DNA of 48,691 bases from Solirubrobacterales bacterium (GTDB lineage: Bacteria; Actinomycetota; Thermoleophilia; Solirubrobacterales; Solirubrobacteraceae), in the NCBI GenBank assembly GCA_027315255.1, contig DAHUYL010000035.1, forward strand, positions 1 through 48,691. Reading direction: 5' to 3'. Position numbers and translations under genes: made by a program. Shown here piece by piece: positions 1-48,691 of the stretch (within the stretch, counting starts at the first letter, position 1; every line of letters starts with the position of its first letter). The notes beneath the pieces were generated by a model that made no database searches, was not told the origin of the DNA, and saw nothing but the letters and a program-made list of their open reading frames with translations.

Positions 1-80
1 GAGGACAGGCGCTTGCGCTCGAGTTGCTCCTGCCCCCGCACGGGAGCGGGAGCCTGATGGCGAGGTGATGGGTCGCTCAC
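1..80 (-). CDS. Possible N-terminus of an unidentified protein (truncated by window edge)
   Basis: A GTG at 78-80 opens a minus-strand frame that stays open to the window edge, giving about 26 residues (MSDPSPRHQAPAPVRGQ, then ...LERKRLS). An AGGA sits about six bases upstream, which would serve as a ribosome binding site. The peptide is charged and proline-rich, as in many actinobacterial N-terminal tails. In related genomes the gene after the SigH-like factor is often rpmG or secE. This fragment does not look like L33, and nothing visible proves SecE. Function is unknown and the call is tentative. Confidence 0.33.
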   Translation of the reverse strand, partial: MSDPSPRHQAPAPVRGQEQLERKRLS

Positions 81-364
81 AGAAGTCCTATCTGCGCGGT
101 CGGGAATGCCGCGGGCTGACCGTATCACACTTAGGCCCCCCTAATTAGGTCGTCCTAACCGGCACCCGGCCCCGATGCGGCCGCGGGCACACGCCACCAA
201 CGAGACCCGCGGCGGCTCGACGTCGCCGCCCGAGCGGCAGCGAGGCCGCCGTCGCTGCCGCGCTTCAGCCCAGACAGCCACGAGCCAACGCCCGGAACGG
301 GAGCCGAGGGGAACACATCAGAGCCACGAGCAGGGCCAGTACCCGACCGACGATGCGGAGGCGG
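81..364. other. Non-coding stretch left of the sigma factor gene
   Basis: I find no convincing gene here. A small palindrome CCTAATTAGG lies near 139-150, in the only AT-rich patch of the stretch. It could be part of a minus-strand promoter for the possible gene starting at 80, but no clear -35/-10 pair is present. A short open plus frame crossing this stretch is arginine/proline-rich and looks like a GC-rich artefact. Confidence 0.4.
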
Positions 365-415
365 TGGAGTTCCCTGAAGACGTAATCGCGAAGGATGAGT
401 CTTCAGGGAACTCCA
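365..415. repeat. Perfect 17-bp inverted repeat (17-nt loop) downstream of the sigma gene
   Basis: The arm TGGAGTTCCCTGAAGAC at 365-381 is repeated as its exact reverse complement at 399-415, separated by 17 bases. It begins about 30 bases past the stop of the minus-strand sigma factor gene, the position of a terminator or a 3' processing hairpin. No T-run follows on either strand, so it is not a classical intrinsic terminator. The perfect pairing over 17 bp of moderate GC is unusual for this genome. Confidence 0.7.
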
Positions 416-445
416 GCGCCGCAGCCCGACGCCTGGGCAGGAACC

Positions 446-1096
446 CTAGGCAGCCACAGCACGCGAGGCGAGGTGGGTCCCAACCTTCCGCTTGACCCTC
501 TGCAACGCGTTGTCGACCGTCTTGCAGTCGCAGCCGAGCCGCCGCCCGACCTCCTCGTAGGAGTAGCCGTCGAGGTACAGCGCGAGCACGCGCGATTCGA
601 GCTCGGACAGCGCCGTCGAGATGCAGGCGACCAGGGCCCTCAGCTCCTCGGAGCTGATCACCTGGTTGACCGGGTCGTGCACGGGCGATCCCGGCAGCAT
701 CTCGTCCAGCGTCGGCTCCAGGTCCCCGGAGGAGCCCGCCGGCGTGCTGGAGAACGAGACGTACTGGTTGAGCGGCGAGTGCTTGTTGCGTGTCGCTGTC
801 TTGACCGCGGTGATGATCTGCCGGGTGATGCAGAGCTCGGCGAAGTTCCGGAAGCTCGACTCGCGATCGGTCCGGAAGTCTCGCACCGCCTTGTACAGGC
901 CGACGAGTCCCTCCTGGATCAGATCGTCGGCGTCGCCGCCCGCCAGGAAGTACGAGGAGGCCTTGAGGCGGACGAACCCGAAGTAACGCCGGACGATCCG
1001 GTCGTATGCATCAGAGCTTCCCCGCTTCGCGAGCGCGATCAGGTACTCATCCTCAACCTGAAGCTGAGGTTGAGAGTTTCGGGAGATTCGAGCCAC
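446..1096 (-). CDS. sigH: SigH-like alternative RNA polymerase sigma factor (sigma-70 family)
   Basis: This is a sigma-70 family protein of about 216 residues, close to Bacillus SigH in length and layout. Region 2 is recognisable from DADDLIQEGLVGLYKAV, and region 4 from the helix-turn-helix YSYEEVGRRLGCDCKTV near the C-terminus. It directs RNA polymerase to a subset of promoters. I prefer the GTG at 1096, which has a GAGGG about eight bases upstream. A longer GTG start at 1162 would add 22 residues unlike the family, and its SD-like GGGGAGG abuts the start codon. The gene follows cysS-rlmB, as in other Actinomycetota and Firmicutes. Inverted repeats flank it at 1253-1285 and 365-415. SigH is the nearest named family; its regulon cannot be read from sequence. 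Confidence 0.88.
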   Translation of the reverse strand: MARISRNSQPQLQVEDEYLIALAKRGSSDAYDRIVRRYFGFVRLKASSYFLAGGDADDLIQEGLVGLYKAVRDFRTDRESSFRNFAELCITRQIITAVKTATRNKHSPLNQYVSFSSTPAGSSGDLEPTLDEMLPGSPVHDPVNQVISSEELRALVACISTALSELESRVLALYLDGYSYEEVGRRLGCDCKTVDNALQRVKRKVGTHLASRAVAA

Positions 1097-1252
1097 AGCG
1101 TTTACCCTCGCTTCCCCGCGGGTCCAGCCGCGCGGATCGTGTGAAGTCGCGTGGCGCGTCACCTCCCCTGGCGCCGCACCGGTCAGTTGTCGTGCGACAG
1201 AGGCTCTCCCTTTGGCCGGTGTCGCAAAATCCGAGCCCTAAAGCTCGAGTTG

Positions 1253-1285
1253 ATCGTTATGAGTGCGGCAGCCTGACATAACGAT
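1253..1285. promoter_or_regulatory. 9-bp perfect inverted repeat upstream of sigH (operator or hairpin)
   Basis: ATCGTTATG at 1253-1261 and CATAACGAT at 1277-1285 are exact inverted copies with a 15-base spacer. The element lies in the rlmB-sigH gap, 46 bases past the rlmB stop and about 157 bases upstream of the preferred sigH start. A TTGACA hexamer on the minus strand at 1293-1298 adjoins it, but I see no well-spaced -10. It could be a dimeric regulator site for a sigH-specific promoter or a transcript hairpin. Confidence 0.45.
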
Positions 1286-1330
1286 GCACGCCTGTCAAGG
1301 GGTGAAAGCCGTCACCCGGTCGGGATCAAT

Positions 1331-2026
1331 TCATCCCTGGACGTCCGCGGCGGCGGCGTAGAGCAGCACCGCCGCCGCACCGACGCCGAGCGACTCGATG
1401 CGCCCGCGCACGGGTAGCGACACCAGCGCGTCGCACGCCGCTGCCACCCTTGGTCGAAGGCCCCTGCCCTCGGAACCGAGCACGAGCACGACCGGCCCGC
1501 TCCAGTCGATCGCACGGTAGCCGAGGGTGCCCGCGGCGTCCGCGCCGTAGCACCAGAAGCCCGCCGCCTTGGCGTCCGTGAGGAAGTCGGCCAGGTTCCT
1601 GACGAGCGCGACCGCAAGGTGCTCGACCGCCCCGGCAGAGGCCTTGCAGACCGCCGCCGTCACCACCGCGGCGCGCCGCTCGGGGACGACCACGCCCGCC
1701 GCCCCCGCGCACTCGGCGGTCCGGCAGATCGCGCCGAGGTTCTGCGGGTCCTGGACCTGGTCGAGCGCGACCAGCAGCGCGCCTCGCCCGAGCAGCGCGC
1801 CTGCGTCGGCGTAGCGGAACTCCTCGACCTCTGCACACACCCCCTGATGCCCGTCCGAGCCGCAGCGACCCAGGATCGCGTCGCTCGATTCGACGAGCAC
1901 GCGGACGCCAGCCGGCATCCCGACCAACCACGGCTCCCGCGCGGCGTTCTTCGTCGCCCACACGCACCGCACGGCGCGCGGCCCGAGGATCGCCTCCCGA
2001 ACGGCGTTGCGCCCGTACACGATCAC
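1331..2026 (-). CDS. rlmB: 23S rRNA (guanosine-2'-O)-methyltransferase RlmB (TrmH/SpoU family)
   Basis: This SAM-dependent SPOUT-class methyltransferase of about 231 residues is predicted to 2'-O-methylate G2251 in the 23S rRNA P-loop. The substrate-binding N-domain starts with VIVYGRNAVREAI. The three SpoU motifs follow: LDQVQDPQNLGAICRTAE, VLVLGSEGRGLRP and LPVRGRIESLGVGAAAVL. Together these make the trefoil-knot SAM site. The frame stays open upstream into cysS, but that extension is an artefact; the GTG at 2026, just before the conserved YGRNAV, is the sensible start. It lies 40 bases after the cysS stop, in the same operon, and its length matches RlmB (about 240). Confidence 0.9.
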   Translation of the reverse strand: MIVYGRNAVREAILGPRAVRCVWATKNAAREPWLVGMPAGVRVLVESSDAILGRCGSDGHQGVCAEVEEFRYADAGALLGRGALLVALDQVQDPQNLGAICRTAECAGAAGVVVPERRAAVVTAAVCKASAGAVEHLAVALVRNLADFLTDAKAAGFWCYGADAAGTLGYRAIDWSGPVVLVLGSEGRGLRPRVAAACDALVSLPVRGRIESLGVGAAAVLLYAAAADVQG

Positions 2027-2066
2027 AGCGGCGCCCCAACAGCAGCAACCGCAACGCCACGCAGGA

Positions 2067-3425
2067 TCATTGCGAGCCGGGTAGCAGCTCGGGCCCGTCC
2101 GGCCCGTCACGGACCTCCCACCCGAGCGTCCGCAGCTGCTCGCGCAGCTCATCGGCGCGCTCGAAGTCGCGTGCGCGCCGCGCGTCCTCGCGCTCGGCCG
2201 CCAGCGCCGCGACCTCGGCCGGAATCGCCGCGGCCGCCGGTCCTGAAGCGAGGCCGGCAAGCCCGAGCACGTCGAGCATCTGAACCAGGTCGTCACGCCC
2301 GACGGGCGACTCGGACCGGTTCGCCCTGCTCACCCAATCGAACACGCAGGCGAGCGCCGCGGGCGTGTTGAAGTCCTCGCGCAGCGCCTGGAAGAACCGA
2401 TCTCGCAGCGACGCCGACCACTCCGGCGAGGCACCTGCGACGAGCCGCCGCCCCCCCTCCCGGATCCGCTCGACTCGCTTGCGAGCTTCGACGAGCCGCT
2501 CGTCGTCGAACTCGAGCGGTTGACGGTAGTGGCCAGAGCAGAAGTACATGAGCAGCGCGTCGCGGCCGTAGACGTCGAGCGCGGCGTGCAGCAGGAAGAT
2601 GTTCCCGACCGACTTCGCCATCTTCTCGCGGTCGGTCCTGACCATGCCGTTGTGCACCCACAGGCGAGCGAGCGGCTGATCGCGCGCGGCGAACGTCTGC
2701 GCCGCCTCGTTCTCGTGGTGGGGGAAGACGAGATCCGACCCGCCGCCGTGGATCTCGAAGTCGACCCCGAGCAGTCCCTCGGCCATCGCCGAGCACTCGA
2801 TGTGCCACCCGGGCCGGCCGCGTCCCCAGGGCGCCTCCCAGGCTGTGTCCTCGCCGGGCTTCTCCGCCTTCCACAGGGCGAAGTCGAGGGGGTCGCGCTT
2901 GCGCTGGGCTCGCTCGACGCCCTCGCCCTGATCCATCGCATCCACGTCGCGATGCGACAGCTCGCCGTACCGGGAGTACGACCGGACCGAGAAGTAGACG
3001 TCGCCGTCGGCCACGTACGCGTGACCGCGCTCGATCAGTTGCTCGATCAGCGCGATGATCGCCGCCATCGATTCGCTTGCCAGCGGTTCGTGGTCGGGGC
3101 GGCCGAGGCCGAGCCGGTCGGTATCGCCGACGTACGCCGCCGTCATCTCCCGCGCCAGCTGCTCGCTGCCGATCCCCCGGGCCGCCGCGGCGGCGTAGAT
3201 CTTGTCATTGACGTCGGTGATGTTCGCGACGAACGTCACCTCCATCCCCTCCGACCGGAGGAACCGCGCAAGCAGCGAGAACACCACGTACGGCCGGGCG
3301 TTGCCGACGTGAACGCGCCCGTAGACGGTCGGGCCGCAGGCGTAGATCCCGACCCGCCCCGGGGTTCGCGACACCAGTGGCCGCACCCGTCCGCTGAGCG
3401 TGTCGTGCAGGGTGATCCGCGACAA
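2067..3425 (-). CDS. cysS: Cysteinyl-tRNA synthetase
   Basis: This class I aminoacyl-tRNA synthetase of 452 residues charges tRNA-Cys in the cytosol. The HIGH signature appears as HVGN (39-42) and KMSKS as KMAKS (268-272). Expected zinc ligands are present at C30, C211 (in WHIECSAM), H236 and E240 (in HHENE). The C-terminal part is the usual helical DALR-type anticodon region. The start is a TTG with only a weak AGGGT upstream, and no better in-frame start lies nearby. It follows ispF by 11 bases and precedes rlmB by 40. The MshC paralogue for mycothiol synthesis is less likely because the length and C-terminal domain fit CysS. Confidence 0.95.
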   Translation of the reverse strand: MSRITLHDTLSGRVRPLVSRTPGRVGIYACGPTVYGRVHVGNARPYVVFSLLARFLRSEGMEVTFVANITDVNDKIYAAAAARGIGSEQLAREMTAAYVGDTDRLGLGRPDHEPLASESMAAIIALIEQLIERGHAYVADGDVYFSVRSYSRYGELSHRDVDAMDQGEGVERAQRKRDPLDFALWKAEKPGEDTAWEAPWGRGRPGWHIECSAMAEGLLGVDFEIHGGGSDLVFPHHENEAAQTFAARDQPLARLWVHNGMVRTDREKMAKSVGNIFLLHAALDVYGRDALLMYFCSGHYRQPLEFDDERLVEARKRVERIREGGRRLVAGASPEWSASLRDRFFQALREDFNTPAALACVFDWVSRANRSESPVGRDDLVQMLDVLGLAGLASGPAAAAIPAEVAALAAEREDARRARDFERADELREQLRTLGWEVRDGPDGPELLPGSQ

Positions 3426-3436
3426 GACCGGGGACC

Positions 3437-3922
3437 CTATTCGCCCAGCTCGCGCAGCGTCGCGATCGCGATCGCCGCGGCGCCCTCGCCGCGACCGACG
3501 AACCCCATCCCCTCCCCGCGCGTCGCCTTCACGCTCACACGCGCGAGCTCGATCCCGATCGCGTCGGCCAGCCGGCCCCGCATCGCCTCGCGGAACCCGG
3601 CCAGCCGCGGCGCCTCGAGGACGACTGTGGCGTCCACGTTCACGGCGGCGAAACCGGCCGCGCTCACCAGACCCACCGCCGAACGCAGCAGCTCGATCGA
3701 GTCCGCGCCGGCGAACCGCGAGTCAGTGTCGGGGAAGTGCTCGCCGATGTCGCCGAGCGCGGCGGCGCCGAGCAGCGCGTCCGTCACCGCGTGCGACAGC
3801 ACGTCGGCGTCGGAGTGCCCCTCGAGCCCGCGCTCGAACGGGATCTCCACGCCGCCGAGCACGAGCGCCCGCCCAAGCGCGAACCGGTGGCAGTCGTACC
3901 CGATCCCGGTCCTGATCGTCAC
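3437..3922 (-). CDS. ispF: 2-C-methyl-D-erythritol 2,4-cyclodiphosphate synthase
   Basis: IspF (161 residues) converts CDP-ME 2-phosphate to MEcPP with release of CMP in the non-mevalonate isoprenoid pathway. The metal-binding GYDCHRF (D10, H12) is at the N-terminus, followed by GHSDADVLSHAVTDALLGA and GDIGEHFPDTD, which bind metal and substrate. Near the end, KATRGEGMGFVGRGEG is the family signature. The start is a GTG. It lies 19 bases after ispD, so the two enzymes are encoded as separate adjacent genes rather than as the fused IspDF found in some bacteria. Confidence 0.95.
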   Translation of the reverse strand: MTIRTGIGYDCHRFALGRALVLGGVEIPFERGLEGHSDADVLSHAVTDALLGAAALGDIGEHFPDTDSRFAGADSIELLRSAVGLVSAAGFAAVNVDATVVLEAPRLAGFREAMRGRLADAIGIELARVSVKATRGEGMGFVGRGEGAAAIAIATLRELGE

Positions 3923-3941
3923 GCCAGCACCGCCGAAGGGG

Positions 3942-4613
3942 TCATCCGCCCGCTCGCTGCCTGAGCAGCGTCTCGGCGAGATGCAGGTCGCGCGGCGTCG
4001 TGACCTTGATGTTGTCGGCAGGTGCGGGCAGGATCCGGACGCTACCGCCGGCGCGCTCGATCAGCCACGCATCGTCGGTCGCGCGCGCGAGCAGCTCGTC
4101 GGACGCGTCCACCAGCACCCGCTCGAGCGCCTCCCGTCTGAACACCTGGGGCGTCTGCGCGGCCCACAGCAGCGAGCGGTCGAGCGTGCGCTCGACCTCC
4201 AGTCCCGTGCGGACCTGCTTGATCGTGTCCGTGACCGGCGCCGCGGCGACGACCGCGTCGGCACCTGAGCGCTCGAGCTCGGCCAGCGCCGCGGCGAACA
4301 GCGACGCATCCGCCAGTGGCCGCGCGGCGTCGTGCACGAGCACGGGATCATCGCCGGCCGGGGCCGCCGCGAGCGCCGCCTGCACCGACTGCGACCGGAC
4401 CGCGCCGCCCGCGACCGCCACGCACCCCGCTGGCGCCAGGTCCACCGCCTCGATTGGAAGCGCGACCACGATCGCGGACACCGAGGGCACCGCCCGCAGC
4501 GCCTCGACGCTCCACTCGAGCATCGGGCGGCCCGCAAGCGTGACGAGCGCCTTGGGCCGGCCGGACCCAAGGCGCTCGCCACGTCCTGCGGCCACGATCA
4601 GCGCGACCGCCAT
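3942..4613 (-). CDS. ispD: 2-C-methyl-D-erythritol 4-phosphate cytidylyltransferase
   Basis: IspD (223 residues) transfers CMP from CTP onto MEP, the third step of the non-mevalonate pathway. The nucleotide-binding N-terminus reads IVAAGRGERLGSGRPKAL, a variant of the nucleotidyltransferase G-x-G-x-R motif with the conserved lysine. VHDAARPL and the C-terminal IKVTTPRDL are further family marks. It is separated from carD by 18 bases and from ispF by 19, in one operon. The carD-ispD-ispF arrangement is widespread in Actinomycetota. Confidence 0.94.
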   Translation of the reverse strand: MAVALIVAAGRGERLGSGRPKALVTLAGRPMLEWSVEALRAVPSVSAIVVALPIEAVDLAPAGCVAVAGGAVRSQSVQAALAAAPAGDDPVLVHDAARPLADASLFAAALAELERSGADAVVAAAPVTDTIKQVRTGLEVERTLDRSLLWAAQTPQVFRREALERVLVDASDELLARATDDAWLIERAGGSVRILPAPADNIKVTTPRDLHLAETLLRQRAGG

Positions 4614-4631
4614 TGGATCGAAGAGACGGCG

Positions 4632-5276
4632 CTACTCCGCCACGCCGGCGGCGGCCTTGCCCGCTCCGAGTCCGTCCATCAGCAGGTGGGTGAGGTACTC
4701 CTCGACCTGCTCCGCATCCATCTCGAGCGCGTACATCAGCTCCGACGCGAGGATCTTCTTGGCTCGCGTGAACATCTGCTTCTCGCCGGTCGACAGGCCC
4801 TTCTCGGCCTCGCGGATCGCCAGGTTGCGGACGACCTCGGCGAGCTCGTAGATGTCACCGGTCTTGATCTTGTCGCGGTTGTGCTTGTAGCGCCGGTTCC
4901 AGTTCTTCGGCATGTCAGAGCACTCGTCCTGCAGCACGGCGAGCACCTTCTGCACGGTTTCCTCGTCGATCACACGGCGCAGGCCGGCCAGTGCCGCATT
5001 CTCCGTCGGCACCATCACCGTCATGTCGTTGTGGAGGATCTTGATCGTCAGGTACTCGCGGCTCTCCCCGAGCACGTTCTTGATCTCCTTGCGGAGCACC
5101 TTGCCCGCACCGTGGTGCGGGTACACGACGCTGTCGCCGATCTCGAACTCGATCTGCGGCAGCGGCTCGACGTCCTCAAGGTCCTCCTCCAGCTGCTCTT
5201 CCAATAGCTCTGCGATGGTGTCCTCCTCGTCAGTAGGCCGGCGGAGCGAGGCCCGCGCGGGCGGTTGCAGCATCAT
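4632..5276 (-). CDS. carD: CarD-family RNA polymerase-binding transcription regulator
   Basis: CarD (214 residues as called) binds the RNA polymerase beta subunit and stabilises open complexes, notably at rRNA promoters. The Tudor-like RNAP-interaction domain begins at about residue 45 (EIGDSVVYPHHGAGKV). The C-terminal helical DNA-binding domain includes MPKNWNRRYKHN and the conserved tryptophan. Mycobacterial CarD begins close to this domain; here about 40 extra residues, very rich in Glu/Asp, precede it. The ATG overlaps the disA stop (ATGATG), so translation is probably coupled. A shorter start is possible because an AGGAGG-like stretch lies inside the acidic leader, but no good ATG or GTG follows it. 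Confidence 0.93.
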   Translation of the reverse strand: MMLQPPARASLRRPTDEEDTIAELLEEQLEEDLEDVEPLPQIEFEIGDSVVYPHHGAGKVLRKEIKNVLGESREYLTIKILHNDMTVMVPTENAALAGLRRVIDEETVQKVLAVLQDECSDMPKNWNRRYKHNRDKIKTGDIYELAEVVRNLAIREAEKGLSTGEKQMFTRAKKILASELMYALEMDAEQVEEYLTHLLMDGLGAGKAAAGVAE

Positions 5277-6391
5277 GTCTGCAGGTAGCGGTCGACCAGG
5301 TTGATCTCCTGCTGGCGGCGGAGCCCCTCGCGGATGTCCTTCGCCCGGATCTCGCCGACGCCGTCGACGTTCTCGAGCTCGCCGTCGGTCGCGGCGAGCA
5401 GCTCCTCGAGCCCCCCGAACTCGTCGATGATCCGCTTGACGACCAGCTTCGGCAGGCGTGGTATGCGCCCCAGGATGCGGATCCCGCGAGGGGAGATCGG
5501 GTAGTCGAGGCTGTTCAGCTTGCGGTCGTAGCCGAGCAGCTCCGCGAGGCGCCCGAAGTCGAGCAGATCCTGATGAGGAAGCCGAACGAGCTGGTCGAAC
5601 GCGAGCGAGAAGCTCTCGTCGGTGTCCTCGGCCAGGTAGTCGTGAACGAGCGCCGCCTTGTCGGCGGAGACACCGACCATCGTCTCGTCGAGCTGCATCT
5701 CGATCAGCCGCCCCTCGGTGCCGAGCTCGACGATGTAGCGCTCGATCTCGACCGCCATCCGCGTGACGAGCTCGGCCCGCTGCAGCACGGTCAGCACGTC
5801 GTGCAGCGTCGCGCCCCCCTCGAACTCGAGCGCGGTCAAGCGGGTCGACACCTGGTCGAGCCGGCTGCGGTACTTGTCGAGCGTCGCGAGCGCCTGGTTG
5901 GCCTTGGCGAGCACGACCGGGATCTCCTCGAGCATGTACTTGATCCCGTCGACGTACAGCGAAACGACCTCGCGCCGCTCGCTGATCGCGACCACGAGCG
6001 CGTCGGTCTGCTTCGAGACCCGCTCGGCGGTGCGGTGCCGGGTGCCGGTCTCCGAGGTGTGGATCGTCGGATCAGGCGTCAACTGTGTGTTGGCGTGGGC
6101 GATCTTGGTCGCGTTCGACGACAGCACGATCGCGCCGTCCATCTTCGCCAGCTCGTAGATCAGCGCCGGCGAATACTCGAGATCGAGCTTGATGCCGCCG
6201 GAGAACATGAAGGCGAGCTCGTCGGCGTCGCCGATCACGATCAGACCGCCGGTCCGCGCGTGCAGGATGTTGTCGACGCCCTCGCGCAGCGCGGTTCCGG
6301 GCGCGACCATCTCGAGCGCCCTGACCATCCGGGACTCTTGTCGAGCTTCGAGCTCCTCTTTGAGCTCTTCCCCGGAACGCGAGGCCATCAA
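5273..6391 (-). CDS. disA: DNA integrity scanning protein DisA, diadenylate cyclase
   Basis: DisA (372 residues) makes cyclic di-AMP from two ATP and scans DNA for branched intermediates. The N-terminal DAC domain has the catalytic DGA (85-87) and RHR (118-120 in GTRHRTAERVSKQ). A helical linker follows. The C-terminal helix-hairpin-helix DNA-binding domain is seen around IIDEFGGLEELL and NVDGVGEIRAKDI. It lies 16 bases after radA, a pairing known from many Gram-positive genomes in which RadA modulates DisA. Its stop overlaps the carD start. The octameric assembly is family knowledge, not visible here. Confidence 0.95.
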   Translation of the reverse strand: MMASRSGEELKEELEARQESRMVRALEMVAPGTALREGVDNILHARTGGLIVIGDADELAFMFSGGIKLDLEYSPALIYELAKMDGAIVLSSNATKIAHANTQLTPDPTIHTSETGTRHRTAERVSKQTDALVVAISERREVVSLYVDGIKYMLEEIPVVLAKANQALATLDKYRSRLDQVSTRLTALEFEGGATLHDVLTVLQRAELVTRMAVEIERYIVELGTEGRLIEMQLDETMVGVSADKAALVHDYLAEDTDESFSLAFDQLVRLPHQDLLDFGRLAELLGYDRKLNSLDYPISPRGIRILGRIPRLPKLVVKRIIDEFGGLEELLAATDGELENVDGVGEIRAKDIREGLRRQQEINLVDRYLQT

Positions 6392-6407
6392 CCCGTATTT
6401 TACGCGG

Positions 6408-7838
6408 TCAGGCCGCCACGCGCGGTGACCGCTGACGGCCGCCGAGCGCCGCCGCGAGCGCCTCCCGCACGGTCCGGTGCGAGTCGGGCGAGAGGGCCGG
6501 CGCGAGCCCGAACTTCGTGGCCTCGGCGATCCGCCGATCGCCGTGCGCGACGCTCCGCAGCTCGCCGGTCAGCCCCAGCTCGCCGAAGCACGCGAGCGGC
6601 CGCCCCGCCGGCGATGTCATCGCAACGCCGCGTGCGGCGCTCGCGACCGCCAGCGCGACCGCGAGGTCGGCGCCGGGCTCGTCGGCCCGGATTCCCCCGA
6701 CGACGTTGACGAACACGTCGGCGGTGCCGAGCCCGATCCCGCCGTGGCGCCCGAGCACCGCCAGCACGAGCGCGAGCCGGTTGCGGTCGAAGCCGGCGGC
6801 GACCCGGCGCGGCGGCTCGAGCTCGGACGGCGAGACCAGCGCCTGCACCTCCACCAGCAGCGGCCGCGAGCCCTGCATCGCGCACAGCACGACGCTGCCG
6901 GGAGCGCGCGTCGCCTCCGAGACGAACATCGCCGAGGCGTCCAGCACTTCGACGAGGCCGTGGTCGCGCATCTCGAACACGCCCGCCTCGTTGGTCGAGC
7001 CGAACCGATTCTTGATCGCCCGCACGGTCCGGTAGGTGCGCTCGCGCTCGCCCTCGAACTGGAGCACGCAGTCGACCAGGTGCTCGAGCACCCGCGGCCC
7101 GGCGAGCGCGCCGTCCTTGGTCACGTGGCCGACGAGCAGCACGCAGATCCCGCGAGCCTTGGCCACGCGCAGGATCTCGCCGGCGACCTCGCGGACCTGC
7201 CCGACCGAGCCGGCGGCGCTCGAGAGCTCGGCGCTGTGCAGCGTCTGCACGGAGTCGATCACGCACACCTCGGGACGCACCGACTCGAGCGTCGCCAGCA
7301 CCGCCCCGAGGTCGGTCTCCGCGATGACCGGGATCGCGAGCGGAGTGCCGCCGGTCAGCCGCTGGGCGCGCAGCCGGATCTGGGCGGCGCTCTCCTCGGC
7401 GGACACGTACAGCGTCCGGCGCCCGGCCGCGGTCAGGTGGGCGAGCGCCATCGTCGTCAGGGTCGACTTGCCGATTCCGGGGGCACCGCCGATCAGCACC
7501 AACGACCCGGGCACGAGCCCGCCTCCGAGGACGCCGTCGAGCTCGCCGATCCCGGTCTGCAGGCGCGCGTGCGCAGCGGCGGCCACCTCGCCGAGGGGCA
7601 CAGGTGTCAGCGCGCCGGTGCTGCCCGGTATGGCAGCACCGGCGCGGGCAGCGCGCTGCCCGTGGCGGCGAACCTCCTCGACGAGCGTGTTCCACTCCCC
7701 GCAGGCGGAGCACTGGCCCGCCCAGCGGGACTCCTCGTGGCCGCAGGCAGAGCAGACGTGAATGGTTGCCGGACGTGCGATCGACTGAGCGTACGGGGCA
7801 CCCAGGACGTCGCCGCGGTCCAGCCCGCTTTGTGACAC
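6408..7838 (-). CDS. radA: DNA repair protein RadA (Sms)
   Basis: RadA (476 residues) is a RecA-like, DnaB-like hexameric motor that drives branch migration in recombination. A four-cysteine zinc finger (C29, C32, C43, C46) opens the protein. Walker A is GGAPGIGKST (117-126), the RadA-specific motif is KNRFGSTNE (276-284), and a Lon-protease-like domain fills the C-terminus. The GTG at 7838 has AGAGG nine bases upstream and is the most likely start. That start codon sits inside a CRP-type palindrome (7831-7846), so occupancy could affect radA expression. It heads the minus-strand operon running to sigH. Confidence 0.95.
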   Translation of the reverse strand: MSQSGLDRGDVLGAPYAQSIARPATIHVCSACGHEESRWAGQCSACGEWNTLVEEVRRHGQRAARAGAAIPGSTGALTPVPLGEVAAAAHARLQTGIGELDGVLGGGLVPGSLVLIGGAPGIGKSTLTTMALAHLTAAGRRTLYVSAEESAAQIRLRAQRLTGGTPLAIPVIAETDLGAVLATLESVRPEVCVIDSVQTLHSAELSSAAGSVGQVREVAGEILRVAKARGICVLLVGHVTKDGALAGPRVLEHLVDCVLQFEGERERTYRTVRAIKNRFGSTNEAGVFEMRDHGLVEVLDASAMFVSEATRAPGSVVLCAMQGSRPLLVEVQALVSPSELEPPRRVAAGFDRNRLALVLAVLGRHGGIGLGTADVFVNVVGGIRADEPGADLAVALAVASAARGVAMTSPAGRPLACFGELGLTGELRSVAHGDRRIAEATKFGLAPALSPDSHRTVREALAAALGGRQRSPRVAA

Positions 7839-7846
7839 TTGTCACG
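7831..7846. promoter_or_regulatory. CRP/GlxR-type palindrome between radA and the sulfur/Hdr operon
   Basis: The sequence TGTGACACTTGTCACG contains a six-base perfect inverted repeat (GTGACA/TGTCAC) and matches the CRP-family consensus TGTGA-N6-TCACA at nine of ten fixed positions. It overlaps the radA GTG start and lies about 103 bases upstream of the dsrE2 start. It is therefore placed to repress radA and/or to activate the divergent Hdr operon. The regulator is not in the window. Assignment to a cAMP-receptor-like factor rests on consensus alone. Confidence 0.5.
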
Positions 7847-7948
7847 CCTCTGTGAGCGTACCGGTTTTCCACTGTACCGTCGCGTAGTTGTGACGGATGA
7901 TCCAGCGCCCGCCGCGGCGGACACTCGCTTCAAACAGGAGGTTTCAAG

Positions 7949-8521
7949 ATGCTCGACGAGCAGGCCCGCGCCACCATGTTGGCGCCAACCGAGGAGGACA
8001 TCCGGCGCATCGTCCGTTCGGAGCTGGACCGCGCCGCCAAGCAGGAGGCGGCCGCAGGCAAGGCGGCATTCATCGCGTCGAAGGGAACGCTCGACTGGGC
8101 CTACCCGCCGCTGATCCTCGCAACCGCGGCCGCCGCGTCGGGAATCGAGTCGTCGGTGTTCTTCACCTTCTACGGCCTGAACATCATCCACAAGGACTTC
8201 GAGCGGCTGCTGAAGGTGACACCGCTCGGAAACCCGGCGATGCCGATGCCGGTGACGATGCCCAACTTCGTGCTCGGGCTGCCCGGCATGGGACCGCTCG
8301 CGACGAAGATGATGAAGTCGAAGTTCACCGCCAAGCACGTCGCCGGGATCGGCGAGCTGCTCGACACCGCGAAGGAGCTCGAGGTGCGGCTGATCGCGTG
8401 CGAGATGACCGTCGACGTGTTCGGTTACGCGCACGAGGACTTCATCGACGGTGTCGAGTTCGGCGGTGCCGCCGCCTTCCTCGCCGAGGCGCGTCACGCA
8501 CACGTGACCCTGTTCATATAG
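7949..8521 (+). CDS. DsrE2-like sulfur-carrier protein (DsrE/DsrF/DrsH-like family)
   Basis: This protein (190 residues) belongs to the DsrE2 or peroxiredoxin-like branch of the DsrE superfamily, which carries persulfide sulfur. The helical N-terminus is followed by SSVFFTFYGLNII and a hydrophobic stretch rich in Met, Pro and Gly typical of DsrE2. The single cysteine, C151 in LIACEMTVDVFGY, is the family's sulfur-binding residue. A consensus AGGAGGT at 7936-7942 precedes the ATG by six bases, the strongest ribosome site in this operon. It is the first of ten co-directional genes and is followed nine bases later by a TusA gene. Membrane association of DsrE2 proteins is known in the family but not certain here. 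Confidence 0.85.
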   Translation: MLDEQARATMLAPTEEDIRRIVRSELDRAAKQEAAAGKAAFIASKGTLDWAYPPLILATAAAASGIESSVFFTFYGLNIIHKDFERLLKVTPLGNPAMPMPVTMPNFVLGLPGMGPLATKMMKSKFTAKHVAGIGELLDTAKELEVRLIACEMTVDVFGYAHEDFIDGVEFGGAAAFLAEARHAHVTLFI

Positions 8522-8530
8522 GAGCTGTCG

Positions 8531-8779
8531 ATGCCCGATACGCAGATCAACGCTGACGAGGTGCTCGATGCGCGCCTGCTGTCCTGCCCGATGCCGGTGG
8601 TCAAGACCGCGAAGGCGATCAAGGCGCTGGCTCCGGGTCAGGTGCTGAAGCTGATGGCCACCGACCGCGGCTCGATTGCCGACATCCCCGCATGGGCGGG
8701 CAGCACCGGCAACACGCTGCTCGAGTGGCATGAGGAAGGCGACACACTCGTCTTCTACGTACGCAAGGAAGGAGCGTAG
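8531..8779 (+). CDS. tusA: TusA-family sulfurtransferase (copy 1)
   Basis: A small (82 residues) TusA/SirA-type sulfur carrier. The active cysteine is C19 in the signature LLSCPMPVVKTAKAI, followed by the usual beta-alpha-beta fold with a conserved AGS/GNT loop and the C-terminal strand TLVFYVRK. TusA passes persulfide sulfur between sulfurtransferases such as DsrE proteins and acceptors such as rhodaneses or sHdr complexes. AGGAG lies upstream of the ATG. The gene sits between two DsrE-type genes, making DsrE2-TusA a probable donor/acceptor pair. A second, different TusA is encoded at 9167. Confidence 0.9.
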   Translation: MPDTQINADEVLDARLLSCPMPVVKTAKAIKALAPGQVLKLMATDRGSIADIPAWAGSTGNTLLEWHEEGDTLVFYVRKEGA

Positions 8780-8784
8780 TCACC

Positions 8785-9153
8785 ATGGCCGAGACCGAGA
8801 AGCTCGTGGTGATGGTCACACACGGGCAGGCGGACGACGAGCTGGCGACGATCCCATTCGCGATGGCCGCGGCGGCGGTTGCATCCGACGTCGAGGTCGT
8901 GATGGGATTCCAGGGCGACGGCTGCGAGCTCGTGAAGAAGGGCGTCGCCGAGACGATCGCGGCGCCCGAGTTCGCGCCGCTGCGCGAGCTGCTACCGACG
9001 ATTCAGGAGCTCGGCGGCAAGATCCTCGTCTGCAACCCGTGCATCAGGAAGCGCGGCTGGACCGAGGACGACCTGGTCGACGGCGCGGAAGTGGTCGCCG
9101 CCGCGCGGTTCGTCGCCGAGATCACCTCCGCAACCAACGCCCTCGTCTACTGA
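8785..9153 (+). CDS. DsrE-family protein (second, small type)
   Basis: A 122-residue DsrE/F-fold protein starting KLVVMVTHGQADDELATIPF, typical of the small soluble DsrE group. Cysteines are C47 (GDGCELV), C83 and C86 in LVCNPCIRKRG; the CxxC pair occupies the position of the DsrE active-site loop and could carry persulfide sulfur or form a disulfide. A GGAAGGAG lies upstream. It follows the first TusA by five bases and precedes the second by 13. It differs from the DsrE2 protein at 7949, so this is not a recent tandem duplication. Confidence 0.82.
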   Translation: MAETEKLVVMVTHGQADDELATIPFAMAAAAVASDVEVVMGFQGDGCELVKKGVAETIAAPEFAPLRELLPTIQELGGKILVCNPCIRKRGWTEDDLVDGAEVVAAARFVAEITSATNALVY

Positions 9154-9166
9154 CAGGAGATGACAG

Positions 9167-9433
9167 ATGACTGACGTACTGACAATTCCAGAGGTCGACG
9201 CGCCCGCCGCGGCCAAGACGGTCGACGCGCGCGGCGCTGCCTGCCCGGGCCCGCTGCTCGAGGCCAAGAAGGCGATGGGCGGCGTGCCGCTCGGCGCGGT
9301 GCTCGAGCTGTGGTCGAGCGACTCGCAGACGAAGAACGACGTTGCCGCCTGGTCGCACAAGGTCGGACACGAGTTCCTCGGCGTCGCCGGCGCGGAGGGC
9401 TACGAGCGCGTCTTCATCCGGCGGGCGAAGTAA
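9167..9433 (+). CDS. tusA: TusA-family sulfurtransferase (copy 2)
   Basis: An 88-residue TusA-type carrier with the signature ARGAACPGPLLEAKKAM, where C26 is the predicted persulfide cysteine in a CPGP motif, whereas copy 1 has CPMP. The rest follows the family: SDSQTKNDVAAWS and a C-terminal ERVFIRRAK. AGGAG lies upstream of the ATG. The two TusA proteins are clearly divergent and probably have different partners. This copy is four bases from the MvhD-like gene, suggesting that it is the one serving the Hdr core (inference). Confidence 0.9.
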   Translation: MTDVLTIPEVDAPAAAKTVDARGAACPGPLLEAKKAMGGVPLGAVLELWSSDSQTKNDVAAWSHKVGHEFLGVAGAEGYERVFIRRAK

Positions 9434-9437
9434 CACC

Positions 9438-9821
9438 ATGCCGCGCGTGCTCGTGTTCTCGACGAACGCGATCTCGGACCCCGGGATCGACCTCGCCGGC
9501 AGCTCGCACATGCACTACTCGCCGGACGTGGTCGTCGTCAGCCTTCCGTGCACGAGGGCGATCAAGCCGAGCTGGATCGTGTACGCGCTCGAGCGCGGGT
9601 TCGACGGTGTGTTCATCGCCTCGGACGGCGACGAGTGCGGGTACCTGTCTGACTGCAGCGAGCGCTCGGCGCGGATCGTGTCGAGAACGCAGGCGCTGCT
9701 GTCGGAGCATGGAATCGACGGGCACCGGCTCAAGCTGGCGGCGATCTGCTCTGTGTGCGCGGCGCCGTACACCAAGCACGTGCGCGAGTTCACCCAGGCG
9801 CTCGCCGAGCTGGAGGGCTGA
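9438..9821 (+). CDS. MvhD-like (hydrogenase iron-sulfur subunit family) electron-transfer protein
   Basis: A 127-residue protein of the MvhD/FrhD-type iron-sulfur family. In methanogens MvhD carries a [2Fe-2S] cluster between hydrogenase and HdrA. Five cysteines, C38 (SLPCTRAI), C67 and C73 (DECGYLSDC), C104 and C107 (ICSVCAAP), occupy the expected positions, after the characteristic ALERGFDGVFI. No hydrogenase gene is nearby. Together with the GltD module in the next gene this suggests that electrons come from or go to NAD(P)H instead. The ATG follows the TusA stop by four bases; earlier in-frame starts would overlap tusA and are rejected. Confidence 0.85.
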   Translation: MPRVLVFSTNAISDPGIDLAGSSHMHYSPDVVVVSLPCTRAIKPSWIVYALERGFDGVFIASDGDECGYLSDCSERSARIVSRTQALLSEHGIDGHRLKLAAICSVCAAPYTKHVREFTQALAELEG

Positions 9822-9824
9822 GCA

Positions 9825-12521
9825 ATGGACTACGACGTGCTCGTGATCGGCAGCGGCATCGGCGGCATGGAGTCGGCGCTCAAGCTCGGCGACATGGGCT
9901 ACAAGGTGCTGGTCGTCGAGCGCGACCCGAGTGTCGGCGGCAAGATGATCCTGCTCAGCAAGGTGTTCCCGACGCTCGACTGCGCAAGCTGCATCTCGAC
10001 GCCGAAGATGGCCGCGACCGTCCATCACCCGAATGTGACCGTGCTGACCGCCTCGGAGGTGCAGGAGATCGTCTCCGACGGGGGCGGTGGCTTCCACGCG
10101 ACGGTGGAGCGCCGCCCGCGGTTCGTCGACGAGTCGCTCTGCACCGGTTGCCGTCAGTGCGAGCAGGCGTGCACGGTCGCGGTGCCGGACCAGTTCAACG
10201 GCGAGCTCGTCTCGCGGCGCGCCGCGTACATCGCGTTCCCGCAGGCGGTCCCGCAGAAGGCGCTGATCGAGCGGGCCGGCACCTCCCCGTGCACGTTCAC
10301 CTGCCCGGCCGGCATCAAGGCCCACGGGTACGTGTCGCTGATTCGCAGTGGCGAGTACGAGAAGGCGTTCGCACTGGTCGCCGAGACGACACCGCTTGTC
10401 GGCAGCCTCGGACGTGCCTGCTACGCGCCGTGCGAGGGTGAGTGCACCCGCGGCGAGCTCGAGGGCACGTTGCCGATCCGCCGGTTGAAGCGGTTCATCG
10501 CCGACGCGCACTACTCCGTCACCGAGCCCGCCGCGCCAGTGCACGCACCGCTGAACGGCGGCAGGCACATCGCGATCGTCGGCTCGGGCCCGGCCGGATT
10601 GACCGCCGCCTGGCATCTCGCCCACGCCGGCCACCGCGTCAAGATCTTCGAGGCCGCACCCGTGGCCGGCGGCGCGCTGCGGCACGCGATCCCTTCCTAC
10701 CGGCTGCCCGCCGAGATCGTCGAGCGTGACATCGCCAACGTCACCGCGCTCGGGGTCGAGATCGTCACCGGGGTACGGGTGACCGACCTCGAGGAGCTGC
10801 GGCGCGAGGGCTACGACGCGGTGCTGATCGCCACCGGCACACCGGTCGCGATGCGGCTGGGGGTGCCAGGCGAAGAGCTCGAGCAGGTCTCGAGCGCGCT
10901 CGCGTTCCTGCGTGACGTCAAGCTCGGGCACGCGCCGCGGCTGGACGGCAAAGCGGTCGTCGTCGTCGGTGGCGGCAACGTCGCGATCGACGCCGCCCGC
11001 AGCGCGCGGCGGCTGGGCGCCCGTGCCGTGCGGATGGCGTGCCTCGAGACACGCGAGCAGATGCCGGCGTACGACTGGGAGGTTCAGGAGGCGCTGGCGG
11101 AGGGCGTCGAGCTGCACGACGGCTGGGGGATCGGCGGCTTCACCTCGGAGTGGGACGAGGTCTGCTCCGTGGAGCTGAAGCGGTGCACCTCCGTGTTCGA
11201 CGCCGACGGTCGCTTCAGCCCGAGCTACGAGGAGTCGCTCACCGACACGCTCGAATGCGACGTCGCGATCGTGGCGGTCGGGATGCGGCCGGACACCGAA
11301 GCCTTCCCGGTGCTCGCCCCTGAGGGCGCGCGCACGCTGAAGGCCGACGCGGAGACGCTGCAGACCTCGCGCGAGTGGGTGTTCGCCGCAGGCGACGCAG
11401 TCACCGACCCGCGGACGATCGCCGAGGCCGTCGGGCACGGCGCCCGCGCCGCGCACATGATCGACCGCTTCCTGCGAGGCCTGGTGCTCGAAGGGTTCGA
11501 GGAGCCGATCCCGGTCGTCGACAAGCGCGAGGTGCTTCACCGCCAGCACAGCCACAGCCGTCGCGACCCGCTCGCGGGGGCGCTGCGCGCCGCGTCCGAT
11601 CCGACCGATTTCGCCGAGATCGAGCCGCCGCTGACCGAGGCCGAGGCCCGCACGGCCGCCGGCCGCTGCCTCGACTGCGGCGTCTGCTCTGAGTGCCACG
11701 AGTGCCTGGCCGCCTGTCCCGCCGACGCGATCGACCTCGGCATGCGGGCGCAGACGCTGGCGATCGACGTCGGCTCTGTGATCGTCTCGACCGGCTACGC
11801 GCTGTTTCCGGCTGATGCAAAGCCACAGTACGGGTACGGCCGCTACAAGAACGTGATCACGGGCGCGCAGATGGAGCGGCTGCTGGCGCCGACCCGCCCC
11901 TACAACACCGTCCTGCGACCCGGCGACGGCAGGGTGCCCGAGCGGATCGCGTACGTGATGTGCACGGGCTCGCGCGATCAGACGGTCGGAAACCCGCTGT
12001 GCTCGAAGTTCTGCTGCATGTACTCGATCAAGCAGAACCAGCTGATCATGGGCGCGCTGCCGCTCGCCGAGGTGACGGTCCATTACATCGACGTGCGCGC
12101 GGTCGGCAAGGGCTACGACGAGTTCTTCGAGCAGGCGAAGGCGATGGGCGCGAGCTTCGTCAAGGGCCGGGTCGCGTCGATCACCGAACTGGACGGCGGC
12201 AACCTCCTGCTCCGTTACGAGGACATCGACGGCGGCGGTCACATCGCCGAGGCCGAGTACGACATGGTCGTACTGGCCGTCGGCGTGCTGCCGAATCGCG
12301 ACGCCGCGCGCCTGTTCAAGGTGGAGCAGCTCCGGCTCGATGCCCACGACTACGTCGACGAGGTCGACCCCGACGCCAACCCGGCCCGGACCAGCATCCC
12401 GGGCGTGTTCGTGGCCGGCGCCGCGTCGGGCCCGAGGGACATCCCCGAGTCGATCCTGCACGCAGGGGCCGCCGTCGCGCAGGCGGCGGCGCACGTGGAC
12501 CGGCTGAGGGTGCTGGCATGA
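9825..12521 (+). CDS. HdrA-type flavoprotein with inserted GltD-like NAD(P)H module
   Basis: An 898-residue chimera. Residues 1-150 are the N-terminal HdrA part: GSGIGGME FAD fold, DCASC..PKM (C53, C56) and a [4Fe-4S] site C106/C109/C112/C116. Residues 151-600 resemble the glutamate synthase small subunit (GltD): N-terminal cysteines C156, C160, C199, C203, C207, an FAD fold IVGSGPAGLTAAWHLA, and an NAD(P)H fold VVVVGGGNVAIDAARSA. Residues 611-898 resume HdrA, with a cysteine-rich run C615-C631, then C713 and CSKFCC (C726, C730, C731), and end GVFVAGAASGPRDI. The GltD unit therefore sits inside HdrA rather than at an end. Predicted role: a two-flavin core passing electrons between NAD(P)H and the Hdr complex. 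The stop overlaps the next start (ATGA). A glutamate-synthase role is unlikely because there is no gltB. Confidence 0.88.
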   Translation: MDYDVLVIGSGIGGMESALKLGDMGYKVLVVERDPSVGGKMILLSKVFPTLDCASCISTPKMAATVHHPNVTVLTASEVQEIVSDGGGGFHATVERRPRFVDESLCTGCRQCEQACTVAVPDQFNGELVSRRAAYIAFPQAVPQKALIERAGTSPCTFTCPAGIKAHGYVSLIRSGEYEKAFALVAETTPLVGSLGRACYAPCEGECTRGELEGTLPIRRLKRFIADAHYSVTEPAAPVHAPLNGGRHIAIVGSGPAGLTAAWHLAHAGHRVKIFEAAPVAGGALRHAIPSYRLPAEIVERDIANVTALGVEIVTGVRVTDLEELRREGYDAVLIATGTPVAMRLGVPGEELEQVSSALAFLRDVKLGHAPRLDGKAVVVVGGGNVAIDAARSARRLGARAVRMACLETREQMPAYDWEVQEALAEGVELHDGWGIGGFTSEWDEVCSVELKRCTSVFDADGRFSPSYEESLTDTLECDVAIVAVGMRPDTEAFPVLAPEGARTLKADAETLQTSREWVFAAGDAVTDPRTIAEAVGHGARAAHMIDRFLRGLVLEGFEEPIPVVDKREVLHRQHSHSRRDPLAGALRAASDPTDFAEIEPPLTEAEARTAAGRCLDCGVCSECHECLAACPADAIDLGMRAQTLAIDVGSVIVSTGYALFPADAKPQYGYGRYKNVITGAQMERLLAPTRPYNTVLRPGDGRVPERIAYVMCTGSRDQTVGNPLCSKFCCMYSIKQNQLIMGALPLAEVTVHYIDVRAVGKGYDEFFEQAKAMGASFVKGRVASITELDGGNLLLRYEDIDGGGHIAEAEYDMVVLAVGVLPNRDAARLFKVEQLRLDAHDYVDEVDPDANPARTSIPGVFVAGAASGPRDIPESILHAGAAVAQAAAHVDRLRVLA

Positions 12522-14239
12522 GCGAGCGGCGCATCGGTGTGTACGTCTGCCAGTGCGGCGGCAACATCTCCGACTACGTCGACGTCGAGCAGGTCGTCGG
12601 CGCGGTCGCGAACGACCCTGGCGTGGTCGTCGCCAGAACGGCGATGTTCACCTGCTCGGACGCGACCCAGCAGGAGATCGAGGCGGACATCCGCGAGCAG
12701 CAGCTCGACGGGCTGGTGGTGGCGTCCTGCTCACCCAAGCTGCACACGTTCACCTTCCGCGAGGCCGCGCGCCGGGCCGGACTGAACCCGTACGAGTACA
12801 CGCAGGTCAACATCCGCGAGCAGTGCTCGTGGACGCACACCGACGACCGGACCGGGGCAACGCGCAAGGCGATGCAACTGGTGCGCGCGGGGATCGCACG
12901 GACGCGCCTGACCGAGCCGCTCGAACCGACGGCCGTGCAGACGACGCCGAGCGCGCTCGTGATCGGCGGCGGGGTCGCTGGCATGCGGGCGGCGATCGGG
13001 CTCGCCGACCTGGGGCTGGGTGTGTTCCTGGTCGAGCGCGAGGCCCGGCTGTGCGGGCATACCGGTGAGCTCGGCGAGCTGTTCCCGAACGCGGGTACGG
13101 GGAGCGGGCTGGTCGCGCGGCTGCTCGAACAGATCCGCGAGCGCCCGCAGATCGCCGTGTTCACGAGCGCCGAGGTGACCGCCAAGTCAGGCACGTACGG
13201 CAACTACCGCGCCGTGATCCGCGCCGGCGAGGAGTCGATCCATGCCGAGATCGGCCAGATCATCGTCGCCACCGGCTTCGACAGCTACGAGCCCGCGGCC
13301 GGCGAGTACGGATACGGAATCCAGGGGGTGCTCACGCTCCCCGAGTTCCGCCGGATGCTCGATTCGCGGGAGGATCTGATCGTCGGCGGGCGCAAGCCGG
13401 AGAGCATCGCGTACGTCTACTGCGTCGGCAGCCGCTGCGAGGAGCATCCCTACTGCTCGCGCTTCTGCTGCAGCGCCGCCGTGCACGCGTCGCTGCTCGC
13501 CTCCGACCGCGTCGCCGGCGTGCGCCAGTACCACCTGTACCGCGACATGCGTACGTACGGCCGCAACGAGCTGATGCTGTCCGAGTCCCGTGAGCGCGGG
13601 TCCCTGTATCTGAAGTTCGCCGACGGTGACCCACCCGAGGTGACACACGACGGCCAGCGGCTGTCGGTGACCGTGCGTGACCAGCTGACCGGCGGCGACG
13701 AGCTGACGATCCCCGCCGATCTCGTCGTGCTCGTCACCGGGATGGTGCCGCAGGCAAATGACCGGCTCGTCAAGACGCTGAAGCTGCCGGTCGGCGGCGA
13801 CGGCTTCTTCAACGAGATCCACCCGAAGCTGCGCCCGGTCGAGACCGTCGTCGACGGCGTGCTGATCGCAGGCGCCTGCCAGGGCCCGAAGACGGTCGCG
13901 GAGAGCGTCACCTCCGGGTTGGCCGCGGTCTCACAGACCGCGGCCGTGCTGAAACGCGGGGTGGCGGAGCTCGACCCGCAGATCGCGACCGTTCACGCGA
14001 GCGCCTGCAGCGGCTGTGGCGCCTGCGTCGAGGCGTGCCCGTTCGGCGCAATCTCGATGATCGCGCGTGACGGTGGTGAGGTGGCGCAGATCGATCGCGC
14101 CGGCTGCAAGGGCTGCGGCGCCTGCGCGCCCGTGTGCGGCGAGGACGCGATCGACCTGCTCGGCTACACCGACGGCCAGGTGCGAGCGATGATCGACGCC
14201 CTGATCCAGATCCCACCCACCCACCCCCACCTGCCATGA
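12518..14239 (+). CDS. hdrA: HdrA-like CoB-CoM heterodisulfide reductase subunit A (second HdrA)
   Basis: A 573-residue HdrA-type flavoprotein. The N-domain opens IGVYVCQCGGNISD (C11, C13) with further cysteines C46 and C71. The FAD fold is VIGGGVAGMRAAIGLADLG (148 onwards). C302 and YCSRFCC (C313, C317, C318) correspond to the HdrA cluster in the thioredoxin-reductase-like domain. Two C-terminal [4Fe-4S] sites are C497/C500/C503/C507 and C530/C533/C536/C540. It lacks the DCxxC..PKM motif and the middle ferredoxin insert found in the chimeric HdrA, so the two proteins look complementary. The start is fixed by ATGA overlap with the preceding stop; the stop overlaps the winged-helix gene. Methanogen HdrA is longer (about 650). 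Confidence 0.9.
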   Translation: MSERRIGVYVCQCGGNISDYVDVEQVVGAVANDPGVVVARTAMFTCSDATQQEIEADIREQQLDGLVVASCSPKLHTFTFREAARRAGLNPYEYTQVNIREQCSWTHTDDRTGATRKAMQLVRAGIARTRLTEPLEPTAVQTTPSALVIGGGVAGMRAAIGLADLGLGVFLVEREARLCGHTGELGELFPNAGTGSGLVARLLEQIRERPQIAVFTSAEVTAKSGTYGNYRAVIRAGEESIHAEIGQIIVATGFDSYEPAAGEYGYGIQGVLTLPEFRRMLDSREDLIVGGRKPESIAYVYCVGSRCEEHPYCSRFCCSAAVHASLLASDRVAGVRQYHLYRDMRTYGRNELMLSESRERGSLYLKFADGDPPEVTHDGQRLSVTVRDQLTGGDELTIPADLVVLVTGMVPQANDRLVKTLKLPVGGDGFFNEIHPKLRPVETVVDGVLIAGACQGPKTVAESVTSGLAAVSQTAAVLKRGVAELDPQIATVHASACSGCGACVEACPFGAISMIARDGGEVAQIDRAGCKGCGACAPVCGEDAIDLLGYTDGQVRAMIDALIQIPPTHPHLP

Positions 14240-14469
14240 GCCGTGACGTGCGCGAGGTGATCCGCGAGGAGCCGCTGCGGCGCAGCCGGCTGCTCGAGCT
14301 GCTGGCGGCCGGGCCGCTGACGGTTCCCGAGCTGGCGGCCGCCGCCGGCCATCCGCAGGACGAGGTGATGATCTGGATGATGGGGCTGCGCAAGTACGGA
14401 TACGTGGCCGAGCAGCCGGGCGTCGAGGACGACGGCTACTGCCGTTACGCGGTGGTGGACGGGCGATGA
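14236..14469 (+). CDS. Small winged-helix-like protein embedded in the Hdr operon
   Basis: A 77-residue protein with a helix-turn-helix pattern, RSRLLELLAAGPLTVPELA then HPQDEVMIWMMGLRKYGYV, followed by a short wing ending in YCRYAVVDGR. There is no second domain for ligand sensing, only one cysteine, and no signal or membrane segment. Both ends overlap neighbours by ATGA (hdrA before, hdrC after), so it is translated in step with the complex. It could be a DNA-binding autoregulator or a structural adaptor that uses a winged-helix fold for protein contacts. I cannot name a family. Confidence 0.8.
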   Translation: MSRDVREVIREEPLRRSRLLELLAAGPLTVPELAAAAGHPQDEVMIWMMGLRKYGYVAEQPGVEDDGYCRYAVVDGR

Positions 14470-14777
14470 CCGCGCTCGCCACAGTCGGCGGCGCGGCCCT
14501 GGGCGACAAGCTGCGTGCGCTCGGCGCCTTCGACGCCGAGACGTGCATGAGCTGCGGCATCTGCACGGCGACCTGCCCGCTGGGGATCGACGTGCTGCCG
14601 CGGCAGCTGCTGCGTCACGCAGCGTTGGGGCTGGAGCAGCGGATACGCGACGAGCAGGAGGTGGTGTTCTCCTGCCTGCTGTGCCGTGCGTGCGAGCAGA
14701 GCTGCCCCGCGGGAGTCCACATCGCGCAGGACATCCGGCTGCTGCGCCGCTGGCTGCTCGAGCAGGGAGGTGAGTGA
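14466..14777 (+). CDS. hdrC: HdrC-like iron-sulfur subunit (two 4Fe-4S clusters)
   Basis: A 103-residue ferredoxin-like subunit with two CxxCxxCxxxCP motifs: C27/C30/C33/C37 (CMSCGICTATCP) and C70/C73/C76/C80 (CLLCRACEQSCP). This matches HdrC, which wires HdrA to the catalytic subunit HdrB. The protein is shorter than methanogen HdrC and has no membrane segment, so the complex is predicted to be cytosolic. The start overlaps the winged-helix stop and the stop overlaps the hdrB start, giving an HdrC-HdrB stoichiometric pair. Confidence 0.9.
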   Translation: MTALATVGGAALGDKLRALGAFDAETCMSCGICTATCPLGIDVLPRQLLRHAALGLEQRIRDEQEVVFSCLLCRACEQSCPAGVHIAQDIRLLRRWLLEQGGE

Positions 14778-15787
14778 TGGCGCTCGCGACCGCAGACGTG
14801 GTCGGGATCCTCGGCGACAACCTGCGGCTGCGCGGCTCGGTGCTGCCGATCCCGAACCGGCGGGCGGTGCACTGGACCCGTGGGCTCGAGCTGCGCCGCG
14901 GCGGCGCGACGGTGCTCTACACCGGGCAGATGTACCAGCTGGTTCCGTACATCGAGCGGCTGGTGGCGGCCGAGCAGCAGCTCGCCGACTCCCCCCTCGC
15001 GCGGTTCACGGGGCTAGGGCGTCGAGTGAACAGGATCGTCAACGTGTCGGCGTTCATGGGCCGGCCGTCACGCACCGAGCGTGAGCGCTCCGAGGAGGCT
15101 CCGCGGCGCGTCGTCGCGCTGCTGCGCGGCGCCGGCGTCGAGCCTGGCTGCCTGTTCGAGGATGACCTGTACTCGGGAACGCTCGCGTACGACCTCGGGC
15201 TCGACGAGCTGGTCGCCGCGCACGCCCGGCGCGTGCAGGCCGTGCTGCGCCGGCACGGCGTCCGCACCGCGATCACGATCGACCCGCACACCACGCATAT
15301 GCTGCGCACGATCTATCCGACCTTGCTCGACGGCTGGGACGTCGACGTCCGCAGCTACCTCGAGGTGCTCGCCGGGGCTCTGGCCCCTGCGGATGCGCTG
15401 ACGGCGGCGCCTTACGCCTCGCCGCCGCCGGCGCCTGTCAGCGGGTCCGGCGCGGCCGCCGTCGCCCTGCACGACTCGTGCGTCTACGCCCGCCACGAGG
15501 GAGTCGTCGAGGAGCCACGCCGGCTGCTCGCCGCCGCCGGCGTCGCCGTGCTCGAGCCCGAGCAGGCGGGAAAGTTCACGTGGTGCTGCGGCGGGCCGGC
15601 GGAGGCGCTGTTCCCGGAGCGAGCGCTGGCGACGGCGCAGCAGCGGGTGGCGCAGTTGCGAGCCGTCTCGAGCGAGTGCGTGACGATGTGCCCGCTGTGC
15701 CTCGTCAACCTGTCGAAGGCGGCGGACGGAGCCGTGCGGTTCCGCGACATCGCCGAGGTGCTCCTCGACGCTCGCGGGGATCGCTGA
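14774..15787 (+). CDS. hdrB: HdrB-like CCG-domain protein with degenerate N-terminal half
   Basis: A 337-residue protein of the HdrB/GlpC/LutA CCG family, the catalytic subunit in Hdr complexes. The C-terminal CCG domain is intact: HDSCVYARH (C236), CCGG (C271-C272) and CVTMCPLC (C302, C306, C309). The N-terminal half keeps the sequence pattern but not the ligands: TGQMYQL (Q52 where the family has Cys), EDDLYSG in place of CCG-YSG, and DPHTTHML in place of the CxxC segment. So only one non-cubane cluster is expected, instead of two as in methanogen HdrB. Two adjacent ATGs occur at the start. Its end is five bases from the convergent ctaA end, with no room for a separate terminator. Confidence 0.86.
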   Translation: MMALATADVVGILGDNLRLRGSVLPIPNRRAVHWTRGLELRRGGATVLYTGQMYQLVPYIERLVAAEQQLADSPLARFTGLGRRVNRIVNVSAFMGRPSRTERERSEEAPRRVVALLRGAGVEPGCLFEDDLYSGTLAYDLGLDELVAAHARRVQAVLRRHGVRTAITIDPHTTHMLRTIYPTLLDGWDVDVRSYLEVLAGALAPADALTAAPYASPPPAPVSGSGAAAVALHDSCVYARHEGVVEEPRRLLAAAGVAVLEPEQAGKFTWCCGGPAEALFPERALATAQQRVAQLRAVSSECVTMCPLCLVNLSKAADGAVRFRDIAEVLLDARGDR

Positions 15788-15792
15788 CCCCG

Positions 15793-16845
15793 TCACCGCG
15801 TCGGGGGCGTTCTCGGGAGTGCCGACCAGCGGCTGTCGCCCGCGGCGGTCCGCGGCTCGTGGTGCAATCGACGTGCGCGGAGATCCGCGGGCAACGGCTC
15901 CGAGTGCGTGGCCGGCGCAGGGGGTTCGCCAGATCGATCGTCAGCCGGCGCAACGCTCGCCGGGAGCGTCCGCGTCAGCGCCAGCAGGACCGCCAGTGCG
16001 ACCCAGGTGAGCGATCCGAACGACGAGTGCACGACCTCGCTCGCCACCGTGTCGGCGATCCCCACGATCACGAACCCGAGGAACGCCTGCACGACGTACA
16101 GACCGACGATCACGGCCGCAACCGTCCGGATCAGCGGTTGCCCGGCCCGCTCGGCACGACTGCGAACCAGCACCACGACCGCGAACAGCAGCATCGCACC
16201 GGCCCATGCCCGGTGGACCATCATGATCACGACGTCGTGACCCAGCGACGGCAGCAGCGCGCCGCGGCACAGCGGGTAGCTGTGGCCACAGATGGTGTCG
16301 CTGCCGGCGTTGGCGAGCGTCGAGCCGGCGAGCAGCAGCCCGTAGCTGAGCACGACGAACCAGTGCGTCAGCCGCCAGAAGCGATCACGGCTGGCGCCGG
16401 CGCCCGGGTAGCGCAGCCGCACCGCGAGCAGGACGAGCGAGAAGACGAGCAGGGAGGCGCCGCCGTAGTGGAGCACGACCGTCCACGCGACGTTGTCGAG
16501 GATCACGGTGATCCCGCCCAGGACGATCTGCAGCGCCAGCATCGCCAGCACGAACAGCATCGGCCGAATCACGCCGCGCTCGCCGCGCAGGCGCCGGAGC
16601 ACCACCACCGCGGTCGCGATCACGCCGACGCTGAGCAGCGTCACGATCCAGCGGTGGATCTCCTCGATCAGCGCGTGATGCCCGCCGGCGATCAGCTGCC
16701 CCTTGCAGATCGGCCAGTCGGGGCACCCCATCCCGGACTGACTGGCACGGACATAAGCTCCGACGGTCATCAAGCCCCAGCCGAGCACGGCCAGCGCGGC
16801 GACGCCCGAGGCGAGCCGCGACCGGTTTGGATCCTCGCCGCGCAT
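15793..16845 (-). CDS. ctaA: Heme A synthase (COX15/CtaA family)
   Basis: This integral membrane enzyme oxidises the C8 methyl of heme O to the formyl group of heme A for aa3-type cytochrome oxidase. About eight membrane helices can be read. Two extracytoplasmic cysteine pairs are present (positions from the alternative GTG at 16854): C44/C50 in GCPDWPIC and C189/C196 in CGHSYPLC. Heme-binding histidines occur in EEIHRWIV, LHYGG, MMVHRAW and VVHSSFG. The C-terminal 45 residues are polar and variable. I favour the ATG at 16845; the GTG at 16854 adds three residues. No ctaB or cox genes are adjacent. Its tail faces hdrB. Confidence 0.92.
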   Translation of the reverse strand: MRGEDPNRSRLASGVAALAVLGWGLMTVGAYVRASQSGMGCPDWPICKGQLIAGGHHALIEEIHRWIVTLLSVGVIATAVVVLRRLRGERGVIRPMLFVLAMLALQIVLGGITVILDNVAWTVVLHYGGASLLVFSLVLLAVRLRYPGAGASRDRFWRLTHWFVVLSYGLLLAGSTLANAGSDTICGHSYPLCRGALLPSLGHDVVIMMVHRAWAGAMLLFAVVVLVRSRAERAGQPLIRTVAAVIVGLYVVQAFLGFVIVGIADTVASEVVHSSFGSLTWVALAVLLALTRTLPASVAPADDRSGEPPAPATHSEPLPADLRARRLHHEPRTAAGDSRWSALPRTPPTR

Positions 16846-16996
16846 GGACGTCACAGGTGCTGCACCGTATGGGTTATGCCCGTGCTCGGGCGTCGGGGAG
16901 GTATCCGCAAGTCACGGCGGGAGAACTACTGATCCACCGGTTCGCCGGACGCTACTCAAGCCGAACCCGGTCGGAACCGATGACCTACTGAGCACG

Positions 16997-18244
16997 ATGT
17001 CCGCGACCGCGATCACGCCTTCCCGGACCAGCCGCACTCGCAGCGGCCGACTGACGGCCACCGCGACCATCCCGGGCGCGGTCGTGTGGACGTTGCTCGG
17101 CTCGCGCGCGCTCTCACTCGGTGCCGGCGCCGTCGCCGCCCTGACCGGCACGCGCGCAGCCGGCTGGCGCGCGTTCGACACCGCCGGCATCAGCGCGAGC
17201 CTCGGCTCGGTCGGAAACGTGCTCGCAGCCTCCTCGGTGCGCTGGGACTCGATCCACTACCTGCAGATCGCCGCCCACGGCTACCGGCGGGCGCCCAACA
17301 CGTGCTTCTTCCCCCTGTATCCGATGCTCGTACGGGTCGGCGGGTGGTTGACGGGCTCGAACGTCGCGGCCGGGATCGCGATCAGCGCCGGCGCGTTCGC
17401 CGTGGCGTTGCTGCTGCTTCACCGCCTGACCGAGCTCGAGCTGGGCGGCCGCGCCGCTGACGCGACCGTGCTGCTGCTCGGATTCGCGCCGCTGTCGTTC
17501 TTCTTCACGGCCGTCTACACGGAGGCGCTGTTCCTCGCGCTGTCGGTCGGCGCGGTGTACGCGGCCCGCCGTGAACGCTGGGCGATCGCGTGGCTGCTGG
17601 CGGCGCTGTCAGCGGCAACGCGCATCACCGGGATCCTGATCGTCCTGCCGCTCGCATGGCTGTTGTGGCGCAGCCCGCGCCGCTCGTGGCTCCGGGCAGC
17701 GGGGTTGCTCGGCGCACCGCTCGCGCTCGGGAGCTACTTCGCCTACCTCCACGGGCTCGGTTACGGCTGGCTCGCGCCGATCGCCAACGAGTCGGACGCC
17801 TCCTACGGCGGCGTGCTGGTCGGGCCGTTCACGGCTCTCGGCTACGCCGTCGGCGCCGCGGAGCACGGGTTGAGCGCGCTGTTCGCCGGAGCGCCGGTGC
17901 TGGCGCCGACGCTCGGCGGCCCGTTCTCGCTCGACTTCCAGAGCGTGCTGCTGCTCGGCGTGGCCGCGCTCGCGCTGCTCGCGCTGGTGCTCGCCTTCCG
18001 CCGCCTCCCCGGCCCGTACGGAGCCTACGCGCTGCTCGCGCTTTCGATCTCGATCTCCGCTCCGAACATCGTGCAACCACTCGAGGGCGTCGACCGCTAC
18101 CTGCTGGTCATCTTCCCGCTGTGGATGGCAGCGGGCGCGTGGCTCTCACGGCGACGGTGGCTGCTCGCCGCAGCGGTCGGATGCGGCGGGGGGCTGCTCG
18201 CGTTCTACGCGTTCGAGTTCGCCAGCTGGTCGCTGATCGCCTGA
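16997..18244 (+). CDS. PIG-V-like integral membrane mannosyltransferase
   Basis: A 415-residue polytopic membrane protein (about 10 helices). It contains RWDSIHYLQIAAHGY followed by FFPLYPML, the signature of the PIG-V/GPI mannosyltransferase 2-like group, in which the aspartate after RW is the likely catalytic residue. FFFTAVYTEALFLAL is also characteristic. Bacterial members use polyprenyl-phosphate-mannose as donor and modify cell-envelope lipids or proteins. The ATG at 16997 is preceded by about 150 non-coding bases shared divergently with ctaA. The exact acceptor is unknown. Confidence 0.85.
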   Translation: MSATAITPSRTSRTRSGRLTATATIPGAVVWTLLGSRALSLGAGAVAALTGTRAAGWRAFDTAGISASLGSVGNVLAASSVRWDSIHYLQIAAHGYRRAPNTCFFPLYPMLVRVGGWLTGSNVAAGIAISAGAFAVALLLLHRLTELELGGRAADATVLLLGFAPLSFFFTAVYTEALFLALSVGAVYAARRERWAIAWLLAALSAATRITGILIVLPLAWLLWRSPRRSWLRAAGLLGAPLALGSYFAYLHGLGYGWLAPIANESDASYGGVLVGPFTALGYAVGAAEHGLSALFAGAPVLAPTLGGPFSLDFQSVLLLGVAALALLALVLAFRRLPGPYGAYALLALSISISAPNIVQPLEGVDRYLLVIFPLWMAAGAWLSRRRWLLAAAVGCGGGLLAFYAFEFASWSLIA

Positions 18245-18336
18245 CTCACACCTGCACGATCGAGTCGAACGGTGACGCCGCCCCGGCCTCCTCGAACAGC
18301 CCGTTCGCGCATCTGCTTCCTCCCTCGTTCGAGTGT

Positions 18337-19575
18337 TCAGCTCCCGGCGGATCCGCCTGCGAGCGACGCGAGTGGCGTGTCCGGATCGGCCAGCGCCGCC
18401 CGGTCGATCTGAAGGCGGGAGCGGATCAACGCCTGCACGTCCTGGTTGACGTCCCACACGTTGACGTTCATGCCGGCGGCGACGCGGCCGTCCTGCAGCC
18501 AGAACGCGATGAACTCGCCCGCGTCGCGGTCGCCTCGGAAGACGACCTCGTCCCACTCGGTGACATACCCCGAGTACTCCATCCCGACGTCGTATTGATC
18601 GGAGAAGAAGTACGGGATCCGGTCGTAGCTGACCGGCTCGCCGAGCATCGCTCGCGCTGCGGCCGGCCCCTGGTTGAGCGCGTTCGACCAGTGCTCGACC
18701 CGGATCCGGCGCGCGTAGAACGGGTGCAGGGCGTTGGCGACGTCGCCGGCGGCGAAGACGTTCGGGGCGGAGGTCCGCAGCGCCTGGTCGGCGACGACCC
18801 CGTTGTCGGTCTCGATCCCTGCGCCTGCTGCGAGCTCGATGTTGGGTGAGACGCCGATCCCGACGACGGCGAAGTCGCACTCGATCGCGCGGCCCGAGCT
18901 GGTGCGCACGCCGCTGACGCCGTGCTTGCCCTCGAACCCCTCGACGCCGTCGCCGAGGACTAGCTCGACGCCGTGCTGGGCGTGGACGTCGCGGTAGAAC
19001 GATCCGATCTCGGTGCCGAAGACCCGCTCGTTGGGCAGGGCGAGCGGATCGATCAGCGTGACCTCGAGTCCCAGCTGCCGGGCGGAGGCGGCCACCTCGG
19101 AGCCGATCCAGCCCGCCCCGACGACGGCCACGCGGGCACCGCTCTGCAGCCTCGCGCGCAGCAGGTCGCAGTCCGCCAGGGTTCGGAGGTAGAGGATCCC
19201 GTCGAGCTCGGCGCCCGGCAACGCCGGACGCCTGGGTTCGGCCCCCGTGCTCAGCAGCAGCTTGTCGTATTCGAGCAGCCGGCCGTCGTCGAGGATGACC
19301 TGGCTGCTCGTCAGATCGAGCTTCGTCGCAGTGCGATCGGTGATCAGCTCGACCTGCCGCTCGACGTAGAAGCCGGCGTCGTGTACGAGTGCCTTCGCAC
19401 GCTCCGACTCGCCACGAAGGTAGTCCTTGCTGAGCGGTGGACGCTCGTAAGGTGGTTCAGCCTCGGCACCGATCAGGACGATCTCGCCGTCGAAGCCACG
19501 GTTGCGGAGTTCCTCTGCGGCCTTGGCGCCCGCGAGCCCGGCGCCGACGATCACGAATCGCTGCTTGTCCATCAA
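18337..19575 (-). CDS. FAD-dependent NAD(P)H:ferredoxin/rubredoxin reductase-like oxidoreductase
   Basis: A 412-residue pyridine nucleotide-disulfide-fold flavoprotein. The FAD fold is FVIVGAGLAGAKAAEELR, the NAD fold is VAVVGAGWIGSEVAASA, and the second FAD motif is VFAAGDVANA. PPYERPPLSKDYL and the C-terminal region around FWLQDGRVAAGMNVNVWD identify the ferredoxin-reductase (BphA4/rubredoxin reductase) group, which lacks a redox-active disulfide. It reduces a small iron-sulfur protein, often for a P450 or dioxygenase; neither is nearby. Two consecutive ATGs open the gene. It is not operonic with the S53 gene because a hairpin at 19655-19685 intervenes. Confidence 0.9.
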   Translation of the reverse strand: MMDKQRFVIVGAGLAGAKAAEELRNRGFDGEIVLIGAEAEPPYERPPLSKDYLRGESERAKALVHDAGFYVERQVELITDRTATKLDLTSSQVILDDGRLLEYDKLLLSTGAEPRRPALPGAELDGILYLRTLADCDLLRARLQSGARVAVVGAGWIGSEVAASARQLGLEVTLIDPLALPNERVFGTEIGSFYRDVHAQHGVELVLGDGVEGFEGKHGVSGVRTSSGRAIECDFAVVGIGVSPNIELAAGAGIETDNGVVADQALRTSAPNVFAAGDVANALHPFYARRIRVEHWSNALNQGPAAARAMLGEPVSYDRIPYFFSDQYDVGMEYSGYVTEWDEVVFRGDRDAGEFIAFWLQDGRVAAGMNVNVWDVNQDVQALIRSRLQIDRAALADPDTPLASLAGGSAGS

Positions 19576-19654
19576 CGTCTTCTCCCTCCCGTCAGATCGC
19601 GAGCGAAGTCGATCATCAAGACCGACCGCATCTCAGGTCCGCAATGCTCGAGCC

Positions 19655-19685
19655 GGAGGGGGACGGGCACAAGCCGTCCCCCTCC
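19655..19685 (-). terminator. 12-bp stem hairpin downstream of the S53 peptidase gene
   Basis: GGAGGGGGACGG (19655-19666) pairs perfectly with CCGTCCCCCTCC (19674-19685) around a seven-base loop. It lies 30 bases past the S53 stop on the minus strand. There is no T-run, as is common for hairpin terminators in high-GC Actinomycetota. Confidence 0.65.
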
Positions 19686-19715
19686 CTGCCGGATGCCTGG
19701 CCGTCCCGAACGGCG

Positions 19716-21794
19716 CTAGAAACCCCAGCCGGTGATCAGACCGGTGAAGTTCGGGGTTCCGATCCCGGTGGCCTCGTTGTAGCCGGGGGCCACCGGATAG
19801 AACCCGTTGTTGTTGCTCACCTGATGGAAGCCGGTGATCTCGTGGAAGTCGGTGCGGTACGTGAACGGGTTGTCGAACAGGGAGTACAGAAGGTAGTTCG
19901 CGTTCCCCGATCGGTGTCCGTGGAAGGCGTCGCGATCGCTCAGCAGGGCTCCCCACAGCGGCGCGGACAGACTGGTGCCACCGATGTGGAACCACCCGGG
20001 AGCGCCCGGGGTCGGCGTGAGCCCGAGGCATGCGCTTCCATACGGGACGGGGTTCGGATTCGGCGAGACGTAGCTCGACCCGGTGCAGTACTCGGCGTAG
20101 CCCGTGAGCGGGTCCGCGTTCGCCGATATGTCCGGCGTCTCGCGGCACGGCTGCCCGGTTGCCGCAAGCGCGCAGTTGCTCGGGCCGGAGACCGTGAAGG
20201 GGTTGATCACCCCCGGCCCTCGCTGGTAGTTCGGCATCGGCCAGAAGATGCTGTGACCGCCTCCACCCGCGCCGTAGCTGTTGCAGTTGACGATGCCGGG
20301 CGAGGTCGCGGTCGACGAGTTGTTCCCGCTGCAGACGTCGAGCGTGTTCCACACCGCCTCGGTCCCGTACGGGTAGCTCGGGAAGGGGTTGCTCCCCGGA
20401 TCGAAGCTCTCGAACGAGGTGCCACCGGTGCTGGTCACCCACGGCTGGCTGGCCGGGTCGTCGACCTGGAGCGGTGCGTTGTTGCCGAAGGTGCCATCCC
20501 TGATGCAGTCGAAGGCACCGGTGTCGCCTGCGGAGGCGAACATGCTCTGCCCCTGTGCGGCCATCTGCTCGAAGATCAGGTTCTCGGCCTCGGCGTAGCC
20601 GAGGCCGGCATCGGGCTCGCACAGCCCCCAGCTCGAGCTGACCGAATCGGCGACGTCCTGGCCGGCGATCGTCGCGTACTCGTCCAGCTCGGTCTGGCCG
20701 GTGAAGTCGTTCGGCGCGTTGTACACGAGCACCGAGTTGGTGGCGGGCGCGACCGTCAGATCCTGTTCGACGTCGGCCTCGACCTCGATGTCGCCGCCGT
20801 AGCCGTAGATGCACGTGTCGCCCGTGGGGCACTGCGAGGTGTCCGGGGCCAGCGGTCCGCCGTCGACGTTGATGTCGACGAGCCGGGGGGTGTAGTGCGG
20901 GCCGTAGAACGTCTGCGCCCAGGTGGTGATGTCGGCGTGGTTGTAGCCCGACAGCTCGAACACGGCCACGCTCGCGCCGGCGCCGGCGGCGCGCGGTCCG
21001 AAGTGGGGCGCGTTGTAGATCGAGTTCGTCTGCGACGGGGTCAGACCGCTGCAGCCGGGACCACCGCCGTATCCGTTGAACGGTCCGTTGGCCGGGATCG
21101 CCTGCAGCTGGGCCAACGTCGTCGGATACGGGATCTCGCAGCTCGGCTGGTGGCCGTAGCGATGGCCGTCACGATCGGCGGGGGCGTTCGCCGGCGTGAG
21201 CTGAGCGCTCGATTGCAGGCGCACCGTGTTCGTCAGCCCGACGACGCCGAGCACGCTCGACGCAAGGCTCGCCGGCACGGAGGCGGGCGTCGCGTTCGAA
21301 TAGAAGCTCTCGCCCTGAGTTCCCTGGTAGTTGTCGATCGTCGTGGCGAACGCGGCATCGATCTGCGCGCTGGTCCCGATCGCTCGGAGCAGGAAGGGCG
21401 TCGCGGTCGGCTGGACTGTCAGGCCCTTGCCCTGCAGGTACGTGGTCATCGCCTGGACGGTGGCCGGCGCCGGAGCGAACTGGGACTCGAACTGCCCGGC
21501 GGCCAGCCACTGGCCGTAGCCAGCGCTGCCGGGCGTGTACAGGGAGGTGAGCAGAGAATTGAGGCCCGCCGCGTTTCCGGGCGCCAGCACGACCTCGACG
21601 CTCATCTGGCTTGCCGACAACTGGCCGGAGGGCGTGCCGCTGGCCGGCAGGTAGCTGCCCGGGATCTGGGCCATGCTCGGCCCGACCGGCGGCGGCGGGG
21701 CTGACGCCGCCGCGGAGCCCGCGAGCACTCCCGTAGAAACGAGCACGGCCAGCGCCCGCCAGCCAAAGCGGCGGAAAAGCCCTAACGCCCTCAT
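19716..21794 (-). CDS. Secreted S53 family peptidase (sedolisin/pro-kumamolisin)
   Basis: A 692-residue secreted serine-carboxyl protease. A signal peptide (basic MRALGLFRRFGWR, hydrophobic core, AAASA cleavage region) is followed by an activation prodomain to about residue 190. In the catalytic domain, GGDIEVEADVEQD supplies the Glu/Asp pair, VSSSWG the oxyanion region, and GGTSLSAPLW the nucleophile serine in the S53 GTSxSxP motif. The C-terminus has the expected calcium-site-like aspartates and glycines. The start at 21794 is chosen because GGGAGGAAGG lies just upstream, although an upstream GTG is in frame. Sedolisins are most active at acid pH, a family trait. A sigma-70-like promoter is seen at 21866-21896. 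Confidence 0.92.
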   Translation of the reverse strand: MRALGLFRRFGWRALAVLVSTGVLAGSAAASAPPPPVGPSMAQIPGSYLPASGTPSGQLSASQMSVEVVLAPGNAAGLNSLLTSLYTPGSAGYGQWLAAGQFESQFAPAPATVQAMTTYLQGKGLTVQPTATPFLLRAIGTSAQIDAAFATTIDNYQGTQGESFYSNATPASVPASLASSVLGVVGLTNTVRLQSSAQLTPANAPADRDGHRYGHQPSCEIPYPTTLAQLQAIPANGPFNGYGGGPGCSGLTPSQTNSIYNAPHFGPRAAGAGASVAVFELSGYNHADITTWAQTFYGPHYTPRLVDINVDGGPLAPDTSQCPTGDTCIYGYGGDIEVEADVEQDLTVAPATNSVLVYNAPNDFTGQTELDEYATIAGQDVADSVSSSWGLCEPDAGLGYAEAENLIFEQMAAQGQSMFASAGDTGAFDCIRDGTFGNNAPLQVDDPASQPWVTSTGGTSFESFDPGSNPFPSYPYGTEAVWNTLDVCSGNNSSTATSPGIVNCNSYGAGGGGHSIFWPMPNYQRGPGVINPFTVSGPSNCALAATGQPCRETPDISANADPLTGYAEYCTGSSYVSPNPNPVPYGSACLGLTPTPGAPGWFHIGGTSLSAPLWGALLSDRDAFHGHRSGNANYLLYSLFDNPFTYRTDFHEITGFHQVSNNNGFYPVAPGYNEATGIGTPNFTGLITGWGF

Positions 21795-21865
21795 CGTCCT
21801 TCCTCCCTTGACGCCCGATACCGGATCTCGCGTCACCCGCCGTTGACGCCGCGTGACGCGCGCAC

Positions 21866-21896
21866 AGCATAACCCCGGTTACGAGCGTGTTGGCAA
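21866..21896 (-). promoter_or_regulatory. Candidate promoter for the S53 peptidase gene
   Basis: On the minus strand TTGCCA (21891-21896) and TATGCT (21866-21871) resemble -35 and -10 boxes with a 19-base spacer, slightly long. The site is about 72 bases upstream of the ATG at 21794 and lies downstream of the clpC terminator hairpin. Confidence 0.38.
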
Positions 21897-21910
21897 TCGT
21901 TCGCTCGACA

Positions 21911-21940
21911 CCGAGGGATCCGCGCCGGCGGATCCCTCGG
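21911..21940 (-). terminator. clpC terminator hairpin (13-bp perfect stem, 4-nt loop)
   Basis: CCGAGGGATCCGC (21911-21923) and GCGGATCCCTCGG (21928-21940) form a perfect 13-bp stem with a four-base loop, 29 bases beyond the clpC stop. No clear T-run follows. Its position and strength support transcription termination. Confidence 0.75.
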
Positions 21941-21969
21941 GATCTGCGTCAAGAGGCTGGAGGAACGAG

Positions 21970-24570
<2,601 letters not shown>

Positions 24571-24690
24571 GATCTTGGTCTCTCGTGTGGCGGGACTGGG
24601 TCAGGTCGGTCGATCGGTTTTCCTGGACGGGCCCCTCCACCTGAGTGTAGAAGGCTCCCTTGGCCCTTTATTCGGCCGCTGTGACGCGAT

Positions 24691-25893
24691 CTATGAGCGA
24701 GACGAGGTCGATTTCGAGGCCGCGACCCAGTCTAACAGTCGCCTCCCAGGCGCCGGGACGCATCGGGAAAGCGCTGCTCGCGGCCGGGATGCCGCGAGCA
24801 GCGGGCGGGCAGCCGCCGCTGCGACGACCAGCTCGATCGCGATGTACGGGAGGATCTCGGTGACGCTTCGGTCGGTCATCCCGACCGGCGCCGCCCAGGC
24901 CAGCAGCGGGACGGCCCACAACGGGCCGAGCCGGGGCGAGAGCAGCGCGATCGGGGCGTACAGCAGGACCAGATAGTGGGGCCAGGCGACCGGCGAGGCC
25001 GCAAGCGCCGCGACCGCCGCGAGCGCGAATGCGTGGCGGTCGGTATCCGGATCACGTGCAAGCCGCTCGGCGCCGATCAGGAGCGTGCCGGCGAGCGCCA
25101 GGCCCGCCGCCGTTGCAACCGTTCTGCCAATGCCGAGCGCGGCCCCCAGGCTGAGGATCGAGACGCCGGCCGGGCCGTTGATCGTCGACTCGTCGCCGAG
25201 GATGTGCGGATAGCTGCCGAGCGTCCCGAAGCCGACCACCGCCCAGCCGACCCCACAGGCGAGCACCGCCGCCGCCCCGGCGATCGCTGCGGCCTTCACG
25301 CGCCGCGCGAGCAGCAGGTAGACGCCGAACGGCCAGAGGAACAGTTTCGCGGTCACCGCGGCCGCGGTCGCGAGCGCGGCCGGGACCGTCCGCCGCCGGA
25401 AGCGCCAGGCGAGCGCGACCGCGAGCAGCAGCAGCTCGTTCACCTGCCCGAGGCGCAGCGAGTAGACGAGCGGCCAGCTCAGCAGCGCAGCTCCGAAGCA
25501 GCGCCAGTCGCGCACGCCGAAGAGCCGGAGCGCGCATCCGAATGCAATCAGGCTGAGCCCTGCGAATGCGAGCCCGGCGGCCTTGAACGGAAGCAGCCCG
25601 AACGGGACGACCGCCAGCAGCGTCGGCGCCGGATAGACCGGCACCGAGAACAGCGGTGTCCTGCCCGTGCCGGCTGCGGGGAGCGCTGCCAGATGCGAGA
25701 GCAGCGCGGCGTCATAGGGGTCGCGACCGTGCAGGATCGCGACAGCGGCGTTGTACAGGCCCCCGTGAAAGTCGTAGGCGAACGTCGATGAGCCGAACGT
25801 GACGGCAAGGAAGGCGCTCACGAGCGCGACCGGGGCGACGCCGAACACGAGGACGCTCACGACATTGCCGAGAGCCCGCGCGAGCGGTCTCAT
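24691..25893 (-). CDS. GT87-family polyprenol-phosphate-sugar glycosyltransferase (second unit)
   Basis: A polytopic membrane protein of 400 residues resembling glycosyltransferase family 87 (mannosyltransferase-like, DUF2029). Characteristic features are the first extracytoplasmic loop with DFHGGLYNAAVAILHGRDPY (catalytic Asp), the YPAPTLLAVVPFGLLP segment and SLRLGQVNELLL. GT87 enzymes use polyprenyl-phosphate mannose or arabinose for envelope glycans. The ATG at 25893 overlaps the upstream stop (ATGA). The frame is open far upstream, but there it is antisense-like arginine-rich sequence. It is the last gene of a four-gene membrane-protein operon; its acceptor is unknown. Confidence 0.82.
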   Translation of the reverse strand: MRPLARALGNVVSVLVFGVAPVALVSAFLAVTFGSSTFAYDFHGGLYNAAVAILHGRDPYDAALLSHLAALPAAGTGRTPLFSVPVYPAPTLLAVVPFGLLPFKAAGLAFAGLSLIAFGCALRLFGVRDWRCFGAALLSWPLVYSLRLGQVNELLLLAVALAWRFRRRTVPAALATAAAVTAKLFLWPFGVYLLLARRVKAAAIAGAAAVLACGVGWAVVGFGTLGSYPHILGDESTINGPAGVSILSLGAALGIGRTVATAAGLALAGTLLIGAERLARDPDTDRHAFALAAVAALAASPVAWPHYLVLLYAPIALLSPRLGPLWAVPLLAWAAPVGMTDRSVTEILPYIAIELVVAAAAARPLLAASRPRAALSRCVPAPGRRLLDWVAASKSTSSRS

Positions 25894-27329
25894 CGACGGC
25901 GCACGAAGATCACAGCGCTCGCATCGGCGCTTGCCATGCGGAACGCAGGGTCCGCCGCCACGGAGGCCGCCGCCGCGCTGCCGGCCGTCGCGAGGACGAC
26001 CCGGATCCGCGGATTTGCAAGGATCAGCGCAGCGCCGCGCGAACCGTCGACCCAGTCGAGGTAGGCGGCCTGGACGGGGCGGGCGAAGGCATCGAGGGGA
26101 TTGCCCGCCCAGATCCGTCCGCCGGCCAAGGCGACCTGCTCGGCGGGGATCGCGTCGGCGAGGATCGGCTCGCCTCTCGCGAGCGCGAGCGTGCGAGAGA
26201 GGATCGAGCTGCTCGCACCGGGCGTGATCGGGCGCTGGGCGACCACGACCACGAGCAGGACGGCGGCAAGCGCGGCTCCGGCGACCGGCAGGGTGTTCGC
26301 GGCAGCGGCCCTGAGCGCGACGAAGCGACCGCTCAGCCGCACGCCAAGCGGTGGCGCGGCCGACACAAGCGGCGCGAGGAACAGTAGGAGCCAGACGCCG
26401 TCGCGTCCGGCCTTGACCGTCATCACGACGAGGGCCGCCCCGACCTCCGCCTCCCACAGCGCCGGGCGGCGGCGGATGACCTGTACCAGCATCATCACGG
26501 CGACGGCGATCAGCACCGGATCGAACGGCATCGCGCCGAGCGGGGCCCACTGCCCGACGCCGCGCTCGGCGGCCAGGTTCGTGACCAGACCGCGGTAGTA
26601 GTCGATGCTCGCGAGCCCGGCCGGCGTCAGGCACAGAGCCAGCAGACTGACGGCGGCCACACCGGCCGCCGTCAGCGGACCGGAGCGTCGCCGACTGAGG
26701 ACCAGGTACGCGATCACCGTCACCTCGCCCATCAAGACCGCGCCGTGCAGGTTCGCCCACGCCGCGATCAGCGCCGGCGCCAGCCAGATGCGCCGCGACG
26801 GTCGCCTCGCGTCCGCCCGCAGCAGCGCCACGAGCGCCGGGAACGCGACGAGCGAGAACAGCTGCACGCGGACCAGCGCGAGGCTCGTGAACGACCCGAG
26901 CGCGGCGAGCAGCAGGGCGACTGCGGTCGCGCCGGTGCGCGCGCCCTGGGCGCGGGCGTCGCGCGCGAGGATCGTGAAGCACGCGGCGACTGCGACCACC
27001 TGAGCGAGTACGAAGCCTCGCTCGCCGAACCACGAGCTGAGCGCGTGCAGCACGAGCTCAGCCGCCACCAGCGTGTTCGCCCAGTGGCTGGTCGGTGCGG
27101 CCGCGAACGGCACGCCGTGAGGGACACCGCCGCTCGTCGCGACCACCCGCCCGAGCGCCGCGAGCCAGCGGAGGTCGGCGCCCACGGTCGATACCGCCCC
27201 CGCCAGGCCGGCGATCAAGGCCACAGTGGCGGCCAGTCGAACGCCGTCGAGGTCGATCCGCGCGGCGAGCGCGGGCGCTCGAGGTTGAGGCGAGCGGGCG
27301 AGCGGCTCGGTGACGGCGTGCGAGCTCAT
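25890..27329 (-). CDS. Polytopic membrane protein, paralogue of the 28421 gene
   Basis: A 479-residue integral membrane protein with about 10-12 helices and a C-terminal extracytoplasmic domain of around 110 residues (from about SSSILSRTLAL). I do not recognise a named family, but the layout resembles GT-C-type glycosyltransferases. It shares a distinctive stretch with the protein encoded at 28421: RRPSRRIWLAP and WANLHGAVL here, RRPSRRALLVF and WGNLHGSAT there. Both also end in a domain that mentions a residue pattern of buried Asp and Trp. The start is set by ATGA overlap with the preceding GT87 stop. Confidence 0.75.
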   Translation of the reverse strand: MSSHAVTEPLARSPQPRAPALAARIDLDGVRLAATVALIAGLAGAVSTVGADLRWLAALGRVVATSGGVPHGVPFAAAPTSHWANTLVAAELVLHALSSWFGERGFVLAQVVAVAACFTILARDARAQGARTGATAVALLLAALGSFTSLALVRVQLFSLVAFPALVALLRADARRPSRRIWLAPALIAAWANLHGAVLMGEVTVIAYLVLSRRRSGPLTAAGVAAVSLLALCLTPAGLASIDYYRGLVTNLAAERGVGQWAPLGAMPFDPVLIAVAVMMLVQVIRRRPALWEAEVGAALVVMTVKAGRDGVWLLLFLAPLVSAAPPLGVRLSGRFVALRAAAANTLPVAGAALAAVLLVVVVAQRPITPGASSSILSRTLALARGEPILADAIPAEQVALAGGRIWAGNPLDAFARPVQAAYLDWVDGSRGAALILANPRIRVVLATAGSAAAASVAADPAFRMASADASAVIFVRRR

Positions 27330-28408
27330 CGGGAGATCGCCGTCCGGGTGGCCACAGCCGCCACCACGAGCCACCACAGAAGCTGCCGCCAGGTGGCGAC
27401 GAGCATCATTGACGGGCACGCCCACAGCACCAGCGGCAGCAGCCACACGGCCGACAAACGGGGGACCGCAAGCGCCAGCGGAATAGCAAGCAGCGCGAAG
27501 TAGTGAAGATCGACCTGTGGTGAGGCGACGATCGTGAGCGTCACCGCCAGCGCAAACGCCGCCGCCTCGAGGCCCTGCCGGCCGGCCCGCACGAGCGCGC
27601 CGGCGAGCAGCGCCGCCAGCGCGAGCGTCACGCCCATCGCCGCCGCCTGGCTCAGCCCGAGGTGCCACAGCAGCGCGATCGCACCATACCCGCGACGGTC
27701 CAGAAGTGAGCCCTGGCGAGAGACTAGCTCGAGCCAACGCGGCAACGAATCCCAGCCGGCGAGCGACCACGAAACCGCGCTCGCCGCGATCCCGCTCGCT
27801 ACCGCGATCAGGCCAGCGCGGTAGCGCCGCGTCGCCAGCAGCCACAACCCTAGCGGCAGCATTATCGGCTTGACGAGGACGAGCAGCGCCGTCAACGCTC
27901 CCGCCCACCCCGGAGCGTTGCGTTTGCGCCAGAGGACTGCCAGACCGAACGCCAGCGGCAGCGACATGTTCGCCGACTGCCAGCCGAGCACGACCGGCAT
28001 CCACAGCAGCACCACCCCGTAGAGACGCCGGTCACCGATCTCCAGCACCCGCAGGGCAGCTAGCGGCGCGAGGAGGCACGCGCCGGTCGCGACGCCCGAG
28101 GCTACGAGGGACGGCAGCAACGCCAGCGGTGCGAGCAGGATCGTCGTCGTCGCCGGGTAGGGATACGAGGTCCCCGACAAGATCTGGGAACGCGACCAGG
28201 CGTAGGGATTGCCGCCGAGAAGGAAGCGGTGCGCGGCGACCCAGAAGCTGTGGCGGAAATCGACCGCGACGATCCCGCCCGTCGCCACCTTGTACAACAC
28301 CCACGCGGTCAGGAGCGCCGGGACGACACCGAACAGCGCGTCATCGAGCGCGCGCCGGCCGGACAGGTCACGACCGCTCGCCCGTGTCGCTTCGACTGTC
28401 GCGCTCAC
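27326..28408 (-). CDS. GT87-family glycosyltransferase (first unit)
   Basis: A 360-residue polytopic protein of the GT87/DUF2029 type: VDFRHSFWVAAHRFLLGGNPY carries the conserved Asp in the first loop, with SYPYPATTTILLAPLALLP next and GWQSANMSLPLAFGLAVL as the gene-family marker for the GQ-N segment. About ten membrane helices are expected. It probably transfers a sugar from a polyprenyl-phosphate donor outside the membrane. It lies 12 bases after the 28421 gene and overlaps the 25890 gene, so it belongs to the same operon. It is shorter than its paralogue at 24691 and clearly diverged. Confidence 0.82.
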   Translation of the reverse strand: MSATVEATRASGRDLSGRRALDDALFGVVPALLTAWVLYKVATGGIVAVDFRHSFWVAAHRFLLGGNPYAWSRSQILSGTSYPYPATTTILLAPLALLPSLVASGVATGACLLAPLAALRVLEIGDRRLYGVVLLWMPVVLGWQSANMSLPLAFGLAVLWRKRNAPGWAGALTALLVLVKPIMLPLGLWLLATRRYRAGLIAVASGIAASAVSWSLAGWDSLPRWLELVSRQGSLLDRRGYGAIALLWHLGLSQAAAMGVTLALAALLAGALVRAGRQGLEAAAFALAVTLTIVASPQVDLHYFALLAIPLALAVPRLSAVWLLPLVLWACPSMMLVATWRQLLWWLVVAAVATRTAISR

Positions 28409-28420
28409 GACCGCCGCCTG

Positions 28421-29962
28421 TCAGCTGACTGGCTTGGTCGCGACGATCACCTGCTTGTTGCGCATCAGCACGTGTACCCCAGGCCGTGCCAGCAGGATCC
28501 GATTGGCGGCGTGGTTGCCGGGGAATAGCAGCAACACCGAATATGGAGCGAGCGTGCCCGGCTGGGTCGAGAGCGTGGCGATCGCGCTCAGCTGGCGTTC
28601 GGTCAGGTTCTCGAGGCTGGTGTCGTACGCGATGTGGCCGGCGAGCGCCGGGTCCTCCCACACGAGCCAGTCGGCGTAGCGGACATCGGCGAAGATCTTG
28701 GTCGCCGGGTGCGCACGCACGATCCGGGCGACGTCGACGAGCGCCGAGCGCGGGTTCTCGCGGGTGAACCACGTCGACGGGCGCGCGAGCGTCACGACCG
28801 TGAGGAGCGCGGTGAGCGCAATCGCGGAGATCGCAAGCGCGAGGTTCACGCGCGCGCGGCGCAGGGCCGGTGCCGCGTTGGGGCGAACATGGCTGATCGT
28901 CGCGGGCAACAGCACCATCACCCCGAGGCCGAACCAGGTGATGTTCCGTACAGCGATGATCGCCCCGAGCGCCAGCACCATCAGCAGCAGCTGGTCGAAT
29001 GCCGGCGTCTTGCGACCGCTGCGACCGAGCGTCCAGACGGTGCCGAAGATTAGCATCAGCAGCGGCACCGCGAGCACCGTGTACGAGGTGATCGGCTGCC
29101 ACTCGGTGATCAGCTTGCCAAAGCCGGGGTTGAGCAGCGTCTTGTGGTAGTAGGCGATGATCGAGGTTCCGTACGGCGTGACGAGCAGCGTCACCGGCGC
29201 GCCGAACACGAATCCGAGACCCCGGAGGCTGAGCAGACCGGCGGCGCCGTGGGAGCGCCAGCGACCGGCGAGCACCGTGAGGCCGTATAGACCGGCCATG
29301 CCGGCGCCGAGCGTTGCGGAGCCGTGCAGGTTGCCCCACAGCACGAGCATCGGGAAGACGAGCAGTGCGCGGCGAGATGGCCGGCGGACCTCGGATGCCA
29401 GCAGCCACAGGGTCGCCACGAACAGCGGGTACGCGAATCCCTGCGTACGGATCGAGACTGCCGTCGCAAGGTAGAAGAACGTGCCGAGCGGGAGCATCGC
29501 CAGCACGTGGATGTCGCGCGCGCCGAGCGCGCGGCTTGCCATGATCGCGAGCGCGAACGAGGCGCCCGTGATCAGAACGTAGACGGTGCAGAGGAGCTGC
29601 AGCCCGCCGAGGTGCTGCAGCTCGTAGACGGCCAGCTGCGCAAGCCATTGCTGGTCGATCCAGCGCACGCCATGGGCCATCACGGTTAGGAAGTCGTGCT
29701 GGGGGATGCCGTGTGCGGCGATGATCCGACCAGCGACCAGCGCCAGGTAGCTGTCCTGGGCGAGGTGGTTCGGGATCCCGGCGAGGCTGAGGGCGATGAC
29801 CGCGGCCGCGGCCACGACGAACAGGGCGCGTGCCTCGAGCCAGTCGACGGCGCCTGCAACACCTCGTGCGGGATGCTTGGTGACGGTCTGGACGTTTGAT
29901 TGAACCTCGGCAGCGGGGCTTGATGCGCCCGCCTGCGCGGCCGAATGAGTGTCCACAGCCAT
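28421..29962 (-). CDS. Polytopic membrane protein with C-terminal extracytoplasmic domain
   Basis: A protein of about 513 residues with a cytosolic Ala/Ser-rich leader, some ten membrane helices and a C-terminal soluble part (about ADVRYADWLVWEDPALAGH onwards). The helices include WIDQQWLAQLAVYELQHLGG and the WGNLHGS motif shared with the 25890 gene. This pattern of an extracellular loop with charged residues after helix 1 resembles GT-C enzymes, but I cannot name the family. The ATG at 29962 is preferred; one at 29971 is equally possible. A longer start near 30091 would collide with the divergent pilin promoter region. Confidence 0.74.
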   Translation of the reverse strand: MAVDTHSAAQAGASSPAAEVQSNVQTVTKHPARGVAGAVDWLEARALFVVAAAAVIALSLAGIPNHLAQDSYLALVAGRIIAAHGIPQHDFLTVMAHGVRWIDQQWLAQLAVYELQHLGGLQLLCTVYVLITGASFALAIMASRALGARDIHVLAMLPLGTFFYLATAVSIRTQGFAYPLFVATLWLLASEVRRPSRRALLVFPMLVLWGNLHGSATLGAGMAGLYGLTVLAGRWRSHGAAGLLSLRGLGFVFGAPVTLLVTPYGTSIIAYYHKTLLNPGFGKLITEWQPITSYTVLAVPLLMLIFGTVWTLGRSGRKTPAFDQLLLMVLALGAIIAVRNITWFGLGVMVLLPATISHVRPNAAPALRRARVNLALAISAIALTALLTVVTLARPSTWFTRENPRSALVDVARIVRAHPATKIFADVRYADWLVWEDPALAGHIAYDTSLENLTERQLSAIATLSTQPGTLAPYSVLLLFPGNHAANRILLARPGVHVLMRNKQVIVATKPVS

Positions 29963-30099
29963 GCAGTACATCTCGACTGCAACTTCGCTGGCCAGAACTG
30001 GACCTTGGTCCAGGTCCTCGTGCCGGCCCACCACCGATCGCCCGGTTCTTGCCTTAGTCGGCGAGCGCCCTAAAGCATTCAGAAAGGGCACCGATCATT

Positions 30100-30288
30100 G
30101 TGGACAGGATGCTTCGAACGCTGCATGTCAGTCATACCCTGGCCGCACGCCTCCCGATGGAGGACGGGCAGGGGCTGACCGAGTACGCGCTGATCATCGC
30201 GTTGATTGCGGTGGTCGCAATCGCGGCACTCTCGCTGTTCGGTGGCACCGTCACGACGATGTTGTCGTCCGCTGGAAGGAGCGTCTGA
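30100..30288 (+). CDS. flp: Flp/Fap-type (type IVb) pilin 1
   Basis: A 62-residue class III pilin precursor. After a 23-residue leader comes the cleavage context GQGLTEYALIIALIAVVAIAA, where E5 of the mature pilin is conserved (TEYAL) and the hydrophobic helix forms the fibre core. Cleavage after the glycine before QGLTEY is predicted, by a prepilin peptidase not encoded here. The GTG at 30100 has AGAAAGG upstream; an ATG at 30109 is an alternative. Flp pilins assemble into Tad pili for surface attachment. A second, similar pilin follows at 30386. Confidence 0.86.
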   Translation: MDRMLRTLHVSHTLAARLPMEDGQGLTEYALIIALIAVVAIAALSLFGGTVTTMLSSAGRSV

Positions 30289-30385
30289 GCGGCATGGAGC
30301 GGAGCAGCCACAGGCACCTGCCAGCGGCTCCCGCGGCGCTGCCAGTCAACCACGCGATGAGGCATGGAGGGGGGTGAATTTCGGA

Positions 30386-30574
30386 ATGCTCAAGCTTTTC
30401 ATCAACCTGCAGCAGCTGGTTGCGCGCGTGCAGGAGGAGGACGAGGAGAAGGGCCAGGGACTCACTGAGTACGCCCTCATCCTTGCTCTGATCGCCGTCG
30501 TCGCGATTGCTGCGCTGACGCTGCTCGGCGGGCAGATCACCAAGGTGCTCAGTTCCGCAGCCACCACTCTGTAG
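30386..30574 (+). CDS. flp: Flp/Fap-type (type IVb) pilin 2
   Basis: A 62-residue Flp pilin with a charged leader (VQEEDEEKGQG) and the helix GLTEYALILALIAVVAIAAL, nearly identical to pilin 1 in the processed region. The glycine before QGLTEY marks the predicted cleavage point. GGAGGGGGG lies upstream; the ATG at 30386 is chosen, although an in-frame GTG at 30374 is close to that site. A strong terminator with T-run follows at 30589. The two pilins probably form major and minor subunits of one Tad pilus. Confidence 0.88.
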   Translation: MLKLFINLQQLVARVQEEDEEKGQGLTEYALILALIAVVAIAALTLLGGQITKVLSSAATTL

Positions 30575-30588
30575 ATCTGGAGACGAAT

Positions 30589-30628
30589 AAGGGGCCGGTC
30601 CGTTTCGATGGAATGGACCGGCCCCTTT
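30589..30628 (+). terminator. Rho-independent terminator after the pilin genes
   Basis: AAGGGGCCGGTCC (30589-30601) pairs perfectly with GGACCGGCCCCTT (30615-30627), with additional weaker inner pairing, and a T-rich tail (TTTCGTCGTTCT) follows. It starts 15 bases beyond the second pilin stop. The A-rich left flank would also let it act on the opposite strand. Confidence 0.88.
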
Positions 30629-30817
30629 CGTCGTTCTATTGCCGGCCGCCGTACACCGACCTGCGCTTGACGGCAGCCCGGACTCAACCGGGCGACGCGG
30701 CAACGAACGGGGTTCCCACGTACGCACGCCCCGCGGCTCAGCGGGTGCGAGACCAGCGGCGCGCGCCTCTGGGTGGCGTGCTGCGAAGCGGTGCCGGCTC
30801 TTGGCGCCCCGCGTCCC

Positions 30818-30924
30818 GGCTCTTGGCGGCGTAGACAAGCTCGACGCGGCCGCCACCGTCAAACCTCGGTGCCGGGGGCTCTTGGCGGCGGCGACGGGCT
30901 CGGCGCGGCCACCCACCGCCAAAC
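30818..30924. repeat. Two imperfect 47-48-bp direct repeats
   Basis: Units at 30818-30864 and 30877-30924 both start GGCTCTTGGCGGCG and end in CAAAC, and I judge them roughly 80% alike by eye. A truncated third copy of the first 11 bases precedes them at 30796. They lie in the convergent gap inside the Tad pilus locus. Function is unknown. Confidence 0.5.
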
Positions 30925-31202
30925 GTCGACATCGTCCACTCCGCGGTGGCACCGTGTGCAGCCGTGCGGCCATACGCAGCGGATCTGCACCACCCCAGCC
31001 GCAGGCCTCGGTGATGTTGAGCTTCTGCGGTTTCGGGCCGCCCCGACCACCGTCGATCACAAATCAGCCACTCGCATCGACCGCCAGGGCCGCCGCGCCG
31101 GTCAGCATCGTCATTTGCGATGACGGTCAGGATCGGCGCCTGGCGGCACTCGGTGGCCAGGGGCAGCAGCGATGCGCAGCGGTCGGGGGTGGAGCGGCCG
31201 GT

Positions 31203-31223
31203 CGCCCGGTATCGCGCCGGGCG
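31203..31223 (-). terminator. Short hairpin after tadC
   Basis: CGCCCGG (31203-31209) and CCGGGCG (31217-31223) pair around a seven-base loop, 25 bases beyond the tadC stop on the minus strand. It has no T-run, so terminator assignment is tentative. Confidence 0.4.
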
Positions 31224-31247
31224 GTCGCCGCCCCGATCGCCCGTTCG

Positions 31248-32162
31248 TCAGAAGCTCTTGAACGAGTGCAACAGGTTGATCACAGCCGGCGTCATCAGAA
31301 CGAGGAACATCGCCGGGAAGATCAGGAAGACGAGCGGGAACAGCATCACGACCGGGGCCTTCTGAGCCTTCTCCTCGGCCTGGCTGCGGCGGCGGGCGCG
31401 CATCTCGTGCGAGAGGTTGCGCATGATCTGACCGGTCGAGATGCCCATCCGCTCGCCCTGCGTCATCGCCCGCACGAACGCCTTGACCGCCGGGGTGTCG
31501 GCGCGTGTCGCCAGGTTGCCGAGCGCCTCGTCGACCCCGAGGCCCATCGTCTGCTCCTGCAGCGTCAACCGCAGCTCATCGCTCAGCGGCGGCTCGAACT
31601 GACCCGCAGCCATCCGCATCGCGGCCGAGAACGACAGGCCGGCCTCGATCATCACCGTCAGCAGGTCGATCAGGTCCGGCAGCCGCCGGTCGATCTGGTC
31701 GAGGCGCTTTCGCGCCCTGCGCGACACGTAGCTCATCGGCAGCACCCAACCGGCGAATGCGGCAAGTGCCACGATCAGGATGTCGAGCGGCTTGCTGACC
31801 CCGACCAGCACGAACGCGATCACCGGGAAGATGAGGCTGGCAACCACGCGATAGCCGATCAGCGTTCGCGGGGAGACCGTGTACATGCCGGCCGACATCA
31901 GCTGCTCGCGGATGTGGTCCTCGCGGACGCTCGCGATCCGCCGGCTCAGGATCTCGCCGAGCCAGGTCATCATCGACGTGACACTCGTACGCGAACGCTC
32001 GCGGGGCAGGTATGCCTGGACCTGCGAGTCCGCCGTGAAGCCGTAGTCGTGGATCGTCGACAGCCGCTCGGCTGTCCGGTAGCGGCGCGAGCCGGCGGCG
32101 GTGAGCGCCGAGGCGACTGCGATCCCGATCAGGGCCGAGCCGAGGACCAGATACAGGTACAT
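31248..32162 (-). CDS. tadC: TadC-like type II secretion F-family pilus assembly protein
   Basis: A 304-residue inner-membrane platform protein of the GspF/TadC group. It has N-terminal membrane helices, a central cytosolic T2SSF domain (FSAAMRMAAGQFEPPLSDEL and KAFVRAMTQGERMG), and two C-terminal helices. Together with TadB it anchors the TadA ATPase and guides pilin polymerisation. It lies 19 bases after tadB and is the last gene of the minus-strand tad operon. Confidence 0.9.
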   Translation of the reverse strand: MYLYLVLGSALIGIAVASALTAAGSRRYRTAERLSTIHDYGFTADSQVQAYLPRERSRTSVTSMMTWLGEILSRRIASVREDHIREQLMSAGMYTVSPRTLIGYRVVASLIFPVIAFVLVGVSKPLDILIVALAAFAGWVLPMSYVSRRARKRLDQIDRRLPDLIDLLTVMIEAGLSFSAAMRMAAGQFEPPLSDELRLTLQEQTMGLGVDEALGNLATRADTPAVKAFVRAMTQGERMGISTGQIMRNLSHEMRARRRSQAEEKAQKAPVVMLFPLVFLIFPAMFLVLMTPAVINLLHSFKSF

Positions 32163-32181
32163 GTCAGAGGGTCCTTGCCAG

Positions 32182-33186
32182 TCAGACGTCGATGTCGACG
32201 ATCTTGTTGATCAACCAACTGCCGATCACGGTCAGCACCACGCCGATCGAGAGGGAGACCAACCCTGCCGTGGTGTGGAACAGGGGGTGCGTGTAGCCGG
32301 GGTTGATCATCGAGATGATCAGCAGCAGACCGACCGGCAGTCCGGACAGCACGACCCCGGCGAGCCGGCCCTGGGCGGTCAGCGCCCTGACCATCCGCCG
32401 CAGTTCGATCCGATCACGGATCACATCCGCGACGAGATCGATGACTTCGGCGGTGTTGCCGCCCGTGTCGCGCTGGAGCCCGGCGACGATCGATACCTGC
32501 TGGAAATCGGTACTGTTCATCCTCTCGGTCACCTGCCCGAGCGCCTCGCTCAGTGGAACCCCAAGGGCCTCGTCCGTGATCGCTCGGCGTAGCTCGCGCT
32601 TCGAGGGCTCGGGCGCGTCGTCGACGACCGCCGATAGCGAACCGACGAATGTCTGCCCGGCGCGCATTGCCGACGCGACCACCTGCAGGTTGTCGGGCAA
32701 CTGCTCGGAGAACCGCCGTCGCTGGCGGTCCGCGGCGGTCTTCAGTCCGATTCTGGCTGCGACCGGAACCGCGACTGCGCCGAGCAGCATGCCGATGTAG
32801 CTCGCGGTCGTGCGCTCCAGCAGCCAGCCGGCGAACACCATCCCGATGAACACGACACCGAGCAACCGCTCGAGCGACAGCTTCACGTCGGCCACCTCGA
32901 GCTCGACTCGCAGCTTGTCCCAGTAAGGCGAGCGACCGATCGCGCGAGCCTGCTTGTCGCCGAGCGCCCGCTCGACCAGTGAGCGGGTCGCCTGCGAGCG
33001 CGCGCGGCTGGTCGAAATGAACCCCCCCACCCGCCGGCTCACGTCGCCCTGCCGGCTCAGCAGAATCATCACGACGCCGCCGATCAGCAGCCCGCAGACG
33101 ACGCTGACCGCCAGGAACGGGATGATCGAGCTTGTTCCGCCTGAGCCCGAGCCGGAGATTGCCGCGAGCACCGACATCGCGCTCAC
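32182..33186 (-). CDS. tadB: TadB-like type II secretion F-family pilus assembly protein
   Basis: A 334-residue membrane protein of the TadB group. It starts with an N-terminal helix, has a middle pair of helices and the T2SSF domain (NLQVVASAMRAGQTFVGSL, VPLSEALGQVTERM), and ends with a C-terminal helix pair. It partners TadC as the Tad pilus platform. Its start overlaps the tadA stop by four bases, implying translational coupling to the ATPase. Confidence 0.9.
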   Translation of the reverse strand: MSAMSVLAAISGSGSGGTSSIIPFLAVSVVCGLLIGGVVMILLSRQGDVSRRVGGFISTSRARSQATRSLVERALGDKQARAIGRSPYWDKLRVELEVADVKLSLERLLGVVFIGMVFAGWLLERTTASYIGMLLGAVAVPVAARIGLKTAADRQRRRFSEQLPDNLQVVASAMRAGQTFVGSLSAVVDDAPEPSKRELRRAITDEALGVPLSEALGQVTERMNSTDFQQVSIVAGLQRDTGGNTAEVIDLVADVIRDRIELRRMVRALTAQGRLAGVVLSGLPVGLLLIISMINPGYTHPLFHTTAGLVSLSIGVVLTVIGSWLINKIVDIDV

Positions 33187-34652
33187 CGGGTGGAGCGGCG
33201 GCCGTCGACCCGCAACTGTCGCGCGCCGGCCGCGACAGTCTGCGCGGCCTGGGCGGCGGTCTGGGCGGCGACCCGATCGGCGACTCGCTCGGCTAGCCCG
33301 CCGCCCGATCGGTCGGAGCCGAAGCCGGATCGGTCGGGCCCGAATCGGTGCTGGTCCATGAAACGCGGCAGCGCAATCGCGTGCTTGGCGAACTTGTCGG
33401 AGGAGGGTCGCAGGCCCGTGTAGACGAGCGAGCCGCCGGTCTCGGTGTGCGTGCGGTCGATCTGGTATTCGAACACCTCCTGAAGCGTCACGGTGTCGCC
33501 CTCCATCCGCTGCACCTCGGTGATGCTCGTGATCTTGCGGGCGCCGTCCCCGAACCGTTCGATCTGGACGAGCAGATCGAGCGCGCGCGAGATCTGCTGG
33601 CGGATCGCGGAGATCGGGAGATCGATCCCGGCCATCAGCACCATGCTCTCGACGCGCGCGATCGCGTCGCGCGGTGTGTTCGCGTGGCAGGTCGACAGGG
33701 AGCCGTCGTGGCCCGTGTTCATCGCCTGCAGCATGTCGAGCGCCTCGGCGCCCCGGACCTCGCCGACGATGATCCGGTCGGGACGCATGCGCAGCGAGTT
33801 GCGGACGAGATCCCTGATCGGTATCTCACCCTGGCCCTCGATGTTCTTCGGCCGAGCCTCGAGGCGCAGGACGTGCGCCTGATGGAGCCGCAGCTCGGCC
33901 GCGTCCTCGATCGTCACGATCCGCTCGGACTCCGGGATCGAGGCGGACATCGCGTTCAGCAGGGTCGTCTTGCCCGAGCCGGTACCGCCCGAGATCAGGA
34001 CGTTCATCTCGGCCTTGATGCACGCCTCGAGGAACTCCCGGGCCTGGCTCGGCAGCGAGTTGTTGGCGACGAGGCCAGCCAGGTCCCAGCGCTGCTTCGA
34101 GAACTTGCGGATCGTCAGCAGCGGGCCGGTGAGCGACAGCGGCGGCAGAACCGCGTTGACGCGGCTGCCATCGGGGAGGCGTGCGTCGACCATCGGCGAG
34201 GACTCGTCCACGCGACGTCCGACCTGGGCGACGATCTTGTTGATGATCCGCCGCAGGTGGTGCTCGTCGGTGAAGCGGATCGGGGTCTTGTGCAGCATGC
34301 CGCTGCGCTCGACCCATACGTCGGCGGGGCCGTTGACCATCACCTCGGTCACGGCCTCGTCCTGCAGCAGCGGTTCGATCGGACCATGACCGAGGGTGTC
34401 GTCGGCGATCTCCTGGACGAGCCGGTCGCGGTCGGCGATCGCAAGCCCGCGCTCCTGCGCGAGCCGGTTGCGGATGTCCGCCATGACGACCTCGTGCAGC
34501 GAGGTCGCCGACAGCGACTCGTTGTACAGGCGCGGGCCCAGGTCTGAGATGACCGCCTGATGGATGCGGTCCTTGAGGTCGGCGAACGAGTCCGACCGGA
34601 CCTCGCCCGTCACCACCGGCCGCCCTCCCTGGAGCCGCTCGCGGAGCTCCAT
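33183..34652 (-). CDS. tadA: TadA/CpaF-family pilus assembly ATPase
   Basis: A 489-residue secretion ATPase that powers Tad pilus extension and retraction. Walker A is GGTGSGKTT (222-230), the Asp box is VTIEDAAELRL (246 onwards), Walker B is RPDRIIVGEVRG, and the His box is STCHANTPRDA. The last 60 residues or so are an unusual low-complexity tail: a short FGPDRSG/FGSDRSG repeat and then an Ala/Gln-rich AAQTAAQAAQTV stretch. The core matches TadA closely. It lies three bases downstream of tadZ. Confidence 0.95.
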   Translation of the reverse strand: MELRERLQGGRPVVTGEVRSDSFADLKDRIHQAVISDLGPRLYNESLSATSLHEVVMADIRNRLAQERGLAIADRDRLVQEIADDTLGHGPIEPLLQDEAVTEVMVNGPADVWVERSGMLHKTPIRFTDEHHLRRIINKIVAQVGRRVDESSPMVDARLPDGSRVNAVLPPLSLTGPLLTIRKFSKQRWDLAGLVANNSLPSQAREFLEACIKAEMNVLISGGTGSGKTTLLNAMSASIPESERIVTIEDAAELRLHQAHVLRLEARPKNIEGQGEIPIRDLVRNSLRMRPDRIIVGEVRGAEALDMLQAMNTGHDGSLSTCHANTPRDAIARVESMVLMAGIDLPISAIRQQISRALDLLVQIERFGDGARKITSITEVQRMEGDTVTLQEVFEYQIDRTHTETGGSLVYTGLRPSSDKFAKHAIALPRFMDQHRFGPDRSGFGSDRSGGGLAERVADRVAAQTAAQAAQTVAAGARQLRVDGRRSTR

Positions 34653-34655
34653 GGC

Positions 34656-35861
34656 CTAGATCTTCCCCCGCCGCATGAGCACGCGACCCTTGCGTTGGGT
34701 GCTCGCGCCGACCGCCGGCATCTGGGTGAACAGCCCGGCGAGTCCCTCGAACGAGCGTGCCGCCTCGGAGCGCCGCTGGGAGATCACGACGGGGGCGCCC
34801 TCGTTGACTGAGCGCGCGATGTCTCGGTGGCTCGGCACGAGGACGTCGGGCGTACGGCCGAGGATGCTGACGACGTCGTTGCGCGTGATACCCACGCTCG
34901 TGTTCGCACGATTCAGCACGACCCGCACGCGGTCGGGGTCGTAGCCCATCAGGTCGAGCGTCTCCATCCCCAGCCGCGTGTTCTTCAGAGACAGGGCATC
35001 GAGCATCCCGACCATGCACACGTAGCTCGAGCCGTCGATCGTCGTGATCACCTCGGGAGTGAACGCGGGCGGCGTGTCTACGATGATGAAGTCGTACTCG
35101 TCGCGCAGCAGCGCGTACACGTCGGCGATGAACTCCGGCGTGACCGACGCCGCCTGATCGGGGCGCGCCGGTGCGGCCAAGACCCGCAGGCCGCTGCCGT
35201 GCTGGAGCAGGAACGCGTCGAGCTTCTCGGAGTCGAGGCTGCCGCCCGACACCGCCAGATCGAACGAGGTCGTCTCGGGCGTCAGCCCGAGCGACAGCGC
35301 GACGTCGCCGAACTGCAGATCGAGGTCGACGAGCACCGTCTGCTTGCCGGCCTGGGCGAGCGCGACCGCGAGGTTGCAGGCCGTGATCGTCTTGCCGATC
35401 CCGCCCTTTGGCCCGAGCACGCACACGATCTTCCCGACGTCGGTGGACTGCTCCGACGGGGTCGAGTTGCGAGCGATCGCCTTGCGCAGCGAGAATTCGA
35501 CGTGCCGGCGCGCGTACTCGGACACGTCCGGACCCGCCTCGAGCACGATCAGGTCGTCCGCGCCGACGCTGAACGCCTCCTCGACGAAGCCGTTGTTCGA
35601 CGACGGGCAGAACACGACGCTGGGGCGGCCCGGCCGCGCGCTGTTCCACCAGTCGAGCAGCGCGAGCCCCTCGTCCGAGCCCTCGCGGCAGCCGACGATC
35701 AGCAGGTCGGCGTCCGAGCGCTTGAGCGCGTCGGTCGGCGGGAACAACGTGCCGACCACCTCGACCACCTGGATCTCGGCGCCTCCCGGCACGTGCTCGG
35801 TGATCAGGCCCGGCGTGACCGCGTCGTCGTGAGCTACGACTGCTGTGATCCCGCGTCTCAT
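34656..35861 (-). CDS. tadZ: TadZ/CpaE-like pilus localisation ATPase
   Basis: A 401-residue protein with an atypical receiver-like N-domain (about 1-125) and a ParA/MinD-type ATPase domain starting GPKGGIGKTITACNLAVAL (150 onwards). The deviant Walker A lysine, the DLDLQFGDVAL motif and IVDTPPAFT are present. TadZ places the Tad machinery in the cell. The start overlaps the cpaB stop (ATGA). The C-terminus after about 370 is a basic tail. Whether the receiver retains phospho-acceptor chemistry is unclear. Confidence 0.92.
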   Translation of the reverse strand: MRRGITAVVAHDDAVTPGLITEHVPGGAEIQVVEVVGTLFPPTDALKRSDADLLIVGCREGSDEGLALLDWWNSARPGRPSVVFCPSSNNGFVEEAFSVGADDLIVLEAGPDVSEYARRHVEFSLRKAIARNSTPSEQSTDVGKIVCVLGPKGGIGKTITACNLAVALAQAGKQTVLVDLDLQFGDVALSLGLTPETTSFDLAVSGGSLDSEKLDAFLLQHGSGLRVLAAPARPDQAASVTPEFIADVYALLRDEYDFIIVDTPPAFTPEVITTIDGSSYVCMVGMLDALSLKNTRLGMETLDLMGYDPDRVRVVLNRANTSVGITRNDVVSILGRTPDVLVPSHRDIARSVNEGAPVVISQRRSEAARSFEGLAGLFTQMPAVGASTQRKGRVLMRRGKI

Positions 35862-36562
35862 AGGTTGCTCACCTCGTCGCCGACTGTCACCGATTGCTTG
35901 GCGCCGGTCGCGGGGCGGAGCGTCAGCCAGATCTTCGCCTTGTCCGACGTTCCGGCGAGCATCAGCGCCTGCTTGTCGGTCACCTGGACCACGATGTCGC
36001 CAGCCTGATTTGCAAGCACCTGCACGTTCTGGGCGATCATCGTCGTCTTGTTGTTGTCGTCGACCATGATGTCCACGGTCGCACCCGGGATCAGGTAGGT
36101 GGTCAGTCCGTGGGTCGGGTCGAGCGCCAGAGCGATCGCGCGCTGGTCTCCGGTCAGGTTGGCTCCGATCGCGATCGCCGGCTTCGTGAACGAGCCCACC
36201 GACACCTGCTGGCCGGCGGCGATCGCCGCGGTGGACACCTCGCCGGTCAGCACACCGGGGTCGGAGATCGCGCCGGCGACCGCCTGGGTCAGGGGCACCG
36301 TCTCGCGGCGCAGCATCCCGCCGGCTGCGATCGCCTGCTCAGGCGTGCCAGGGGGAATGTAGTGGGTCGCGACGAACACGATCGCGCTGGGCGTCGCTGC
36401 GGCGACGGGCGCCTTGCGGTAGTGCTGGACGAACAGATAGATCAGGACTCCGGCGATGACCGCGGCGGCTGCCGCGACGCTCAGGGCGCCGCGCCGGCTG
36501 GTCAGCAGCTGGCTGCTCCAGTTGCCGCCGATCCTGCCAATCCGGATGTTTGGCGCTTCCAT
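35858..36562 (-). CDS. cpaB: CpaB/RcpC-like Flp pilus assembly protein (SAF domain)
   Basis: A 234-residue membrane-anchored protein with one N-terminal helix (about 27-46) and a SAF domain (ATHYIPPGTPEQ, AAIAAGQQVSVGSF, VDIMVDD). CpaB is a periplasmic/extracytoplasmic part of the Tad machine, often associated with the secretin in diderms. No secretin gene is visible here, consistent with a monoderm envelope. GAGGAG precedes the ATG. Confidence 0.88.
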   Translation of the reverse strand: MEAPNIRIGRIGGNWSSQLLTSRRGALSVAAAAAVIAGVLIYLFVQHYRKAPVAAATPSAIVFVATHYIPPGTPEQAIAAGGMLRRETVPLTQAVAGAISDPGVLTGEVSTAAIAAGQQVSVGSFTKPAIAIGANLTGDQRAIALALDPTHGLTTYLIPGATVDIMVDDNNKTTMIAQNVQVLANQAGDIVVQVTDKQALMLAGTSDKAKIWLTLRPATGAKQSVTVGDEVSNL

Positions 36563-36654
36563 TGGGCTTCACTCCTCGGGGTCTCTACGTGGTGCTATCG
36601 GCGTCGTGGCGAAAGACTTGACTGTGGGCGGACGGCGGCAAGCGGATTGCGGCC

Positions 36655-37188
36655 TCAGCAACTCGAGTGGTCGGCCGTGCCGATCCACGAGGGCGTCGTC
36701 GTGTTGTTGGCCTCCTCGCGCATCGTCGCGACGGAGGAGATGGTCGTGTGCAGGCTGCCGACGGCGCCACCGAGCTTGCCGATCCCGCCGAACATGATCT
36801 GGAGCCAGTTGAACGTGTCGGAGACCTTCACCTGGATCGTGTCGCCGAGCGCGTACTTGCTCGTGTTCGTCGTGTCCGAGGAGCAGACGGTCAGCGCGCC
36901 GCCCGTTAGCGCCGTCGAGTCGAGCGCACCCTCACAGCGCAAATAGGTGGTCAGATCCGTCGACGTCCCGCTCGTGTTCGTGCACGATGGGTTGCTCGGG
37001 GTCGTCGACGCAACCACCGCAGCACGGACCCCGATGTTGGCGAGGTTGGTCGTGTCGTTGTACTGATTCAGCGCCTCGCCGAAATCGATGATCGCGAACA
37101 GCACGAACAGCAACAGGGGGATCACCAGCGCAAGCTCGACGAGCGCCTGTCCCTCCTGTCTGCGCAGCGACGTGATCCGATTTCCCAC
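36655..37188 (-). CDS. tadE: TadE-like pseudopilin
   Basis: A 177-residue TadE-family minor pilin. The prepilin-like N-terminus RRQEGQALVELALVIPLLL has a Glu at mature position 5 and a long hydrophobic helix, and the remainder is an extracytoplasmic Ser/Thr/Asn-rich domain. Four cysteines include one as the final residue (DHSSC). TadE initiates or decorates Tad pili. It is the first gene of the minus-strand tad operon and lies 92 bases upstream of cpaB. No TadF or TadG homologue is present in the window. Confidence 0.84.
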   Translation of the reverse strand: MGNRITSLRRQEGQALVELALVIPLLLFVLFAIIDFGEALNQYNDTTNLANIGVRAAVVASTTPSNPSCTNTSGTSTDLTTYLRCEGALDSTALTGGALTVCSSDTTNTSKYALGDTIQVKVSDTFNWLQIMFGGIGKLGGAVGSLHTTISSVATMREEANNTTTPSWIGTADHSSC

Positions 37189-37254
37189 GGCACCCCCGTA
37201 TATCGGCAGGTCCGCCGCGGTCCAGTAGGAACGGGTACGCGAATTGGTCTTCGA

Positions 37255-37279
37255 GGCCGTCCGGAGGGTACCGGCGGCC
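37255..37279 (-). terminator. Imperfect hairpin between lysS and tadE
   Basis: GGCCGTCCGG (37255-37264) pairs with CCGGCGGCC (37271-37279) with one bulged T, starting 15 bases after the lysS stop. No T-run follows. It may limit read-through from lysS into tadE. Confidence 0.35.
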
Positions 37280-37293
37280 GCTCGAGCGCTCGC

Positions 37294-38751
37294 TCAGTCG
37301 CGCATCGCCGGGAACAGCACGACCTCGCGGATCGTGCGCCGGCCACACAGCAGCATCACGAGCCGGTCGATCCCGACACCGATCCCACCCGTCGGCGGCA
37401 TCCCGTACTCGAGCGCGTGGATGAACGCCTCGTCGTACGGCTGCGCCTCCTCACCGGCCGCCGCGAGCTTGCGCTGCTCCTCGAACCGGGCGCGCTGATC
37501 ATCCGGGTCGTTGAGCTCGGTGAAGGCGTTGGCGATCTCCATCCCGCCGACGAACGCTTCGAAGCGCTCGACCAGCCCGGGCTCGGAGCGGTGGCGCTTG
37601 GCCAGCGGGGACAGCTCGACCGGGAAGTCGAGCAGCAGCGTCGGCTGCTGGAGGGTCGGCTCGACGTGCTTGGAGACGAGCTCGTCGACCAGCTGGGGCC
37701 AGCTGTCGGACTCAGGGACGACGAGACCCTCGGCGGCCATCGCGCCAGCCAGGGCGTCGCGATCGGCGTGAGCTCGGACGTCGATGCCGGTCCGCGCCTC
37801 GATCGCGCCGGCCAGTGTCTCGCGCCGCCAAGGGGATTCGAAGTCATACTCACCCGCATAGCCGACCGCGTGCGCGACAGCCCGCATCAGCTCCTCGAAG
37901 CGGACGGCGACATCGAGATAGTCGGCATAGGCCTCGTAGTACTCGAGCATCGTGAACTCGGGGTTGTGCTTCGGCGACAGCCCCTCGTTGCGGAAGTCCT
38001 TGCCGAGCTCGTACACGCGCTCGAGCCCGCCGACGATCAGCCGCTTCAGGTACAGCTCGGTCGCGATCCGCAGATAGAGCTCGCGGTCGAGCGCGTTGTG
38101 GTGGGTCGTGAACGGACGCGCCGTCGCCCCTCCGTAGAGCGGTTGCAGGACGGGGGTCTCGACCTCGATGAAGCCCTGCCCGTCGAGGTAGCGACGGATC
38201 GCCGCGACGGTCCGTGCGCGGGTCAGGAACAGCTCGCGGACCTCGTCATTGGCGATCAGGTCGGCCTCACGGTGGCGGAAGCGCGTCTCGACGTCAGCCA
38301 GTCCGTGGTGCTTGTCCGGCGGCGGCCGCAGTGACTTGGCGAGCAGCTCGTGGGCGGTCACGCGCAGGCTTAGCTCGCCGCGGCGTGATCGCAACGCGAG
38401 CCCGTCGACGCCGACCAGGTCGCCGAGGTCGAGATCCGTGAGCGCCGACAGCCCGGCTTCGCCGAGCTCGTCGACCCGTGCCTGCAGCTGAATCTTGCCG
38501 GAGCGGTCGACGAGGTCGAGGAAGGCCATCCGGCCCTGGCCGCGGCGGGCCGCGAGCCGGCCCGCGACTCGGTGGGCGACCTCGGTCTCCTCCCCCGCCT
38601 GCAGGGCTTCGTGCGCGGCGCGGACGGCCGCGATCGGCTCGACGCCCGGGTAGGCGTGCGGGAACGGCTCGACGCCGGCAGCGCGCAACGCCGCGAGCTT
38701 CTCGCGGCGCGCACGAAAGACGTCGGGCGCCTCGTCGTCGCCCGCGCTCAT
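37294..38751 (-). CDS. lysS: Lysyl-tRNA synthetase (class II)
   Basis: A 485-residue class II aminoacyl-tRNA synthetase. The OB-fold anticodon domain (about 60-165) includes GRMAFLDLVDRSGKIQLQ. Motif 2 is FRNEGLSPKHNPEFTMLE and motif 3 is GGIGVGIDRLVMLL near the C-terminus. It charges tRNA-Lys in the cytosol. It lies 22 bases after greA and is followed by a weak hairpin. This is the bacterial single-domain form; there is no N-terminal membrane domain as in mycobacterial LysX. Confidence 0.95.
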   Translation of the reverse strand: MSAGDDEAPDVFRARREKLAALRAAGVEPFPHAYPGVEPIAAVRAAHEALQAGEETEVAHRVAGRLAARRGQGRMAFLDLVDRSGKIQLQARVDELGEAGLSALTDLDLGDLVGVDGLALRSRRGELSLRVTAHELLAKSLRPPPDKHHGLADVETRFRHREADLIANDEVRELFLTRARTVAAIRRYLDGQGFIEVETPVLQPLYGGATARPFTTHHNALDRELYLRIATELYLKRLIVGGLERVYELGKDFRNEGLSPKHNPEFTMLEYYEAYADYLDVAVRFEELMRAVAHAVGYAGEYDFESPWRRETLAGAIEARTGIDVRAHADRDALAGAMAAEGLVVPESDSWPQLVDELVSKHVEPTLQQPTLLLDFPVELSPLAKRHRSEPGLVERFEAFVGGMEIANAFTELNDPDDQRARFEEQRKLAAAGEEAQPYDEAFIHALEYGMPPTGGIGVGIDRLVMLLCGRRTIREVVLFPAMRD

Positions 38752-38773
38752 CCCAGGCCGCTCCGAGGCGCGC

Positions 38774-39247
38774 TCAGGCGACGTCGATCTTCTCGATCTT
38801 GAGCTTGCGCTCGCCGCGCGGAGTCGCGAACACGACCTCTTCGCCGCGCTTGCGACCGACGAGCGCCTTGCCGACAGGCGAGACGTTCGACAGCTTCATC
38901 ACCGCCGGCTTGGCCTCGGCTGAGCCGACGATCGTGTACTTGAGCTTCTTTCCCGCGCCGTCGGTCACGTGCACGACCGAACCGACGCGGACGATGTCGG
39001 TGCCGAGGTCGGCGGCGTCGATCACGGTCGCCGAGCGCAGCCGGTCCTCGAGCTGCGCGATCCGCGCCTCGAGCATCGCCTGCTCGTTCTTGGCGTCGTC
39101 GTACTCGGCGTTCTCGGAGATGTCGCCGAACTCGCGCGCCTCCTTGATCCGTGCGGCGACCTCGCGGCGGCGCACGGTCGACATGTGCTCGAGCTCAGCC
39201 TTCAGCTCGGCGAGTCCCTGGGGTGTGAGGATGACGTCCTTGGGCAT
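38774..39247 (-). CDS. greA: Transcription elongation factor GreA
   Basis: A 157-residue GreA: N-terminal coiled-coil (LTPQGLAELKAELEHM, REFGDISENAEYDDAK with the conserved acidic tip residues) and C-terminal FKBP-like domain (GSAEAKPA, SPVGKALVGRKRGEEV). It stimulates intrinsic cleavage by RNA polymerase to rescue backtracked complexes. The ATG at 39247 is chosen because an in-frame upstream extension is antisense-like. The leader contains an attenuator-like terminator and a promoter overlapped by an inverted repeat. It precedes lysS. Confidence 0.93.
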   Translation of the reverse strand: MPKDVILTPQGLAELKAELEHMSTVRRREVAARIKEAREFGDISENAEYDDAKNEQAMLEARIAQLEDRLRSATVIDAADLGTDIVRVGSVVHVTDGAGKKLKYTIVGSAEAKPAVMKLSNVSPVGKALVGRKRGEEVVFATPRGERKLKIEKIDVA

Positions 39248-39279
39248 GTTCTGCAGGGAGGGTTGGGTGTTGATAAGAC

Positions 39280-39305
39280 AAAACCCGCGCAACCAGCGCG
39301 AGTTT
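39280..39305 (-). terminator. Attenuator-like terminator in the greA leader
   Basis: On the minus strand AAACTCGCGC-TGGTT-GCGCGGGTTT forms a stem (one G-T pair) with a five-base loop, followed at once by TTTTGTCTTATC. It ends about 33 bases before the greA ATG, after a candidate promoter at 39333-39338. No minus-strand gene lies upstream to need it, so it probably controls greA itself. Confidence 0.7.
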
Positions 39306-39324
39306 CGGGGGCCCAGCTTGACCG

Positions 39325-39356
39325 GGCGGATGAGTATAGCCACGCGGTCATCCGCC
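39325..39356 (-). promoter_or_regulatory. greA promoter -10 element within a 9-bp inverted repeat
   Basis: A -10-like TATACT lies at 39333-39338 on the minus strand. It falls within the flanks of GGCGGATGA (39325-39333) and TCATCCGCC (39348-39356), perfect inverted copies 14 bases apart. The -35 region is weak. The arms would fit a dimeric repressor covering the promoter. Confidence 0.5.
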
Positions 39357-39441
39357 GCTTGGGAGATGCTGTGCGCACGATGGGCGCGCGCCACCGGAAC
39401 CCGCTGTTTGTGATCAGCCGGCCAGTGGGCCCAAACCAGCC

Positions 39442-40941
39442 GTGACGGATTCGGACCCCACCCGTCCGCCCACGACGGCGTCGGATCCAGGGGCGGGCGT
39501 TGCGTTGGGTCCGGAGCTCGTCGGGCAGCCCACATCCGCCGCGGGGAGCGCCGGGGCGGTTCTTCAGAATGCGCACATGGTGGAACCCGACCGCGGCCAC
39601 CGGTCGCTCAGGGGCGGCGCGCTTCGATCGGCGTCCAGCCAATCGGTCGCAGCCGCTGCGGCGGCGATCACGCTCCTCATGCTCGCTCGCATCCTCGGCC
39701 CGGGTCGGACAGGGACCTACTCCGTCGCGCTCGCGCTCGCGCTCGGACTCCTGACCCTCGGCTCGCTCAGTCTCCAGACCGCGATCGGCTACTTCGTCGG
39801 CTCGGGCCGTTGGGCACCCCGCCGGGCGCTGCTCGAGTCGCAACTTGCGGCGGGGGCTCTGGGCCTGCTCATGATCGGGGTCGCACTCGGGCTCCACACC
39901 GTCGCCCGCCCGGCCTTCCGCGGGCTGGACCTCGGCATCGTCATCCTGGCTGCCGGCAGCGTCCCGTTCGGGCTCTCCTGGAGCTACGCGTCGGCCGTCG
40001 CACTTGCCGTGGACTGCTATGAGGTCTACGCACTCGCCGCAGCGCTTCAGGCGGTCCTGAGCCTGGTGCTCGTGCTGACGCTCGGAGCGATCGCCGGCGT
40101 CGCTGGAGCGGTCGCAGGGTTCACGCTCAGTCACGTAGCGTGCGCCGCCGCCATCCTGCCGCTGTGCGCACGATCGGTGCCACGCGACGATTGCGACCCA
40201 GCGGGACATGGTTCGCGGCTCGTGGCAGCCCTCAAGTTCGGGCTCAAGACGCACGCCGCAAACGCACTCACTTTCGTCACGTATCGTGCCGATGTGTTCA
40301 TCCTCAACGGGAACGTGGGCGCAGCGGAGGTCGGGCAGTACGCGATTGCGGTGTCCGTCACGCAGGCGGTATGGCTCCTGCCCAATGCGCTTGGCGCGGT
40401 CGTGCTGCCGCGCATCGCGCAACTGTCGACGGGCCGGGGGAAGGCCGATTCGCAGTACCAGGAGATGGTGGAGCGCAAGGGCGTTCGGCACGCGTTGATC
40501 GCCGGGGTTGCGTCCGCCTTGTGCCTGCTCGTGGCGCTCGCGGTGCTCGTGCTCACGTTCCTCGGCGCTCGCTTCCATGAGTCAATCGTCCTCGGATCGG
40601 TGCTGCTCCCCGGCTCCATCCTGCTCGCCGTCACCGCGGCGCTCGCAGCAATGTTGTCCGGGCGGGGACGCGCCGAGTTTGCACTGATCGTCTCACTGGT
40701 GATGACCCCAGCCGCGGTGGTGCTCTATGTCGTCCTCATTCCCCCACTTGGAGCGATGGGGGCAGCGCTAGCGTCGACCCTGGCTTACACGATCGGGTTC
40801 GTCGTCAGCCTGTTCGCCGCCCAGCGCATGCTCAAGAGTTCGGTGCTGAGGCTGATCGTGCCAACCCGCTCGGAATTCGACGATTATCGGACCCTCGCGC
40901 TGCGGTTGCGTAACCGGCACCGGACTGCAGCGAAATCGTGA
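39442..40941 (+). CDS. Wzx-like polysaccharide flippase (MOP superfamily)
   Basis: A polytopic protein of up to 499 residues, about 12-14 helices, resembling oligosaccharide flippases that move lipid-linked repeat units across the membrane. The first helices (QSVAAAAAAITLLMLARILGP) and NALTFVTYRADVFILNG, where the Arg-Asp pair lies in the channel, are typical. The GTG at 39442 would give a long disordered leader; an ATG at 39577 gives a more usual start. The next gene overlaps its stop (GTGA). It opens the envelope-glycan cluster. Confidence 0.82.
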   Translation: MTDSDPTRPPTTASDPGAGVALGPELVGQPTSAAGSAGAVLQNAHMVEPDRGHRSLRGGALRSASSQSVAAAAAAITLLMLARILGPGRTGTYSVALALALGLLTLGSLSLQTAIGYFVGSGRWAPRRALLESQLAAGALGLLMIGVALGLHTVARPAFRGLDLGIVILAAGSVPFGLSWSYASAVALAVDCYEVYALAAALQAVLSLVLVLTLGAIAGVAGAVAGFTLSHVACAAAILPLCARSVPRDDCDPAGHGSRLVAALKFGLKTHAANALTFVTYRADVFILNGNVGAAEVGQYAIAVSVTQAVWLLPNALGAVVLPRIAQLSTGRGKADSQYQEMVERKGVRHALIAGVASALCLLVALAVLVLTFLGARFHESIVLGSVLLPGSILLAVTAALAAMLSGRGRAEFALIVSLVMTPAAVVLYVVLIPPLGAMGAALASTLAYTIGFVVSLFAAQRMLKSSVLRLIVPTRSEFDDYRTLALRLRNRHRTAAKS

Positions 40942-42092
40942 GTATGGGACCGCGTCGCAGCATCTTGGTCGTTTCCCCATGGTACCCGTCCACAAGCCGT
41001 CCGTTCTCCGGGACGTTCGTGCGAGAGCACGTTCGCGCACTGGTCCGGGCCGGCCACGAGGTGACGGTCATCGTCAACGAGGATGAGCCGACGATGCGCA
41101 GACGTCTCGGAGCGACGACCGCGACCGCGGAGAACGGTGCCCTCGTCTTCCGCTGCCGGATCCGTCGCGGACTGCCGCTGGCGGCCGTCGCGGTCGCGCG
41201 TACTGCTGTGCTCCGGGTCGCGCTCGGTCATGTCCGGTCGGCTGGGCGGCGACCGGAAATCGTTCACGCACATGTGTTCGCCACCGGCCTGTACGCAGTC
41301 CCGTTGGCCCGCGCCCTGCGTGCCCCGCTCGTCATCACCGAACACGAGTCGGCGTTCGCCTTCGGCCCCTTCACTGCGCTCGACAAGTGGGTCGCCGCAC
41401 GGGCGTTCGGCGCGGCCGATCTCGTCACGACGGTGTGCGACCACCTCCGGCGCGCGATCGAAGCCGTGGGGATCCGGGGTCCGTTCGTCGTGATCCCAAA
41501 CGTGGTCGACACGGAGATGTTCAGCCCTTCGGGCGCTGTCGGGACGACGCCCCCAGGTTCGCGCGCTCGACTCGTGATCGTCGCCGGGCTGGTCGAGCTG
41601 AAGGGCATCCAACACGCCCTGCGCGCTCTCCGGGAGCTGACGGCTGATGCGACCGTCGACATCGTCGGTGACGGACCGTGTCGCGTCCAGCTCGAGGAGC
41701 TCGCTGCGACGCTCGGCGTCACCGATCGAGTCCGCTGGCACGGCATCAAGCAGCCGGAGCGGATCGCCGAGCTGATGCGAAGCGCCAGCCTCTACGTCCT
41801 CCCCAGCGAATTCGACAACCTCCCGACGGTCCTGCTCGAGTCGCTCTGCTGCGGTCTTCCGGTCGTCGCGACGCGCGTGGGTGGCGTCCCTGAGATCGTC
41901 GAGCACGGCGACGGCCTACTCGTCGCTGCACGCGATCCTCATGCACTAGCCGCGGCGATCAGCGACGCGCTGGCAACCCGCTGGGATCGCGCAGCGATCG
42001 CCTCCCGCGCAGCCGCCCGCTACGGCCCCACCCGGCTCGTCCCGCGATGGGAGGCGCTATACGGCGACTTGATCGAAGCACGACGTGGCTAA
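40938..42092 (+). CDS. GT4-type glycosyltransferase
   Basis: A 384-residue GT-B-fold glycosyltransferase. The N-domain begins ILVVSPWYPSTSRPFSGTFV with HEVTVIVNEDE, and the C-domain has LYVLPSEFDNLPTVLLES, where the glutamates form the EX7E sugar-nucleotide signature. It retains configuration and uses an NDP-sugar donor on the cytosolic face. A GTG at 40938 overlaps the preceding stop; the ATG at 40944 is an alternative. Donor sugar is unknown. Confidence 0.88.
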   Translation: MSMGPRRSILVVSPWYPSTSRPFSGTFVREHVRALVRAGHEVTVIVNEDEPTMRRRLGATTATAENGALVFRCRIRRGLPLAAVAVARTAVLRVALGHVRSAGRRPEIVHAHVFATGLYAVPLARALRAPLVITEHESAFAFGPFTALDKWVAARAFGAADLVTTVCDHLRRAIEAVGIRGPFVVIPNVVDTEMFSPSGAVGTTPPGSRARLVIVAGLVELKGIQHALRALRELTADATVDIVGDGPCRVQLEELAATLGVTDRVRWHGIKQPERIAELMRSASLYVLPSEFDNLPTVLLESLCCGLPVVATRVGGVPEIVEHGDGLLVAARDPHALAAAISDALATRWDRAAIASRAAARYGPTRLVPRWEALYGDLIEARRG

Positions 42093-42121
42093 GGTGTGAC
42101 CACCTGCTCACGAGGAACTGG

Positions 42122-42844
42122 ATGATGGGCGACGCGAGGGATTTCTACGACCGCTGGGTGGGTCAGCAGGTGCGCGAGGGCATCAACAAGCGCCATCGGG
42201 CCATCGTGGGCGCGCTGCGTCGGGCCGGCTGGCAGCCCGGCCACCGTGTCCTCGAGATCGGATCCGGGGTGGGGACGCTGACCGAACTGCTCGCCCGCGG
42301 GCTCGGTTCGGAAGGCTCGCTGGTCGGGCTCGACTTCAGCGCCAGGAGCATCGAGGTTGCTCGTCGTCGGCTGGCCTCGTTTGACCGGGTGGAACTGCTC
42401 GCGGCCGATGTGCTCGACGTTTCGCTCGATGGGCCCTTCGACGTCATCGTGATGCCCGATGTGATCGAGCACATCCCGCTCGAGCACCATCGCGAGATGT
42501 TGGGCCGGGTCGCCTCCTGGTTAGCGGAGGACGGCTTCGTCCTACTCAACTATCCGAACCCGCACTACACGGACTGGGTCCGTGAGCACAATCCGAGTGT
42601 GCTGCAGGTGATCGACCAGTCGATCCATGCCGATGCACTGCTGGCGAACGCCTATCCGCAGGGACTCTACCTGGAGTCCCTGCGGACGTACTCGCTGTGG
42701 ATCAACGAGGGTGACTATGTGGTCGCGGTCCTGCGGCCGAACACACCCCACATGACGTTCACACGGATTGCGGAGCCCCGCACGATGCTGCAGCGCGCGG
42801 CTCGGTTCATCCGCGAGCGGGTTGGCGATCAAGCCCCGACCTGA
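42122..42844 (+). CDS. Class I SAM-dependent methyltransferase
   Basis: A 240-residue Rossmann-fold methyltransferase. Motif I is VLEIGSGVGTLTELL, with GLDFSARSI and DVIVMPDVIEHIPL for motifs II and IV/post-I, all of the Methyltransf_11/23 type. In a glycan cluster it probably methylates a sugar or lipid-linked intermediate; the acceptor cannot be read from sequence. Two consecutive ATGs are present; I took the first. It is 29 bases after the GT4 gene. Confidence 0.86.
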   Translation: MMGDARDFYDRWVGQQVREGINKRHRAIVGALRRAGWQPGHRVLEIGSGVGTLTELLARGLGSEGSLVGLDFSARSIEVARRRLASFDRVELLAADVLDVSLDGPFDVIVMPDVIEHIPLEHHREMLGRVASWLAEDGFVLLNYPNPHYTDWVREHNPSVLQVIDQSIHADALLANAYPQGLYLESLRTYSLWINEGDYVVAVLRPNTPHMTFTRIAEPRTMLQRAARFIRERVGDQAPT

Positions 42845-42909
42845 GCGTCGCCACGTGAAGGGCGGGCTACGCCGTCCGTCGCCCAGATGGCCGATCTACA
42901 CTGCGCCGC

Positions 42910-44742
42910 GTGTGCGGCATCGCCGGCATCGTCGGAGGCTTTCCCGACCAGAACACTCTGGCTGCGATGGCGCAGGCGATGGCCCATCGCGGCCCCGACG
43001 GTCAGGGAATCTGGCTCGACCCGGCGGGCGACGCCGGGCTGGCGTTCCGGCGCCTGGCGATCATCGATCGCCAGCCCCGCTCCGATCAACCCCTCCACCT
43101 CGACCCGTTTCACCTGGCTTTCAACGGCGAGATATACAACTACCTGGAACTGCGCGCCGAGCTGATGCGCGCCGGTCATGTCTTCACTACGCAAGGTGAT
43201 GGCGAGGTGCTGTTGCACGCCTGGGCAGAGTGGGGCGAGGCCTCGCTAGAGCGACTCAATGGGATGTTTGCGTTCGCAATCTGGGACGCGGACAAGCGGT
43301 CGCTCACGCTCGCCACCGACCCGTTCGGCGAGAAGCCACTCTTTTGGAGCAGCCGCTCGGCGCAGCTGATCTTCGCCTCCGACATCCGGGGCCTGCTGCA
43401 AGCGGATCCATCACTTGGCGCACCCGACGAGCGTGCGCTGGCCCCGTTCATCGCGCTTGGGGTACTGCCGCCGGTCGACCGTAGCTTCTTCGGCGCGATC
43501 GCGCGCCTGCCCGGTGCACACATCCTCCGATGGCGTGATGGGCGACACGAGGTAGCACGGTGGTGGTGGCCTCGTCCAGTGGCGGTCCCAGCGGACTATC
43601 GGGAGGCAGCCGTGCACTTGCGCGACCTACTCCTCGACTCGATCCGGTTGCGACTTCGGGCGGACGTGCCGGTCGGAACGTCACTCAGCGGCGGTCTAGA
43701 CTCCTCAGCGATCGTCGCGCTTTCGGCCCAACTCGCCGGCGATGACCACAGGCACGCCTTCACGGCATCGTTTCCCGGCTTTGTCCGCGACGAGACCGGC
43801 TACGCCGAAGCGGTGGCACAGGCCGCAGGTGTCGTCGCCCATCATCTCGTCACGCCCCAGGCGGGAGAGCTGCTCGACGACCTCGAGCGGCTGGTCGTCG
43901 ACCAGGAGGAGCCGTTCGGCACGACGAGCATCTACGCCCAGTGGCGCGTGATGGCCGCGGCCCGCGACGCCGGCGTGACGGTTCTGCTCGACGGCCAAGG
44001 CGCGGATGAGTTGTTCGGCGGCTACGACCTGAGCGGCGGCGCCGCCCTGCGCTCGATCAGTCCGCTCGCAGCCGGCGCTGGGCTCGTGCGAGGACCCGGT
44101 CGGCTCGCGCGGGTCAAGTCGATCGCAAGCGAGTCCGCTCCGGTCTGGCTCGAGCGCCGCTACCGGCGCTCGCTGGCGAGCCCGTACGCATCGCGCCAGG
44201 CCATCGAGGATGCAGTCGCGGTCCGGCCGCCGACGGTGTACGGACGCTCGCCGCTGGCGCGCAACCTTCTACGCGAGACGTTTCACACGAGCCTGCCCGG
44301 CCTGCTGCGCTTCGCGGACCGAGACTCGATGGCGCACTCGCGCGAGCTGCGGCTGCCATTCCTCGATCGGCGGGTGGCCGAGTTCGCACTGTCGTTGCCA
44401 CCGCGGTTCCTCTTCCGTGACGGAACGACCAAGGCCGTGCTCCGGGACGCACTGCGGGGGATCGTTCCCGATGTGGTCCTCGACCGCCGTGACAAAGGCC
44501 GGTTCGAAACCCCGGAAGCAGCCTGGTTCGCGGGACCGGCATTCGTAGCTCGCGCGCGCGAAGTTCTGCTCGACCGCTCCGCGGGCGGATCGGATCTCTA
44601 TGACACCGCCGCGGTCGAGGCCGATGCCCGCGCCGGCCGCTGGCGCGACCCGTCGGCACTCTGGCGCGCGATGAACGTCGAGATGTGGCGCGCGGGGTTG
44701 GCAACGCCCCGGCGGAAGCGCGCTCGGCTGGCATCCCCGTGA
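42910..44742 (+). CDS. asnB: Asparagine-synthase-like glutamine amidotransferase (AsnB family)
   Basis: A 610-residue glutamine-dependent amidotransferase. Cys2 (MCGIAGIVGG) begins the class II glutaminase domain (about 1-210), and the PPi-loop SLSGGLDSSAIVAL opens the ATP-pyrophosphatase synthetase domain. LDGQGADELFGGYD is present. It may make asparagine, but its place in a glycan cluster resembles WbpS-like enzymes that amidate sugars or uronic acids. The start is GTG, so Cys2 sits immediately after the initiator. It is preceded by 65 non-coding bases. Confidence 0.88.
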   Translation: MCGIAGIVGGFPDQNTLAAMAQAMAHRGPDGQGIWLDPAGDAGLAFRRLAIIDRQPRSDQPLHLDPFHLAFNGEIYNYLELRAELMRAGHVFTTQGDGEVLLHAWAEWGEASLERLNGMFAFAIWDADKRSLTLATDPFGEKPLFWSSRSAQLIFASDIRGLLQADPSLGAPDERALAPFIALGVLPPVDRSFFGAIARLPGAHILRWRDGRHEVARWWWPRPVAVPADYREAAVHLRDLLLDSIRLRLRADVPVGTSLSGGLDSSAIVALSAQLAGDDHRHAFTASFPGFVRDETGYAEAVAQAAGVVAHHLVTPQAGELLDDLERLVVDQEEPFGTTSIYAQWRVMAAARDAGVTVLLDGQGADELFGGYDLSGGAALRSISPLAAGAGLVRGPGRLARVKSIASESAPVWLERRYRRSLASPYASRQAIEDAVAVRPPTVYGRSPLARNLLRETFHTSLPGLLRFADRDSMAHSRELRLPFLDRRVAEFALSLPPRFLFRDGTTKAVLRDALRGIVPDVVLDRRDKGRFETPEAAWFAGPAFVARAREVLLDRSAGGSDLYDTAAVEADARAGRWRDPSALWRAMNVEMWRAGLATPRRKRARLASP

Positions 44743-46052
44743 GCCAGCGCCATGTCCTCGTCGCGACCTACTATTACCCGCCGCAACCCGGTTCGGGCTC
44801 GAACCGCTGGCTCGCAATGGTCAAGTACCTTCGTCGGATGGGGTATGCCGTCACCGTGCTGACGGCGGCCCCGCCCGGTCACCCCGCTGGTACCTCGCAC
44901 GGCGTCATCCGGACCGGAAACCTCAACTCGAACCCAGCGATCCGAAGAGTGCTCATGCGTGCGGACCGCACGAGTAAGACTCCGGTCGCCGGTGCCGGCT
45001 CGCATCGCGTCGCGCCGTCGTGGGCATGGAAGGGGCTGGTTCCGGACCCGTGGCTTGCGACATGGCTCCCGTACGCCTGGCCGGCGTTGCGCAGCGCACT
45101 GGCTCAGCGAGCGGTCGACTGTCTGATCACGAGCAGCCCGATCGAGTCGACGCACCTGCTGGCACTTGCGCTCGGACGTAGCCGCCCAGCGTGGATCGCG
45201 GACTTCCGCGACGGTTGGTGCTTCGAGCCGATTCGCCCGCGGTTCCCGCTCGCCGGGCAGCGTGCGCTCGACCGCGAGCTCGAGCGGCGAGTAGCGACGA
45301 AGGCGGATGTGGCCGTCGGCGTAACGGTGCCGATCGCCGACGATCTCCGCTCGCGTCTTGGCGCGCGGGTCGTGCCGATCGCCAACGGCTTTGACCCCGA
45401 GGTGGCGGTCGATTCGGCGCCGGTGTCGCTCAGTGCCACCGATCGCTGCACGCTCGTCCACACCGGCGCTCTGCTCGGCGCGAGTGCACGGGATCCACGT
45501 CCCCTGCTGGAGGCAATCCGTCGCGTAGCCGGTGAACTTCCTGGCACCGCTCGACGGCTGCAACTTCTCGTTGCTGGGCAGTCGGACCATGACGAGCGAG
45601 GTCTGCTAGACCAGGCTGGGCTGGGCGACACGGTCGTGCACCTCGGCTACATACCGCGTGCGCAGGCACTTGGCCTGCAGCGTGCGGCGACCGCCCTCGT
45701 GCTGCTCACCTCCGATGCGAGCGGCGAGGCGACCGGCAAGCTCTACGAGTACCTCGCGGCTGGACGCCCGATCATCGCCCTCGCCAAGCGAAACGAAGCA
45801 GCGCGGATCATCACCGAGACCGCGACCGGAGTCGTCGTGGACCCGCACGATGTCAACGCGATCGCCGCGGCTTTGCGGGCGGCACGGGACGGCGAGCTGG
45901 AGCGCAGTTACGCGCCCCGCTCACTCGAGGCGTACACGTATCCCGCACCGGCGATTCAGATGGCAGCGGCGATCGAGACGGCAATGGAACGGCGGCGGCT
46001 GTCCGGTCAGATGCTGAATTGCCGCGTCACGCGTGAAGGATCGGCACGATGA
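44739..46052 (+). CDS. GT4-like glycosyltransferase
   Basis: A 437-residue GT-B glycosyltransferase. VLVATYYYPPQPGSGSNRW is the family's N-terminal motif, and HLGYIPRAQALGLQRAATALV plus GEATGKLYEYLAAGRPIIAL form the C-domain with the donor-site glutamate. The GTG at 44739 overlaps the asnB stop (GTGA). It resembles capsule/exopolysaccharide transferases; the substrate is unknown. It overlaps the next gene by four bases. Confidence 0.86.
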   Translation: MSQRHVLVATYYYPPQPGSGSNRWLAMVKYLRRMGYAVTVLTAAPPGHPAGTSHGVIRTGNLNSNPAIRRVLMRADRTSKTPVAGAGSHRVAPSWAWKGLVPDPWLATWLPYAWPALRSALAQRAVDCLITSSPIESTHLLALALGRSRPAWIADFRDGWCFEPIRPRFPLAGQRALDRELERRVATKADVAVGVTVPIADDLRSRLGARVVPIANGFDPEVAVDSAPVSLSATDRCTLVHTGALLGASARDPRPLLEAIRRVAGELPGTARRLQLLVAGQSDHDERGLLDQAGLGDTVVHLGYIPRAQALGLQRAATALVLLTSDASGEATGKLYEYLAAGRPIIALAKRNEAARIITETATGVVVDPHDVNAIAAALRAARDGELERSYAPRSLEAYTYPAPAIQMAAAIETAMERRRLSGQMLNCRVTREGSAR

Positions 46053-47014
46053 TCTCGGTACTCGTTGTCAACCGAAACAAGCGGGACCTGCTCGACGAAT
46101 GCCTGTGCTCCATCGACGCAGCGCTTGCGACCACCCCGGCCGAGGTGATCGTGATCGACAACGCCTCCAGCGACGGTTCTGCGGCGATCGTCCGCGAGCG
46201 TTGCCCGCGAGCCCAGCTCGTCGAGCTGCCCGAGAACCAAGGGTTCGCGCCTGCGATCGTTCGCGGCACGATCCTGGCAAGGGGTGACTGGCTCGCCCTG
46301 GTCAACAATGATGCCCAGCTCGAGCCCGACTCCCTCGCACTGATGCTCGCCGCGGGCGAGTCCGACCCTCGCGTCGGAATCGTGACCCTCCAGGTACGCT
46401 TCGCCTCTGCGCCGGACCGGATCAACACGGCCGGACTCGAGATCGACAAGCTCGGCATAACCTACGACCGACTTGCTGGCCGCCCTGTACGGGAGGGCGG
46501 CGGTGCGGGGCCGATCGAGGTCTTCGGGGCGAGTGCCTGTGTCGCGCTCTACCGGCTCGACATGCTCCGGAAGATCGGCGGGTTCGACCCTGAGTTCTTT
46601 GCGTACGCGGAGGACGCGGACGTCTCCTGGAGGGCGCGGATGGCGGGCTGGCGCTGCCTCTACGAGCCCCGAGCGATTGCCTACCACCACGGCTCCGCGA
46701 CGCTCGGCGAGGGATCGGCGCGCAAGTACGAGCTGGTCGGCCGGAACCGCGTGCGGCTGATCGCGAAGAACGCCACGACCGGCCAGTTGCTGCGGTGGGG
46801 CTGGGCAATGGCGCTGTACGACCTGTCGTACGTTCTGTTCGTGGCACTAACGGAGCGCACATTCGCCCCAGGGCGGGGGCGCATCGCCGGTTTGAGGCAG
46901 TGGCGGTCGGCGCGCACCGCCGGGAGATCCGGGCGCCGTCCCGTCCAGCTCGCCGGCGCCGCCGGATGGCTGCACGCGCTGCGGATGCGGTCGGCGTACC
47001 GGGCGGCGAGCTAA
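46049..47014 (+). CDS. GT2-family glycosyltransferase
   Basis: A 321-residue inverting glycosyltransferase with GT-A fold: ISVLVVNRNKRDLLDECL, VIDNASSDGSA, and LVNNDAQLEPD as the DxD-like site, then ASACVALYRLDML and EDADVSWRARMAG. Rhamnosyl- and related polysaccharide transferases share these features. The C-terminal part after about 245 is basic and includes a hydrophobic segment, suggesting membrane contact. The ATG overlaps the previous stop (ATGA). It is the last plus-strand gene here. Confidence 0.88.
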   Translation: MISVLVVNRNKRDLLDECLCSIDAALATTPAEVIVIDNASSDGSAAIVRERCPRAQLVELPENQGFAPAIVRGTILARGDWLALVNNDAQLEPDSLALMLAAGESDPRVGIVTLQVRFASAPDRINTAGLEIDKLGITYDRLAGRPVREGGGAGPIEVFGASACVALYRLDMLRKIGGFDPEFFAYAEDADVSWRARMAGWRCLYEPRAIAYHHGSATLGEGSARKYELVGRNRVRLIAKNATTGQLLRWGWAMALYDLSYVLFVALTERTFAPGRGRIAGLRQWRSARTAGRSGRRPVQLAGAAGWLHALRMRSAYRAAS

Positions 47015-47158
47015 CGGCAAGACGCGTCGCGCGCGCCGGTGACAGGCCGGAGTCGTTGTCTGCAGGGTGCTGAGCCTGCGTCGGCACCGCAGATCGTCGC
47101 CGAAGTCGCCGGGTCGCGCGCCGATCCAGGGGATGGGGCAGCTTCAGGTGATGTTCTC

Positions 47159-47175
47159 AAACACGCCGTGTGTTT
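47159..47175. terminator. Weak hairpin in the 241-base convergent gap
   Basis: AAACAC and GTGTTT pair around a five-base loop (GCCGT), 145 bases beyond the GT2 stop. The gap (47015-47255) holds no other clear structure and no gene. Its role in terminating either flanking transcript is uncertain. Confidence 0.25.
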
Positions 47176-47255
47176 CACGTGGGCATCTACCGTCGTTCAC
47201 ACCCACGCCACGGACGAACGTGCATCGAAGCTCAGCCGCCATTGGGGCGGAGACC

Positions 47256-48437
47256 CTAGGCCCCGATCGCTTGCTCGACCGAATCGTCGAGCGACAGCCG
47301 CCGCGCGTTGTCCGCGAACCACGCGGCGGTGGCGGCCCGGAGGGCCAATCCACCCGCGTGGACGCGAACGATCGCGGCCGCCAGATCCTCGGGCGAGGCT
47401 GACGGGGCGACGAAGCCGTTCTCCCCGTCAGCCACCAACTCGACTGCGGCGTTGTCGGGATCGGCCACCACGATGCTCGGCGTACCGTGGGCGGCCGCCT
47501 CGATTACGACCAGCCCGTAGCCCTCGCGACGGGACGGCAGCACCAAGCAGAGCGCTCGGCTGAGCGCGTCCTGGACGCGCTCGCCGGCAACGAAGCCCGG
47601 AACCTCGACGACCGCGCCGAGGCCGTGTTCGATCACCGCCCGCATCACTGCGGCACGGTCGGGGCCGTCGCCGAAGATCGCCGCCCGAAGCGCCGGCACC
47701 GTCTGACGAGCGCGTGCCACCGCGGGCACGAGCGCGGACACGCGCTTCTCCGGGATGTGGCGCCCGGCGAACACCACAAGTGGTTCGGCTTCCCTGACCG
47801 CGAGACCGTCGAACGGGCCGGCGTACTCGCCCGATAGCGTCGTCGTCTCGCCTCGCAGCCCCTCGGCTTCGAGTCGCTTCGCATGCAGGCGCGAGAAGCA
47901 GAACGCGCGTTGTGGCACCCGGACGCAGATCAGCTGGATCAGCCAGCCGATCATCCCGGCGATCGACCCCAGGTACTCCCGCCAGTACGAGCGCGTCCAG
48001 ACTTCATGCCAGTCCACTGCCAACCGGTAGCCCGCCAGCGGGCGCACGAGCGCCGCGGCGAGCAGCGAGAAGTATGGGAACGACGCCGTGTGGACCGCGT
48101 CGTAGCGTCCGTGATGGCGCAGCAGATGCGATAGGACCCCGAGCCCAAATACCAGTGGCGGCATGATCCGGCGGCGACCGGACGACGAGTACAGCCGCAT
48201 CCGCGGACCGACCGCCCGGACCTCGACCCCCGGCACATCAGGGTCCGTCCCGCGGTCCCACTGGCGCAGCGTGAGGTAGGTCACCTCGTGGCCCTGCGCA
48301 GCCAGTCGCTCGGAGAGAGAGCGGTACCAGCGCTCGGCGCCTCCGACCGTGTGGGGATAGAGGCAGTCATAGACGACGCAGATCCGCAGGCGCGCGCCTG
48401 TGTCGACTGACCGAGTGCCTGTCGCCGGCTGGCGCAC
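47256..48437 (-). CDS. GT4-family glycosyltransferase
   Basis: A 393-residue GT-B glycosyltransferase. The N-domain is RICVVYDCLYPHTVGGAERW, with a glycine-rich loop and VDWHEVW. The C-domain has VVFAGRHIPEKRVSALVPA and LPSRREGYGLVVIEAAAHG (EX7E). It is similar to capsular and lipid-linked sugar transferases. It lies nine bases after the truncated gene at the right edge, forming a minus-strand operon that converges with the plus cluster. Substrate is unknown. Confidence 0.9.
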   Translation of the reverse strand: MRQPATGTRSVDTGARLRICVVYDCLYPHTVGGAERWYRSLSERLAAQGHEVTYLTLRQWDRGTDPDVPGVEVRAVGPRMRLYSSSGRRRIMPPLVFGLGVLSHLLRHHGRYDAVHTASFPYFSLLAAALVRPLAGYRLAVDWHEVWTRSYWREYLGSIAGMIGWLIQLICVRVPQRAFCFSRLHAKRLEAEGLRGETTTLSGEYAGPFDGLAVREAEPLVVFAGRHIPEKRVSALVPAVARARQTVPALRAAIFGDGPDRAAVMRAVIEHGLGAVVEVPGFVAGERVQDALSRALCLVLPSRREGYGLVVIEAAAHGTPSIVVADPDNAAVELVADGENGFVAPSASPEDLAAAIVRVHAGGLALRAATAAWFADNARRLSLDDSVEQAIGA

Positions 48438-48446
48438 GGCGGGCCG

Positions 48447-48691
48447 TCAGCCGCGGCGGCGCCGCAGCCCGAGGATCGAGACCAGGAACGAGGCGAAGAA
48501 CACCTGGATGCCGACGACGATCAGCGTCGCCGCCACGACCGCCAGGTTGTCCTCCGCCAGCGCTCCGAAGCCACCCGAGGCCCACTGGGCGACGATCACC
48601 GCCCCCAGCACGCAGCCGCTGGCGACGATCGCGCCGCCGAGCAGCAGGCCGTGCTCGAGCCTGACGCGCGACCGCAGCCGCGCGAACCAAC
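48447..48691 (-). CDS. C-terminus of a GT2/dolichol-phosphate-mannose-synthase-like membrane protein (truncated)
   Basis: The last 80 or so residues of a minus-strand gene cut by the window edge. Two hydrophobic helices can be read: LEHGLLLGGAIVASGCVLGAV, and TLIVVGIQVFFASFLVSILGL near the stop. They are joined by a loop with GGFGALAEDN and followed by a basic end (RRRRG). This two-helix tail with the IQVFFASF pattern is typical of polyprenyl-phosphate GT2 enzymes. The catalytic domain lies beyond the edge, so the family is inferred from the tail only. Confidence 0.6.
   Translation of the reverse strand, partial: WFARLRSRVRLEHGLLLGGAIVASGCVLGAVIVAQWASGGFGALAEDNLAVVAATLIVVGIQVFFASFLVSILGLRRRRG

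Follow-up and report, generated by a model that had tools for sequence, protein, structure and literature searches.

A ten-gene operon of a Solirubrobacterales bacterium, located on the forward strand at positions 7949-15787 of the 48,691-nucleotide stretch of DNA analyzed here (the window), may encode an NAD(H)-linked, probably bifurcating complex of the Hdr/Qmo type together with sulfur carriers, which would interconvert sulfide and carrier-bound sulfane sulfur. We infer the substrate and the direction of the reaction, and consider this reading plausible, if a little short of probable. No description of sulfur carriers paired with an NADH-using, bifurcation-type Hdr complex was found in the literature searched. 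HdrA-based modules are known to have been recombined with hydrogenases, formate dehydrogenase, MetVF, APS reductase, and sHdr, and the sulfur carriers would be the addition here. The family is found in bacteria that mostly yield no DsrA, AprA, and YedE matches. If the reading is true, a sulfur-redox enzyme would have gone unrecognised in many uncultured actinobacteria and Chloroflexota, and a candidate role may emerge for the type II Qmo genes, whose function is left open in the account of PMC10504309. Named records of Desulfofundulus, Desulfoscipio, Desulfotruncus, and Cellulomonas show that some hosts are in culture, which makes the reading testable.

Organization and conservation of the operon

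An ORF check of the window bore out the original prediction of ten co-directional genes, whose order is dsrE2, tusA, dsrE, tusA, mvhD, hdrAG, hdrA, a winged-helix gene, hdrC, and a one-site hdrB. The identities that had been assigned to them are backed by Pfam and NCBIfam matches, except that the winged-helix protein gave only weak matches below the profile cut-offs and owes its assignment to a predicted ArsR-type fold. The claim that the genes mostly overlap by ATGA did not hold: only four of the nine junctions overlap, each by 4 bases (ATGA at 12518, 14236, and 14466; GTGA at 14774), and the five junctions from dsrE2 to hdrAG are gaps of 3-13 bases. The upstream border is formed by a minus-strand gene (6408-7838) with Pfam matches to an ATPase/AAA_25 domain and a rubredoxin-type zinc ribbon, whose product is putatively RadA by its architecture, and the downstream border by a minus-strand COX15/CtaA gene (15793-16854). 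The divergent intergenic region 5' of dsrE2 (7839-7948) is a likely promoter region as predicted from the sequence; a simple consensus scan of positions 7600-16000 returned no promoter-like or terminator-like site, including none before the operon. A pattern search located the palindrome TGTGACACTTGTCACG at 7831-7846. A CRP/FNR-like palindrome upstream of the operon was rejected as not significant, with five found against 3.13 expected when one mismatch is allowed.

The first four genes encode the putative sulfur carriers. DsrE2 (7949-8521; 190 aa) matched PF13686 with 163.8 bits and NF047629 (SulfCarrDsrE2) with 196.7 bits, slightly below the cut-off of 210, and its Cys151 is kept in all 54 aligned rows, the window counted. 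TusA-1 (8531-8779; 82 aa; PF01206, 79.6 bits) exhibits a CPMP motif, has Cys19 in 16 of 16 rows, and occurs mainly in the ten-gene form. It is followed by a DsrE-family protein with a CxxC motif (8785-9153; 122 aa; PF02635, 56.9 bits), in which Cys83 is present in 25 and Cys86 in 22 of 26 rows, and by TusA-2 (9167-9433; 88 aa; PF01206, 63.2 bits), the carrier closest to MvhD, with a CPGP motif and Cys26 in 74 of 74 rows. TusA-1 and TusA-2 are the sole TusA matches in the window's genome, a MAG of 92.2% completeness. This, together with the recurrence of the gene order in relatives, makes a chance grouping of the ten genes implausible.

The analysis covered the best 80 of the 205 relatives, including two pairs that, by their titles, stem from one MAG each; all counts therefore apply to the family's closest part, and each neighbour-gene count omits loci whose flanks were too short. 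A core of TusA, MvhD, HdrAG, HdrA, winged-helix protein, and HdrC is kept in nearly all of these closest relatives with enough flank. The loci with this core come from four named phyla, with one deltaproteobacterial MAG in addition. Where the flank sufficed, TusA was kept in 67/67, MvhD in 73/75, HdrA in 73/74, HdrC in 64/65, and the DsrE family in 40/42, in line with the expectation that the carriers stay linked to the Hdr genes. The two exceptions with full flank, L031 and L051, exhibit no DsrE-family gene on the operon strand and carry TusA and DsrE2 genes further on, on the other strand. All ten genes in the same order were found in 11 of the 80 loci, nine of them exact, one with an extra DsrE2 (L007), and one with HdrAG in two frames (L079). 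The operon is patchy, as full-length HdrAG was found in none of the eight other genomes listed for the same taxonomic order. Hosts include many uncultured actinobacteria and Chloroflexota, and the titles of several records mention fen, bog, or palsa.

Subunits of the Hdr-type complex and a proposed mechanism

MvhD/FlpD (9438-9821; 127 aa; PF02662, 92.4 bits) is a [2Fe-2S] electron-transfer subunit with five cysteines, each present in 75 of 75 rows. HdrAG (9825-12521; 898 aa) was assigned from Pfam and NCBIfam domains, alignment to solved HdrA chains, and residue counts as an HdrA-type FAD protein with a GltD inserted in its internal ferredoxin domain: the HdrA match is broken at residues 148/614 and a GltD-type match covers residues 144-648. 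Equivalents of E356 and K409, placed by eye on the alignments to solved HdrA chains, are both present in the window. In the HdrAG alignment of 76 loci and the window (L012, L028, L060, and L079 were dropped at less than 90% coverage), the bifurcation lysine K409 is found in all 77 rows; the E356 position holds E in 15 and D in 62 rows, and the residue pair is therefore not strictly conserved. The suggestion that the complex might be bifurcating gains support from the lysine kept throughout these rows. The second HdrA (12518-14239; 573 aa; NF040770, 480.9 bits; aligned to 5odc chain A) keeps the N-terminal domain and the C-terminal two-cluster ferredoxin and is without the internal ferredoxin; in the window its E356 and K409 positions are R and H, respectively, and the bifurcation lysine is absent from all 72 rows of its alignment (71 loci and the window). 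HdrAG, by sequence, has a bifurcation-type flavin site and the internal ferredoxin into which GltD is inserted, and the alignments show the two proteins to be, in predicted domain content, complementary halves of a Moorella-type HdrA.

The coenzyme triplet of HdrAG in the window is CLE, and its closest kin are likewise of the NAD type. Among the 77 rows, YRR occurs in 45 and CLE/SLE in 32. When the YRR rule of PMC7596348 is applied to the triplet, NAD(H) and not NADP(H) is predicted as the coenzyme of the window's complex, which narrows the NAD(P)H coupling that had been proposed. The tree, which was built with FastTree only and has long branches for the sister rows, shows a single change of the coenzyme motif, leaving one independent pair for coenzyme type versus output module; on it, the output module (soluble HdrB versus membrane QmoC) changed at least three times.

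The small winged-helix protein (14236-14469; 77 aa) was modelled with AlphaFold2 at a mean pLDDT of 90.2 and adopts a predicted ArsR-type fold. Foldseek, which returned ordinary ArsR/MarR folds, matched it to SmtB at E 4.5e-4. Downstream of HdrA, a homologue is found in 71 of the 72 loci whose flank sufficed. No conserved cysteine was found across 74 rows, and metal or persulfide sensing by this protein is thus unsupported. HdrC (14466-14777; 103 aa) exhibits two [4Fe-4S] motifs, whose eight cysteines are each present in 72 of 72 rows, and matches TIGR03290 at 46.2 bits, below the cut-off of 160. The HdrB-like protein (14774-15787; 337 aa; PF02754, 36.7 bits) has one CCG (non-cubane) motif and none in its first half; five cysteines are each present in 37 of 37 rows, and its model is nearest to M. 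smegmatis EtfD, followed by LutA and HdrB chains. In 31 relatives, a membrane QmoC-like protein stands where HdrC and HdrB would be, from which it follows that the HdrB site is exchangeable. These long HdrC forms all match the QmoC family (the member shown reached 206 bits over its full length, short of the equivalog cut-off of 300), contain 5-7 hydrophobic segments each, and carry four histidines conserved in 30-31 of 31. The proteins of about 390 aa after the winged helix were accordingly rejected as HdrC-HdrB fusions, given their lack of CCG, their QmoC family match, and their hydrophobic segments. The "soluble complex" of the original prediction consequently fits the window, none of whose ten proteins contains a hydrophobic segment, but not the family.

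In the mechanism that we propose, NAD(H) would exchange hydride at the GltD domain as the low-potential arm, where an ordinary HdrA meets ferredoxin, and the high-potential arm would be formed by HdrC-HdrB, or by QmoC and menaquinone in the relatives. The mid-potential couple, sulfide (or thiol) versus sulfane sulfur as persulfide on TusA/DsrE, would enter via MvhD, with TusA/DsrE at the place held by hydrogenase, formate dehydrogenase, or MetVF in sister complexes. By sequence, the ligands of the clusters are present in MvhD and HdrC, and a single non-cubane motif is kept in HdrB. Electron transfer between persulfide sulfur and NAD(H) is inferred. Direct electron exchange between TusA/DsrE and MvhD would be new chemistry, as TusA and DsrE have no redox cofactor, and the non-cubane site of HdrB, where present, could instead be the sulfur site itself. 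In the window's host, sulfide would be converted to carrier persulfide with NADH and reduced thiol as products; oxidation is slightly favoured over the reverse there. A wider claim, that these loci define a new class of flavin-based bifurcating enzyme in which the mid-potential substrate is sulfide/protein-bound sulfane sulfur, TusA/DsrE replace hydrogenase at MvhD, HdrAG passes the low-potential electrons to NAD(P)+, and the other arm leads to menaquinone in the QmoC form or to a disulfide in the HdrB form, is tentative and on balance doubtful. If true, it would allow cells to form NAD(P)H from sulfide-level sulfur with no need for reverse electron transport.

Host genomes and alternative functions

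Whole-genome family searches covered 51 hosts, namely those of 50 of the 80 loci and the window's own. DsrA above the cut-off was found in 11 of these, the majority of which bear names of sulfate-reducer genera or of Peptococcaceae; at E <= 0.001, any DsrA match was found in 24/51 hosts versus 8/14 control genomes, with no control above the cut-off. DsrAB was judged by DsrA, for which the window's genome gave only a 36-bit match and none above the cut-off, and DsrABL-type reverse sulfite reduction was rejected on this ground. AprA (E <= 1e-50) was present in 10/51 and absent in 41/51, including the window's genome. YedE, part of YTD-type disproportionation clusters (PMC12998232; PMC13293266, as far as their available text goes), matched in 6/51 hosts and not in the window's, and such a cluster was likewise rejected. 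Absences from family searches carry some risk: the CCG search of the window's genome missed its own HdrB, which was found by HdrB alignment, and the 92.2% completeness of the MAG also bears on them.

The most serious alternative, which we regard as unlikely, is that the complex runs in reverse as an NADH-driven reductase of sulfane sulfur (persulfide, polysulfide, or thiosulfonate). The sulfide released from TusA/DsrE would serve assimilation, detoxification, or sulfur reduction, and the HdrB thiol or quinol would act as a second electron source or sink. Oxidation is not an obvious need in the hosts with DsrA above the cut-off, and six of their loci have a CsoR-looking gene divergently upstream, presumably a persulfide-sensing member of the CsoR family. 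Of the 11 loci in these hosts, ten exhibit the NADP-type YRR (L060 was not aligned), a motif that in DsrL goes with the reduction-tied enzyme according to the available text of PMC7596348. Against this, the window and its closest kin carry the NAD-type triplet, the oxidative type in DsrL, and the adjoining COX15/CtaA gene suggests an aerobic host; neither point is decisive.

An improbable explanation is that the carriers perform another task, such as tRNA or cofactor thiolation or Fe-S repair, and the Hdr part reduces an unrelated disulfide or feeds quinone, the co-location being only regulatory. TusA reportedly has pleiotropic roles in E. coli, going by the title of a study, and both TusAs of the operon might have a household job, since no other TusA was found in the genome. 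However, TusA and MvhD have kept their place directly before HdrAG in different phyla, even though other parts were exchanged. In three of the six sister loci, HdrAG and HdrA form one ORF. TusA/DsrE were not found in the six, and a NiFe hydrogenase follows MvhD in two (L107 and L113), which also speaks against an unrelated task. MvhD is followed by FrhB-type/ferredoxin proteins in L105, by ferredoxin-type proteins in L111, and by a product with no Pfam match in L106, none of which is a clear substrate enzyme, a point that counts against the favoured reading.

Even less probable is an LbpA-independent relative of sHdr that would use the HdrB site to oxidize carrier-bound sulfane sulfur fully to sulfite. 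Hdr-like subunits occur together with TusA and DsrE-type carriers in sHdr clusters too (PMC6067878, in its available text), but a GcvH/LbpA relative was not found with six queries against all ORFs in the available flanks (at most 10 kb, often cut) of the 80 loci and the window. Matches in this search were taken as ArsR relatives, because a single ArsR-GcvH fusion query gave all of them and the other five none; the window's genome contains one full-length GCV_H match and two fragments in long frames. The original statement that the locus lacks a lipoate-binding protein was supported as far as these flanks reach, and lbpA or dsrAB were not found to be universally linked. Moreover, one HdrC-HdrB pair stands against two in sHdr, the available part of PMC6067878 mentions neither GltD nor MvhD as belonging to sHdr, and the replacement of HdrB by a QmoC-like protein in 31 relatives means that HdrB cannot be the general sulfur site. 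A Qmo complex tying quinone or thiols to APS reductase, although QmoABC/QmoAB-HdrBC (PMC10504309, in part) likewise combine two HdrA-type proteins and MvhD with an output of the QmoC-like or HdrBC type, can be practically dismissed in view of the AprA distribution and of the GltD insertion and carriers, which the available part of that paper does not report for Qmo.

Comparison with known systems

The locus had been described as matching neither sHdr nor Qmo, which holds for sHdr and understates the kinship with Qmo indicated by the QmoC-like protein of 31 relatives. The sHdr-LbpA clusters likewise combine Hdr-like subunits with TusA and DsrE-type carriers; they require LbpA, two HdrC-HdrB pairs, one HdrA, and, in group III, EtfBA, and the available text mentions no GltD (PMC6067878). 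Compared with hdrC1B1A-hyp-hdrC2B2, the window has one HdrC, one HdrB, and two HdrAs, and classical sHdr was rejected as the family for its subunit set and the missing linked LbpA. The Qmo variants (QmoABC, QmoAB-HdrBC, type II) share with the window two HdrA-type proteins beside QmoC or HdrBC; their partner AprAB is absent from most hosts here, on which ground classical Qmo was rejected as the function, and no GltD or linked carriers are mentioned in the part of PMC10504309 available. DsrL is a sulfur-tied NAD(P)H:acceptor Fe-S flavoprotein of the GltD/NfnB kind and the source of the YRR rule, but works with DsrAB (PMC7596348, in part), whose DsrA is not found above the cut-off in the window's genome.

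The window holds the HdrABC-MvhD module set (MvhD, HdrA, HdrC, and HdrB). A cytoplasmic HdrB with two CCG (non-cubane) sites has been described (PMC4911364), whereas the window and its kin have one CCG, and 31 kin a QmoC-like protein. Type III HdrA of ANME-1/Bathyarchaeota, as presented in the available text of PMC12054007, resembles HdrAG in its GltD at the internal ferredoxin, its kept K409 and E356, and the proposed NAD; both features, the GltD insertion and the residue pair, are found in the window's HdrAG. It differs in being archaeal and in occurring with mvhADG or other hdrA genes, and the word TusA is absent from the main text of that paper. In Desulfotomaculum reducens, the separate genes of Dred_1325-1330 specify HdrC, HdrB, HdrA, MvhD, and HdrA1, a large protein in which putative domains for NADH binding are described. 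Their abundance is higher on sulfate, and formate dehydrogenase stands where the window has sulfur carriers (PMC4759654, in part); the words TusA, DsrE, and sulfurtransferase are absent from its main text. The HdrCBA-MvhD-MetVF system of M. thermoacetica/Sporomusa ovata shares HdrC, HdrB, and MvhD with the window but has MetVF as substrate enzyme, and no TusA, DsrE, or winged-helix gene is mentioned in the part of PMC9430772 available. According to the same source, the M. thermoacetica HdrA, for which NADH oxidation is stated as shown, consists of an N-terminal ferredoxin/TrxR-like part interrupted by GltD and then an HdrA without internal ferredoxin, and so corresponds to the window's HdrAG and HdrA joined in one protein. 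As far as these accounts go, the pair of HdrA-GltD and HdrA is already known, as one protein in M. thermoacetica (PMC9430772) and apparently as two genes in D. reducens (PMC4759654).

Organization of the operon

Ten plus-strand genes occupy positions 7949-15787 in the ORF reading of the window. Family scans place them in the order DsrE2, TusA, DsrE, TusA, MvhD/FlpD, HdrAG (an HdrA-type protein with an inserted GltD), second HdrA, winged helix, HdrC and CCG protein, in agreement with the original prediction, with the winged-helix protein matching its families weakly. The same prediction described the genes as mostly overlapping by ATGA, which is not the case: only four of the nine junctions overlap (three by ATGA, one by GTGA), and the carrier genes are separated by gaps of a few bases. 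The operon is flanked by minus-strand genes, upstream a RadA-like gene, a name that we assume, and downstream a COX15/CtaA gene. A consensus scan of positions 7600-16000 identified no promoter-like or terminator-like site. A perfect TGTGACACTTGTCACG palindrome at 7831-7846, presumably resembling a CRP/FNR-type site, is located at the start of the minus-strand neighbor, about 100 bases before dsrE2; with one mismatch allowed, it is not significant. Elsewhere in the window, AT skew is locally strong (0.319) at 26001-28000, over a 704-aa minus-strand ORF (25890-28004) that has no Pfam match at E 1e-5 and could be spurious or of low complexity.

Conservation, spread and output module

Searching GTDB genome contigs for HdrAG yielded 205 relatives, and the neighborhoods of the best 80 of these were searched with profiles built from the window's ten proteins, counting only loci with sufficient flanking DNA. 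TusA was found upstream of HdrAG at 67 of 67 loci, MvhD upstream at 73 of 75 and the second HdrA downstream at 73 of 74, while the winged helix (71/72), HdrC (64/65) and a DsrE-family gene (40/42) are similarly constant; some misses (L028, L060) are due to an HdrAG match split by frame or domain. The carriers are thus linked to the Hdr genes in relatives, as anticipated. The full ten-gene order is present at 11 of the best 80 loci, nine of them exact, one with an extra DsrE2 (L007) and one with HdrAG in two frames (L079); other loci vary, including 31 with a QmoC form.

According to their record titles, the best 80 loci derive from Actinomycetota (34), Chloroflexota (21), Bacillota (20), Candidatus Dormiibacterota (3), one deltaproteobacterial MAG and one bacterium without phylum label. 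Of 296 genomes sampled from Actinomycetota, six, among them that of the window, have an HdrAG-like match above 1000 bits. TusA and MvhD lie upstream of HdrAG in all but one of these, G253 (1139 bits), where MvhD is downstream and TusA is absent. Three of the six are the hosts of L011, L023 and L047, already among the best 80 (actinobacteria; window's class). The eight further genomes listed from the window's order have no full-length match. On the tree, the window falls within a starred set of 15 rows (nine Actinomycetota, three Dormiibacterota, one Chloroflexota, two unlabelled). This patchy occurrence and the mixing of phyla suggest that the operon may have been transferred horizontally.

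In the 31 relatives with the QmoC form, the winged helix is followed by a longer protein without CCG instead of a lone HdrC and HdrB. Complete versions of this protein are about 380-400 aa long, and the open frames span 314-489 aa, some of them running up to a contig end. Every one of the 31 matches the QmoC family at E < 1e-10 (one member, inspected in detail, over its full length at 206 bits, under the cut-off of 300). They have 5-7 hydrophobic segments, and four His are conserved in 30-31 of them. On the tree, the HdrB and QmoC forms alternate, with a minimum of three changes. As both retain TusA wherever upstream DNA sufficed, the likelier role of HdrB is that of an electron outlet, not of an obligatory sulfur site. 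Its predicted model (mean pLDDT 82) is closest to M. smegmatis EtfD, followed by LutA and HdrB chains, and would fit a CCG site for electron transfer. Seven other family genomes were compared: apart from the operon HdrB, at 571-595 bits, their best HdrB relatives reach at most 112 bits. A genome family search for CCG (G000:C171) missed the window's own HdrB, which an alignment search recovered, indicating limited sensitivity for one-site HdrB proteins.

At six Chloroflexota loci (L031, L034, L041, L042, L051, L053), a rhodanese-type gene (Pfam-checked at L041) soon follows the QmoC-like gene; all except L041 also carry TusA- and DsrE2-type genes further downstream on the minus strand and a gene which we take to be TauE.

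The winged-helix protein is predicted to adopt an ArsR/SmtB-like fold (mean pLDDT 90), with no conserved Cys in the family alignment. Because its position within the operon is constant, it could equally well be a subunit, an assembly factor or a regulator.

Redox centers, coenzyme and sulfur context

Alignment to solved HdrA chains revealed that HdrAG keeps the FAD domain and internal ferredoxin, its HdrA match being broken between residues 148 and 614 by the GltD insertion, but has neither the N-terminal domain nor the C-terminal ferredoxin. In the second HdrA (573 aa), both of the latter are present and the internal ferredoxin is missing. One study names K409 and E356 as marks of a bifurcating flavin (PMC12054007). 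Both equivalents, placed by eye on alignments, are present in the window's HdrAG; the former is K in 77/77 HdrAG rows and the latter E in 15 and D in 62, while the second HdrA has H (67/72) or Q (5/72) at the K409 position. Family alignments show conservation of the counted Cys ligands in HdrAG, MvhD and HdrC, as well as in the one CCG site of HdrB. The triplet YRR denotes NADP(H) in NfnB/DsrL (PMC7596348). Among HdrAG rows, 45/77 carry YRR and 32/77 CLE or SLE, with one change on the tree. The window's triplet is CLE, and the predicted coenzyme is therefore NAD(H), and not NADP(H), which the proposed NAD(P)H coupling would also have allowed.

To the observed gene content, conservation, residues and module exchange, the known families would add NADH oxidation by the GltD-bearing HdrA and the lysine's role in bifurcation. 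The third redox partner would be carrier-bound sulfane sulfur or sulfide, meeting the complex at MvhD. Potentials are about -320 mV for NAD, -270 mV for sulfur/sulfide and -75 mV for menaquinone, so that a sulfide-level donor would sit between NAD and menaquinone, as bifurcation needs. Electron flow in the direction of oxidation would be slightly favored, and a reversible, persulfide-coupled NAD(H) complex with this bias is tentatively proposed; the same complex working in net reduction appears rather unlikely.

DsrA over cut-off, AprA and YedE (E < 1e-10) were found in 11, 10 and 6 of 51 hosts, respectively, and none of them in the window's genome, whose only two TusA matches lie inside the operon. 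Across the flanking DNA available for the 80 loci, no GcvH/LbpA relative was found. This supports the original prediction, which had no lipoate-binding protein at the locus, and a universal dsrAB/lbpA linkage as in classical sHdr is not seen. Since LbpA-looking GcvH-like genes exist elsewhere in some hosts (e.g., a tandem pair in L090), sHdr and the operon's system may coexist there.

At 17 of 62 loci, an ArsR-type gene is present upstream of the operon, in the same orientation. Genes that we assume to be persulfide-sensing CsoR/CstR regulators are divergent from the operon in six Desulfotomaculum-type loci (L038, L049, L057, L061, L066, L067; e.g., L038 8679-9032, minus strand). At L092 (genome G020, contig C9, 6449-7330, minus strand), a 293-aa ORF encodes a fusion of an ArsR-type regulator (HTH_5, 49.5 bits) with a domain resembling GcvH/LbpA (GCV_H, 41.6 bits); it may be a sulfur sensor that makes use of a lipoate-binding protein.

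Comparison with related complexes

Separate descriptions exist of the GltD-HdrA engine, of the exchange between Qmo and HdrBC, and of the sHdr carriers. TusA/DsrE together with this engine were not found in the open-licence full-text literature searched, which omits most subscription papers.

No TusA or DsrE was found at any of six sister loci. In three, from the window's phylum, HdrAG and HdrA form one ORF followed by MvhD (L105 5869-10266, 1465 aa; L106 7953-12473, 1506 aa; L113 6542-11479, 1645 aa); genes of the HdrC/HdrB type accompany them, with the CCG verified for L105 and L106. L107 and L113 have a NiFe hydrogenase after MvhD, suggesting that L113 may encode an H2:NAD(P):disulfide complex; other or nameless proteins follow in L105, L106 and L111. 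The same design is reported with MetVF as partner, a fused HdrA and stated NADH oxidation in M. thermoacetica (PMC9430772), and with formate dehydrogenase for Dred_1325-1330 (PMC4759654). As these kin place hydrogenase, MetVF or formate dehydrogenase in this design, the simplest reading is that TusA/DsrE would occupy the substrate place beside MvhD.
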